A stretch of 64,000 nucleotides of DNA from Ectocarpus siliculosus. Taxonomy: Eukaryota; Sar; Phaeophyceae; Ectocarpales; Ectocarpaceae. Positions 1-64,000 of this stretch are shown in pieces (the stretch's first letter is position 1; every line of letters begins with the position of its first letter). The position numbers and the translations under genes are program-made. The notes below the pieces were generated by a model, which ran no database searches, was not told the DNA's origin, and saw only the letters and a program-made list of their open reading frames with translations. The stretch covers positions 8,784,813 to 8,848,812 of the forward strand of contig FN649727.1 of assembly GCA_000310025.1 (NCBI GenBank), given 5' to 3'.

Positions 1-128
1 AAAAGGAATCACACATAATTTGCTGTTGCTGTTGCTGTTGTCTCGGGGATCCATCCGTAGGCACACCAGGGACATGCCCCATTCCGTCCTTCTGTACCCC
101 ATTCTGTCCTTGTTGTGCTCCCCTCAAG

Positions 129-3100
129 GCTCTATCCGTGGTGGACGAGGAGGACGTGCCTGTGGTCGTGCGGACCCTCTTTAAGACAGCCAGGGAGCGG
201 GACAGCGCCATGGTGGTGTCGAGGGTGAGGGCCGAGTGCGCGGGGCTCGGCATGACGGCGCTGGCGGTGTTGGTCGACGTCCTGGCGGACACGTTCTCCA
301 TCAACGAGGTAAGGTACTGCTGTGTCGGCAGAGCGCCTTGCCTAGTGGGTTCTTGTCCTGTGCAGTGTGCAGTAGGTAACCTCGGGTAGGTCCCGAGAGA
401 ACGCGGGAACCGCAACACTTTCTTGTCTCTGCCTTACACACATGCCAACGTCGAACCAGAACTTCTGAATGCGTCTGCGTGAGCTGTAGATCCGTTGTCA
501 CTGCCTCTCACGTATACCTGCACGGAACCAGATATGCACGTATGAGCTCTCCACCAATGGCTCCCAACCTCCTGCCTTACAAGCGCTTGTGTCGGGATGT
601 TCCTCGCTCGCCCTTGATAGGCGCGGCTAGCCGAACAGAACGGACGCCTGACGGCCACCTATTCATGAAATTGCGGTGCAATACAAGGCAGTCTGGGTCG
701 GTGAGGGCCCCGGCAGTCGAGACAGGGACGTTGATGTCTGCGGTTCTTTCACGACACGGCGACCACCCACGGTACTTTATACATTGTGCGCGCCCCCTCC
801 CCCTGTCACCCTTATCCTGCCTTGCTCGATGCCGAAACCGAAAGAGCGTGGCGAAGACGTTTCTGGCGCAAGTTTCCGCCAGCGTAGCGTCGTCTGCCGC
901 TGGCGAATCGCGATCCTTTGTTCCCTCGAGCGTGGCAGGGGCGGCAGGGGAACAAGGCGAAGAGGTTGATCCGCTGAGCACGCTGGATGTCGTCGGTAAG
1001 GAGGGTGACGGGGGGGGAGGCGCCGCACACGTTCATTGGCGCGTGTGTAAATCATGTCGTTAGATCACCGGTGTGCTTTTATCGTTTTGCGGTGATGTAG
1101 AAGTGAATCCGACACGTCGACACGAACCGAAAGTCTGATCTTTTTTGCTTTCTTCGTGGCCACGGGCGGGACTCCGTGACTTGCCTGCATCAGTTCGGGG
1201 TGTGGAGGGGGGGAGAGATGAGAGAGCTTCCATTCTCCGTTCTTTTGAAGCCGCCGACAACAATAACCACCAGGTCCCCACCTGTTCGGAACAAGGCGCG
1301 CTTGCCAGCCCTCACGATAGTATTCAAGATCACAATTGCAACAGGAGTGGACTACATACCTTATGCGATAGCCTATCATGTTCTACCGCCGCTGTGCCTC
1401 GTCAGCTTGAACCCAACTGCTAAACGACATTAACAACAACGACAACAACGATGACAACAACAACAACAACAACGTGATGCATTATCATCCACCAAACCCC
1501 GCAGGCTTTCTGCTGCTGCTGCCACACCGACGTCACGTGGCCGCCGTGCACAGTCTCCTCGACAAAATTTCAAGGAGACCCGAGCGGCTTCCAACGGACA
1601 AAATCGTGTCGTTGGCCGAGATGTCAGGAAAGCCTCCGTGGACCTGCATCGCAAGCCCCATCCGGGAACTCGGTCTGTGGGCCGCTATGGCTTCGCCAGC
1701 GTTGTCACGCGCTAGGGTACGTTTCGCTGTGGTTGTTTTGATTTCGTATTGTGGGCGTGTTTTGCATGTGTACGGTATCATGCACTTTGGTAGAGTAGGC
1801 TCTTCGTTGGGGGGGAAGGGGATGGTCGGCATGTCTAGGACTCTGTTAGCCAAGGATGTTTCTTGTTGGCGTCGGCATGCGATGGCCAGCTTCTCTCTCA
1901 TGACGAGTTGCTTCATCACGCGTCATGTGCCGTTCATCAGCCTCCGTCGGCATTTTCGGCGATTTCACTGTCGTACGGGTGGTTTTCGTTAAGAATTATT
2001 GATGGGGCATCATTCCCCAAACCGTGGATGCCGACGAGTAGTACATTTCATGGAGAACAAGCAAGCAAGCACGTTACCTAGTACCACCACCACCACCCCG
2101 TATTTTTCCCTTGTCAGGGCTCCTCTAACGCTAGCCCGGGACCGAGCAACAGCATTGGCGGCGCTGGCAACACCACCACCACTACCAACAGCAGTGGCGG
2201 AGGCGGTATCGACTCGTACTCACGATCCTCCTCGGCATCATCCTTGGCATCCCTTCGTCGCGCCGGTGCCCGCATCCTCCTTGCCGTGTTTCGCGGCCAA
2301 CCCAACGCCCGGGCGCCTATCGTCTCCTGCTGCCTTGGGGTCGTGGGCACTCACCGTCTCCCGAGTAGGGGGGGTAGGGGTGGCGCAGGGGCGGGGCCCC
2401 GTGGTGGAGAGAGGTGTGGTGGTTTTCTTGGCGCTGAAAATCATATTGAAGGGGGGGGGAGGGGGTAGCTTGGCCTTAGTGGGAGATGGATAAACACGTC
2501 CGTGTTGTCTGTGTCCGTGTCGCCCCACTTATATTGTGGTAGTATACACATGTTGGAGCTTTTCTGGGACGCGCGTATAGGCGGGGCTCACACGAGAGGA
2601 AGGCCACGCACGAGTTTTTGTTTTTTTAATGGTTGTGAGGGACAGAAGACATGTTGCGATGAGTGAGTATGGCTTTGCGTGCCCCTCCTCCTCTATCTGG
2701 GCGTTTCAAACCTCACTCCGTTGTTTTTTCACGCACACCCACTTTTTTGTCAGAGACGTGGCGGCCGACGCTCTTCTTGGGACCTGCCTCGGCGCCCTCG
2801 ACCTTCTCCTGGAGCTGTCCGAGAACTGCCCCGATCTCATGTCGCCCTACGCCAACACCGTCGGCGACCTCGTCTTGGGCGGGGGAGGTATGCAATTCAT
2901 ATCGACGTTCCGCTCGATAATACTATCGTCCCCAAAAAACAATACCGAAGAATGTTTTATACAATACTGTACCCCAACAATATTTTTGTTGCCGCTGCTG
3001 CTGCTGTCGCTGTTGGGTGGTTTTTCGTGCACGCGTTGCCAGTGCTGGGGTGTACATTTAGTAGGTGTTTAGGTCTTCGATAGACTGCCGACGTTGGGCA

Positions 3101-3699
3101 AAAATCACATCGTGGAGCGGCCACCAAACCTACTGTGTTAACGAGCACCCCTAAGCTCTTCAATGCCAAAACCTGGCTTGTGCGGCATGTCTTCCGGCGC
3201 ACGGGGTTTGTTGTTGCGCTTGTTCGATGTGTTTCTGCTCCCAGTAAGGTTGAGGATTCTTGTATGACTGACCCCGCTGGGTACGCCCCGAAAATCTACA
3301 GGTAGTAAGACTGACGACGTCTAGAATGAACGGGATGATTTGAACTGTTGGCAACAATAACACACACATTCTACACGCGCCCAGCGGAAGCACTTGGGTG
3401 ATGTCGAGATGCGTATCTCACAGCTGTCTCTGCGTCTACGCAGGCCGGACCCTGCACCCGCGGCTGCTGGACAAGGCGGCAAGGTGCCTGGCCGTGTTGA
3501 CTCGCCAGTCTAACGGCATTGGCATGGTCAATGAACTCATGAACCACGTGCAGAAGCAGGTCTTCTTCTTGGGGGCGGGCAGCGTGGGGGGGGGCGGGGG
3601 ATGGGGAGGCGCGAGGGGGTTTTCAGGAGGGCGGCAGGGGGCTGGTCTGCAGGCCGGCCATGGTGGGTGTTGCTGTCAATCCTGTCGTTATTGTTGTTG

Positions 3700-3731
<32 letters not shown>

Positions 3732-6700
3732 GGTGGCGACGGTATTGGCGGTGTTGGTGGCGGTCCAGAACGGGCTCGCAATTGCGGTTCGTCAAATTTC
3801 GCGTCGAGGCTCACCTTCTTCTGATCCCACGAAATTCGTCGCCACCGTCGAGCACAGGTTACTGGATATTGGATATTGGATATTGGATATTGGATATCGT
3901 ATAGAGTTTAATGTAGGATCCACGACTGACCTAAGTTTCTCGACTCCAGGGTCATTTTTCTCGTGGCATTTGGAGCCTGTTGGAACTGATGCCGCGGCTG
4001 CCGACCATGGGTGTTGCTGCTTCATTTCTGGCAGAGTGGATGCTCATGCTTTGTGCTCCGATTCCCCCATCCCATACTCCAGCTCTTACATGTTAAATAT
4101 CTCCCTTTGTTTGACTCCTTTTCGCACCACTTGTTGCTGTTTTCTATCTCTTCCTTCCCGGGCGTGACGGACGCGTTTGGACCAAACGGATTTCCAGGTG
4201 TAGGAGGCGGGCTGGGGAGATCGGGAGACCCGGACGCTGAGCGCAAGTCGGCGATCGTGCTGGCGACGCACTTGATCAGGGGAGGGGCGCTGGAAGAGCG
4301 CGACGAGGATGCTCTTCTCGGATGGGCGGTGAGCGACGAGACATGGGAGAGATCAGAGAGATGAGAGATGAGCGATGAGGCATGAGACACACACCCCTGT
4401 TAGTGTTAGGATGATGTTAGGGACAGCAAACGCAACGATGACGACACTTTCAGCTTCTGGTTGTTCATCCGTGTGTATTGTGACCGGTCGCCCCGGTGGT
4501 CTAGTTGGTATCCTCGAAGCCCTCTAGAGGTCAGGTCAGGGGTTCGAATCCCGGCGTAAGCGAGCTTTACTTGCAAAATGGGTTTTTCTCTCGCTTCCGC
4601 TCCTGGCCTAGTGGATAGCGCTAGTTCGTGTGTACACAGAGGGAAGAGAGTGCTGAACTCTTCTCGCATTAAAAATCGAAGTCAAAGTACCGCAGGAGGG
4701 GAGGGTAGAGAGGGGCTCTTCTGTGCTTCTGTGTGACCACGGGTTGGAGAAAACGGCACTAGTGCTGTGAACGCTCATTTGAAGTGGAGACAATTTTTTT
4801 TTTGTGAAACATAGCCTGGGCCGTCGAACACATCGCTCCGTCCCGGCGTTGTAGGGATACGAGGTTAATGGTCTAACCAGCGCCTACGGCTGCGTTTTCA
4901 TGAGTACACCCCGCCCTCGGTGATGTGATGTGAGAGTCTGGTCCAGTGAGAACAGGGCGTGCTCACTCCCGGCATTGTAGGGATGCGGGTTAAATGGTCT
5001 GAGTAGCGACCGCGTTGATATGAGTACCCCCCCCCCCATCCCCCCCTCCTGCCTGCAGGTGAGACTCCTCTCCCTCCTCCGCGGTGGCCCCTCTTCCCTC
5101 CACACCATCGCCCTTACTCTGGAACTCCTTGTGACGGCCACCTCCGGCGACCTGTGCTCGCCAGGAGGGCAGGGCGGCAGAAGCGGAAACGGCGGCACAG
5201 GGGGCGCTAGCAGTGACGGCAGCAGAGGCGTCGACCACCGGCGGGAAGGGTGGCGACGCGCCGGAGCTGCGGCTGCCGGGCGGTGCCTAGCCGGTATCGG
5301 GGTTCTTCGTCTCGAAGAAGGCGGCCGGGGAGTCGGCGGGGACGGCGGCGGGGGGGGCGGAAGGGAATTGGCATCTCGGTGGCAAGGTGGGTGCATCTAT
5401 TATGGTGTATCCAGTGGGTGTGGGTGTTCCTTTTTTTTTTTGCATGAGTTTGACATCATGTTTTTTTGGGGGGGAGAGAATATTTTGCTGGTTCTAGACC
5501 GGTGTGATGGATCGATCGCGTCGCGCTTTTGTTTTTCACTCGTGACGGTACTGTAGTGTTTTGGCCTCTTGCGGCATTGGTTGTATTTTGCCGTTTCCAT
5601 ACCGTCTCGGGATGGATGTAATTCGTGGGTCCTACGGGGCGAACGGGGGTAGTAGACTCTGTAACTTACGGCCCGGTAACTTTGTCTTCATCCGCTTACG
5701 GCCGAAACTTGAGGTTCGTGTCTCCTGCTTGGGCGTTCGTTCGGGGAAGAATAAAATCGCCCCGACTACCCAAGACAGAAGAGACAGGTGGTGTGGAGGA
5801 AATCTTTTTACGACCTGAAGCAAAGCGTGTTTTGAGAGAGACAAGGAAAGCCGAGGCGAGACGAAACTTGGTGAACACCGGCGGAGTGGTTTCCCGTCTG
5901 TGTGGCCCCGAGATTCTACCTCTAGACCGCCGCACACCCTCCTCTTCTGTTGGTTAGTTCTATCCTCGTCTTACCGTTGTCTTGCCCCCCCCCCCGTTTA
6001 CCCGCGCTGTTCGTTCCCCCCGAATCCCAAGGTCGAGCGCCACCGCTTGCCCGGAACGAAAAAGAGTTGGTCGATGTGACGCGTGCGTTAGGCCAGGAGG
6101 GCGAAGAGGAAGAGGAAGAGTCCCACATTTTCGGGGGCGAGCAAGGAGGAGGAGGTGGGGGACACGTGGTTGGGCAAAGGAGGGAGGGAGGGGGGCTGGC
6201 GCCGACGATGTCGCCGCCCTCTCCTGCAGGCGGTGCGACGTTGTGCGTCCGGGACATGGCGATAGCCATGTGGCGAGGTGAGTTGTCTTAAATAGTGTAT
6301 CTGTCATGCTGAGTTGGTCATGGCGGTATTTGCGTCAGCCTCATCAGATAGTAGTCGGACCTTCCTGAGGAGTAAGGCAGCAGACTAGAAGTGCTTCGCA
6401 AAGATGTAGAAGTGCGTGTCTTCCCGGCCTTGTCTTGTCGTGGTGAGACATTGTTCGTTCATCGGCCCGGTTGTGTTTTTTTAGGCCTTCCGGTTTGGGG
6501 GCAGGAACGGTGATTTTTCGGGGTTTGCTTCGAAAATACTTGACATTCGATCACCGAACGAAGGGACGTGCCCGTTCGAGTAAAGGCCCCCTACCGAAGG
6601 GATGCATTGATGTTTTCACACATTGGGTGTTGTGCGTCACGGCCTTACCATCTCGCAGCAGTTCTTGCCCGTCACGGGTGTGAAGTAGGTTCGGAGGTTC

Positions 6701-9700
6701 CTCCGCCCCGCCGCTGGTTCGCGCCCCGAGCTGTCCCGTAAGCATCGTGCGTCTACTCCCGTCTGTGCTCGCCGCATGTGCAGGACACATGGGCCGCAAC
6801 CACCCTGCCTGACTGACGCGCTGTCTCGCGCCCCCCCCTCCACCCCCCCAGAGGGCAACACGACCCTGTCCGAGTCCGCCCGGTCCTTGCACAGCTCCTG
6901 GTTCGCTGCCATCACCCTGTCCTGCCGAAACGCAGCAAGTTCCGCCGCAGCTTCCTCCGCCGGTGGTGGCGACACGGCTTTCCACAGCAATGGAACCCCC
7001 ACCTCTTTTGACCAACAGAGAGTGGGCGGGGGAAGGGCACCAACGGGGGGCACGACAAGAGGGGGGGGGGCTAGCAGCGGGGACAATGCCGACCCAAGGG
7101 GGGGGGGCTCCTGGCTGCGGGCACGGCTGGGCATGCCGGTGTGGCCGTTCTCGGACGAGTCGTACGGCGATGAGGGGCCGATCGAAGACAGCGGCGGCTA
7201 CTGGGGGTTGGGCGGAGGGACGGATGGTCTGGGCGGGGGGTACTCGCTGTGGAGGATTCCGACGGCCGAGTGCGCTTGGCAAGGTGCCCGTGTGGGTGTT
7301 CTGGTAGTGAAGTGTTGTAACCATCTTGTGGGATTTTTGCATTGCTTGCGTGCGCGGCGCTCCGGTGCGACAGGCGGACTCGATTTTTCCGTCGCCTGCC
7401 TGTCGCAAAGTTTCTTGTATTCTTGTTCTGTGCTAGAAATGCTCTTGAGGAGTTATTGCGTTTCTCAACTCCTCTCACCTCCTCCCCGCCCAGCGATACC
7501 CTCCCCCCCCCCCCCCCCCNNNNNNNNNNNNNNNNNNNNNNNNNNNNNNNNNNNNNNNNNNNNNNNNNNNNNNNNNNNNNNNNNNNNCCCCCCCCCCCCC
7601 CCCCCCCCATTTAACAACGTGAATTTTTCGATGGCAACCGCCATCAGGAAAGGAAGGCACGCAGCAGCTGGTGGAAGCGGGCGCGGCGTGCGTGGCCGCC
7701 AGGTCGCTCCTGTCGTCCGCCGCGAAATATCTCCTTGCCAACCTGTCCCCCACCGAAGGTAGCCCGCTGCTGCCCGAGACCTTCGCGAAGGCTACCAGCA
7801 ACAACCAACGCAGCGGCGGCGGCGGCGGCGACGGCGGCAACGACTATGGCAGCCGCGGAGCACGACGAAGCCACGCCGACGCGGACAGCAGGGATACCGG
7901 AGGCGTAGTCGACCTCAACGCGGGGGAGGCATCAGGCCCGGGGTCCTCCTCTCTTCTCTCCGATCTCGTCTGGCGCTACCTTGAGCTCGGAGCAAGAGGC
8001 AGGGTTTGTGTCGCCGCGCTCCGCCGGACCGCGCGACAGTTAGCTGGAAGTGGCGGCGGCGGGGGTAAGGGCGGTGGTTCGGCGGGGGTTAGGGGCTCGG
8101 CCGCCTCGACGGAGGGGGAGGGGGAGGAGGAGAGAGCGGCGACGCGGCTTGAGGAAGGGCTGAGCCTGGGTGAGGACACTCGTGTATGCCCGCGCGGCAT
8201 GTGGGGGGGGGGGTCACGGAGCCTTGCGGAGAGCTGAATATAAAGTCGAGACTGTACCGTGGGACTCCGTTTTCGCTAGGTCGTTCTGGGCGACAGACTG
8301 GAGGCGTGGTTGCATCTATTGGACAATCCAATACCAACAGGGGTGTAACGTCGTATTTTTATCTGCTGGCGCTGTTTATTCATGTGCGACAGTAGAAATT
8401 TATTCCGGGCGGCGGCAGGTGGGATGCCGCCTCTTGTGGTGTAGCAGGTATGTTTAGGTCCGACGGTTAGAACGACACGAAGTTACCGGTTTCTCGTGGA
8501 TTGCTTCTCGTTCTCGGTCATGGGAGATGACGACCTTCGTGCTCTGAGAAGGGCGGGGGAACATCTGTCGGGTCTTGGTTCCTAGGTTCACTTAGTTCTG
8601 TCGCTCGTTCTTCGTCTCGTCTTACCACTTCACGCAACATCATCGCTACCCTTTTCCCCGCACGCCATGTCATGTCACGCTCGTACGACCTAAAAAAACA
8701 ACCCATCAAGAGTTGATGCCTCTGGAGTGCCTGTGCCGCCTCGTCAACGCCGACGTGGAGAACCACCAAACCGCCACCTCAACATCACCAACGACGGCAT
8801 CGTCACCCCGAGGCGGGGAAGAAACGTGGAGCACCAGCAACGGCCGCTACGTCGAGAAGAATGACGGAAGATGCCGGTCAGCAGAGGACACAGCGATGAC
8901 AACCCCCACGACAGCAATGGGGAGTCTCATGGACGGCGTGAAGACACCTTCTGTCGTGCTCGTGGCGTACGTGGAGCTGCTGAGGACGCTTGTCACACGC
9001 CTCGAAAGCGGCGGTGCTCGTGGGGGGGGGGCGGGCGGTGGGGGGCCCGCGGGGGTGGTGCTGGGGGTGCGGGCGCTAGACCTAGAGACGCTGTTTCGGT
9101 GAGATTTGGAGGTCTATCGTGTTGTGAGGGTCACCTCCCTCCCTCCCTCCTTCTCTCTTCTCTCTCTCTCTCTCTCTCTCCCTCTCCCTCTCTCCCTCTT
9201 CCATGTATTGCTGGACTGCGAGTTGCACGCGTAGCCTGTCCGTTTCCGTGCCGTGAGAGAGCGATAGCTGTGTGCCGCTTCGAAAAGGATGTCTAGAATG
9301 GGTTGACCTACAGTTGTCACGAGCGACCGAGAGAGAGAGAAGGAGAGAGAGAGAGAGAGAGAGCTTCTTGTTGCGCGGCTTTCGGCGGTGTATCGACCAG
9401 AGGCCGAGCGTGTTTTGTTAGGGCTACAACGGCGGTGAGGTTATATCATATCGAAACTTTCTTGTTCCTTCTCGTTATCCAGGCCGGGTAGATTTTTCAC
9501 CCTCACGACATTCAAATAACGTACCAGTACGTCCATTTGATACTCGCCGCCCGCGCCTTCCTCACACCCCGCTTGCGCTGTCGCCGTTTGTTAGATAGCG
9601 CCGCACCGTGTTTTCCCTCTAACCCTACCGTTTCCGATGCGGTCTTCCTCCTCTACAGCGGGACTGTCAAGTGCAGCAAGGCTCTGCCAATCCTGCGCAA

Positions 9701-12700
9701 GGCGCAGGCGACCTCCAAGACCGCCCTCCTCGCCAAGTTCACCCCTCAGAAGCGACGACGAGAAAGCTTCGCCGCGTTACAGAACAAGCAGAAGATATCG
9801 GTGTCTGCGCGGCGACGGAACGGTCGCAACAGCGGCGGCGGCGGTGGGCGGGCGGCGGCGGCAGCGAGCGCAGAGACAACCAAGCGCCGAACCCGCTCCA
9901 TTGACGCCTCCCGCGGCGGGGGGTCTAGGGGCACCGCGCGATGGCTCGGCGGCGACAGTGTGAGGAGGCGGGTGGATAGAGGGGTTATCGGTGGGCTTCG
10001 AGGGGTCATGGAGGGCGGAGACAGCGACAGTGACGATGAGGAGAAGGAGGAGGAAGAGGATGAAGTGGTTTTCTCGGACGAAGAGTCTAGGGATTCTGAG
10101 TGGAATTCTTCGGAGACGGGTGAGGGGGGGTGAGGGCGAGAGGCATGCCCGGCGGTTTGAACACTTCTCAAGCACCTCAATTCTGTTCGTGTCAACAACA
10201 GGACTCTGTGTCTTCCCATCACTCTGTTGAACAATCTTCAGGACTTCTAGCGCGCTTTCGGTCAGTCTCCCCAAGCCCTCAGGCTCGCATGATGCCAACA
10301 TAATTACTCTACAAGTACGCAGCGAACGAGTTCTCGCGTATTAAATACTGCAAGAGTAATATTCTAGCACTACAGTTCATCATAGAATGATATTTTTTTC
10401 ATCACACAAGAGTAGATACAGCCTTGCCTCCAACCCTTTTCGCTCCTCCTCTCCTCATCACAAGCAGACGACACTTCCGAAGACGAAGACAGCTCGAGCG
10501 ACGAATCGGACCAGGAGGCAGAGGACGAACCCCGTTACCCCCGCGCCTCCACCCCCAAGGGTAAGAGAAGAGCGGCGGCGGCGGCGGCGGCGGCAAGGAC
10601 ATCCAAGAAGACGGGGGCGGGGGGTCCATGGAGCGAGACACCCGCTGGCGCCCGCAGGGCCGGCGGCGCGAGCTCTTCCGTCGCCGCTGGCGGCAGCAGG
10701 ACAGCGGACGTCGAGGCCAACCCTTGGAAGGGCCTGCCCGGGCTGAGCCTTTGTCAGTTCTGGCGGTACAGGCTGTTGCTGGAGGTGGTGCTGGCGGCGA
10801 GAGGGGGTGACGGCGGTGGGGATGAGCGCAGCGACGGTGGGGGGTGGGCCGAGCTCCCCCGGACGGAGTTTGTGGAGGTGAGAGGCAGCAACGGCATTGG
10901 GCGTGGGAGATTTTGGAGCGGGGGGATTGTTTTGCATGCCTCAGATGTTAGTTAGACGATGGACCAGGGAAGGGTTGTCGTTTGTGTACGTAGATATTGT
11001 GCGCCATGGCTACCAAAAGAAGCCGCTCGTGGAAAAATGAAAACTCCTATCGAGATAACTAGAAACTGTTCTGTAACGCACCAAAATCCATCCCATCCAA
11101 TTTCTACATAGGATGCATGGAAGGAAGTCGCTGGCTGGTGTACGCTAGACCTTCGTGCTTGACTTGTTGGCTGGCGCGGCCGCTTTCTCGATTTCTACTT
11201 TAGGTCATGAAGCAGCTTGCCGCGGCTACCTCTTCCCGTCCGGCCTCGACCGCCGCCATCAACGAGAGCGGCGGCGGCGGCGGCGATGACCTTTACGATG
11301 CCGAGGACGCGGTATTCTCGGAGCTGTCCGAACAGCACGACAAGGCGGAAGACGGACTCTTGGCAGGTGCGCTCCAAGAGTATGTACAGAGCGCACCGCT
11401 TGATTGACCCGTTTGTCTCTTGCCAGTAGGTCTCGCCGCACGGCAAGTAGTACTGTAGTAATCTTGGTCTCAACGACCGATGTCCGTGGCGTGTCGTGAA
11501 TGATTTGGTCCGACCTGTTATCTAGTTTTTCGGACGTTTTCTATTTTCGAATCGGCGAGGCTGGGTGGGTTAAGCACGGGCGGGCCCAGCATTTTTTTTT
11601 CTTTCTCTCCTGTGGGTCCACGGCTGCAACAGCAACCGTTAAGTCGGTGTTTCGCGTTCACGCTTTCATGGTACCGGGTCAAGTCCTGTAGAGTGCAGGT
11701 GCAGTACGACGAGGATTTTTCTGCCGATTTGTTACCGCCGTGGAGTCAAAGCCGCGATGAAGGACGAGGCTTTGTTGTCTTGTCTTCTGGAGGGTTGGGC
11801 ACCGCACAACACATGAGTGTTCGTGCCAGTGATGAGACGTGTGTTAAGGATCGATCGTGAAAACAGGTGTTTGTTGCAAGCGCTCATAGGTTCAGAACAA
11901 TCGTGAGAGGCAAGCCTGTGCCCAGCCGAATTGGCTCGCCTCTTGGGCGAAAAGTGTTGCGGCAGTCTTCATTTTTTTGTCAGTTCAGTCGACGGCTTTT
12001 GCTCATGTCGGGACAGCAACTGCGGCGACATTCCCAAAACCGCCCGATCTTACTCTACCAACCTGCCTCCGGCCCACATTCGTTGGTTCGTCCAAATCGG
12101 AAATCTCCGCTTGCGTTCTTCGGAGATTTCGGAGATTTCCGGTCATATTCTAGCAATAGCTTCTCGGAACACGAAACGCCAATCTCTACCACCACTTGTC
12201 ACCCATCACACCGAACCACATCATACCGAACCAACGTTTGTCAGCATGCACAATCTGCATAGCGTACTTCCTATTTCAAACACGGGCTCCCTCGACGCCG
12301 CCGTCCCCGACACGGAATCGCAGGCATGGTGGTGGAGGTGCTGGCCGCGCTGTCCGCGGGACTCCCGAGGTCGGAAGAGGCGGCCGTGCTGTCGTGGAAG
12401 GGGCTGCGTGCGGTGTATCCCCGGGGTTACGGTGCCGGCTACTCGCACGTCGGAGGGGTCGTTGGGGGCCTTCGAAGGTATCAAATCAACACTTGGAGAC
12501 GATCTTTTGAGCGTTTCTAGTCTAGATGGATGGAAGCGTGTCGTTTTATTTTTTGTTATTGGCGCAGTTTCAAAGGCGCGTGGAGCATGAGAATGCCCAG
12601 CCTGGTCCTATTGTCTGTTTTTGGTTCATGGCGAGGGTGTTTGTTTGTTTGCCGCACGGCGGTCATGACGGCTTCTGCTTCGGCATTCGAGCGTGGCAGC

Positions 12701-15700
12701 GGCCGCGCTGAGCACCTAGTTCGGAGCCATGTCGGACGTTCGCATGGGCTGAAACAGAGGCAGTCTTCAATAATATTGTCTTAACCTTATGTTAATCCCT
12801 TGCTCTCTAGGCAACATGAGACGAGCACTAGGCACCTGACAGCTCGGATTGAAGATTGATTCACATCGTCCATCCTAATTAATCCCCTTGCTCCCCCTCC
12901 CGCGCGCCGCCTTGTTTTTTTTTGTTCCTTTTTTTCTCGCAGGCAGGGAGCGTCCCTGCTGTCGTCCCCTGTCTCTCTGCGATTCTTCCTCCACCTCCAC
13001 CGCTACGGCGGTACCACCAGGTGTGCTTCTCTTTTCAGTTTGTTTGGGCGTTCTCGAGCGTCGTGTGCGGGTCGGCGGCGGCGGCGGGAGTGTTCTAAGC
13101 TCTGTCAGCCATAAGGGCGCTCCTGCGGCACCCGAAGGCCCGAGAGGTGGTTTGTTGTAATCGGTCTGCCGTACACGCCCGCGGTGCGCGTTTGAGAGCT
13201 TACCCCACGTCTGTGGGCAAGACTCCCGCCCGCCTGTTTCACACCGTTACCACTGTTTGGGCCTGCCTGTGGGTGTACGGCGTGGTGATGGCCTGACACG
13301 AACGGGCTCCGCGAGGTACACACCTCGCGCCATCCTCCCTGAACAACCGTCGCCCCCCCTCCCCAATCGAACCCCATGTCTTGCACCCCCCCCCCCCTTT
13401 CCCTCGTAGTCGTCTCCGGGGACAGCTGCAGTTTCCCTCGCACATGGGAAACGCCTCCGCGATGCTCTCGAGGACCGGTTTGCCCGCCCTACCGTTCCTG
13501 CAGCACGCGCTCCTGACGCACTGGGCGCTGTCCGGAAGGATGGGGAGGGCGTGGGGTCTAGCAGCTGCCGTGGTCGACATGGAGGCGTTCGTGCTGGGGA
13601 AGACGGGTAGGTCCGTCGATAGGTCAGATTTTCGCCTCGCCTTTTCTTTTATCTTTTGTATTCATCCGTGTTTCTCTACATAGCTGGCCAAAGGTTGAGG
13701 TTGGCTGTGATTTCCGAACCGTATCACCACGGGTCCATCTTTGACCATGGGACAATCTGTGACCCATGGATCACCTCTCCACCACTGGCTGCCGCACGCC
13801 TAAGTTGACAAGCAGCTCGGCTTGCACACGGGTGTGCGCGTGCGGCTCAGCGTACTATCCCCCTCTCCCCAAGCCGTAAGGTATTTTGAATAGCCCTCCG
13901 CGCGCCCTTCCTTCACCCTCCTCCCCCGCCTCTGCAGGTCCAACCTGCAAGGGCAGCGAGGATTCTGCCTCCAGACAACAGTCATCGTCAGCCAGACACA
14001 AGGCGACGCCCTCCTCTTCCTCTTGGTCGTCATCGCCGCCCACGCTGACGCCGACGCCCGTCCTCTCCCAGGAGAACTTGGACGTCTTCATCACCGCCGT
14101 GGTGAAGCTGTTGCCGGCAAGCCTCGCCCTGGCCTCGCCGCAAAAACCATCGGCGGAACCCCCAGGAACAAGTGTCCAAGGTGGCGCGACACGTAACGAT
14201 GTGACGGGTAGCGGAGTCGTGTACACCGAAAGTGGATCCAGAGTAAGGGGGCCCATCCCCGGGGTTTCCAGCAGCCCTTACGAGGAGCTGGAGTGCCTCG
14301 GCATGGTGCTGGAGTGCCTGGTGGAAGCGTGCATCGAGAGCCTGTACAACGGGGCGTGGTGAGTGAAAGGATGAGGATCAGGATCCCTCTTTGCAGGGGT
14401 CGTTTCTTGGCCTTGCCTTCCTGCTGGCCTTGTCTTTGCGACGGCGGTCTGTTTTGTCCCCCACGGGTGCATGGTGTCGTACGCCTTTTGACTCTGTCGA
14501 CCTCCCCGTCCGTCAATAGTTAAGTGTCGGTTAGACACAAAGTGTCCGGACGTCCGGATGGGACGCGCATGACCACTATGCTTTTTGGTTCCTGTGGCGT
14601 GTCGGGTGTTCGTCCAATGCGTTGTTGTTTCTCAGATCTAGAACTACCTATGGTCTATGCAGATCGTGGTCAAAATGTTGCTCTTTCTGTTTTTTGGAGA
14701 GAGATACGGGAGTCTGTCGTCGTAGCTCGCACTGACTGTTGTCGTTGTCTTCTTCAGAGCATGCTGGTAGAGTGGCAAACACGCTATTTACAACCGATAC
14801 CTCCTTCGTTTATGGCAGAAACCACGCCCCCCCCCCCCCTCGGACTCACTCGCCGCCGGGTGCACCTACTGATGGCCTTGCGATGTTCCACTTGGTCTTT
14901 TCGTGGGTCGTTGGCGGAACAGGAACTCATCTGCGGGAGCGGAAGAGCTAACAGCACTAGGCAGGCTGCTGCGGCGGTGCGTGCTGCCCGTGGCCTTGTG
15001 CTGCTCCAAGACCCTCAGGTAACGTACATGGTTTAGCCTCTTCTACTTCAGGTTGTTCATTTGTGTTCGTGTTGGTGTTTGTGGTTGTTTAGCAACCGAT
15101 GTCAAACCACTATTAGCCCAGTCAGCGTCACACCATGTGAACAGACAACATGAAACCATTACACCTGTCAGCATCAAACCATTTGACCAGACAACATCGT
15201 CAGCACTGACTGGTCGAATGGTTTTATTTGGGTTGCTAAAGGCTGCAGGCGGAGGTTTTGTCGCCCTGTAGTAGGTCACTCCTCTGCGCGGCACGCATTC
15301 TCTGGGTACATACGACGGCACACACGGAGCTTTCTTTCCGGAGCTTTCTGGCATGAGCTGCACTGTATTTTCCTAACGCCTCCTTCGCTCCGTCCTTGAT
15401 GGATGGAGGGCTTGCTGCTTTGCCCCCCAGGTCTTCGTATGAAGGCCGAAGAAACGCGTCGAGAATGTTCATGACGCCATGGCGCAGCTACATGTAGGAT
15501 GCCTGGTAGTGAATGGGGCCGCCGGTCCTTCCCAAAATCATGCACAATAGCCCTACACTCCAATGTATCCACACACGAAATATGTTTCGTGTTCCATGTT
15601 TTTTTATCCCGCTACAAGACCTGCGTCTTTTTAATTCGTGTGCCGGTTAGCGCAGTCGATGCTAATTCGAAAACACACGAAACGTTGGCTTTTTAGGGCG

Positions 15701-17157
15701 CTAGAGAGCCAACTGGAGCGAGCTCTCGCCTGGAGGTGTTCCCAAACGTTGGACGTGAATGGCGTGCGGGATAGGGGAAAGAGTGCTGCTGTCCCCGGCG
15801 GTTCAACCGAGGGGGTGGACTTTGGTGCGGCGAGGCTGTGCAGAGGGCTGCTGGAGCAATGCGATCTGTGTGCCGACGCCGTCAGGACGCTTGGCACGGC
15901 GGTGAGCCTGGCAGCGAAAGCGTGTGCTACAGCAAGTGGGCGCGGTGCAAGTGCCGCGTACATAGCATGGGCGCGGCTGAATTTGGCGACACGTGTGTTG
16001 GAATTTCAACCTATTTCGACCGTAGTTTTCGTCCCTCTCCGCTTCCATTACCTGGTGGCGGAGTGTTTGTTTTTTGTTTGGCGACATGCGACGTGGTTTC
16101 GATCTCAACACGTTGAAACTTTACTCTCGTCTGTCTTTCCCCCCCCCTTCCCGCTTTAGGTTCGCTCTGCGACTTTTCCTGAAGAGAAAGACGGGGGTGC
16201 AGACGCCCCCTCTGCCCTGAGACCCCACCGGACCGTTCGAGACCGCATCGTCAAGGTGACCGTAGAAACAGCAGCATACGGAGGTCCTGATTTATGCTGT
16301 CGCACGTGATGGCCACACCGTAGACTCCCTGCTGCGTGCCCCCCTCCCGCCATTGGTTCGTCGGGCGTGCATGCCCATCTGTTAGCGATGTCGCTGGCTT
16401 TATCCCGCCCTCTCTCTCCCCTTTTTCCACTCGCGTCCTCACTCTACATGCCGTGGCATGTCCGCCCACGAAAATTACCAGATCCTTCCCGGCGCGGTGT
16501 TGCAGAGCGATCAGCTCTCCGCCGCGGTGGATCACGCTCGCGGGGTGCTGCAGCTGCCGCGGAAGGCCGGGCGAGACGACGACGACGACGGGATAACCGG
16601 GGACAAAGACGAAGCGTCCCCTGGTCACAAGCTTCCCAGGCCGACGTCGAAAACCTCTAGTAGGAGAGGAGCGTCCGAGCGCCTCTTGTCGCGATGTGCT
16701 GCTGCTGCTGCTGCTGGCGGCGGCGAGGGGCAAGGAGGAGAGGTTGGGGGGATGGTAGCGGATACCCGGAGGGGAGGCGTCGTGAGAGGGAAGTTGGGAG
16801 GAATGAGGTTGTTGAGCCTTGGCGCAGAGCTGAGGGTGTCCTGGGCTGGAGTCGAGCCGTCCAACAAAGACGGGGGTCGCAGGTGAGCACGGCTAGAGCG
16901 GCACCTTAAGCGGGATGCTTCCCACCCACCCCCCAGTCTACGAGGACCGGTGTTGCAAGACAAGAGAAAGCAGGAAGTTAAAAGCATGATGTCACAACGG
17001 TGGTTCGGTGTGGCTTGGATAAGCATACTCCAGAGTAACTCGTGGTCATCCGTTGTTGGAGTTTTAATTGCCCAGCATCTCTCCCAACTTTCTGGCGATT
17101 CTGACTTCGTTTCCTAGGCTTGGAACCCCCGCCAGCAGAGAACAAGTGCTGCTGTAG
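129..17157 (+). CDS. FANCI: FANCI (Fanconi anemia group I) gene, 5'-incomplete, main copy
   Basis: FANCI forms a heterodimer with FANCD2 that is monoubiquitinated and clamps DNA during interstrand-crosslink repair in the nucleus. Exons whose splice phases agree: 129-308, 845-995, 1505-1716, 2118 to about 2364, 2754/2756-2887, 3444 to about 3559, about 4198-4328, 5059-5386, 6230-6277 (weak), 6852-7283, 7648-8169, 8711-9098, 9659-10119, 10465-10877, 11204-11366, 12324-12477, 12943-13020, 13410-13606, 13938-14358, 14923-15018, 15697-15901, 16160-16255, 16482-16882, 17118-17157. Matches remembered from animal FANCI, in order: VDEEDVPVVV; FLLLLPHRRHVAAVHSLLDK; ALDLLLELSENCPDL; RLLDKAARCLAVL; DAERKSAIVLATHLI; LFR-GTVKCSKALPILRKA; VLAALSAGLPRSEEAAVLSW; and PGAVLQSDQLSAAVDHA, against the C-terminal P-x-L-I-F-x-I-E-Q-Y block. 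The order is that of FANCI. The 3559/4198 junction does not agree in phase, so those edges are uncertain. An in-frame TAG at 17155-17157 ends the frame before the acidic tail found in the duplicate. Confidence 0.83.
3444..3559 (+). other. FANCI: FANCI exon with the monoubiquitination-site lysine
   Basis: This exon aligns with the segment of animal FANCI that contains the ubiquitin-acceptor lysine (K523 in human). The exon reads RLLDKAARCLAVL, then MNHVQKQVF; the lysine in VQKQVF lines up with the lysine of the human L-R-K-A-M-F context. The following exon continues with DAERKSAI, as expected from the human LDARKSAV that follows the site. The acceptor is a clean pyrimidine-rich cag at 3441-3443, in phase 1 with the previous exon. 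The donor (CAG|GTCTTC at 3560) is plausible but out of phase with the next acceptor, so the end is approximate. Confidence 0.7.
3858..3899. repeat. Heptamer tandem repeat (GGATATT)n
   Basis: About five copies of the 7-base unit GGATATT lie in a FANCI intron. Just upstream, at about 3694-3740, a TTG run changes into a GGT run. These are simple repeats with no coding role seen. Confidence 0.8.
4498..4660 (+). mobile_element. tRNA-derived SINE-like sequence in FANCI intron
   Basis: A perfect A-box (TGGTCTAGTTGG, 4498-4509) is followed by a perfect B-box (GGTTCGAATCC, 4542-4552), the spacing of an internal RNA polymerase III promoter. The cloverleaf is not good: the T-stem has mismatches and the 3' end does not pair with the 5' end, so a working tRNA is unlikely. 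A second A-box-like motif (TGGCCTAGTGG) starts at 4604, perhaps from a second tRNA-derived unit. A SINE fragment is the best reading. Confidence 0.45.
4815..5035 (-). repeat. Dispersed repeat, two monomers, related to 61.7-62.8 kb
   Basis: On the minus strand this stretch carries GTACTCAT next to a poly-C/G run, then blocks similar to CCCTACAAxGCCGGGAxGGA and GGTTCTCACCGGACCAG. The same blocks occur in plus orientation at 61,673 and 62,264. Two partly diverged monomers lie head to tail here, just upstream of the FANCI exon at 5059. The nature of the element is unknown. Confidence 0.6.
7520..7587. other. Assembly gap (68 N) in a poly-C tract
   Basis: Unsequenced bases are flanked by C runs on both sides, within the FANCI intron between the exons ending at 7283 and starting at 7648. 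In copy B the same place (about 42,947-42,966) is an uninterrupted C run of about 20, so the gap is probably a homopolymer that failed in sequencing. Confidence 0.95.
9150..9363. repeat. TC and GA microsatellites in FANCI intron
   Basis: A (TC)n run at about 9153-9191 is followed by an interrupted (GA)n run at about 9329-9363. The duplicate at 44,795-44,893 has an uninterrupted (GA)n of about 99 bases, nearly three times longer. Confidence 0.85.
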
Positions 17158-17499
17158 AGCAAGCTTGGAGGTAGTCAGGCCTTTGCCCCTACCCCTCTGG
17201 CCACGAGCGTGTCGTCGCTTGAAACCGGACAAGGAAAGTCTCGCTATCCTGTACTCCTATTTTGCAACATGGCGACGATGCATCCAACGGTCACGATCAA
17301 GGCTGCACCCAGTGCATAGTTTAGGCACGCGTCTTTGTACCATTGCGGTACATACGTGGTGGCACACTTTGCTTGATTGAGTGAACGGATGCCCCCCCTC
17401 CCCCCGCCGCGCGTCCTGTAATTTTGCCGATTTTTTTTCGCGACCGTTCGTTTTACGACGCTCCTTCCTCCAACACCCGAACGCCCTTCTCCCGCCTAG

Positions 17500-18025
17500 C
17501 AGAGAGGCAAGCACGCCATTTGCAGCAGCAGCACCGACGCTCGCTGCGCAATCATCGCGCCCGGCACCTTCGACTCTCCGTACTGCAGACTCGGTAGAAT
17601 GGCGGCGGCGACAGCAGGGGCAGCCCCACGGTGAGTCTCCCAACACAGCGACGAGCGGAGAGGCAGCCCAAGCCGTCACTCAAGGCGAAATTTTCGCCGG
17701 CACCAAGGTTAACGCCGTTGAGCCTTCTTCGTGGGTAGAAGAAGCGGCGGAAGGCGGTAGCAGTGCGGTAGAGAGAGCCGGTAGCGGTGGGGTGGGGCGG
17801 GGTCCGTCCTTTTTTCCGCGGGATGGCGCCGGAGGAAGCAGCAGCGGGAGGCTGGAGGGGGCCCCGGGGGATGAGGCGACCGGTAGTCGGATGAGCCCAG
17901 GGGATGGCGGCGACGTGCATGGAGAGGGTGGATTCGAAGCTTATGAAGAGGAGGAGGAGGGGGAGGAGGAGCAGGAGGAGGTAGACCAATTTCGGGTGGT
18001 TGGAGGGTGGGGCACTTTTTCGTAG
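17500..18025 (+). pseudogene. FANCI: FANCI acidic C-terminal tail exon, downstream of the nonsense codon
   Basis: The acceptor tag at 17497-17499 opens a frame of 175 codons ending at TAG 18,023-18,025. It is rich in Ser/Ala/Gly and ends in an acidic stretch (runs of E around 17,945-17,985) and a final WGTFS. The phase fits the exon ending at 17,237, but the TAG at 17,155 lies between it and the rest of the protein. In copy B (54,237-54,753) the same tail is reachable in frame. Animal FANCI also ends in a short acidic region, but this tail is far longer and not alignable. Confidence 0.55.
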
Positions 18026-19685
18026 GGCGGGGGACTGGCGCGAGGTTTGTGGCGTGACGGGTAGGCTGCTGCTGTAGGTAAGAAATTGTGCTGCCTTTGT
18101 CGGCATGGTTCTGCTGTTTTGATGTACCGCCGCGAGGCGGTTTTGCTTCAATTTTTTGCCGGTGGTGTTCAGTAGGTAAATTTGTGCCCCTTCTCAAACG
18201 TTGAGTGGTATACCGATTTTAGAAAAATGCAAGGTCTTGTCGCCGTCGCGACGTTTGGAGTGCGAAGTCTACATGTTGTGGAGCGGAACGTCCTGCGTTC
18301 AGTGTTTGACGCCACCTGCTTGCAACAATTTTTGGCCGGTCCAACTACAGTAGCAGGCTCGACGTTGCGAGGCACGGTTTCCTCTGTTCGCTCACTTAGC
18401 GTTGGTGATAAAGATGTTAAGTCGTTCCTATTGGTCACCATTGGGTGCCGCTGATTTCTGATTAGCCGAAATTGCATCAGTCATGTAGGAAACAATCTGG
18501 TGGTGTCTCGTGTCGTCTGGTGCTTGGGCAGGGAGTTACAGGGAGGGCAGCTAACGACGCTCGTCGTAGGGCGTTGCGGTGTAGACACATTAGCGTGGTG
18601 ACGGAGCCGACGTATGTACGATAGTGTATGTTGGCCGTCCATTTTTGCACAGCATGTGCAAAGAACCATGTGCAAAGAACACTGCTGTTGTGAGTTGTAG
18701 TTCTCGTCCTCATCTCGCCCCCGCGCTAGAAAATGACAAAACATGAAAACGTAAAGGTCGCCATCGGCTGTAGCCCGCGAATGTCACCCGCCCCGCGCTC
18801 GCCATCTCCCGTCATATTTCTGGCAACCCGAAGCTAGCAGCTGTCTCTTCGCCGTTACTTCTCATTGCCTACCACAACACGGTTCGACGAAGCCATTGAT
18901 GGAACACATTCATTCTCGTCTCTGTCTCAGCAGCTCTTGTCTAACGCACGGCGACAAGCTGTACCCAATATCTGCCAACTGCCGGTTTTACAAGGCCCAA
19001 ATGCTCAATACCAAAAGGTACAGCACGCCATGGCACCGCTGCACTGTACTCGCTCGTGATCGTAACCCAACAGTAATAACACAGAGTAAATGCAGGGCGC
19101 ATCACCACCACGTAATAAAAACGAACTTGTGCAGGAATGCATGCAAGAGGGAGAGAGCGGGTTCGCGACAACGGCATCCTTTTCAAAACACAGATAAGCA
19201 ACGAACAAGGTGTCCTCCTGAAACTGGGGGGTTTCAGTCACGACTAAAAAAATGTCACAAAAGAAATGCGATGTGATGTTTTCACAATTCCAGTATCACA
19301 AGATTATCCTTACCCGTCTTGCGCGTGGCTGTGTTTTCACCACCTTGCCTCACGGCTACGAAACACGTTGCCCTTGGAAGGGAGAATGGTCCCTACAATG
19401 TAGGTACGAAATTTAAGAGAAATCTCACGCCCAGTACAGCGCTAAACAAGCGCTGGGCCCAAAAAAGAGTACCATAGCCAAAGAGAACCATGGATGGGTC
19501 GTCATCGCCGACAACAACGAAATTTGCCAGGATTGTTCGACACCACAGGCAGTCGCCGTGAACGTGAGCCAGATATGCGACGTCAAGTTACACGTCACAC
19601 ATTTTCGCTCATGCGAGCTTCTCCCCTGTCTTCTTCATCGCGTCGGCAGTGACTGCTAACGCAGCCAGCGTCTTCCATCTCGTCC

Positions 19686-20284
19686 TCACCCCTGCAACAC
19701 ACGAAGTACGCCGAACATAGCATTCTCAGTTGTATTGTAGTGCCAGGCCTTGGCGCGATCGTCGTGCATAAGGCTTGCCTATAAGACGGTCCTAAGTGTG
19801 CACGAACCTTCTCTCGCACAAATTCCAGGTCACTCCGAGTCCCAACCGTGTCCGGGTGGTTCTCACCAAGCTTCTTGGTACGGATTCTGAGGGCCCTCTC
19901 CAATAGTGGAAATGCCTCCGTGTGCTTCTCCTGCGGGCAATTGAGACGCAGGGTTGAGGAACAAATCGGGTGTGCAAACGGTTTAACAACTGCCGCGATG
20001 ACTTTTTTCGTCCAAGCCATTGGCAACTGATGTCACCGTTCGTTCAGCAAGCCCGCCGGCTTAAGCCAATTCACGGTAAGACAACGAAGCGCCTCACCTT
20101 ATTGTCCCGAAACGTCCTGAGCATGCCACAAAACAAAACCGGAAAGTTGTTTCGAGATGGGCTGTCAACATCGCTGCCCGGTTGTTGAGCACCGTATGTA
20201 CAACATCCACAGGGCGCCAAGAGAATTATACTGGAAAGGTCTGGCGGCTCTCACCTGCACTCTCAACAACTCCGCCCGGTTGTA
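19686..20284 (-). pseudogene. Relic 3' end of an NB-ARC-TPR gene
   Basis: The last TPR exon (19,808-19,930, 41 codons; [20 protein letters not shown]) and the terminal exon with its stop (GGG TGA, stop at 19,686-19,688) are preserved. Only the last 10 codons of the next upstream TPR exon remain (20,255-20,284) before the sequence changes to GCP3. It matches 56,399-57,008 and, more distantly, 25,278-25,866. With no NB-ARC head and a single full TPR, it cannot make a receptor alone. Confidence 0.8.
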
Positions 20285-20339
20285 GATGTGCTGCAGAGTG
20301 CCCCACGAAGTCTCCAGCACCTCGAACATCATGTAGTTG
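20255..20339 (-). other. Chimeric exon: GCP3 head, TPR tail
   Basis: On the minus strand an acceptor (ttgcag) opens SNYMMFEVLETSWGTLQHI (GCP3) and continues without a frame break into [10 protein letters not shown], the last ten residues of a TPR exon, ending at an intact TPR donor (CAG|GTGAGA). The junction (20,284/20,285) lies in the right arm of the TPR palindrome. Whether the exon is transcribed is unknown. Confidence 0.75.
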
Positions 20340-21458
20340 CTGCAATGGGGGGGGGACGGTAACATGAGCCGAAAGCAGTAGCCATCAAGTCATTGGTCAT
20401 CGTGAAATGTGTGGTAAAGGGGTCGCTGGAGGAGACAGAATAAAGACAACGACAACAGCAACAGCAACAACAACAACAGCGGCGTTTACAGCAACCAAAA
20501 CAACAATGCGACGACCACAGCAACAAATACAACAATAGCACAGAGAGCACGTCACCGGACACCACAAGTTGCCTCAACCACAGCGAGCATACCAAACTAC
20601 AGAATTGAATCCGAAACAAGCGTGAGCTCAGGATGGTGGGAATGGAGATCACGCATCTGATGCCAGCACCGCCACACGCAGCAGTCACAGACACGGAAAG
20701 ACTCAGGAACCAGACCAAGCGCAGAAGCCTCCGCGACTCCGTTGTGACGCAAGAAGCAACACACATGGTGAAAACATGCCATAGGCCGTCGTGAGGAAAT
20801 TATATACGACTACTGAAGCAGGAGCGCGTGTGTTCGTCCGAAGCAAGCTCCAAGTTGGCAAGGAATGTACACCATACACGAGGTTCTCAAAATTCGAGTT
20901 CACTGCTGGTCGTGTCCCTACCGTCACCTACACACCGGGGGAGATTAGCTACATTGTACACGAGAGTTGTTGCAGTCCAACAGCGATAACGCCGCCGGCC
21001 CTTGTTGGCTGTTGCTTCCCAAGGAACATGACGCACTTTCATGTAGCAGAAACAGACCATCCAAAAATCGAAAAACAACGCACGAACGTATCCTGAATCG
21101 ACGAGGCTAGGGCTAACCTGAGTTTAGTGGTGAGGGAAAACATCTGTCCGCGAACTAGGCTGCACCGGTGCAGCGCGCCTTTCAGCTCCAGAAGGGCTTG
21201 CTCCAGCTGTCGTCCCATCATGTTGTAGAAGTATTGTGTTCGTGTTTCAAAACGCCGAGGCACCAAGGCCAAGTGAACAACCACCACAACACGACAGCAA
21301 AGGAAAACAAAGAACATCACGGAGCAACATGACGAGAGAGCCCAAGAAAACAACAAGAGAGTGGGCGCGGGTGATGTCGTCAGTCAGGGTTGACAAGAGC
21401 CAGTAAGGGGCGTGTTGGGTGTTGGTGCACCACGGCAGGCGCAAGAAAGTGTTTTTTT

Positions 21459-21460
<2 letters not shown>

Positions 21461-21547
<87 letters not shown>
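21461..21547. repeat. (TC)n microsatellite
   Basis: About 87 bases of uninterrupted TC dinucleotide, located between GCP3 exons. The open frames that cross it in several phases are artefacts of the repeat. Confidence 0.97.
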
Positions 21548-21552
<5 letters not shown>

Positions 21553-24500
21553 CCTATGTCTTTCTGTCTCCCTCTCGCTGTCAACATTCGGTGTTGCTCA
21601 CCCGGACGTGTGTGGCGCTTGTGTGCAGTCGCCAGGCCGAAGCCAGGCTCCACTCTGCCCGCTTGATACGCCAAAGCAGGTGGAAGAATCTTGGGTACTC
21701 GACTAGCACCTGAGGCACGAGACATCAGACACCGGGGATGGCCATTTGGAAATAGGCACGAGAAATGTGTCATGTCGTTAGAATACCCTCATGATCGACA
21801 TCGTCATCGGTCACACCGAAGCATCACCGACAACGTTGCCATCATGTCGACCTTGACTTCCATGGCAATACAACGTCAAGTTAAACATCCTGTTAACAGC
21901 AGTACGTTGCTGCAACAGCATGCACAACGCTTATTCGGCCCAAACACACCCTGACAAAAACATTCCCGAGGCGCAATTCATCAGAAAAACGGCAAAAAGG
22001 CCCCCAAAACACCCGCACTTCATCTCTTTGCGAGAACGGTGACCGTCCAACGCTTGTGACGACACCGAGAAGTGGTAGATGTTAACCTTGTAAAGGCTAT
22101 GGGACTCCCGCTGGGCTCCAAGAAGAGCGTTTCCTGGCAAGTCCAATTCATGCAATGATTGGGAAAAAAATAAACTTGTCAATACACGGCGTACTACTTG
22201 TACTGTATCATCACGGAGGTAGCACATTTACACTGTAAAATTCCGGGAGGTGCACACCTGCCGAGGCAAGGGGAAAACCACCCCTCAAAAGGTGCTTACC
22301 TCTTCCGTAACCACGGTCGAGACGGGAGCGCCTACATCGTACTTGAGCGAAAAAACATCCCATCCCCTGAGCGATGGAGAGGCAGGCATTGCCACACGAA
22401 CGAAGTCGTAACCCTAGGTTAAGGGGGGCCGAAGACAGGGGTAGTCGCGAAACAGTCATGACAAGGTGGTCATCAACGCCAAGAGATCCGTGATATGGGC
22501 TGTGTGTCACCCTAGTACTTGATCTGAGAGTGAATCTAGGCTCATGTTGACGCGGAAACAAACTTCTTCCACCGGGTGTGGTGTTACTGTTTGTGGTGCG
22601 TACTATCTCATGCGGGTGCGTCATCAGGCTCGCTGCGGGTTGGCTAATAAGGAGGACGTGGCGTTGGTCAAGTATTGGTAATACTTCGATAATAGTAGGG
22701 AGATGCAGCCGTCGCTAACCCAAGATACTGGGGTACAGTATGACGCACATTGAATCTACTCGAAGATCGCCTCCCGTCGAACCCAACCCAGAGAAAAGAA
22801 GCAATTAGCAACCAATAGTTCTCTTTATTCCTTACATCGCCCCCGGTGTCAAGTGTTGCAGTATTTAACCGTCGAGATCTTGACTCCGATCCTAATAGCA
22901 ACGTCTCCCGCTTCGTCCTGCAGGATGGCGCTGGTCTTGATCACGCCCTCGACTATCCCCATGACGTTGTGCCGGCAGATCACCGTGGCCTTCTTGTCAA
23001 GCTCTGGACCGAGCACTTCAATGAGGGTGAGCATGAGATCTCCCTGACATGACCAAGGCGGTTACGTTGTTGCCGAAGAAAGGTTAGACTGAAGCATGTG
23101 AAGGTGGGGTCAAGGTAGCGATTATCATCCAGCACCGCTTCGGAGGCAGCACCAACAATCAGCAGACATCACAAAGACCGAACTAGTACAGTAGCCAGCA
23201 TCAGCGTGATAGACAGGGTCATCATTGTACGTCACCAGGAAAAAGGTAAGAGGGGGCAGCATCGCAACCGTAGAGGACGCGGGTTCGAATCTCGGAGGCG
23301 CCACCAGACCTGGGATCTGTTCAAAACAAACATACAGCTAGGAACGGAGAAAGTCTGCTTCGCGGAACCTCAACAGTCGATTTTACGGTCGGCGCAGGAA
23401 AGGGACCGCTCCATCCATCCTTCTAGCCATAACAAAAAGATCGCACACACCGGAAGAGGTCTGTTGAGGTGGCATGTGTCCGCTGTCCGCTACCGCACGT
23501 TGGTCAGTGAATCTCACCTGTCCGTGGAGCAGGAACTTCTTGAGGACTCGAAGGTGCGACTTTAGCCGGTAGGGCCCGAGCATGAGGTGCACGAGCCTGG
23601 ATTTGGTCAAGGCGGAGCAAGACTCCACCACAGCCCTGAGGGATGTCGTGTTCCCGTATTCCAGCGTTGTGGCCTGGGCCGCTGCCTGCGTTCGGAGATT
23701 TCGGAGATTTGTGGGGGCTCTTGGTTAGACATGTGAGAGGTGTGAGTGGGCTGATGGAGATGCTCTACAAGTTGCTGAACGCCAGGCGGATAGGAAAATG
23801 TTGGAAAGTGATCGATCGCTATATTTCCTTTCGATGGACTCACATGATCCTTGATTCGACTGGCCCGGAAACTAAACATGCAGCTTCTTTCCTGGCGTGT
23901 GCTCTAAATAAAAAGCAAAACCCTTGTGGTGAAGAGACCAGATGGAAACCTAGCAGGCAATACTGATGTACCCATGATAGCTTCTCATTTATGGAGTCGC
24001 AATTGGGGTTCGCAAAGGCAAGCAGTTGAGTGGAAAACCACTTCACATGTACATGTACACAAGCGCAGCAAAGTGACATCTTACATAGATGCGTCCAACC
24101 AGCATCAAACTAGGCCGCAGCATCAACCAAAACTTCTTCAAAGCTTCGACTCGCTCAATAAAACGGCCCGGTCAAGGTCGTACAAGAACCGGAGCAACAT
24201 GCAGTGCATGTGCATGTGCATGCCCACTACAGCCTCCACCAGCAGCCATCATCCCTTGCTGACAGCCGCACCCGTAGCCTCGAGACAGACACCACCAACA
24301 GACAGAGACACCCACACGAAAGCATCACCAGCAGCGCCAGCGAACTCGCCTTGGCCATGGGCCCCGTGATCCACTCCGAGTTCCCGCACAGGTGCCTCAA
24401 GAAGTTGATGGCCTTTCCGATGGTGACAATCTTCACGGCCACCTCTTGCATGGCATAGTGCAACACATGGGGACGTCGAACACAAAAAAAAATCTATACC

Positions 24501-24896
24501 ACGATTGATACAACGTGCAGCACCTGGGCATGATACCGGCGAACTTGACGCTAACCTGGCAATGATATCAGAAACAGAACCACGCGAGTCACAGTGTTCC
24601 ATCATTCTTGGACATGACACGCTCGCGACAGCAACTAAATGAGGAGCAAGAAGGACTACCTCCAACCTCATGCTCGGTTCCTCACCTCTCCATTGGATCC
24701 ATTGGAGGCCTCGCGCGCCACCAACGCTTCGTGTTCCACGAGATACGCCGACCTGTCCCGCGGGGACTTCCGACCCGTCCTGCGGGGACTTCTTCTCCTG
24801 GAACCCCAAGTACTTCTATATAATACCGTATGATGCTCTTCCTCCGTCCAGCCTTGCTCGTTGAGGAAGGCGAAATGTACATTTGGAGATACCTCA

Positions 24897-25866
24897 TATC
24901 TTACGCGTGGTTGTGTTCTCACCACCTTGCCTCGCGACTACGAGACACATTGCCCTCGGAAGGGAGGATGGTCCCTACAGTGTATGTACGACAAAAATAC
25001 AAAAATGCTTGAGAGCATTGTCACGCCCAAGAGTACAGCGCAAAACAAGCGCCTCTCGCAATAAGAGTAGCCAGTAAGAACCCTTGACGGGTCATCATCG
25101 AAAACAACAACGAGCGTTGCAAGAAATGTTCTACACCATAACCAGTCGCCGTGAACGTGAGCCAGATATGTAACGCCAGGTTACACTTGACGCAATTTGC
25201 CAACGCGAGCTTCTCCCCTGTCTTCTTCTTCGCGTCGACAGTGACTGCTGTCGCAGCCAGTTTCTTCCACCTCGTCCTCACACCTGCAACACACGAAGTA
25301 CACATAGCATTCTCAGTTGTATTGTAGTGCCAGGCCTTCGCGCGATCGTCGTGCAATAGCCTTGCCTACAAGACGGCCCCAAGTGTGCACGAACCTTCTC
25401 TCGGACAAATTCCAGATGACTCCGAGTCCCAACCGTGTCCGGGTGGTTCTCACCAAGCTTCTTGGTACGGATCCTGAGGGCCCTCTCCAATAGTGGAAGT
25501 GCCTCCGTGTGCTTCTCCTGCGGACGATTGAGATTGAGACGCAGGGTTGAGAACCAAATTGGGTGTGCAAACGGTTTTACGAAGACTGGGGTAACAACAC
25601 CGATTCGCTCACCACGTGGTACACACAAGCAGTGGTGGGGGAAAAATTGTCCGGCCAAACTGCCACACAATACATACGAAACGGGAGGGATTCAACATGA
25701 ACAACTGCCGGCATCATACTAGTTTCGTGCAAGCCATTGGCAACTGATGTCACCGTTCGATCAGCAAGCCCGCTGGCTTCAATTCACGGTACGACAACGA
25801 AGCGTCTAACCTTCTTGTCCAAAACCGTCTTGAGGACGCCACAAAACAATCCCGGAAAGCTATTTC
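24897..25866 (-). repeat. Diverged third copy of the TPR-gene 3' region
   Basis: This stretch is similar to about 19,315-20,155 and its copy-B counterpart. It covers the terminal TPR exon, the stop exon and the downstream flank. It has an extra segment of roughly 110 bases near 25,580-25,720 and is more diverged than copies A and B are from each other. Here it is the genuine 3' end of the intact NB-ARC-TPR gene. Confidence 0.8.
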
Positions 25867-28800
25867 GGTTCTCACCTGGGCTATCAACAACTCCGCCCAG
25901 TTGTTGAGGTCTGTAGCGACCTCAGGGTGGTCAGGACCGTAAACTTTCTCGTCGATAGCCAGCGAGCGCCTGTACAGAGGCTCAGCCTCGTCATACTTGC
26001 CCTGGAATACAGTCCACGGCGTGGCAGGGTCGTTCTTCAGCACAAGTCGGGTCTAGAACTGCGGAGGATATTGTCTGCTTGAAGCTTCTAGAATACCGTT
26101 TGACTTTCATCTGGCTCATCAACAACCCCGCCCACGTTGTTGGGGTCTGTAGCGACTTCCGGGTGGTCAGGACCGAAACCTTCTCGACGATAGCCAACGA
26201 GCGTTTGAAAAGTGGCTCGGCTTCCTTATACTTCCCCTGGAATACAGTTGACAGCGTGGCAGGGTCGTATTTGTGTACAAGTCGGGTCTAGAACTGCGGA
26301 GGAACATTCACTTCTGGAAGCATCTCGAAGAATCGTTTGGTTCTCACCTGCGCTCTCAACAACCCCGCCCGGTTGTTGAGCGTTCTGGCTAGACTTGGGT
26401 GCTCAGGGCCTAGAGCCTTCTCCTCTATCGCCTGACACCGCTCATACAGTGGCTCAGCTTCCGAGTGTTTGCCCTGGATACAGTGAGGACAGCGTGGTGG
26501 AGTCGTATTTCAGTGAGAAGATCGTAAATGGGATTGTGGAGAAACATTTTCTCAACAACCCCGCCCTGTTGTTGAGCGCTGAAGCATAGTTAGGATGCTG
26601 TTCGCCAACTGTGGCACCTAGGATCTCCAGGACTCGGACATAGAGGGGGTCAGCGTCTTCGTACTTGCCCTACGGAGACGGGGACGCAGTGAGAGCGGTC
26701 AACATTAGTAAAACTAGCAGCGGAGGAACAATTGCTCAACAACCCCGACCCCGCCCTGTTGTTGAGCACTCCCGAAATCTATCGGGTACCACAAGAAACT
26801 TCCTGGAATTTTCTGATGGCTCTCACCTGCGCTCTCAACAACTCCGCCCGGTTGTTGAGTCTCGTGGCAAGATCTGGGTGGTCAGGGCCTAGCGTCTTCT
26901 CCCCAATCTCAATAGCTCGCAGATAGAGAGGGTCGGCTTCGTCGTACTTGCCCTGAAGTACGAGGGAAAAACACGACGGGGGCAACTTTGTCAAAACTAT
27001 GAATGGAGTGTAATGCGGAGGAACAATCGCTCAACAACTACGCCCGGTTGTTGAGCGTTGTGGCTAGACTTGGGTGCTCAGGGCCTAGAGCCTTCTCCTT
27101 TATCGCCTGACACCGCTCATAGAGTGGCTCAGCTTCCGAGTATTTGCCCTGGATGCAGTGAGGACAGCGTGGTGGAGTCATATTTCAGTGAGAAATTCGT
27201 AAATGGGGTTTTGGTGCAAGTGGGATCTAGAACTGCGGATGAACATTATTTTCTAGAACCATCTAGAAGCGTCGTTTGACTCTTACCTGAGCCTGCAACA
27301 ACCCCGCCCGGTTGTTGAACGTTGTGGCCAGACTTGGGTGCTCAGGGCCTAGAGCCTTCTCGTTTATCGCCTGACACCGCTCATAGAGTGACTCAGCTTC
27401 CGAGTGTTTGCCCTGGACGGAGTGAGGACAGCGTGGTGGCGTCGTATTTCAGTGAGAAATCGTAAATGGGATTTTGGTGCAAGTGGGATCTAGAACTGCG
27501 GATGAACATTCTTTTCAAGAACCATCTAGAAGCGTCGTTTGGCTCTTACCTGACTCTCCAACAACCCCGCCCGGTTGTTGAGCACCGTTGCGACGGCAGG
27601 GTGTTCCGGACCCAGGACCTTCTCTCGTATGGCTTGTGACCGCTCATATAGCGGCTCGGCTTCCTCATACTTCCCCTGAAGTACAGTCGACAGCGTGACA
27701 GGGTCGCGTTTTGGTGCAAGTGGGATCTAGAACTGCGGATGAACATTATTTTCTAGAACCATCTAGAAGCGTCGTTTGGCTCTCACCTGACTGTCCAACA
27801 ACACCGCCCGGTTGTTGAGCGCTGTGGCCACGTTCGGGTGCTCAGGACCTAACGCTGTCTCCCAAATCTCGGTCGCCCGCCTGTACAGAGGCTCGGCCTC
27901 GGCGAACTTACCCTGAGACGTGAAGGGCAAGCATGTCAGAAGTGTGGTCAATGCTAGCGGGGATTGACAACGGACTAACAATTGCTCAACAACCCCGCCC
28001 GGTTGTTGAGCGCTGTGGCCACATCAGGGTGCTCAGGACCTAACGCTGTCTCCCAAATCTTGGTCGCCCGCCTGTGCAGAGGCTCGGCCTCGGCGAACTT
28101 ACCCTGAGGGGCGTGAAGGGCAAGCATGTCATAAGTGTGGTCAATGCTAGCGGGGATTGACAACGGACTAACAAATGCTCAACAACCCCGCCCGGTTGTT
28201 GAGCGATACGGCCACATCAGGATGCTCTGGACCTAGCACCTTCTCCCGTACTGCCTGTGACCGCTCATACAGCGGCTCGGCCTCCTCATACTTCCCCTGG
28301 AATGGCGTCGACAGCGTGGGTCTTGTTTTAGCACAAGTGGGATCTAGAACTGCGGAGTAACACCACCTTCTAGAAGAGAATCTAGAAGCAATATTCAATA
28401 TTTGGCTGTCACCTGACTCTTCAACCACTCCGCCCTGTTGTTGAGCACTCCCAAAATCTATTGGGTACCACAAGAAACTTCCTGGAATTTGTGATGGCTC
28501 TCACCTGCGCTCTCAACAACTCCGCCCGGTTGTTGAGCTGCACGGCAACATCTGGATGCTCTGGGCCCAACGCCTTCTCTCCGATAACGATAGCTCTTAC
28601 GTACAACGGTTCCGCGTCGTCATACTTTCCCTGAGATATAAGGGAAAAGAGGGAGGAAGATGTGGTCATCGCTGTGTTGTTGAGCACTCCCGGAATCTAT
28701 CGGGTACCACAAGAAACTTCCTGGAATTTGCTGATGGCTCTCACCTGCGCTCTCAACAACCCCGCCCGGTTGTTGAGCTGCACGGCAACATCTGGATGCT

Positions 28801-31800
28801 CTGGGCCCAACGCCTTCTCTCCGATAACGATAGCTCTTACGTACAACGGTTCCGCGTCGTCATACTTTCCCTGAGATATAAGGGAAAAGAGGGAGGAAGA
28901 TGTGGTCATCGCTGTGTTGTTGAGCACTCCCGGAATCTATCGGGTACCACAAGAAACTTCCTGGAATTTGCTGATGGCTCTCACCTGCGCTCTCAACAAC
29001 CCCGCCCGGTTGTTGAGCGCTGTTGCCACCGCAAGATGATCAGGTCCGTATAATTTCTCGTGGATCGCAAGGGAACGTTCATACAACGGCCCTGCTTCGT
29101 CGTACTTGCCCTAAATCACGAGGGACGAGCGGGATGGGAGGTGTGATTATTGCTAGTTGAGGACACCGCGGAGGAACAAATGCTCTACAACCTCGCCCGG
29201 TTGTTGAGCGACGTAGCCACATGAGGATGCTCCGGACCCAAGACCTTCTCCTGTATGGCCCGTGACCTCTCATAGAGTGGTTCGGCCTCCGCGTACTTGC
29301 TCTGAACGAAAAACAGTGGGTTGTGTTAAGGGCAGTGGTTCACCCAGAAGGGAAAAGAACAAACATGGGTGGACGAATTCTGACCAGTCCTCTGTCAGCA
29401 AGAACGACGGTCACATGCTATCTGGAGAACATGACGCTCCTTCCTCTTCTTCAAAACAAGACGCTCATTCATTTGCCAGTTGGTGGGAGGGGGTAGCGTC
29501 GACGACAATTGAAAGATTGAAACAACTCGCCAACGCTTCGAATAACCTAGAGTTGCGAGCACGTTTGTCATCGAACGCCTTGCGAAAAACAGACGTTTTG
29601 TGTAGACGGAACAATATTTCCAACCGCACCATGTACAGCGACGCTACATCATACATCTCCGGAGGTTTCGCAGATCTGATGGGTGTGATGGACTTGACGC
29701 GCTCTTCCTTCCCTTGCCCATGTCTCACTCTTACAATAATACCAGGGTACACCTCGGTACTAGTTTTGTAGGCGGATTCAGGCGGGGCGGTACTTCAATG
29801 TGGCGGTAGGCGGTATTTCGTTTTCCGGCGGTACCGCCTTTGGTCGGTTCCCGGTACTGCCAATTATGGCGGTACTTCTCTGGCGGTACTGCAAAATGGC
29901 GGTTCTTTTTAGGCAGTTCCCGGTACTTCTTTTTTTGGCGGTACTTCTTCGGCGGTACTGCAATATGGCGGTACTGCAATATAGCGGTACTGCAATATGG
30001 CGGTACTTTTTTGGCGGTAGACGGTGTTTCGTTTTTCAGCGGTACCGCCTTCGGCGGTTCCCGGTACCACCGAATGTGGCGGTAATTACCGCCAGTACCG
30101 GGACCGCCCACCACGGCGGGAAAAAAATGGCGCAAATTTTCCCGAGGTGTACCCTGAATAATACAAGCAATCTTTCAGTCATTCCTGCGTGCAGAAACAC
30201 TCTCCACAAGAGCACGCGAGCGTCATTACGCACTACATGCGCTACACACTTTTCCTCGAATCTCGAAACTCAACCCGCACACATTTGACATCACCATACA
30301 GAACAAAAAACGTAGCGGCGATCGATGAAAGCGGTCGTGCGCGAAGCGCCCTTGTACTACACTAGACAACGAGCACCCTCCGAACAGTGCAGAATTCCCC
30401 CCAAAAAATCTGCCGTACCTGGATGTTGAACAAGAAACCTACAGACCCGTAGGATGTCGCCACGGCTTCCGTCGCCTCACAGGACTCCAACTCCTCGAGG
30501 CTGGCGCGATACGATGCAACCTCCAGCCCAGGGTCCCCCGAGAGCTTCTCCACCGAGCGCCAGAGGGCATCCAAAAAGAAAAGGCCTTGGTCTCCAGTGC
30601 CGTGCTCCGGGTCTCCGTAACTCTCGAGCACGTCCAGTCTCCCGAGGTACTGCGCCTGCAGCGCTGTGGCCTTTTTCACCGTCTCCTCCTCTGCCCTGAT
30701 GCTAGTCTTCGCAAACTCCAGGACCAGGTCGTGCACACGGTACCCACCACCTCCCACAGCGTGTAGAAGGCATTTGCTCACCAGACCCTCAGCGTCGTCT
30801 CGCGTACCCTCAGCGTCCTGCAGATACACGAAACACCGGGAATACATGAACTGGGGGTCAACATGCGGCACACTTCTAAGACCGTAGAAACCAGGGCATT
30901 TTCCACTCCTCTCTGCCGCACAACCCACTAACCGTGCCCGTACATCTACAACAGATGATTTGCAAACCGTTCCAAGACTTCCAACTACCTGGTAAAAGGG
31001 ACGCCCCAACGTACCTCTATCTCCCACAGATTGCGCAGCATCTCGATCGGTGCAAGAGCACCCGCGGCCAACACAGCCATCTTCAGGAACTCTTCTTGCT
31101 TCCGCACTGCCAACGAGTCGAAACTGGTCTCAAGGACCACTTTCATAGACGATGACTGCTCGCCCCGAGCTCGCATTTTCTTGGCCACGTTCTCCAACTC
31201 TTTGGCCAGCTCTTCCCAGGCGACGGCGGTCAAGCCCTTCCCTCTCACGACGGACATGGAACCCGCGATAGCGAGCACCAACGGTAGGTGTCCACAGAGC
31301 GCAACGACCTGGATCGGCGTTCGTCGGGAGTTGAATGCTCCGTCGAGTCAAGCACGATGATGAATGTCTTTGACAGCAGTGCATAACTCTTACATGTACA
31401 CAGGGCGCAACAGCTCTATGGAGGGCCCTTACCACACGGTTAACGCTCCCGACATGTATCGAAACTACAAGTTGAAGCGACTAAACAGAGAAGGCTCTAC
31501 GAGGAGATAGTTAGCGACGACATGGGTTGACCATCTACAAACACAAGTGCACGCACCACTCAACATCAAAGCCGTCATTGGTGTCATGCCTTTTTCGCGA
31601 CACCGGGAACGGAGGGCATGCAATCAGAGCAAACTGAAGCACACCAAACCAACCTCGACGTGCGTTGTTCGTCGCATAAACACCTGTGACACTCAGCATC
31701 ACGCCACCAACCGATGCTAAGCTCAACTCCAGGCAGCACTCGAGCAGACAACCAATGTATGAAACCATGCATCAGCAAAAAAACAAGCACACCCTGATAC

Positions 31801-32892
31801 ACCTTGTCGACCTACGATTCAAGGCGCATCCATCACCTTGGTCATCTTCGTCCGGACATCGTCACCAGGCTGACCCACAGCCCCGCTCGTCTTCCGCAGC
31901 AGCTCCAGCGCCTCTTCCTCCGTCACGTCTCCCAGCTCCAAGCGTCCGGCTGGCACACCAACAACCGACCGATCACGCGTGGTCAGCAGCACCTTGAACC
32001 CCAGAGGAACAAACGCATCCACGACCTCGCGCTCCCACACATCGTCCAGCACCACCAGGCGTTGGGAGGTGCCGGTGGATGTAACTGCAGCCAGATGCTG
32101 CCGCACCTGCTCGAGGCTGTCAAGGACGCGAGGAACCCCGCACGGAGCATCCGTCGGCGCCGCGCCCACGTCCCTGGCGAGGCCCTGGAGGAGAGCCAGG
32201 AGGCTGCTCTTCGCGCCCCTCCCCACTCTCACCCAGAAAATACCGCCGCGGAAGTGCTCCCTCACGCTCGGCTTGCGAACGACAGCAGAGGCCAGCACGC
32301 TCTTCCCCCCTCCACCCATACCGACGACGGTGTAGGGGGCACGGGACTCCTCCGGGGCGGTGAGGCCATCGGCAACTTCTTGTACCGCAGCTCGCTCCAC
32401 GTAGCTGCTGCTGGGCAACTCAAGCGCTCCTGCGGGAACTGCGGCCATGTCCGGCAAGCTTGGGGGGAGCAAAGAGGGAAGCGCCGCCAAGAACGACTGG
32501 TGGTGCTCCAGCCCGTCCACCAAGGCGATGTCGCTCCTTATCCTGCGGAGGCACTCCTCGAAGCCGGCGAGGGCGCTCAGGTCGGGACGATGGCAAAAAA
32601 ACGCCCTACACTTACCGCCCTTGGCCCACCTAGCCGCGAACCCTGCTAGCTCGTTGGTCGTGGCGACGAAGTCTTGGATGGGCTTCTGCACCTGGGCGAG
32701 GGGACCCACCGCTCGACCGTGCTGGATCAAGACGGTGGCGAGGAACGCGCACTGGGACACCAAGCTCTGTAGTTTGTCTTGGCATTCGGCTGCACCCTCG
32801 GCGGCCTCGATCAACGCCTTGAAGGCCTCGCACACAGGCACTAAGGGCCCGACGCTCGCAACACCGAGCACCCCAACTGCTGAGGTCGTCAT
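25278..32892 (-). CDS. NB-ARC-TPR receptor-like gene, complete, 14 exons
   Basis: A predicted intracellular STAND-type ATPase switch with a C-terminal TPR sensor, the architecture proposed for brown-algal pathogen receptors. Minus-strand exons: 31837-32892, 31015-31308, 30419-30817, then TPR exons 28985-29110, 28745-28870, 28505-28630, 27787-27912, 27550-27675, 27287-27412, 26827-26952, 26348-26473, 25876-26001, 25395-25517, and a stop exon 25278-25283 (GTG TGA). Every intron is phase 0, so the spliced frame is open for about 1,003 codons. Each TPR exon encodes 42 residues (the last 41) of kinesin-light-chain type: G-K-Y-x-E-A-E-P-L-Y, then L-G-P-E-H-P, then L-N-N-R-A-x-L-L-x-x-Q. Start: ATG at 32,890-32,892, the first Met of the open exon; an upstream exon cannot be excluded. 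Symmetric phase-0 modules can be gained, lost or swapped without breaking the frame. The ligand is unknown. Confidence 0.92.
26111..26236 (-). pseudogene. Decayed intronic TPR cassette with compensated frameshift
   Basis: Exactly 126 bases, like a normal TPR exon. The frame leaves the TPR pattern after AIVEKV and returns at AGLLMSQ, so two opposite indels have cancelled. The donor is ATGAAA instead of GTGAGN, so the cassette should not splice. Confidence 0.75.
26544..29301 (-). pseudogene. Donorless TPR cassettes in introns of the NB-ARC-TPR gene
   Basis: Five 126-base cassettes have a usable acceptor and TPR coding but no donor: 27,023-27,148; 27,978-28,103; 28,171-28,296; 29,176-29,301; and 26,544-26,669. 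In the first four the normal donor side is replaced, exactly at the left edge of the palindrome (plus strand), by ACAATTG, ACAAATG or ACAATCG, and an in-frame stop lies inside or a few codons past the palindrome. The fifth has CATTTT at the same point and stays open further. Short palindrome-only remnants occur at about 26,733-26,766 and 28,413-28,450. They are either skipped or act as chain-terminating alternative last exons. Confidence 0.75.
28441..28984 (-). repeat. 240 bp tandem duplication carrying one TPR exon per unit
   Basis: Units at 28,441-28,680 and 28,681-28,920 are almost identical, with the intron spacer of a third unit beginning at 28,921. Each contains a complete TPR exon (28,505-28,630 and 28,745-28,870) plus its intron. 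A 193 bp tandem unit with donorless cassettes lies nearby at about 27,911-28,296. Confidence 0.9.
29743..30156. mobile_element. hAT-type MITE with 8-bp target duplication
   Basis: Terminal inverted repeats CAGGGTACACCTCGG (29,743-29,757) and its complement (30,142-30,156) are flanked by a perfect 8-bp duplication AATAATAC (29,735-29,742 and 30,157-30,164). The interior is an array of GGCGGTAC-like units with no transposase. It sits in the intron between NB-ARC exon 3 and the first TPR exon. The 8-bp duplication and CAGGG ends are typical of the hAT superfamily. Confidence 0.85.
30419..30817 (-). other. NB-ARC exon 3: winged-helix/ARC2 and linker to TPRs
   Basis: The exon begins [18 protein letters not shown] and contains [11 protein letters not shown], equivalent to the MHD motif region of NB-ARC proteins (V in place of M). 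About 95 helical residues then lead to FLFNIQ and donor GTACGG. It links the switch to the first TPR exon. Confidence 0.88.
31015..31308 (-). other. NB-ARC exon 2: GLPL-equivalent and ARC1 region
   Basis: The exon opens [18 protein letters not shown], the counterpart of the GLPL motif of plant and animal NB-ARC proteins. Helical ARC sequence follows, ending NLWEIE at donor GTACGT. It joins exon 1 in phase 0. Confidence 0.9.
31837..32892 (-). other. NB-ARC exon 1: N-terminal helical domain and nucleotide-binding core
   Basis: Residues 1-150 form a helix-rich N-terminal region without a recognised TIR or classical coiled-coil signature. The P-loop is GMGGGGKS (about residue 190). Kinase-2/Walker B is RLVVLDDVW (about residue 280) and RNBS-B is [11 protein letters not shown]. 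The exon ends KMTK at donor AAG|GTGATG. The P-loop lysine and the two acidic Walker B residues are present, so ATP binding is plausible. Confidence 0.93.
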
Positions 32893-33582
32893 CCATGCAA
32901 GAGCCTCCTGTACGGGGGTGGGGCAAGCCTCCCACTCTTCCGTTGCTCGAGCTCCGATGTGGAGAAAGGCGGGCCAAGGCTTCTTTTCGGCGAGAAGCTT
33001 GCCAACATGGTCAAGCCGCTACGAAGGGGCGGCGGAGGGGGGGGCAGGGAGGGGAATTCGAGCATGGAACTGCTGCTGTATGTACCAGGTTTCTGAGCTG
33101 AAGGTCGGGCAATGAACTGAAAAACACATTTAAAAATACATGGTGTCTTTGGTGTGAAAATTGGTAAACTGCTGTGATACGCACCTCTACCGTGGTGGGC
33201 TCGACCACTGCTGCTGCTGCAAGGCCCGCTTGGTCTCCACTGGCGGGGGCACGTTGCATCTCGCCACCGGTACCGTCGCGTACGCCGGCCGCTTGCTGTG
33301 AATCACAGAATTAAACAACACGCGGAATAGAGAGGCACCGCACGAAACACATCAAAATATCTCTTCGTGCGCTGAATCATGCCGAGGAAAACATAACCAC
33401 AGCAATTGCTTCAGGAAGACTCTACTTACCCGCTGGTCGCCAAGCTGCTGCACCACGATAGTCATGTACATGCTGCTGCACCAGATTGTGTTGAATAACA
33501 ACAAAAGTTCTGAGGGGGTCACTGGTTCTAATTTGTACCCGCGGGGTAAGACCCTTTTCTCACAACAAGCAACAAGGGAACT
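32893..33582. other. Upstream flank of the NB-ARC-TPR gene; no gene seen
   Basis: This stretch would contain the promoter or 5' UTR of the minus-strand NB-ARC-TPR gene. A 60-80 codon minus frame around 33,011-33,259 has no recognisable domain or convincing splice link. No TATA box is assigned. Confidence 0.4.
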
Positions 33583-34600
33583 TGAACTTGCTTCTTTTTC
33601 AGCAGCGGCGCATCGCGGCTATTGTTTTGCGTGAGCGCGAAAAATTGTGCCGCAGACCATCTACTTGCCACGAACAGCAGCTGCGGCTGTGTTGCGCAAC
33701 ATCAAAAGTATCCCCCAGAACATCTAGGTTGGACCATGCTAACGTGGCGGAAAAAATGCAACGACTTCGGTGAACGTTATTATATGGTATATTTTAGCGG
33801 AAAAAAAAAATGCGGAAACGAAAAAAAAAATCGTGGGACCACGCAAGAAAACCAACTTGCTTGCCAGATTGCAAGGCGACGCGTTGAACTTCTGTGGGGC
33901 GCATGGCACCTATCTTCCTGTCTCGCCAATTCGTCGGGCGTACCCTACCACCCTGCGACAAATGCGCGAAGCCAGGCTGCTGCTGGAGGAACGTATCTAA
34001 AGTTTTGTGACGGAAGAACTCCCGAATTCTCTCCCCTTTCCCTCACCAATGCACCCTCAATTTGCAGGCGAGGTGGGCACGAAGTGGAGTTGAAACCCAT
34101 CTTTTTGAGTATAACAATGCACACCCTGGCTATGATTGTTGATCGCCTGCCGTGCAAAGTGTCATGTGTGGGCTGGGTGCGCCATTTTCATTTTGTTGGT
34201 CGGTGGACCGTACATCAAACAGTCGGGTCAAGCGTGGGGTACGTATCCCAGGACCGTTCTGCGCGGAGGAGGAAGACACACGGCAACCAGAGAGACCGAG
34301 CGCAGCCTGCAGCACAGCAGCAGTACCGTTACTTACTCCACAACAATGCCAACCGACCGCCAAGGTCTCCATCCCCTGCATGCTGTCGGTGGCCCCTGTG
34401 AGGAGAAGGAAAGAGGGCTGCTGGAGGTGTCGTGTACTGGTCAGAAACATCAGTAGCGGCAGAGCCGACAACCTACAGCAGTATATTTATGTACATCGCA
34501 ACCCGCGACGTGCGGCGCCCTTCGAGGTTAGGGTTTAGCTGCTGCCGCTGCTAGTGCTGCTGCTGCTGCTGCTTGTAGAACTCGGTTTGAGGACTTGAGG
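33583..34600. repeat. Dispersed ~1 kb repeat, copy 1
   Basis: Similar over about 1 kb to 38,510-39,560, including blocks near ATGATTGTTGATCGCCTGCC, a GGACCGTTCTGCG block and an AAACATCAG/CAGCAACAG region. It ends in a GCT trinucleotide run (34,541-34,575). A third partial copy lies at about 38,030-38,300. No protein domain is seen; probably a non-autonomous element. Confidence 0.65.
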
Positions 34601-34904
34601 ACTGGGGAAGGCGGCAGATACAATACGGAGGCGCTTCTATGGAAAAATAAAATTGCCGCCACCGTTCTCGGAATTGTTCGGGTACATGTATTGCTGTACA
34701 GGCACAGCAAGAATACACACAAGACAGGAGGAAAGGTTGGCAGGTGCGCTTCTACTGGATCGGGAGGTGGAACACCTTTTTTTTTTAGTTTTGAGAAAAA
34801 CATTACCTCCAGCCAGGCTCGGGCGTTGCTACCATTGACCGGTTTTACCATACAGCAGCGTTGAGGTGTGGGGGGCGCCAGTGTGATTTACAAAGAGGGG
34901 GGGT

Positions 34905-35062
34905 GGATTTCATCATCAGCTGGAGAAGGGAAGTGGTGTTCATCATCAGCTAGAGACGAGGGTGGTGTTCATCATGGAGAGGGGAGGCGGTATTCATCAT
35001 CAGCTGAGAGGGGGGGTGGTATTCATCGTCATTAGCTAAAGAGGGGTGGTGTTCATATCAGC
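34905..35062. repeat. Minisatellite of about 33-bp units
   Basis: Roughly five imperfect units built around TTCATCATCAGCT followed by a G-rich segment, degrading towards the right end. Confidence 0.7.
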
Positions 35063-35269
35063 TATTAATACCAGCGCAAAATATATATAAATGTTCCTCT
35101 GGTTCGAGCGTTGATTGAGGCAAACGCGTGTGATGGTTGACCAGACTAGTACGGAAGACACAGGTGGCACCCTAGGCCCTCGCACACGAGTATGGAGAGG
35201 TTTACAGCGTACATGCAGAATCAATTCTAACAGCGTGTTGGTGTGCCTCTGTCCTCTCTCTTGCTGAGA

Positions 35270-36324
35270 GACCCCGATTTATGGGAACAAAATCTTGTCG
35301 ATAAATCTTGATCTTGGCCAAGATCTGCCAGTTTCACGATGTATGGGAGCGAAAGCTTCCGATATATCTTGGCCAAGTTTTTCGAGGCCCGAAATCTGCC
35401 CTTTCGAACAAATCTTGACCCAAGATCTGTCGAAACGAGCCTTCCGACAAATCTTGAGGCGGCGTAACAAATCTTGCCTAGGTGCGGCGCGATCACCGAA
35501 GGTCAGTCAATCTAATCGTCCATAACGCCATGAAGTCTGCACGTGGCACACTCGCAAGGGTCTCTAACGCACCCTGGCATCACTGTGTCGGCGCCACGGG
35601 CGCCGACAGCGAACCAAAACAACCCACAAAGGCGGTCGAAAAAAATGCGTATTTGCCCTGGCTCGTTCCACGTGCGTCATCACCAGTCTGTCGAGGGACC
35701 GTTCAAAGAGTACTTTATTTTGAAGAAGAAAAATAGAGGAGGAGGGACGTTTTGCCAACACTGCTCTATCGTGTGCGACGCTTCTATCTCTTCATCGAAT
35801 CACCCCGCACCCAACCCGTTTGCACCCGAGCCAAATCCGTGAGTGCAGATGACAGCGCCGGAGGTTTGACCTCGGTACGCCTGCCACATAGTGAGATACG
35901 TGCATGGGTGTCATCGGCCTCGGGTTGATGCACTTTCTTGTCAGTTGGACAGCAATGAAACAATTTTGTTTCTCCGCTTGACATGAGCTCGTGGGCAAAC
36001 GGCTTCTATTTTGCACCCCAGGTAGGCGCCCATCGCTAGTATCCACCCACAGTGTTAAGGCAATACAGCTGGGGGGAGGACGCCCCTTCTACAACTGCGT
36101 CATGCTCCCTTTTCGCCACACCTCGGCATTTTCTGTGGACCAAATGGCCGTTGTGCCTTTATCAACTTCAAGCAGAAGAGAGGAACAACACGCCGCTTTT
36201 TCAACATTCAAGATATTTCCCCCATAAATCGCGATACTGCAAACCTTCGCGGAGATATATTGTGAGCAAATCTCGGGTCAAAATGCCACGATATATTTGC
36301 AAGATTATGTTTCCATAAAGGGTC
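35270..36324. mobile_element. Inverted-repeat DNA element, related to 45,036-46,254
   Basis: The left end reads GACCCCGATTTATGGGAACA and the complement of the right end reads GACCCTTTATGGAAACATAA; both continue with AATCTTG-rich sequence. The GACCC start, a TTTATGG motif and AAATCTT blocks are shared with the foldback element at 45 kb. A target duplication is not clear, and no transposase is seen inside. Confidence 0.6.
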
Positions 36325-37782
36325 TAATGACAAGATAAAGAAAAAATGCCGACGCTGCTCACAACAACCAAACGTTCCTTTCTTCTCTCCTGTCGCTCTC
36401 CCGGTGGTGTGTGTATGTGTGTGTGTGTTTCCCACCCTCCTTGTCCATGTTTCCTGTCTCCGTGTAGTGTGTGTCTTGCCCACAGCAGCAGCAGCTGCTG
36501 AGCACACAGCAGCCGAGAACCAACAAAAATCACGCCTGTCGCGGGTTTTGAGCGGGGACGCTGCTCGCTTCCCGACTGTAAGTTCGGCGCAGATGCCTTC
36601 ATTAGTCAATGCACTGTATTGTACACCGATTTAGCTGGAAGCAGTTGTCATCACTCAGGCAAAATGTTCCTTCTACTTCTACTTCTACTTCTACTTGTTG
36701 GGCACACAAGTCTCAGATTCTCGCTTGGTGCCTAGATGGTGAAATGGGCTCCAGTCTCGTGGGGCTTTATGACCCGGCACGACGCAGAAAAAGGCTGTGT
36801 ACTTTGCCCCCCTGCCTACTGTAGTACTAGATAGCGGGGTAATGAACCGCGTTTGACGACTCAATACCTTGCAGGGGTCTATCTGCGATGCTGCGAGATA
36901 CGCTGCTTTCCAGACAGCAACGCAGCAACCCAGCACGCAGCGCGCGGAATTCATCGCGGAACAATATTCGAACACATCTGCCACGACCTTGTACCCGCTC
37001 CCGCTGGAAGCTTGTTGAAAAAAAAGCGTTCGGCACAGCCTGCAGAAAACATACGCCGCGTCTGTCTGCTGGGATTATCAGTTCTGTTTTTTTACCAGAG
37101 GGCGCAAAAGGTTTCGTTTTCCGATGACCCGCCCTCTCCCCACACGCCAAAGCAACAGCAATGACAATGACACCCGCTACGAGCTGTGTGTATGGCTCCC
37201 TTCCCTCGCCAGTGTGTTGCGTGTTTAGCTTTCTTAGTGCTTCCTCCGCCTCCCCCGGGTTGTAAACCGAGCAACTATTAATAATAATAACTGCTTCGTG
37301 TGTTGTGTATGTAGGAGATGTCCGCTTTTTTGTGTTCCTTTACCTCTCGTCCAACTCCCGGGGACGAGGGCAAGAATTTTCCATGAACTTGGGTACATAT
37401 GCGTGTCTAGCACGGTCATCTGTTGTCAGAGGGCTACGAAACCGGTGTGACGGAGGGTGCCCGAATTAGCTTCCTCCTCACAACCCAGCAGACTGTAAAT
37501 CGGTGCTCTACAAGTAAGACCTCGTTCTCGTCTAATACAGGCGAAAATATGTTGACGTACCATTCCCCGGGGGGGGTTGCGGAAGGGGCGCTCTACAGCG
37601 CGATGGATGAAACAGCCCGATATTTAGAGCCTTTGTCCCTCCTTGAGGATGAAGGGAAGAAATGTCGCGCTTCGCCCTCCGCGGACTCATTATAAAAAAC
37701 ATTTTTGTGGCAAAACAAGAAGCACTCCTACCGGGCCGCTCTACAAAAAACTATTAATAGCTTCGACAGTACCGCAAACGAC
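36325..37782. other. No recognisable gene
   Basis: Short open frames on both strands have no domain, splice or composition support. A small (CTTCTA)n-like run lies at about 36,672-36,697. Confidence 0.5.
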
Positions 37783-37939
37783 GGAGAGATGGCACCGGGG
37801 TGGGTGCATACAACATCGCTGAAACCCTTGAGGCTCGCTGTGTGGAGTTCATTGGGCATCGCACCGGTCGGAGCGATCGCACCGGGGTGCGAACAAAATA
37901 CGAGGGAAAACACTAAAGCACACCCGGTGCCATCTCTCC
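37783..37939. mobile_element. Small inverted-repeat element (about 157 bp)
   Basis: Both ends carry GGAGAGATGGCACCGGG in opposite orientation, near 37,783 and 37,939. Single copies of the same end sequence occur at about 61,279 and, as GAGAGATGGCACCGGG, at about 63,927, so this is probably a MITE family with solo ends. No target duplication is certain. Confidence 0.5.
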
Positions 37940-38509
37940 GCCTTCGACGGCACCGTCCTCGGAACGTTTCGAGTACCGGTCTGTAGCAACAACACAGGCG
38001 TGGCGGTAAACAAAAAAGGCGTGATGCGCAAGAGAAATACCTAGCCAGGCCACGTGCGGAACTTCTCTGGGGTTGCATATGTCTTCGTGTCTCGCAAATT
38101 CGTCGGCTGTACGGGCCCCCTGGTGCTAAAACGATAAATTTGCATAAAATACTGGCTCTGGTTTTAAGCATCTGAAGTAGACATTAGTAAGGCGAAGCTG
38201 GAACTCATCGTTATTGAGTAAATACAAGGCGCACCCTGGCTATGATTGTCGATCGCCTGCCGTGCTCATTGTGCATGTGCGCATGCATGCACAGCATTAG
38301 CAGCAGCATTTTGTTGCGGCATGTGATGGGCATCTGTGGCATTGTTGTGTGTTGTGGAACCGTACATGATAAAAGTCGGGTGCGGGGAGTGGGGATACGC
38401 TCCCCGTTGTGCATGATTTGTAGATTTGTAGTCATATCATGCTGAAGCACCAGTGCTAAGTTCAAGTTTGATTTGATTTCTGGTTTGCCAGGACGGAGAG
38501 ACCCTCATG

Positions 38510-39560
38510 TGCTCACAAGAAGCAAGCACTTGCTCATTTGGCAAAAGCGGCGGCTGTCGCGCTGTGCGGCATCCAAGCTATGCCGCGAACTAGCTAGTTT
38601 GAGCGATGCTACGGACAGCAGCAGCTGCTGTGTTGTGCGGCTTCAAAATTATGGCGCAGCCATCTAGCTTGAACGATGCTTTGCGTTTTGAGGTGCTTCC
38701 ACTTCATCTCAGAGTAGACGGCATGCTCCCTCTCGTTTCAACGACGTCGGCGGAAGAAAACAACGCGGAAAAGAAAAAAATCGTGGGACGAAACAAGAAT
38801 ATCACCTTGCTTGCTTGCCAGCTTGCAAGGCGACACGCGGAACTTCAGTGGGGCGCATGGCACATACCTTCCTGTTTCCAAATTCGTCGGCTGTGCCCTA
38901 CTGCTGTACCCTTCCAGCCTACGACAAATGCGTGAAGCCAGGCCGCTGGTGAAGGAATAGGAATGCATCCAAAAAAGTTCAGTTCAACGCCCGAAATCTC
39001 TCCGCATTCGCTCACCAATACGTGTTGTAGGACGCTCGATTGGCAGGCGCGGTGGACGGGCGATGGAGCTGGATCCCGGCGATTTTGAGCACAATGCGCT
39101 CCCTAGCTATGATTGTTGATCGCCTGCCGTGCGAAAGGACGTGTGTGTGCTGGATGCATGGCGCCATTTTGCATTTCCATGTTGTTGGTCGGTGGCCCCG
39201 TACATCAAACAGTCGGGTGGAGCGTGGGGGTGCATATCTCCGGACCGTTCTGCGCGCCGGATACCATAGATACAGCCGGGCGCAGCCCGGCGCGAGCACC
39301 CACCAGAGCAGTGCATTTCCGCTACTCCCCACAATAACTCCAACCGACCGCCAACGTCTCCATCCCCTGTGAGGAGAAGAAAAGAGGGGTGCTGGAGGTG
39401 TTGTGTACTGGTCAGCAACAGCAGCAGCGGCAGAGCGGACAACCCATAGTTTGGTAAAGTAGGTGTAGTCTATACATCGCACCGGCGTCCTTCAAGCTGT
39501 CTAACGACGGTCAGGGTGCTGCTGCTGCTGCTGCTGCTGCTGCTTTTTGCATTCGCTTTG
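38510..39560. repeat. Dispersed ~1 kb repeat, copy 2, with partial copy upstream
   Basis: Counterpart of 33,583-34,600 in the same orientation, ending in a (GCT)n run at 39,519-39,546. A truncated relative at about 38,030-38,300 shares the ATTCGTCGGC and GATCGCCTGCCGTGC blocks. Confidence 0.65.
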
Positions 39561-40146
39561 AGGAAGTTGAGGAGTGGGCAGTGGGCAAGGGTGGATTGCT
39601 CCGGGCTCTTCGACGCTGCTGCAGTCGCGGGTCGGGAGAAAAAGCGGGGTTGTGGCGATGCGGTGGCGGTGCGGTGGCGAGATGCAGACTACTTGCTGCA
39701 GCGGGCAGCATAGTTACTGCTGGTAACGATGCGGCTGTGTATTGAACGAACACCACGATGGCTGGTGGCTGGTGTAACCTACTACTGTAGTGTGCGGAAC
39801 CGTGAGATGTAGAGGGCGAGACGCATTGCTGGTTGTAGTGATGTTGTTGTGAACTAAAACATGCATATACGTACGTTAGATGCCACCCCCCTCCCCGCCC
39901 TTCAGCGCTTGCCGCCGCCGAGTGATTCAAACGAGTCTCAACACAGTCACTCGTCGAGCAGTCGTTCAGATGTTCAGATACATGCATGAGACGTAGATAG
40001 TGCCTTTCAGATGCATGCGTAACATGTGCATGGTGCGGTTTTAGTGCTAAGGGCAACAGCACCGGCAAAACCAGCATCACGTCACAGCGAGTATCTTTGA
40101 ACCACTTTGAGGACGGTAACGAATTTAGCGCAACATGTGTAGCCCC

Positions 40147-40230
40147 CACTCCCCGTCGTTCAGCCGTTGTTGCTGTTGTGAGTCATGGTGGCGGCACTCC
40201 CCGTCATTCAGCCGTTGCTGCTGTTGTGAG
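40147..40230. repeat. Short tandem duplication (48-bp period)
   Basis: Two near-identical copies of a segment starting CACTCCCCGTC and ending GCTGTTGTGAG lie just upstream of the TopA relic. Positions 39,561-40,616 otherwise show nothing I can assign. Confidence 0.75.
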
Positions 40231-40616
40231 AGATCATCCTAGTGGGTTAATCGCACTGTTGTAGCACCAAGAGAGACAGAGTAGAACGCCGACAGCTGGA
40301 GGGTTCAAAACATGGCTGTCCGTTGTCGCGGGTGCCCTGCTTGCTGCAGTGCTGGAACACATGTTTGTACGCTTTTTTGCCCCCCGTGCGTGTGAACGTG
40401 GTTTTGACGTGTCTCCTGATCGCCCCAGGGTCGAAATCGGCGTGGGCGGCCCGACGTTCATCCGGGCGGGGCCTTGACGCTGCGGTCTTTGCGGTCGGCT
40501 TGGTGGGGCTCTCTCTGCTACCTCACCCACCACGGCAGCAACACGTGCGACGGTTACTACAGTGTGTGTCGGCAGGCGGCGGCGGTACGAGGACGGCGGT
40601 GCTTTCGCAACCCTCC

Positions 40617-41215
40617 ATGGCGGCCGCGTCGCCCACGACTTCTGCTTCGGCTGCAACAAAGGCCAAGGTTGCCGCTGGCGCGAAAGATACGAAAACGACG
40701 GCCGCCACTGCCGGCAGAACCGCCCCCCCTGCAAAAACCGCCGACTACGAGAAAGCCTTGACGGCTATACTAACGCGCCAAAGAAGAAGCCTGTTGCCTC
40801 CGCTGCCGCTGCGAAGAAGAAGAGCAAGCCTGCAGCCGCCAAGTTGGAGGGTTCCAAGAGAGTCCTGGTGACGTGATCGTTGAGTCCCCGGCCAAGGCTA
40901 GGACAATCACGGAGCTCCTCAAGAAGACCGCCGCTGGCGGAGGCGGCGGAGGCGGAGGGAAGCTGTACAAGGGTTACACCGCGGATGCCTGAAATGACCG
41001 AGAAGGGGAGGCCATCAGCTGGCTCCTCGTGCAGGTTCTACATGCTCGTTCTTTCGGTTCATCTTTTCGCGGTTCAGTTATGGCTGTTGTTGTTGCTGAT
41101 TCGCGTTACCGTTGTTGTTGGTCTTATTGTTGTGGTAGTTTTGTGTCGCCGATATTGTTTTCGTTGTTGTTGTGATCGTGTTGTGGTACTGTTGTGATCG
41201 TTTTGTGGTACCGTT

Positions 41216-41247
<32 letters not shown>

Positions 41248-42520
41248 TGTTGTTGTTGTTGTTGTTGTTGCTGTTTGGTGTTTCATGCCGGCTGGCTTCT
41301 CCTTGTGCCCTTTGCTCGCCCTGGGCAAGCCCCAAAGCTAACAGCGGGTGTTTGTCGCGTTTTATGCTCACCTGGCCACCGCTATTGTCGCGTTGTGTCG
41401 GTTAGCTGGCAGTTCGTGTACAACCCCGCTTTGCTCTTCCCTTTGTGTTGTGTTTTGTGAGTTGTTTGATATTGGTAGCAACGAACAGCCAAGCGTTGAC
41501 CAAATTATTGTGATTCCTCGTTTGTGCCTCGCTGTGTGGCTTGTCTGCTACGTCCAAGGACACATCCTCCCGGGGTGTTCCCAGTAACTCGCCCCGCCCC
41601 CCCCTTTACAATCTGCACGGGAGCCTCCAACAGTTTGAAGTGAACAAAGAACCGGTAGCACACCCCGCGAAATGTCCCGTGTCACAGGACCGCCACAGAA
41701 ATGCGTCCAACTTGCCCCTGTTTCTTACGATGTGCATGTGGTGTGTGTGCACTCTTTGTCAACCAGGTCTTGGAACCGAAAGTTCCGGTCGAGAGGGCGG
41801 TGTTCCACGACATCACCCAGGAGACACTCGTCAAGGCGTTCGAGGTCAGACGGCAATTCTGTGTTCTGTTGGTGGTGGTTTGTTGGAGTGTTTGTTGTTA
41901 TTGTTAGTGTTGGTAGTGGTGGCGCCGTGTTGGTTGGTTGCTGTTTGTTGGTGGTGGTGGTGGTGGAGTTGATGACGTTGTCGTTTTGGCGCCTAGAATA
42001 TCGTTCTTCGACAACTAGTTGCACGGTCATGAGTCAGATTTTCTGTTGGCAACGACAGGGACAAGGGGCCTGCGCCAACGCCGGTGTATACGACGCTACC
42101 TCGACGCAACCGGCCGTCCTGCAATAGCTCTCCACCATGTTGTCCGCAGCCACATGACGTCAGGATTCCATGGTTCCATGTTCATATCCTCTCCGACGCC
42201 AGCGCACCCTTCTCCGACGACAGCATCGGCGACAACGATGTTGTTCCTATTCAACCACCAAGCCTTGACCGGATCAATCCCCCTTCCACTCCCTCCTATG
42301 TACCATGTCGTCAAGGTTGCAAGTTTCGATGATCACGCAAGCATAGAGGCGAGACACAGATGAGGTATCCCCCCCACCCCTCGCGTCTCGTGCGGTGGCT
42401 TGCTCGTTCCGTTTTTTGTGTTATTTTGTGGTATTATTCTTCAGGGACCAGGACAGATTGGCGAGAACCTCGTTCAGGCCCAGGAGAAAAGGCCCGCCGC
42501 ATCCTTGACCGCTTAGTCGG
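40617..42520 (+). pseudogene. Type IA DNA topoisomerase (TopA) gene fragment, damaged
   Basis: Three diagnostic TopA blocks appear in order on the plus strand. VIVESPAKARTI (about 40,873-40,910) is the first strand of the TOPRIM domain. NDREGEAISWLLVQVL (about 40,994-41,041) is the metal-binding region, normally D-x-D-R-E-G-E-A-I. VLEPKVPVERAVFHDITQET (41,768 on) is the KRIVFxEIT block, and ENLVQAQE followed by ARRILDRLVG (about 42,466-42,519) lies near the catalytic domain. Lesions: a one-base shift just before VIVESPAK, TGA in place of the residues before the DREGEA block with much TOPRIM sequence missing, and a frameshift between QAQE and ARRIL. An Ala/Lys-rich leader starting at 40,617 may be an old organelle transit region. 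The rest of the enzyme is absent; duplicated FANCI sequence begins about 90 bases after the last donor. Confidence 0.72.
41212..41273. repeat. (GTC)n / (GTT)n trinucleotide run
   Basis: A GTC run passes into a GTT run inside the TopA relic, probably in a former intron. Confidence 0.9.
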
Positions 42521-43170
42521 GTAAGAGGAGGAGGGAGGGAGAGGAAGCCATGTGGACAACGGAACGACATTCGCCGGGCCACTGAGTAGAGGGGTCTGGT
42601 ATGTTTGCGTCCGGGCCGGTCGAAGACAGCGGCTGCTACTGGGGGTTGGGCGGAGGGATTGATGGGCAGGGCGGGGGGTACTCGCTGTGGAGGATTCCGA
42701 CGGCCGAGTGCGCTTGGCAAGGTGCCCGTGTGGGTGTTCTGGTAGTGAAGTGTTATAGCCATCTTGTGGGATTTTTGCATTGCTTGCGTGCGCGGCGCTC
42801 CGGTGCGACAGGCGGACTCGATTTTTCCGTCGCCTGCCTGTCGCAAAATTTCTTGTTTTCTTGTTTTGTGCTACAAATACTCTTGAGGAGTGTTATTGCG
42901 TTTCTCAACTCCTCTCACCTCCTCCCCACCCAGCGATACCCATCGCCCCCCCCCCCCCCCCCCCCCATTCAAAAACGACAACTTTTTTAAGGGAACCCCC
43001 ATCATGAAGGGAAAGCACGCAGCAGCTGGTGGAAGCGGGCGCGGCGTGCGTGGCCGCCAGGTCCCTTCTGTCGTCCGCCGCGAAATACCTCCGTGCCCAC
43101 CTGTCCCCCACCGGAGGTAGCCCGCTGCTGCCCGAGACCTTCGCGAAGGCTACCAGCAACAACCCACGCA

Positions 43171-43206
<36 letters not shown>

Positions 43207-44565
43207 TCTATGGCAGCCGCGGAGCACGACGAAGCCACGCCGACGCGGACAGCAGCGATACCGGAGGCGTAGTCGACCTCAACGCGGGGGAGGCATCAGG
43301 CCCGGGGTCCTCCTCTCTTCTCTCCGACCTCGTCTGGCGCTACCCTGAGCTCGGAGCAAGAGGCAGGGTTTGTGTCGCCGCGCTCCGCCGGACCGCGCGA
43401 CAGGTAGCTGGAAGTGGCGGCGGCGGGGGTAAGGGCGGTGGTTCGGCGGGGGTTAGGGGCTCGGCCGCCTCGACGGAGGGGGATGAGGAGGAGGAGAGAG
43501 CGGCGACGCGGCTTGAGGGAGGGCTGAGCCTGGGTGAGGACACTCGTGTATGCCCGCGCGGCATATGGGGGGGGGGGGGTCACGGAGCCTTGCGGAGAGC
43601 TGACTATAAAGTCGAGACTGTACCGTGGGACTCCGTTCTCGCTAGGTCGTTCTGGGCGACAGACTGGAGTCGTGGTTGCATCTATTGGACAATCCAATAC
43701 CTACTGGGGTGTAACGTCGTATTTTTACCTGCTGGCACTGTTTGTCCATGTGCAACAGTAGAAATTTTATTCTGGGCGGCGGCAGGTGGGATGCCGCCTC
43801 TCGTGGTGTAGCAGGTATGTTTAGGTCCGACGGCTAAAACGACACGAAGTTACCGGTTTCTCGTGGATTGCTTCTCGTTCTCGGTCATGGGAGATGACGA
43901 CCTCCGTGCTCTGAGAAGGGCGGGGGAACATCTGTCGGGTCTTGGTTCCTAGGTTCACTTAGTTCTGTCGCTCGTTCTTCGTCTCGTCTTACCACTTTTC
44001 ACGCCACAACATCGTTACCGTTCTCCCCGCACGCCATGTCATGTCACGCTCGTACGACCTAAAAAAACAACCCATCAAGAGTTGATGCCTCTGGAGTGCT
44101 TGTGCCGCCTCGTCAACGCCGACGTGGAGAACTACGTTATCGCCACCTCAACAGCGGCGATGGCAACATCACCAACGACGGCATCGTCACCCCGAGGCGA
44201 GGAAGAAACGTCGAGCACCAGCAACGGCCGCTACGTCGAGAAGAATGACGGAAGATGCCGGTCAGCAGAGGACACAGCAATGGCAACCTCCACGACAGCA
44301 ATGGGGAGTCTCATGGACGGCGTGAAGACACCTTCTGTCGTGCTCGTGGCGTACGTGGAGCTGCTCAGGACGCTTGTCACACGCCTCGAAAGCGGCGGTG
44401 CTCGCGAGGGGGGGGCGGCCCTCGAAGAAGGGGGGGCGGGCGGTGGGGGGCCCGCGGGGGTGGCGCTGGGGGTGCGGGCGCTAGACCTGGAGACGCTGTT
44501 TCGGTGAGATTTGGGGGTCTATCGTGTTGTAAGGGTCACCTTCCTCCCTCCCTCCCTCCCTCCCT

Positions 44566-44596
<31 letters not shown>

Positions 44597-44791
44597 CCTC
44601 CCTCCCCCTCTCTCTCTCTTTTTCTCTCGCTTTCTCTCTCCCTCCCTCCCTCCCTCTCTCCCTCTTCCATGTATTGCTGGACTGCGAGTTGCACGCGTAG
44701 CCTGTCCGTTTCCGTGCCGTGAGAGAACGATAGCTGTGTGCCGCTTCGAAAAGGATGCCTAGAATGGGTTGACCTACAGTTGTCACGAGCG

Positions 44792-44896
<105 letters not shown>

Positions 44897-45035
44897 CTTG
44901 TTGCGCGGCTTTCGGCGGTGTATCGACCGGGGGGCCGAGCGTGTTTTGTTAGGGCTGCAACGGCGGTGTGGATGTATCATATCGAAACTTTCTTGTTCCT
45001 TCTCGTTATCCTGGCCGGGTAGATTTTCACCCTCA

Positions 45036-46254
45036 GACCCATGTTTATGGTCGCCAAATCTTTGCGAAAATGTTTATATTTTCAAACATTTGCGGACAAA
45101 GATTTTGTTTCACTGTTTATGGGAGAAAATCTTCGGCAAAATATTCTCAAACATTTTGAAATGGGGCAAAAGTCGCTCGTTTGACAAAATATTCCCAAAC
45201 ATTTTGAAATGGGGCAGGTCGCGAAAATGTTTCCCAAGAGCGGCGGGATTAGTAGACGACCGCCCCTTCCGTCCTAAACACCAACCACTGCGCAGCGCAC
45301 ACTCAACGTAGCAAGCTCATAGAGGGATCCGGACAACCCTAGAGTCACCGTGTCAATGTTTTGCCGGCTGATACATGGCGGGAGCTCGTCAAGCGTGCAC
45401 AAAAAAACAAACAGACAGGGGTGGTTTGGAGGGCACGGAGAAAGCGTGGTTTGTGTCTCCGAACGGCAAAAAGTCGTCTGCTTGAGAGGAGAGGCGAGTA
45501 CAAAACTATCCAGCTCTCGTCCTCTAGACCATCAATTCATGTTTTGTTTTCTTTGGTGTCTTCTCCATCAACAGCTCTCATCCGGGTGTGCGTGGTTCAG
45601 CAGTGGACTTACTCAACAGGCAGGGAGGCGCGTCGCTGTGAACTCGATGTGTTGAAAAAGTCTTCTTTGAGACCGAAAAAAACGTTGTGTCCACAACTTT
45701 GCGCGCACAACGATGTGCCTCCCTGCCGGCTGAGCGCGGCCACTGCCAACCCACGCACAACCGGATGAGAGTCGTTGATGGAGAAGGCACCCAAGAAGAC
45801 AAAACATGAATCGATGGTCTAGAGGACGAGAGCTGGATAGTTTTGTACTCACGTGTCCTCTCAAGCGGCCAACTTTTTGCCGTTGGGAAGCGCTGACGCA
45901 CGTTTTGGTCTCTTTTTGACACCGAGAACATTTTTTCTCGCACGCCCGGAGCGCTATCGCTACATATTGGCGGGCACAGCATCAGCTCAGTGCATCAAGG
46001 GTTGTGGGGAGCCCTTTGCGAGCTCGTTACATTCAGTTTCCATGACGCATTTGTGGTTTGTCTGTCACAAATCGTTTGGTAGCAGTAGACCACGATTCCC
46101 GCCGCACGTGCGATGCATTTCGAGAAAACCACACGATAAAGATATTTTTGCCCATAAACGGTACTCAAATGTTCCTCGGGCAGATATTCGCGCGCAAATG
46201 TTTGACAACATTTGAAGATTTTTTTCAAAGATTTGGCGACCATGAACATGGGTC
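45036..46254. mobile_element. Foldback DNA transposon inserted in the FANCI duplicate
   Basis: The left end reads GACCCATGTTTATGGTCGCC and the complement of the right end GACCCATGTTCATGGTCGCC; similarity continues inwards through ACATTTGCG and TTTATGGGxxAAAAT. The middle is also palindromic: conceptual translations of both strands around 45,480-45,860 share EYKTIQLSSSRPSIHVL, so the arms may be 0.5-0.6 kb each. Copy A has an empty site at about 9,496, where CACCCTCA meets CGACATTCAAATAACG. Flanks TCA/TTA suggest a 3-bp duplication that has diverged. No transposase is encoded. Confidence 0.85.
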
Positions 46255-49200
46255 TTACTACATTCAAATAACGTACCAGTGTGTCCATTTGATACTCGCC
46301 GCTCGCGCCTTCCTCATCCCCCGCTTGCGCTGTCGCCGTTTGTTAGATAGCGCCGCACCGTGTTTTCCCTCTAACCCTACCGTTTCCGATGCGGTCTTTC
46401 TCCTCTTCAGCGGGACTGTCAAGTGCAGCAAGGCTCTGCCAATCCTGCGCAAGGCGCAGGCGACCTCCAAGACCGCCCTCCTCGCCAAGCTCACCCCTCA
46501 GAAGCGACGACGAGAAAGCTTCGCCGCGTTGCAGAACAAGAAGAAGACATCGGTGTCTGCGCAGCGACGGAACGGTCGCAACAGCAGCGGCGGTGGGCGG
46601 GCGGCGGCGGCAGCGAGCGCAGAGACAACCAAGCGCCGAACCCGCTCCATTGACGCCTCCCGCGGCGGGGGGTCTAGGGGCACCGCGCGATGGCTCGGCG
46701 GCGACAGTGTGAGGAGGCGGGGGGGGAGAGGGGTTATCGGTGGGCTTCGAGGGGTCATGGAGGGCGGAGACAGCGACAGTGACGATGAGGAGGAGGAGGA
46801 AGAGGAAGAGGATGAGGTGGTTTTCTCGGACGAGGAGTCTAGGGATTCTGAGTGGAGTTCTTCGGAGACGGGTGAGGGGGGGTGAGGGCGAGAGGCGTGC
46901 CCGGCGGTTTGAACACTTCTCAAGAAACACCTCAATTCTGTTCTTGTCAACAACAAGACTGTGTGTCTCCCGATCACTCTGTTGAACAATCTTGAGGAGT
47001 TCTAGCGCGCTTTCGGTCAGTCGCCCCAAGCCCTCAGGCTCGCATGATGCCAACATAATTACTCTACAAGTACGCAGCGAACGAGTTCTCGCGTATTAAA
47101 TACTGCAAGAGTAATATTCTAGCACTACAGTACATCATAGAATGATGTTTTTTGCATCACACAAGAGTAGATACGGCCTTGCCTCCAACCCTTTTCGCTC
47201 CTCCTCTCCTCATCAAAAGCGGACGACACTTCCGAAGACGAAGACAGCTCGAGCGACGAATCGGACCAGGAGGCAGAGGACGAACCCCGTTACCCCCGCG
47301 CCTCCACCCCCAAGGGTAAGAGAAGAGCGGCGGCGGCGGCGGCGGCCAGGACAGCCAAAAAGACGGGGGCGGGGGGTCCATGGAGCGAGACACCCGCTGG
47401 CGCTCGCAGGGCCGGCGGTGCGAGCTCTTCCGTCGCCGCTGGCGGCGGCAGGACAGCGGACGTCGAGGCCAACCCTTGGGAGGGCCTGCCCGGGCTGAGC
47501 CTTTGTCAGTTCTGGCGGTACAGGCTGTTGCTGGAGGTGGTGCTGGCGGCGAGAGGGGGTGACGGCGGTGGGGATGAGCGCAGCGACGGTGGGGGGTGGG
47601 CCGAGCTCCCCCGGACGGAATTTGTGGAGGTGAGAGGCAGCAACGGCATCGGGGGTGGGAGATTTTGGAGCGGGAGGATTGTTTTGCATGCCTCAGTTGT
47701 TAGTTAGACGATGGACCAGGGAAGGGTTGTCGTTTGTGTACGTAGATAATGTGCGCCATGGCTACCAGACAAAGACGCGCGTGGTAAATGAAAAAATCCT
47801 GTCGAGATGACTGTTCTGTAACGCACTAGAATCCATCCCATCCAATTTCTACGAAGGGTGCATGTAAGGAAGTCGCTGGCTGGTGTACGCTAGACCTTCG
47901 TGCTTGACTCGATGGCTGGCGTGGCCGCTTTCTCGATTTCTACTTTAGGTCATGAAGCAGCTTGCCGCGGCTACCTCTTCCCGTCCGGCCTCGACCGCCG
48001 CCATCGACGAGACCGGCGGCGGCGGCGGCGATGACCTTTACGATGCCGAGGACGTGGTATTCTCGGAGCTGTCCGAACAGCACGACAAGGCGGAAGACGG
48101 ACTCTTGGCAGGTGCGCTCCCAGAGGTTGTACAGAGCACACCGCGTGGTTGACCCTGTCTGTCTCTTGCCAGTAGGTCTCGCCGCACGGCAAGTAGTACT
48201 GTAGTAATCTTGGTCTCAACGACCGATGTCCGTGGCGTGTCGTGAATGATTTGGTCCAACCTGTTATCTAGTTTTTCGGACGTTTTCTGTTTTCGAATCG
48301 GCGAGGCTGGGTGGGTTAAGCACGGGCGGGCCCAGCATTTTTTTTTCTTTCTCTCGTGTGGTTCCACGGCTGACAACAGCAGCCGTTAAGTCGGTGTTTC
48401 GCGTTCACGCTTTCATGGTACCGGGTCAAGTCCTGTAGAGTGCAGGTGCAGCACGACGAGGATTTTCTGCCGATTTGCTTGCGCCGTGGAGTCAAAGCCG
48501 CGACGAAGGACGAGGCTTTTTGTCTTGTCTTCTGGAGGGTTGGGCACCGCACAACACATGAGTGTTCGTGCCAGTGATGAGACGTGTGTTAAGGATCGAT
48601 CGTGAAAATAGGTGTTTGTTGCAAGCGCTCGTAGGCTTCTGAACAATCGTGAGAGGCAAGCCTGTGCCCAGCCAAATTGGCTCGCCTCTTCGGCGAAAAG
48701 TATTGCGGCAGTCTTCATTTTTTTGTCAGTTCAGTCGACGGCTTTTGATCATGTGGGGACAGCAACTGCGGCGATATTCCCGAAACCGCCCGATCTTACT
48801 CTACCAACCTGCCTCCGGCCCCCATTCTTTGGTTCGTCCAAATCGGAAAACTCCGCTTGCGTTGTTCGGAGATTTCGGAGATTTCCGGTCATATTCTAGC
48901 AATAGCTTCTCGCGGGGGAACACGAAACGCCAACTTCTACCACCACTTGTCACCCATCACACCGAACCACATCACACCGAACCACATCATACCGAACCAA
49001 CGTTTGTCAGCATGCACAATCTGCATAGCGTACTTTCTATTTCAAAGACGGGCTCCCTCGACGCCGCCGTCCCCGACACGGAATCGCAGGCATGGTGGTG
49101 GAGGTGCTGGCCGCGCTGTCCGCGGGACTCCCGAGGTCGGAAGAGGCGGCCGTGCTGTCGTGGAAGGGGCTGCGTGCAGTGTATCCCCGGGGTTACGGTG

Positions 49201-52200
49201 CCGGCTATTCGCGCGTCGGAGGGGTCGTTGGGGGCCTTCGAAGGTATCAAATCAACACTTGGAGACGTTGTTTGGAGCGTTTCTAGTCTAGATGGATGGA
49301 GGCGTGTCGTTTTATTTTTTGTTATTGGCGCAGTTTCAAAGGCGCGTGGAGCGTGAAAATGCCAAGCCTGGTCCTATTGCCTGTTTTTGGTTCATGGCGA
49401 GGGTATTTGTTTGTGTGCCGCACGGCGGTCATGACGGCTTCTGCTTCGGCATTCGAGCGTGGCAGCGGCCGCGCTGAGCACCTAGTTCGGAGCCATGTCG
49501 TACGTTCGCATGGGCTGAAATAGAGGCAGTCTTCAATAATCTTGTCTTAACCTTATGTTAACCCCTTGCTCTCTAGGCAACATGAGACGAGCACTAGGCA
49601 CCTAACAGCTCGGATTGAAGATTGATTCACATCGCCCATCCTGATTTATCCCCTTGCTCCCCCTCCCGCTCGCCGCCTTGTTTTTTTTTTTTTCCTTTTT
49701 TTCTCGCAGGCAGGGAGCGTCCCTGCTGTCGTCCCCTGTCTCTCTGCGATTCTTCCTCCACCTCCACCGGTACAGCGGTACCACCAGGTGTGCTTCTCTT
49801 TTCAGTTTGTTTGGGCGTTCTCGAGCTTCGTATGCGGGTCGGCGGCGGCGGCGGGAGTGTTCTAAGCTCTGTCAGCCATAAGGGCGCTCCTGCGGCACCC
49901 GAAGTCCCGAGAGGTGGTTTGTTGTAATCGGTCTGCCGTACACGCCCGCGGTGCGAGGTTGAGAGCTTACCCCACGTCTGTGGGCAAGACTCCCGCCCGC
50001 CTGTTTCACACCGTTACCACTGTTTGGGCCTGCCTGTGGGTGTACGGCGTGGTGATGGCCTGACACGAACGGGCTCCGCGAGGTACACACCTCGCGCCAT
50101 CCTCCCTGAACAACCGTCGCCCCCCCTCCCCAATGGAACCCCATGTCTTGCACCCACCCCCCCCCTTTCCCTCGTAGTCGTCTCCGGGGACAGCTGCAGT
50201 TTCCCCCGCACATGGGAAACGCCTCCGTGATGCTCTCGAGGACCGGTTTGCCCGCCCTACCGTTCCTGCAGCACGCGCTCCTGACGCACTGGGCGCTGTC
50301 CGGAAGGATGGGGAGGGCGTGGGGTCTAGCAGCTGCCGTGGTCGACATGGAGGCGTTCGTGCTGGGGAAGACGGGTAGGTCCGTCGATAGGTCAGATTTT
50401 CGCCTCGCCCTTTCTTTTTTTTTCGTCCGTTGAGGTTGGCTGTGATTTACGAACCATATCCCCATGGGCCCATCTTTGACCATGGGACAATCTGTGACCC
50501 ATGGAACACCTCTCCACCACTGGCTGCCGCACGCCTAAGTTGACAAGCAGCTCGGCTTGCACACGGGTGTGCGCGTGTGGCTCAGCGTACTATCCCCCCC
50601 TCCCCAAGCCGTAAGGTATTTTGAATAGCCCTCCGCGCGCCCTGCCCCCACCCTCCCCCGCCTCTGCAGGTCCAACCTGCAAGAGCAGCGAGGAACCTGC
50701 GTTCAGACGACAGTCATCGTCAGCCAGACACAAGGCGACACCCTCCTCTTCCTCTTGGTCGTCATCGCCGCCCACGCCGACGCCCGTCCTCTCCCAGGAG
50801 AACTTGGACGTCTTCATCGCCGCCGTGGTGAAGCTGTTGCCGACAAGCCTCGCCCTAGCCTCGCCGCAAAAACCACTGACGGGACCCCCAGCAACAAGTG
50901 TCCGAGGCGGCGCGACACGGAACGATGTGACGGGTAGCGGAGTCATCTACGCCGAAAGTGGATCCAGAGTAAGGGGGCCCATCCCCGGGGTTTCCAGCAG
51001 CCCTTACGAGGAGCTGGAGTGCCTCGGCATGGTGCTGGAGTGTCTGGTAGAAGCGTGCATCGAGAGCCTGTACAACGGGGCGTGGTGAGTGAAAGGATCA
51101 GGATCAGGATCCCTTTTTGCAGGGGTCGTTTCTTGGCCTTGCCTTCCTGCTGGCCTTGGCTTTGCGACGGCGGTCTGTTTTGTCCCCCACGGGTGCATGG
51201 TGCCGTACGCTTTTTGACTCTGTCGATCTCCCCGTCCGTCAATTGTTAAAGAGTCGGTTAGACACAAAAGGTTCGGACGCGAATGACCACTATACTTTAT
51301 GGCTCCTGTGGCGTGTCGGGTGTTCGTCCAATGCGTTGTTGTTTCTCAGACCTAGAACTACCTGTAGTCTATGCAGAGCGTGGTCAAAATGTTGCTCTTT
51401 TTTTTTTGGAGAGAGACACGGGAGTCTGTCGTCGTAGCTCGCACTGCCTGTTGTCGTTTTCTTCTTCAGAGCATGCTGGTAGAGTGGCGAACACGCTATT
51501 TACAACCGATGCCTCCTTCGTTTATTGCAGAAACCACGCCCCCCCCCCTCGGACTCACTCGCCGCCGGGTACACCTACTGATGGCCTTGCGATGTTCCAC
51601 TTGGTCTTTTTCGTGGGTCGTTGGCGGAACAGGAACTCGTCTGCGGGAGCGGAAGAGCTAACAGCACTAGGCAGGCTGCTGCGGCGGTGCGTGCTGCCCG
51701 TGGCCTTGTGCTGCTCCAAGACCCTCAGGTAACGTACATGGTTTGGCCTCTTCTACTTCAGGCTGTTCATTTGTGTTTGTGTTTGTGTTTGTGTTTGTGG
51801 TTGCTGAGCTCGGCGTGCAGCAAAACATACGACTTGCTTGTTTAGCAACCGATGTCAAACCACTACTAGCTCCGTCAGCGTCACGCCGTGTGACCAGACA
51901 ACATCGTCAGCACTGACTGGTCGAATGGTTTTATTTGGGATGCTAAAGGCCGCAGGCGGAGGCTTTTTGTCGCCCTGTAGTAGGTCACTCCTCTGCGCTG
52001 CACGCGTTCTCTGGGTACATACGACGGCACACACGGAGCTTTCTTCCGGGAACTTTCTGGCATGAGCTGCTCTGTACTTTCCTAACGCCTCCTTCGCTCC
52101 GTCCTTGTTGGATAGAGGGCTTGCTGCTTTGCCCCCCAGGTCTTCGTATGAAGGCCGAAGAAACGTTTCGAGAATGTTCATGACGCCATGGCGCAGCTAC

Positions 52201-53403
52201 ATGTAGGATGCCTGGTAGTGAATGGGGCCGCCGGCCCTTCCCAAAATCATGCACAATAGCCCAACACTCAAATGTATCCACACACGCAATATGTTTCGTG
52301 TTCCATGTTTTTTTATCCCGCTACAAGACGTGCGTCTTTTTAGTCGGTCAGCCGGTTAGCGCAGTCGATGCTAATTCGAAAACACACGAAACGTTGACTT
52401 TGTAGGACGCTAGAGAGCCAACTGGAGCGAGCTCTCGCCTGGAGGTGTTCCCAAACGTTGGACGTGAAAGGCGTGCGGGATAGGGGAAAGAGTGCTACTG
52501 TCCCCGGTGGTTCAACCGAGGGGGTGGACTTTGGTGCGGCGAGGCTGTGCAGAGGGCTGCTGGAGCAATGCGATCTGTGTGCCGACGCCGTCAGGATGCT
52601 TGGCACGGCGGTGAGCCTGGCAGCGAAAGTGTGTGCTGCAGCTAGTGGGCGCGGTGCAAGTGCCGCGTACATAGCATGGGCGCGGCTGAATTTGGCGACA
52701 CGTGTGTTGGAATTTCAACCTATTTCGACCGTAGTTTTCGTCCCTCTCCGCTTCCATTTCCTGGTGGCGGAGTGTTTTTTTTTGTTTGCCGACATGCGAC
52801 GTGGTTTCGATCTCAACACGTTGAAACTTTACTCTCGTCTGTCTTTCCCCCCCCCTTCCCGCTTTAGGTTCGCTCTGCGACTTTTCCTGAAGAGAAAGAC
52901 GGGGGTGCAGATGCCCCCTCTGCCCTGAGACCCCACCGGACCGTTCGAGACCGCATCGTCAAGGTGACCGGAGAAACAGCAGCATACGGAGGTCCTGATT
53001 TCTGCTGTCGCACGTGATGGCCACACCGTAGACTCCCTGCTGCGTGCCCCCCTCCCGCCATTGGTTCGTCGGGCATGCATGCCTATCTGTTAGCGATGTC
53101 GCTGACTTTATCGCGCCCACTCTCTCCCCTTTTGCCCCTCGCGTCCTCACTCTACATGCCGTGGCATGTCCGCCCACGAAAATTACCAGATCCTTCCCGG
53201 CGCGGTGTTGCAGAGCGATCAGCTCTCCGCCGCGGTGGATCACGCTCGCGGGGTGCTGCAGCTGCCGCGGAAGACCGGGCGAGACGACGACGACGACGGG
53301 ATAACCGGGGACAAAGACGAAGCGTCCCCTGGTCACAAGCTTCCCAGATTGACGTCGAAAACCTCTAGTAGGAGAGGAGCGTCCGAGCGCCTCTTGTCGC
53401 GAT

Positions 53404-53405
<2 letters not shown>

Positions 53406-53453
<48 letters not shown>
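53406..53453 (+). repeat. Polyalanine-coding (GCT)16 tract in FANCI duplicate
   Basis: Sixteen consecutive GCT codons in the exon 53,190-53,620. The main copy has six at 16,697-16,714. The 30-base difference keeps the frame. Confidence 0.9.
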
Positions 53454-53457
<4 letters not shown>

Positions 53458-56398
53458 GCGGCGAGGGGCAAAGAGGAGAGGTTGGGGGGATGGTAGCGGA
53501 TACCCGGAGGGGAGGCGTCGTGAGAGTGAAGTTGGGAGGAAAGAGCTTGTTGAGCCTTGGCGCAGAGCTGAGGGTGTCCTGGGCTGGAGTCGAGCCGTCC
53601 AACAAAGACGTGGGTCGCAGGTGAGCACGGCTAGAGCGGTACCTTAAGCGGGATGCTTCCCACCCACCCCCCAGTCTACGAGGACCGGTGTTGCAAGACA
53701 AGAGAAAGCAGGAAGCTAAGAGCATGATGTCACCACGGTGGTTCGGTGTGGCTTGGATAAGCATACTCCAGAGTAACTCGTGGTCATCCGTTGTTGGAGT
53801 TTCAATTGCCCTGCATCTCTCCCAACTTTCTGGTGATTCCGACTTCGTTTCCTAGGCTTGGAACCCCCGCCAGCAGAGAACAAGTACTGCTGCAGAGCAA
53901 GCTTGGAGGTAGTCAGTCCTTTGCCCCTACCCCTCTGGCCACGAGCGTGTCGTCGCTTGAAACCGGACAAGGAAAGTCTCGCTATCCTGTACTCCTATTT
54001 TGCAACATTGCGACGATGCATCCAACGGTCACGATCAAGGCTGCACCCGGTGCATAGTTTAGGCACGCGTTTTTGTACCTTTGCGGTACATACGTGGTAG
54101 CACACTTTGCTTGATTGAGTGAACGAATGCCCCCCTTCCCCCCGCCGCGCGTCCTGTAATTTTGCCGATTTTTTTCGCGACCGTTCGTTTTACGACGCTC
54201 CTTCTTCCAACACTCGAACGCCCTTCTCCCGCCTAGCAGAGAGGCAAGCACGCCATTTGCAGCAGCAGCACCGACGCTCGCTTCGCAATCATCGCGCCCG
54301 GCACCTTCGACTCCCCGTGCTGCTGACTCGGTAGAATGGTGGCGGCGACAGCAGGGGCAGCCCCACGGTGAGTCTCCCAACACAGCGACGAGCCGAGCGG
54401 CAGCCCAAGCCGTCACCCCAGGCGTAATTTTCGCCGGCACCAAGGTTAACGCCGCTGAGCCTTCTTCGTGGGTAGAAGAAGCGGTGGAAGGCGGTAGCAG
54501 TGCGGTAGAGAGAGCCGGTAGCGGTGGGGTGGGGTGGGGTCCGTTGTTCTTTCCGCGGAATGGCGCCGGAGAAAGCAGCAGCGAGAGGCGGGAGGGGGCC
54601 CCGGGGGACGAGACGACCGGTAGTCGGATGAGCCCAGGGGATGGCGGCGACGTGCATGGAGAGGGTGGATTCGAAGCGTGTGAAGAGGAAGAGGAGAAGG
54701 AGGAAGAGGTAGACCAATTTCGGGTGGTTGGAGGGTGGGGCACTTTTTCGTAGGGCGGGGGACAAGCGCGAGGTTTTGTGGCGTGATGGGTAGGCTGCTG
54801 CTGTAGGAAAGGAATTGTGTTGCTACTGTCGGCATGGTTCTGCTGTTTTGATGTACCGCCGCGAAGCGGTTTTGCTTCAATTTTTTGCCGGTGGTGTTCA
54901 TTAGGTAAATTTGTGCCCCGTCTCAAACGTTGAGTGGTATACCGACTTCAGAAAAATGCAAGGTCTTCTTGCCGTCGCGACGTAAGGAGTGCAAAGTCTA
55001 CATGTTGTGGAGCGGAACGTCCTGCGTTCAGTGTTTGACGCCACCTGCTTGCAACAATTTTTGGCCGGTACAACTACAGTAGCAGGCTCGACGTTGCGAG
55101 GCACGGTTTCCTCTGTTCGCTCACTTAGCGTTGGTAATAAAGATGTCAAGTCGTTCCTACTGGTCACCATTGGGTGCCGCTGATTTCTGATTAGCCGAAA
55201 TTGCATCAGTCATGTAGGAAACAATCTGGCGGTGTCTCGCGTCGTCTGGTGTTTGGGCAGGGAGTTACAGGGAGGGCAGCTAACGACGCTCGTCGTAGGG
55301 CGTTGCAGTGTAGACACATTAGCGTGGTGACGGAGCCGACGTATGTACGATAGTGTATTTTGGCCGTCCATTTTGCACAGCATGTGCTAAGAACCATGTG
55401 CGAAGAAGACTGCTGTTGTGAGTTTTAGTTCTCGTCCTCATCTCGCCCCCGCGCTAAAAAATGACAAAACATGAAAACATAAAGGTCGCCATCGGCTGTA
55501 GCCCGCGAATGTCACCCGCCCCGCGCACGCAATCTCCCGCCATATTTCTGGCGACCCGAAGCTAGCAGCTGTCTCTTCGCCGTTACTTCTCATTGCCTAC
55601 CACAACACGGCTCGACGAAACCATTGATGCAACACATTCTCCTCTCTGTCTCAGCAGCTCTTGTTTAACGCACAGCGACAAGCTGTACCCAATATTTGCC
55701 AACTGCCGGTTTCACAAGGCCCAACTGCTCAATACCAAAAGGTACAGCACGCCATGGCACCGCTGCACTGTACTCGCTCGTGATCGTAACCCAACAGTAA
55801 AAACACAGAATAAATGCAGGGCGCATCACCACCACGTGATAAAAACGAACTTGTGCAAGAATGCATGCAACAGGGAGACAGCGTGTTCGCGACAACGGCA
55901 TCCTTTTCAAAACGCAGACAAGCAACGAAGAAGGCGTCCTCCTAAAACTGGGGGGTTTCAGTCACGACTTAAAAAAATATCACTAAAGAAATGCGATGTG
56001 ATGTTTTTACAATTCCAGTATCACAAGATTATCCTTACCCGTCTTGCGCGTGGCTGTGTTTTCACCACCTTGCCTCACCTCTACGAAACACGTTGCCCTT
56101 GGAAGGGAGCACGGTCCCTACAATGTAGGTACGAACTGATCTCACGCCCAGTACAGCGCAAAACAAGCGCTGGGCACAAAGGCACCATAGCCAAAGAGAA
56201 CCATGGATGGGTCATCCTTGTCGATAACAACGAAATTTGCCAGAATTGTTCGACACCACAGGCAGTCGCCGTGGACATGAGCCAGATATGCGACGCCAAG
56301 ATATACGTCACACATTTTCGCTCATGCGAGATTGTCCCCTGTCTTCTTCATCGCGTCGGCAATGACTGCTAATGCAGCCAGCTTCTTCCATCTCGTCC

Positions 56399-59300
56399 TC
56401 ACACCTGCAACATACGAAGTACACAGACCAGACCATGGCATTCTCAGTTGTATTATAGTGTCAAGCCTTGGCGCGATCGTCGTGCATGAGGCTTGCCTAC
56501 AAGACGGTCCTAAGTGTGCACGAACCTGCTCTCGCACAAATTCCAGGTCACTCCGAGTCCCCACTGTGTCCGGGTGGTTCTCACCAAGCTTCTTGGTACG
56601 GATTCTGAGGGCCCTCTCCAATAGTGGAAGTGCCTCCGTGTGCTTCTCCTGCGGACGATTGAGATTGAGACGCAGGGTTGAGAACCAAATTGGGTGCGCA
56701 AACGGTTTAACAACTGCCGTGACTACTTTTGTCGTCCAAGCCATTGGCAACTGATGTCACCGTTCGTTCAGTAAGCCCGCCGGCTTAAGCGAATTCACGG
56801 TAAGACAACGAAGCGCCTCACCTAATTGTCCCAAAACGTCCTGAGGACGCCACAAAACAAAACCGGAATGTTGTTTCGAGATGGGCTGTCAACATCCCCG
56901 CCCGGTTGTGGAGCACCACATGTACAACATCCACAGGGCGCCAAGAGAATTCTACTGGAAAGGTCGGGCGGCTCTCACCTGCACTCTCAACAACTCCGCC
57001 CGGTTGTTGAGCGATGCGGCCAAATCAGGGTGCTCTGGACCCAGCATCTTCTCTCGAATGGCCTGTGACCGCTCATACAGCGGCTCGGCCTCCTCATACT
57101 TCCCCTGGAATGCAGTCGACGGCGTAGCAGGGTCGTGTTTCAGCACGAGTCGGGTCTAGAACTGCGGAGGAACATTTTCTACTTGAAGCTCCTACCGTAT
57201 GTACAACAACCGCCGGGCGCCAAGAGAATTCTACTGGAAAGTCCTGGCGGCTCTCACCTGCACTCTCAACAACTCCGCCCGGTTGTTGAGCGATGCGGCC
57301 AAATCAGGGTGCTCTGGACCCAGCATCTTCTCTCGAATGGCCTGTGACCGCTCATACAGCGGCTCGGCCTCCTCGTAATTCCCCTGGAATGCAGTCGACG
57401 GCGTAGCAGGGTCGTGTTTCAGCACGAGTCGGGTCTAGAACTGCGGAGGAACATTTTCTACTTGAAGCTCCTACCGTATGTACAACAACCGCCGGGCGCC
57501 AGGAGAATTCTACTGGAAAGTCCTGGCGGCTCTCACCTGCACTCTCAACAACTCCGCCCGATTGTTGAGCGATGCGGCCAAATCAGGGTGCTCTGGACCA
57601 AGCATCTTCTCTCGAATGGCCTGTGACCGCCCATACAGCGGCTCGGCTTCCTCATACTTCCCCTGGAATGCAGTCGACGGCGTAGCAGGGTCGTGTTTCA
57701 GCACAAGTCGGGTCTAGAACTGCGGAGGAACATTTCTGCTTGGAGCTCCTAGAACATGCTTTGACTTTTCATCTGGCTCACTACAACCCCCGCCCGGTTG
57801 TTGAGCACCGTATGTACAACACAGGGCGCCAAAAGAATTCTACTGGAAAGGTCTGGCGGCTCTTACCTGTGCCACCAACAACGACGCTCGGTTGAGTAGC
57901 CAGGTCGCCAGGTCTGGGTGGTCAGGGCCCAGCTTATTTTTGCCGATCTCAATAGCTCGAAGGTACAGAGGGTCCGCCTCAGCATACTTCCCCTGGAAGG
58001 GGAGGAGGGGAAACAACGAAAGGGTTGTAAACAAAGGCTTGGTACAGCATATTGCCGAGGAAAAAACGCTCAATCATTCCCGCCCCGGTTGTTGAGCGCC
58101 TAGAACCATCGGGCTCGCTCCGGACCCAGCGCCTCTGGCTGTGATCGTTCATAAAGTGGCTCGTCCTCGACGTACTCACACTGTCCAATACAAGTGGATT
58201 CGGTCAGCCAGCTTTCTACCAAAAACCGAAGTACTTCACATAGTAAATTGAACCCTACCACATATCCAGGACATATCCTTTGGCAGTTATACTACCTGTG
58301 TCTCCAACAACCTCCGTCCAGCTGCTGAGGTCTGTAGCGACCTTCGGGTGATCAGGACCGTACACGTTCTCGTCGATAGCCAACGAGCGTTTGAATAGTG
58401 GCTCGGCTTCCACATACTTCCTCTTTTGAATACCGTTGACCGCGTAGCAGGGTTATTTTTTGTATAAGTCGGATCTAAAACTGAGGAACATTCTCTCTGG
58501 AAGCATCTAGCAGCGTCGTTTGGCTCTCACCTGGTCGTACAAAAACAAAGCCCGGTTGTTGAGCGATGCGGCCACATTAGGGTGCTCTGGACCCAGCATC
58601 TTCTCCCGTATGGCCTGTGACCGCTCGTACAGCGGCTCGGCTTCCTCATACTTCCCCTGGTATGCAGTCGACGGCGTGGCAGGGTCGTGTTTCAGCACAA
58701 GTCGGGTCTTGGCACTGCGGAGGAACATTTTCTGCATGAAGCTTCTACGACATCGTTTGACTTTTCATCTGGCTCATCAACAACCCCCTGCCCGGTTGCT
58801 GAGCCTGGTTGCCAGGTCTGGGTTGTCAGGGCCCAGCGTTTGCTCTCCGATCTCAATAGCTCGAAGGTACAGAGGGTCCGCCTGTAAACCAAGGCCTGGT
58901 ACCGCATATTTGCCAAGCAACAAAGGACCAATCATCCCACCACGGTTGACGAGCGACTGGGCCACATCGAGGTTGCTCCGGATCCAGCGCCTTTTCTCCC
59001 ATTGGCAATGATCGGTCGTAAAGTGACTCGGCCTCCTTGTACTTCCCCTTTGAAAAGCAAGGTGGTTCGGTTAGCCGGCGGTCTACTGAACAACGAAATA
59101 TTTCACACAGTAACTTGAACGCTACCCGATTTCCAGGACACATCCTTGGTCTCTCACCTGCATTCTCAACAACGTCCCCCTGTTGTTGAGTCTCGTGGCA
59201 AGAGCTGGGTGGTCAGGGCCGAGCGTCTTCTCCCCAATCTCAATAGCTCGCAGATAGAGAGGGTCGGCTTTGTCGTACTTGCCCTGTGTAGGAAGCAGTG

Positions 59301-60822
59301 GGGTGGAGTAAGCGAGTGGGGGAGAGAGAACCAAACTCTCAAAACAAGTGTGAACTACGAAAAAGTTTGGACGGCTCTCACCTGCCTCTGCAACAACCCC
59401 GCCCGGTTGTTGAGCGCTGTGGCCACGTTCGGGTGCTCAGGACCTAACGCTGTCTCCCAAATCTCGGTCGCCCGCCTGTACAGAGGCTCGGCCTCGGCGA
59501 ACTTACCCTGAGACGTGAAGGGCAAGCATGTCAGAAGTGTGGTCAATGCTAGCGGGGATTGACAACGGACTAACAATTGCTCAACAACCCCGCCCGGTTG
59601 TTGAGCGCTGTTGCCACCGCAGGATGATCAGGCCCGTAGACATTCTGGCGGATCGCAAGGGAACGTTCATACAACGGCCCTGCTTCGTCGTACTTGCCCT
59701 AAATCACGAGGGACGAGCGGGATGGGAGGTGTGGTTATTGCTATTATAGGACACTGCGGAGGAACAATTGCTCTACAACCCCGCCCGGTTGTTGAGCGTT
59801 GTGGCTAGACTTGGGTGCTCAGGGCCTAGAACCTTCTCCTCTATCGCCTGACACCGCTCATAGAGTGGCTCAGCCTCCGAGTATTTGCCCTGGATGCAGT
59901 GAGGACAGCGTGGTGGAGTCGTATTTCAGTCAGAAAATCGTAAATGGGATTGTGGAGAACCATTTTCTCAACAACCACGCCCTGTTGTTGAGCGCTGAAG
60001 CATAGTTAGGATGCTGTTCGCCAACTGTGGCACCTAGGATCTCCAGGACTCGGACATAGAGGGGGTCAGCGTCTTCGTACTTGCCCTACGGAGACGGGGA
60101 CGCAGTGAGAGCGGTCAACATTAGTAAAACTAGCAGCGGAGGAACAATTGCTCAACAACCCCGACCCCGCCCTGTTGTTGAGCACTCCCGAAATCTATCG
60201 GGTACCACAAGAAACTTCCTGGAATTTTCTGATGGCTCTCACCTGCGCTCTCAACAACTCCGCCCGGTTGTTGAGCGATACGGCCACATTAGGATGCTCA
60301 GGACCTAACGCTGTCTCCAAAATCTCGGTCGCCCGCCTGTACAGAGGCTCGGCCTCGGCATACTTACCCTGAGACGTGAAGGGCAAGCATGTCAGAAGTG
60401 TGGTCAATGCTAGCGGGGATTGACAACGGACTAACAATTGCTCAACAACCCCGCCCGGTTGTTGAACGTTGTGGCCAGACTTGGGTGCTCAGGGCCTAGA
60501 GCCTTCTCGTTTATCGCCTGACACCGCTCATAGAGTGACTCAGCTTCCGAGTATTTGCCCTGGACGGAGTGAGGACAGCGTGGTGGCGTCGTATTTCAGT
60601 GAGAAATCGTAAATGGGATTTTGGTGCAAGTGGGATCTAGAACTGCGGATGAACATTCTTTTCAAGAACCATCTAGAAGCGTCGTTTGGCTCTTACCTGA
60701 CTCTCCAACAACCCCGCCCTGTTGTTGAGTGTTGTGGCAAGAGCTGGGTGGTCAGGGCCTAGCGTCTTCTCCCCAATCTCAATAGCTCGCAGATAGAGAG
60801 GGTCGGCTTCGTCGTACTTGCC
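56399..60822 (-). CDS. TPR-exon array 2, NB-ARC head not in window
   Basis: Minus-strand TPR exons with intact donor and acceptor, all phase 0: 60,697-60,822; 60,243-60,368; 59,382-59,507; 59,158-59,283; 58,531-58,656; 57,867-57,992; 57,537-57,662; 57,258-57,383; 56,979-57,104; terminal 56,526-56,648 (41 codons); and a stop exon (GTG TGA, 56,399-56,404). Spliced together these give ten TPRs in one open frame. Intervening decayed cassettes lie at about 58,075-58,180, 58,296-58,422 (frameshift by one added base), 58,770-58,880 and 58,930-59,055. No NB-ARC exon is found upstream before the window ends at 64,000, so the head may lie beyond it or be lost. Many cassettes match array 1, but in a different order. 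Confidence 0.8.
56927..57764 (-). repeat. Three tandem 279 bp units, one TPR exon each
   Basis: The exons at 56,979, 57,258 and 57,537 are spaced exactly 279 bases apart and are nearly identical, as are the introns between them. They encode the same TPR variant ([20 protein letters not shown]) with few substitutions, showing recent local amplification. Confidence 0.93.
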
Positions 60823-61086
60823 CTGTGTAGGAAGCAGTGGGGTGGTGTAAGCGACTGGGCGACAGAGAACCAACCTCTCAAAACAAGTGTGAACCCTACG
60901 AAAAATCTCGGAAAAATCTCACGGCTCTCACCTGGCTCTCGTAAATAAGATTGTGGAGAAACATTTTCTCAACAACCCCGCCCGGATGTTGAGCCATGTG
61001 GCAAGAGCTGGTTGGTCAGGACCGAGCGTTTTCTTTCAAATCTCAATGGCTCGAAGGTACAGAGGCTCTGCCTTAGCATACTTGCC
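59573..61086 (-). pseudogene. Donorless TPR cassettes of array 2
   Basis: Cassettes at 59,573-59,698, 59,764-59,889 and 60,434-60,559 carry ACAATTG at the palindrome edge and an in-frame stop there. Those at 59,960-60,085 and 60,961-61,086 carry CATTTT at the same point. They match array-1 cassettes in kind, and several in near-identical sequence. A more decayed TPR exon lies at about 61,150-61,255 (GNCAETEPLCER readable on the minus strand). Confidence 0.75.
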
Positions 61087-61588
61087 CTGTACTAAAAAAG
61101 AGAAGGGAAAGAGAGAAGTTCGATTCTTGACACTGCTGCATGTGCGGTAGCACAAATGCCTGCACGACATCTGGATGCTCCAAGTCCAAAACGTACCCTC
61201 GTTGGCTCATTGCCGTTCACACAGTGGCTCTGTCTCGGCACAGTTGCCTTGATGCCGCAAGGATGCGAGAGATGGCACGGTTCGGAGAGATGGCACCGGG
61301 CAGCGCAAAACATAGCAAGAACACAAGGGGCCCTTAATGTGGAAACCGTGGAACCCCCGCTCTCCCGGGCCAAGACTGACACGCAGGAAAACCACTATAG
61401 GTGGCTCACTTGCAGCAGTCTACTACATGGTAGGATTTACTGTCTCCTTAGTACAACCAATATGCTCTTCATTGTGCGGCCTTTGGTGCCGCATGTAAAA
61501 ATGCAGACGATAATCTGCACGTGATACCATATTCTTTACCATACAATAGACCCCCCCCGCCCTCGCGACCCTTGACGCGGGTACCCTC

Positions 61589-61619
<31 letters not shown>

Positions 61620-61653
61620 NNNNNNNNNNNNNNNNNNNNNNNNNNNNNNNNNN
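61620..61653. other. Assembly gap (34 N) in a poly-G tract
   Basis: Unsequenced bases lie between long G runs, at the poly-G edge of the repeat that starts at 61,673. Confidence 0.95.
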
Positions 61654-61672
61654 GTGGGGGGGGGGGGGGGGT

Positions 61673-62792
61673 GTACTCATAGTCGTGCATGCCGTAGTCG
61701 TTTGACCATTGACCTCGCATCCCTACAAAGCCGGGACGGAGCACGCCGGGTTCTCACCGGACCAGGCTCTCACAACACCAAGCGCGAAGTGCCGTGAGGT
61801 ATTTGGCGAGTCGCATGAAGGGTGAGCTGCATCCTGCAAAGGGTGTTCGACATCTTGTGCTTACTTCCTTGCGTACGGATGACAGCTGCGTATGACTTAA
61901 TTTATTTTCTGGTGCTTTCACTTCCAGAGACAGTTGTACGCACTGTGTAACTGCCTCGAGGATGCTTGACCATTTTAACACAACGTGGTGCGATTACCCC
62001 GTTTGCGCGGAGTATGAGGGTTCTCGACCCCGCACAACATGATCTACTCGACCACCATTGCGGTTACCGCAAACAAAAAAGAGGTAATAAAAAAAAACCC
62101 GGTAACCTGGTTGCCGAGTTCACGAAGTGAATTGGCTTGCTTTACAACGTCGTTGCCATGCGACGAAAACCCAATCCCGATGGCAAACACCGGGGGCGGC
62201 GGCATGTTTTACAACGTCGTTGCCAAGCGACGAAAACCCAACCCCGAAGGGGGGGGGGGGGATGTACTCATAGTCGTGCATGCCGTAGTCGTTAGACCAC
62301 TGACCTCGCATCCCTACAAAGCCGGGACGGAGCACGCCGGGTTCTCACCGGACCAGGCTCTCACAACACCAAGCGCGAAGTGTCGTGAGGTATTTGGCGA
62401 GTCGCATGAAGGGTGAGCTGCATCCTGCTAAGGGTGTTCGACATCTTGTGCTTACTTCCTTGCGTACGGATGACAGCTGCGTATGACTTAATTTATTTTC
62501 TGGTGCTTTCACTTCCAGAGACAGTTATAAGCACGGTGTAACTGCCTCGAGGATGCTTGACCATTTTAACACAACGTGGTGCGATCACCCCCCTTTGCGC
62601 GGAGTGAGGGTTCTCGACCCCGCACAACATTATCTACTCGACCACCATTGCGATTACCGCAAAAAAAAAAGAGGTAATAAAAAAAAAAAAACGGTAACCT
62701 GGTTGCCGAGTTCACGAAGTGAATTGGCTTGCTTTACAACGTCGTTGCCATGCGACGAAAACCCAATCCCGAAGGCAAACACCGAGGGGGGG
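61673..62792 (+). repeat. Direct repeat of two ~591 bp units
   Basis: Units begin GTACTCATAGTCGTGCATGC at 61,673 and 62,264, each directly after a poly-G run. They run in parallel through a CTGCGTATGACTTAATTTAT block to an AACCTGGTTGCCGAGTTCAC block. The segment TTTACAACGTCGTTGCCATG occurs a third time near 62,207, as a shorter internal duplication. The first ~130 bases match the inverted copies at 4,815-5,035. Confidence 0.88.
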
Positions 62793-62892
62793 GCCGCAGG
62801 AACCCCATGGGGAGTGTTTCGAAATTCCCACTACAGCGCTGTGTGGGATCTCGCACGCGGTAAAAAACGCGCGCGAAAAATGCCGAAACCAC

Positions 62893-63336
62893 CAGGGTTG
62901 TTCACGGTTTATGACCGAACCGAGGAGCGGTTTTTCATTTGTGAAATTTCACGGTTCGGAGCGTACCTGTTTCTTTCCCCCAAAAATCTCACGGAGCGGG
63001 GCGAGGCGGTCTATCTAAGGCTACAATCTCACGGAGCGGAGGGTTTTTCTCAATGCAAAATCTCACGGTTCGGAGCGGTTCGGTTTAAACCCGCTCCGAA
63101 CCGTGGAAAAAAAATGGGCCGTGAGCAACCCTGAGGTTTTTTCAATTTTGACATTTCACGGTTCGGAGCGGAGCGGATTGTTTCAATTCAAAATATCACG
63201 GAGCACGGCGAAGCTGTTTATCCGAGTTATGATTCCCACGGAGCGGAGCGATTTCTTTGTTCGTGTCAAGGAGCGGAGCGGTTTATCTCAAGGGAAATCT
63301 CACGCTCCTAACCGCTTCGGACCGTGAACAACCCTG
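62893..63336. mobile_element. hAT-type MITE with 8-bp target duplication
   Basis: Terminal inverted repeats CAGGGTTGTTCACGGT (62,893 on) and its complement (ending 63,336) are flanked by a perfect duplication GAAACCAC (62,885-62,892 and 63,337-63,344). The interior is an array of short CGGAGCGG / ACGGTTCGGAGCG units on both strands, with no transposase. Same design as the element at 29,743, with different interior units. Confidence 0.87.
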
Positions 63337-63344
63337 GAAACCAC

Positions 63345-64000
63345 GGGGATTTAGTCAAAAGTTCCCCCCCGGGGACATATAAGGCCTCTCCCACACCCCT
63401 CCGCGCGACCAGTATTGACACGTAACGTAAGGGTGATCCAAGAGTTTTACATGCAGGGCCCCTTGAGGAACAACATGATAGAGTGCTAGTGGGCCCAGGC
63501 CACCTTTTGACCTGCTGTAATGAGGAACCTGGCCACCCTTTACATGCATGTGGTGACGGAATCATCGGAGCAACACTCGTTCATTTACGGTCGTAGTCCA
63601 CACGGTAAAATGTCTGTTGCATACAAATCATCGGTAAGGATTTGCCGCTCAACCAAAAAACACACAACACATTAGTCACAAACTACCTCTACATTAGGTA
63701 ACACAAAGCCAACTCGAAGTACATGCCATGACCACTGGCTGCTGCCTACCAGAGTCCTCAGCCGCTATGCCTTGCAGCCGGCAACATTGGTACCCATGTG
63801 ATGCGTCCCCATCACAATAAACGACTGCTGCTGTGGCTGCCGTGTGTGATTCCTGTACAGTACGATATATACATCTGTATGCACACTGGAACGAAAAGCC
63901 TATTGTTCGGAATACCGTAGTAGTGCGAGAGATGGCACCGGGGACTGAGGTGCCTTGAAAATGTTACGGGAAAATGATCTATTTCCGCACAGGTGTAACA
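63345..64000. other. No recognisable gene at the right end
   Basis: Only short unsupported frames. A solo GAGAGATGGCACCGGG end of the small inverted-repeat family lies at about 63,927. Confidence 0.5.

Follow-up and report, generated by a model that had tools for sequence, protein, structure and literature searches.

A 26-nucleotide coding block in the TPR exons of Ectocarpus siliculosus as a likely joint for exchange of exon heads and tails in candidate receptor genes

The TPR exons of NB-ARC-TPR genes in Ectocarpus siliculosus carry a 26-nt block, and we propose that this block is the joint at which exon heads and tails have been exchanged, likely through homology among its copies, and that its palindromy probably arises incidentally from the codons it contains. 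We assign a probability of about 0.7 to this reading as a whole. The joint for head/tail exchange inside the shuffled exon is real, and homology likely drives the exchange. The block was first noted in a stretch of 64,000 nt from contig FN649727.1 (here called the window; all positions refer to it), where an earlier note had described a palindrome coinciding with rearrangement junctions and had suggested that the palindrome causes breaks.

An open reading frame with an NB-ARC domain (31,819 to 32,892, minus strand; Pfam PF00931, E 2e-18) lies upstream of a first array of TPR exons (25,876 to 29,301, minus strand) identified by profile matches and layout; this is the one gene of the window in which coding of NB-ARC beside TPR exons was examined. 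A second array, recognized by profile matches and the block pattern, spans 56,882 to 61,248 on the minus strand. The exons are uniform, with 214 of exactly 126 nt, all in phase 0; the search itself required 126 nt, and profile matches of the same span agree. The first array consists of nine exons with a GT donor, one in which AT replaces GT, five donorless exons, and two solo blocks, and 17 exons or exon ends in it have the block or a variant. By layout, a solo block within an intron (26,735 to 26,774, minus strand) combines a headless tail and a donorless one, which meet at the CACTCCCGAAATC junction, and a solo exon end with a donor (nt 91 to 126 of the exon) is also found within an intron (28,413 to 28,448, minus strand).

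The block, CTCAACAAC-8-GTTGTTGAG, occupies nt 94 to 119 of each 126-nt exon, shortly 5' of the donor and 7 to 33 nt from the exon end, and encodes LNNRAxLL. In one intact exon taken from the exon collection and the array layout (26,827 to 26,952, minus strand), for example, pattern matching places it at 26,834 to 26,859. The exact pattern CTCAACAAC-N8-GTTGTTGAG occurs 33 times across the 189-Mb genome, with 15 of these in the window (nine in the first array and six in the second), and the reversed pattern has no occurrence. With up to three mismatches allowed, 275 + 297 matches were found versus 34 + 33 for the control, places being given for the first 100 of the matches. The palindrome reported earlier for intact TPR exons is indeed present, but it is graded: among 213 distinct intact 126-nt exons, all nine arm positions are paired in 17, eight of nine are paired in 33, and fewer than eight are paired in all others.

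Inheritance patterns locate the joint inside the exon. Co-inheritance across the block, measured between head and tail 33 nt apart, was only 0.07 to 0.12, with 5 to 8 independent cycles, compared with 0.19 to 0.50 and zero independent cycles across a splice site or an intron. The head and tail flanking the block are therefore co-inherited less than parts that are split by a splice site or intron. The shuffled unit runs from block to block and comprises an exon tail, an intron, an acceptor, and the head of the next exon. When cassettes are cut in this way their neighbours vary; one family (F0) of five copies has right neighbours of four kinds. As a palindrome-free shuffling control, 45 LRR exons from three regions gave no cycle at any split, a sample with too little power.

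Breakpoints in mosaic exons map to the same place. A strict test of 311 exon cassettes identified 17 head/tail mosaics, which are located in segments of C2, C6, C10, and C458 and whose presumed parents, that is, nearest extant relatives and not true parents, come from different segments. The breakpoint centre fell in the block in 15 of the 17 and within nt 83 to 119 in all 17, whereas uniform breakpoints would place 10% and 15% there, respectively (1,102 detected simulated events). A gapped BLAST test placed 15 of 22 junctions at nt 90 to 109, and nt 90 to 119 made up 14.7% of the covered bases. The enrichment of junctions near the palindrome that the earlier note had proposed to look for is thus strongly positive for head/tail exchanges. 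Because the mosaics are partly related or reciprocal, they represent fewer than 17 independent events. Three of them lie in the first array on the minus strand: a donorless exon recognized by its layout (27,984 to 28,103; breakpoint interval nt 88) and exons at 27,787 to 27,912 (nt 93 to 110) and 28,985 to 29,110 (nt 93 to 120). Breakpoint intervals are up to 27 nt wide because the parents match across the block. Three intervals are mutually non-overlapping (e.g., 83 to 88, 104 to 109, and 113 to 118), which speaks against one fixed recombination nucleotide. A cycle-rank profile, with values of 7 to 9 at splits 100 to 120 and 0 at splits −30 to 50 and 140 to 170 in the first setting and a like shape in nine other settings, was dropped as the main test because simulated uniform events also gain more there.

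Shared sequence likely underlies this clustering. When 19,073 pairs of unrelated cassettes are compared, 63% of the bases in exactly matching runs of at least 16 nt fall in the block; the strict-test count of 15/17 slightly exceeds this homology expectation (P 0.02), and the BLAST count of 15/22 does not (P 0.40). In 12 of the 17 mosaics the block overlaps the longest stretch that the presumed parents have in common; in the other 5 this stretch lies elsewhere. No strict-mosaic breakpoint (0/17) fell in exon nt 1 to 26, although 14% of the long shared runs are located in this segment (P 0.08). The exchanges between copies of the block likely arose through ectopic homologous recombination, gene conversion, or template switching. 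We place the residues encoded by the block in the first, conserved half of helix A of the TPR, so a chimeric repeat would keep both frame and fold. Its codons are far more uniform than those elsewhere in the exon, and the palindromy is probably a by-product of the codons for LNN (CTC AAC AAC) and LL (TTG TTG). Repeated exchange would keep the block uniform, and uniformity would in turn keep it exchangeable. GC-biased gene conversion was rejected as the source of the codon bias because the block favours TTG and CTC, each in preference to CTG.

Alternatively, the silent sites of the block might be under selection at the RNA level, for example as a splicing enhancer before the donor, with exchange a side effect of the resulting identity. 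We regard this as a possible but tentative explanation; it agrees with the closeness of the block to the exon end and with the uniformity of codons in stem and loop alike. Selection on translation could likewise keep the codons uniform. A first test, in which matches had to reach nt 112, appeared to show the block resisting decay in dead exons (83 of 104 donorless exons were frame-broken), but the effect vanished when exons were picked by their other parts. In that second test, the fraction of conserved sites changed from 0.90 in intact to 0.82 in non-intact exons for the block and from 0.93 to 0.86, 0.90 to 0.84, 0.95 to 0.76, and 0.95 to 0.94 for four head segments. Decay of the block similar to that of the head segments fits selection on RNA and exchange by homology equally.

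The palindrome could also act as a signal in its own right: hairpins at exon ends would stall replication or be cut, and repair would join heads to tails, as in secondary-structure-induced recombination. Folded as single-stranded DNA, the 26-mer reaches −8.9 kcal/mol (z −4.9), and folding energy along the cassette is lowest at the block (mean 50-mer, −6.8 versus about −2.9 to −5.7 elsewhere), where the breakpoints of the mosaics map. Block hairpins are stronger in mosaics than in all cassettes (−7.4 versus −3.9) and, within the top third by homology, stronger in switched cassettes (−6.1 versus −4.4). A precedent comes from the var genes of Plasmodium, in which recombination at DNA secondary structures is outlined in excerpts of PMC3936766. 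However, homology alone is a better predictor of switching than hairpin energy, which, added to homology, improved the fit slightly for all 311 cassettes (−173.6 to −171.4) and hardly at all for the 133 with recent relatives (−58.6 to −58.3), homology and hairpin strength being confounded. In addition, the arms scarcely covary, with 268 single-side changes and, among double changes, 21 that preserve a Watson-Crick pair and 21 that do not; arm pairing is only slightly above that of re-dealt arms; and the loop shows no less codon bias than the stem. With the block's 63% share of the bases in shared runs, these results give the palindrome as such no support over plain homology as the cause of breaks, and we consider a hairpin signal unlikely. 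A dual-purpose block that codes an invariant TPR helix and is also a selected, hairpin-forming exchange signal reassorting receptor repeats, possibly somatically too, is to us decidedly doubtful; if it existed, a seaweed would be able to build new receptors from cassettes that carry their introns with them.

The junctions listed in the earlier note are real, but they are not all separate break events. As described there, the left block edge on the plus strand is joined to ACAATTG/ACAAATG and to CATTTT in exons without a donor, and the right edge is joined to CACTCCCGAAATC and CACCGTATGTAC in headless tail pieces. A segmental duplication (7,175 to 20,283, with its partner at 42,613 to 57,007) likewise has both right ends inside a block. 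The fusion of a GCP3-like exon in frame to a TPR exon end (20,255 to 20,291, minus strand; layout and similarity) does exist, and the adjoining GCP3-like gene piece (20,291 to 24,448, minus strand) resembles an unfused copy at C2:8,291,280, but the GCP3 similarity stops near 20,291, roughly 4 nt short of the block edge (20,287). The donorless exons formed a large part of the earlier evidence. In 39 donorless exon ends, spread over 19 segments, the junction is the same and sits at a fixed offset, a sign of a single ancestral event copied by duplication; this result covers the alignable part, as 112 of the 160 exons that lack a canonical donor have no recognizable motif. For the alignable exons, it is the outcome that the earlier note had named as counting against its reading. 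Donorless exons would then be inherited, probably as skipped or dead cassettes that shuffling carries along. Judged by eye, use of GTTAGT as a donor in some of them would disrupt the frame.

That single junction, together with the long duplications and a 240-bp tandem copy in the window, would suit a view in which there is no hot spot and a few ancestral rearrangements were copied by ordinary duplication. This is very improbable: head/tail reassortment requires at least 5 to 8 independent cycles at the block but zero across splice sites and introns, mosaics occur in segments of C2, C6, C10, and C458, and the breakpoint and co-inheritance results contradict such a view for head/tail switches. 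Misjoining of repeats at the block during assembly is hardly credible, even with repetitive arrays and two runs of N in the window (7,520 to 7,587 and 61,620 to 61,653), since both runs lie outside the arrays, the contig measures 9.3 Mb, and mosaics occur in several segments.

The proposed exchange at the block by homology has partial parallels elsewhere. Integron gene cassettes carry attC sites, which are common inverted-repeat-like joints that leave neighbour order free. The TPR cassettes share both features, but unlike attC, their joint is part of the coding sequence and consists of homologous DNA common to the copies. Shuffling of exons has been proposed for candidate immune receptors of brown algae since 2012, and NB-ARC-TPR candidates of this type are attributed to Zambounis et al. 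2012 and Teng et al. 2023 in excerpts of PMC11378527 and PMC7317505. The genes studied here match those accounts, as excerpted, in having NB-ARC beside TPR exons of uniform length shuffled among loci, and we add a joint inside the exon and a moving unit of exon tail, intron, and next exon head. Among the papers surveyed by title and abstract, none named the positions of the joints. As in the var genes (PMC3936766, in part), ectopic exchange occurs in a receptor-like multigene family near DNA of low folding energy, but here block homology suffices to explain the sites and the structure is predicted from sequence. Shuffling of 90-bp LRR exons in Tetrahymena (excerpts of PMC6564038) similarly involves exons of fixed length that code for repeats and have multiplied through ectopic recombination; there the introns are in phase 2 and help from retrotransposons is proposed, whereas here the introns are in phase 0 and a block lies at the exon end. 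Exon shuffling of the kind described here, with the cut within an exon and the intron moving together with the head of the exon that follows, would also explain the exon ends and dead exons in introns of NB-ARC-TPR genes. With the exchanges assigned to a single 26-nt coding block, long-read, pedigree, and assay work has a defined target. Separately, 72-nt phase-2 LRR exons matching the description in excerpts of PMC11378527 are present in the genome and, together with the gene features, fit a brown alga; a COR-A family search for ROCO genes gave one match, barely above the cut-off.

The TPR exons of the window lie in two arrays, at 25.9-29.3 kb and 56.9-61.2 kb, the first of which is preceded by a minus-strand open reading frame that encodes an NB-ARC domain (31,819-32,892). 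Intact TPR exons are 126 nt long, comprise 42 codons with the pattern GKYxEA...LNNRAxLLxxQ, and are bounded by phase-0 introns. We searched the genome (189 Mb, 492 contigs; the window is at C2:8,784,813-8,848,812) and gathered 214 intact 126-nt exons, 213 of them distinct, from 31 merged segments (226,732 bases); this set is part of the family, with 150 of 564 candidates scored in the genome search. The palindrome occupies exon nt 94-119, spanning the codons for LNNRAxLL and two further bases, and stops seven bases short of the exon end. We refer to these 26 nt as the block, to the exon part before them as the head, and to the exon end after them as the tail. The palindrome described in the earlier note proved real: 33 exact copies were found genome-wide, 15 of them in the window, versus 0 copies genome-wide of the reversed pattern used as a control. 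Just upstream of the first array, a degenerate tandem of GGCGGTACT-like units is visible by eye (29,780-30,130), and at 28,436-29,018 a single exon cassette is present as a 240-bp tandem duplication that looks recent (98.5% identical).

The earlier note had placed rearrangement junctions at the palindrome. We examined 311 cassettes, each comprising 80 nt upstream, the exon to nt 119, and 100 nt from nt 120 (with indels in 54), and scored as mosaics those in which the left 36 nt and the right 36 nt match two different cassettes, each unrelated on the opposite side. Seventeen passed, seven of them in the window, and the midpoints of their breakpoint intervals fell within nt 94-119 in 15 cases and within nt 83-119 in all 17. 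When recombinants were simulated with uniform breakpoints, the test picked up 1,102 of 1,500 with little variation along the cassette; 10% of the detected events lay in nt 94-119 and 15% in nt 83-119. The clustering in the block has a P of about 1e-13 if the mosaics are treated as independent, although several are reciprocal or related. A gapped method applied to 38 arrays (129,651 bases) gave 22 junctions, 15 of them at nt 90-109; nt 90-119 make up 14.7% of the bases it covered. Three of the other seven share one 326-nt intron, a stack of block remnants. Enrichment of exchange junctions at the palindrome was thus borne out by both methods.

What is exchanged was examined with a co-inheritance index (pairs sharing both elements divided by pairs sharing either) in the 214 of 387 block records in which head, tail, next acceptor, and next head were usable. 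An exon's own head and own tail, 33 nt apart across the block, gave an index of 0.07-0.12 with 5-8 independent cycles, versus 0.33-0.50 and no cycles for an acceptor and the head that follows it, at the same 33-nt distance. The index was 0.37-0.38 for a tail paired with the next acceptor and 0.19-0.31 for a tail paired with the head on the far side of the intron, both without cycles; pairing an exon's own head with the next head, so that the block lies between them, gave 0.06-0.12 and 5-16 cycles. Because co-inheritance was low and cycles appeared only for pairs spanning the block, the moving unit is the exon tail, intron, acceptor, and next exon head. Cassettes cut from block to block (51 cassettes, 11 arrays) agree with this unit in their varied neighbors: one family of five copies has right neighbors of four kinds, and another of four copies has four different left and four different right neighbors. 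A short headless unit, consisting of a donor, about 55 nt of intron, GGGAGTG, and the next block, stacks up and is placed between differing neighbors; the CACTCCCGAAATC junction arises from it. Units of 88-94 bp, each an exon end, donor, and intron start, are stacked in the C2:8,306,094 segment (local 6,591-7,053) and again in the 326-nt intron that follows exon 3,366 of that segment, so that one intron contains several donor sites.

The palindrome is graded across the 213 exons, with all nine arm positions paired in 17 and eight in 33. Mean pairing was 5.93 positions versus 5.81 with arms re-dealt (reached in 1 of 2,000 shuffles), and perfect palindromes numbered 17 versus 11.5 (reached in 1.5 of 100). 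Among 80 head-family representatives, pairing was 60.6% versus 58.4% (P = 0.0025), and arm changes comprised 268 single-sided, 21 double changes keeping a Watson-Crick pair, and 21 not keeping one. Arm pairing as such is thus hardly conserved, the excess being small and of a kind that kinship among exons can produce. Codon usage in the same representatives, with leucines of codons 1-30 as the leucine reference, is skewed in the stem: L32 is CTC in 55/75 (reference, 33/230), L38 and L39 are TTG in 42/55 and 56/72 (40/230), and N33 and N34 are AAC in 50/56 and 59/63 (24/39). The loop codons are as biased, with GCG at A36 in 54/72 versus 72/323, CGG at R35 in 33/53 versus 29/133, and GGG at G37 in 21/31 versus 30/191. 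Therefore, what is uniform is the whole block sequence and not its symmetry.

In comparisons of 19,073 pairs of unrelated cassettes, the block held 34% of the bases in exact runs of at least 10 nt and 63% of those in runs of at least 16 nt; exon nt 1-26 held 24% and 14%. Against the 63% expected from homology, the 15 of 22 gapped junctions fit (P = 0.40) and the 15 of 17 strict mosaics lie slightly above (P = 0.02); none of the 17 strict mosaics has its breakpoint in nt 1-26 (P = 0.08). The longest run shared by the presumed parents overlaps the block in 12 of 17. Homology is enough to explain the exchange sites. DNA structure might contribute as well, since the 26-mer folds well (-8.9 kcal/mol), the block is the folding minimum, and hairpins are stronger in mosaics (-7.4 versus -3.9) and, within the top homology third, in switched cassettes (-6.1 versus -4.4; P = 0.0004). 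However, hairpin strength and homology are correlated (Spearman -0.55), and homology is the better predictor of switching: log-likelihoods for 311 cassettes were -200.2 (null), -183.9 (hairpin), -173.6 (homology), and -171.4 (both). For the 133 with recent relatives (null, -65.7; hairpin, -61.5), adding the hairpin moved the homology model only from -58.6 to -58.3. The data thus do not favor the palindrome as such, over homology alone, as the cause of breaks.

In the most likely mechanism, block copies recombine ectopically or undergo conversion, so that the head of a given repeat becomes joined to the tail, intron, and following head from a different one. A cut in the block, which we take to encode the first, conserved half of helix A of the TPR, would keep the frame and probably the fold of the chimera, while variable positions on both sides would be reassorted; repeated exchange would in turn uphold block uniformity. 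Among the titles and abstracts searched, which leave out key papers and give no proof of absence, none named a joint within brown-algal TPR exons. Shuffling of TPR exons in brown-algal genes is known (Zambounis 2012 and Teng 2023, as cited in PMC11378527 and PMC7317505); according to PMC11378527, there are no reports of somatic recombinants or of site-specific recombinases. The gene features described here, together with 72-nt LRR exons, point to a brown alga as the source.

An unfused GCP3-like copy (C2:8,291,280-8,295,584) aligns piecewise with the window from 24,448 down to 20,291. Beyond 20,291 the unfused copy reads AAGAGCCTCGAC and the window reads CACATCTACAACCGGGCGG, a TPR exon end, in frame. 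The duplication 7,175-20,283/42,613-57,007 terminates inside the block on both sides; one and the same tail is attached to a TPR head in the copy at 57.0 kb and to a GCP3 head in the copy at 20.3 kb. This is a single event, compatible with a swap of heads in the block or only a few nucleotides from it. GCP3-like copies adjoin TPR arrays on the same contig in the window (20,291-24,448) and at C2:8,291,280 and C2:8,315,170; the window copy is the one fused to a TPR exon end.

Many exons lack a donor and stop near nt 119. We scanned downstream of exons and exon ends for TTGTTCCTCCGCA, allowing up to three substitutions. Of 160 without a canonical donor, 48 had the motif, starting 2-4 nt past nt 119 in 39 (19 segments) and at 41-49 nt in 9; among the 234 that have a canonical donor, the motif appeared in 38, at 22-61 nt and most often at 47. 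One fixed offset over 19 segments points to a single ancestral deletion, inherited and shuffled, and makes repeated deletion to the same point less likely. Descent of donorless cassettes from one ancestral event, which the earlier note had named as evidence against its reading, is thus probable for these 39 ends; the motif was absent from 112. Some donorless exons carry an in-frame TAG inside the block (window 29,183, 59,771, and 27,148). At C10:3,223,701-3,227,300, live exons alternate with donorless ones, the period being close to 330 bp, so that the introns of this array consist mostly of dead exons. In a further class, the exon runs to about nt 90 and continues with GCATTTGTT, as if the block alone were deleted (C6:3,472,316, C6:3,494,001, C24:1,953,001, and C464:389,192).

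Outside the TPR family, 72-nt phase-2 LRR exons occur on both strands of one locus at C477:54,000-57,600, C26:5,006,901-5,011,200, and C15:2,424,201-2,428,900. Some are identical copies on opposite strands, as if pieces had been inverted.
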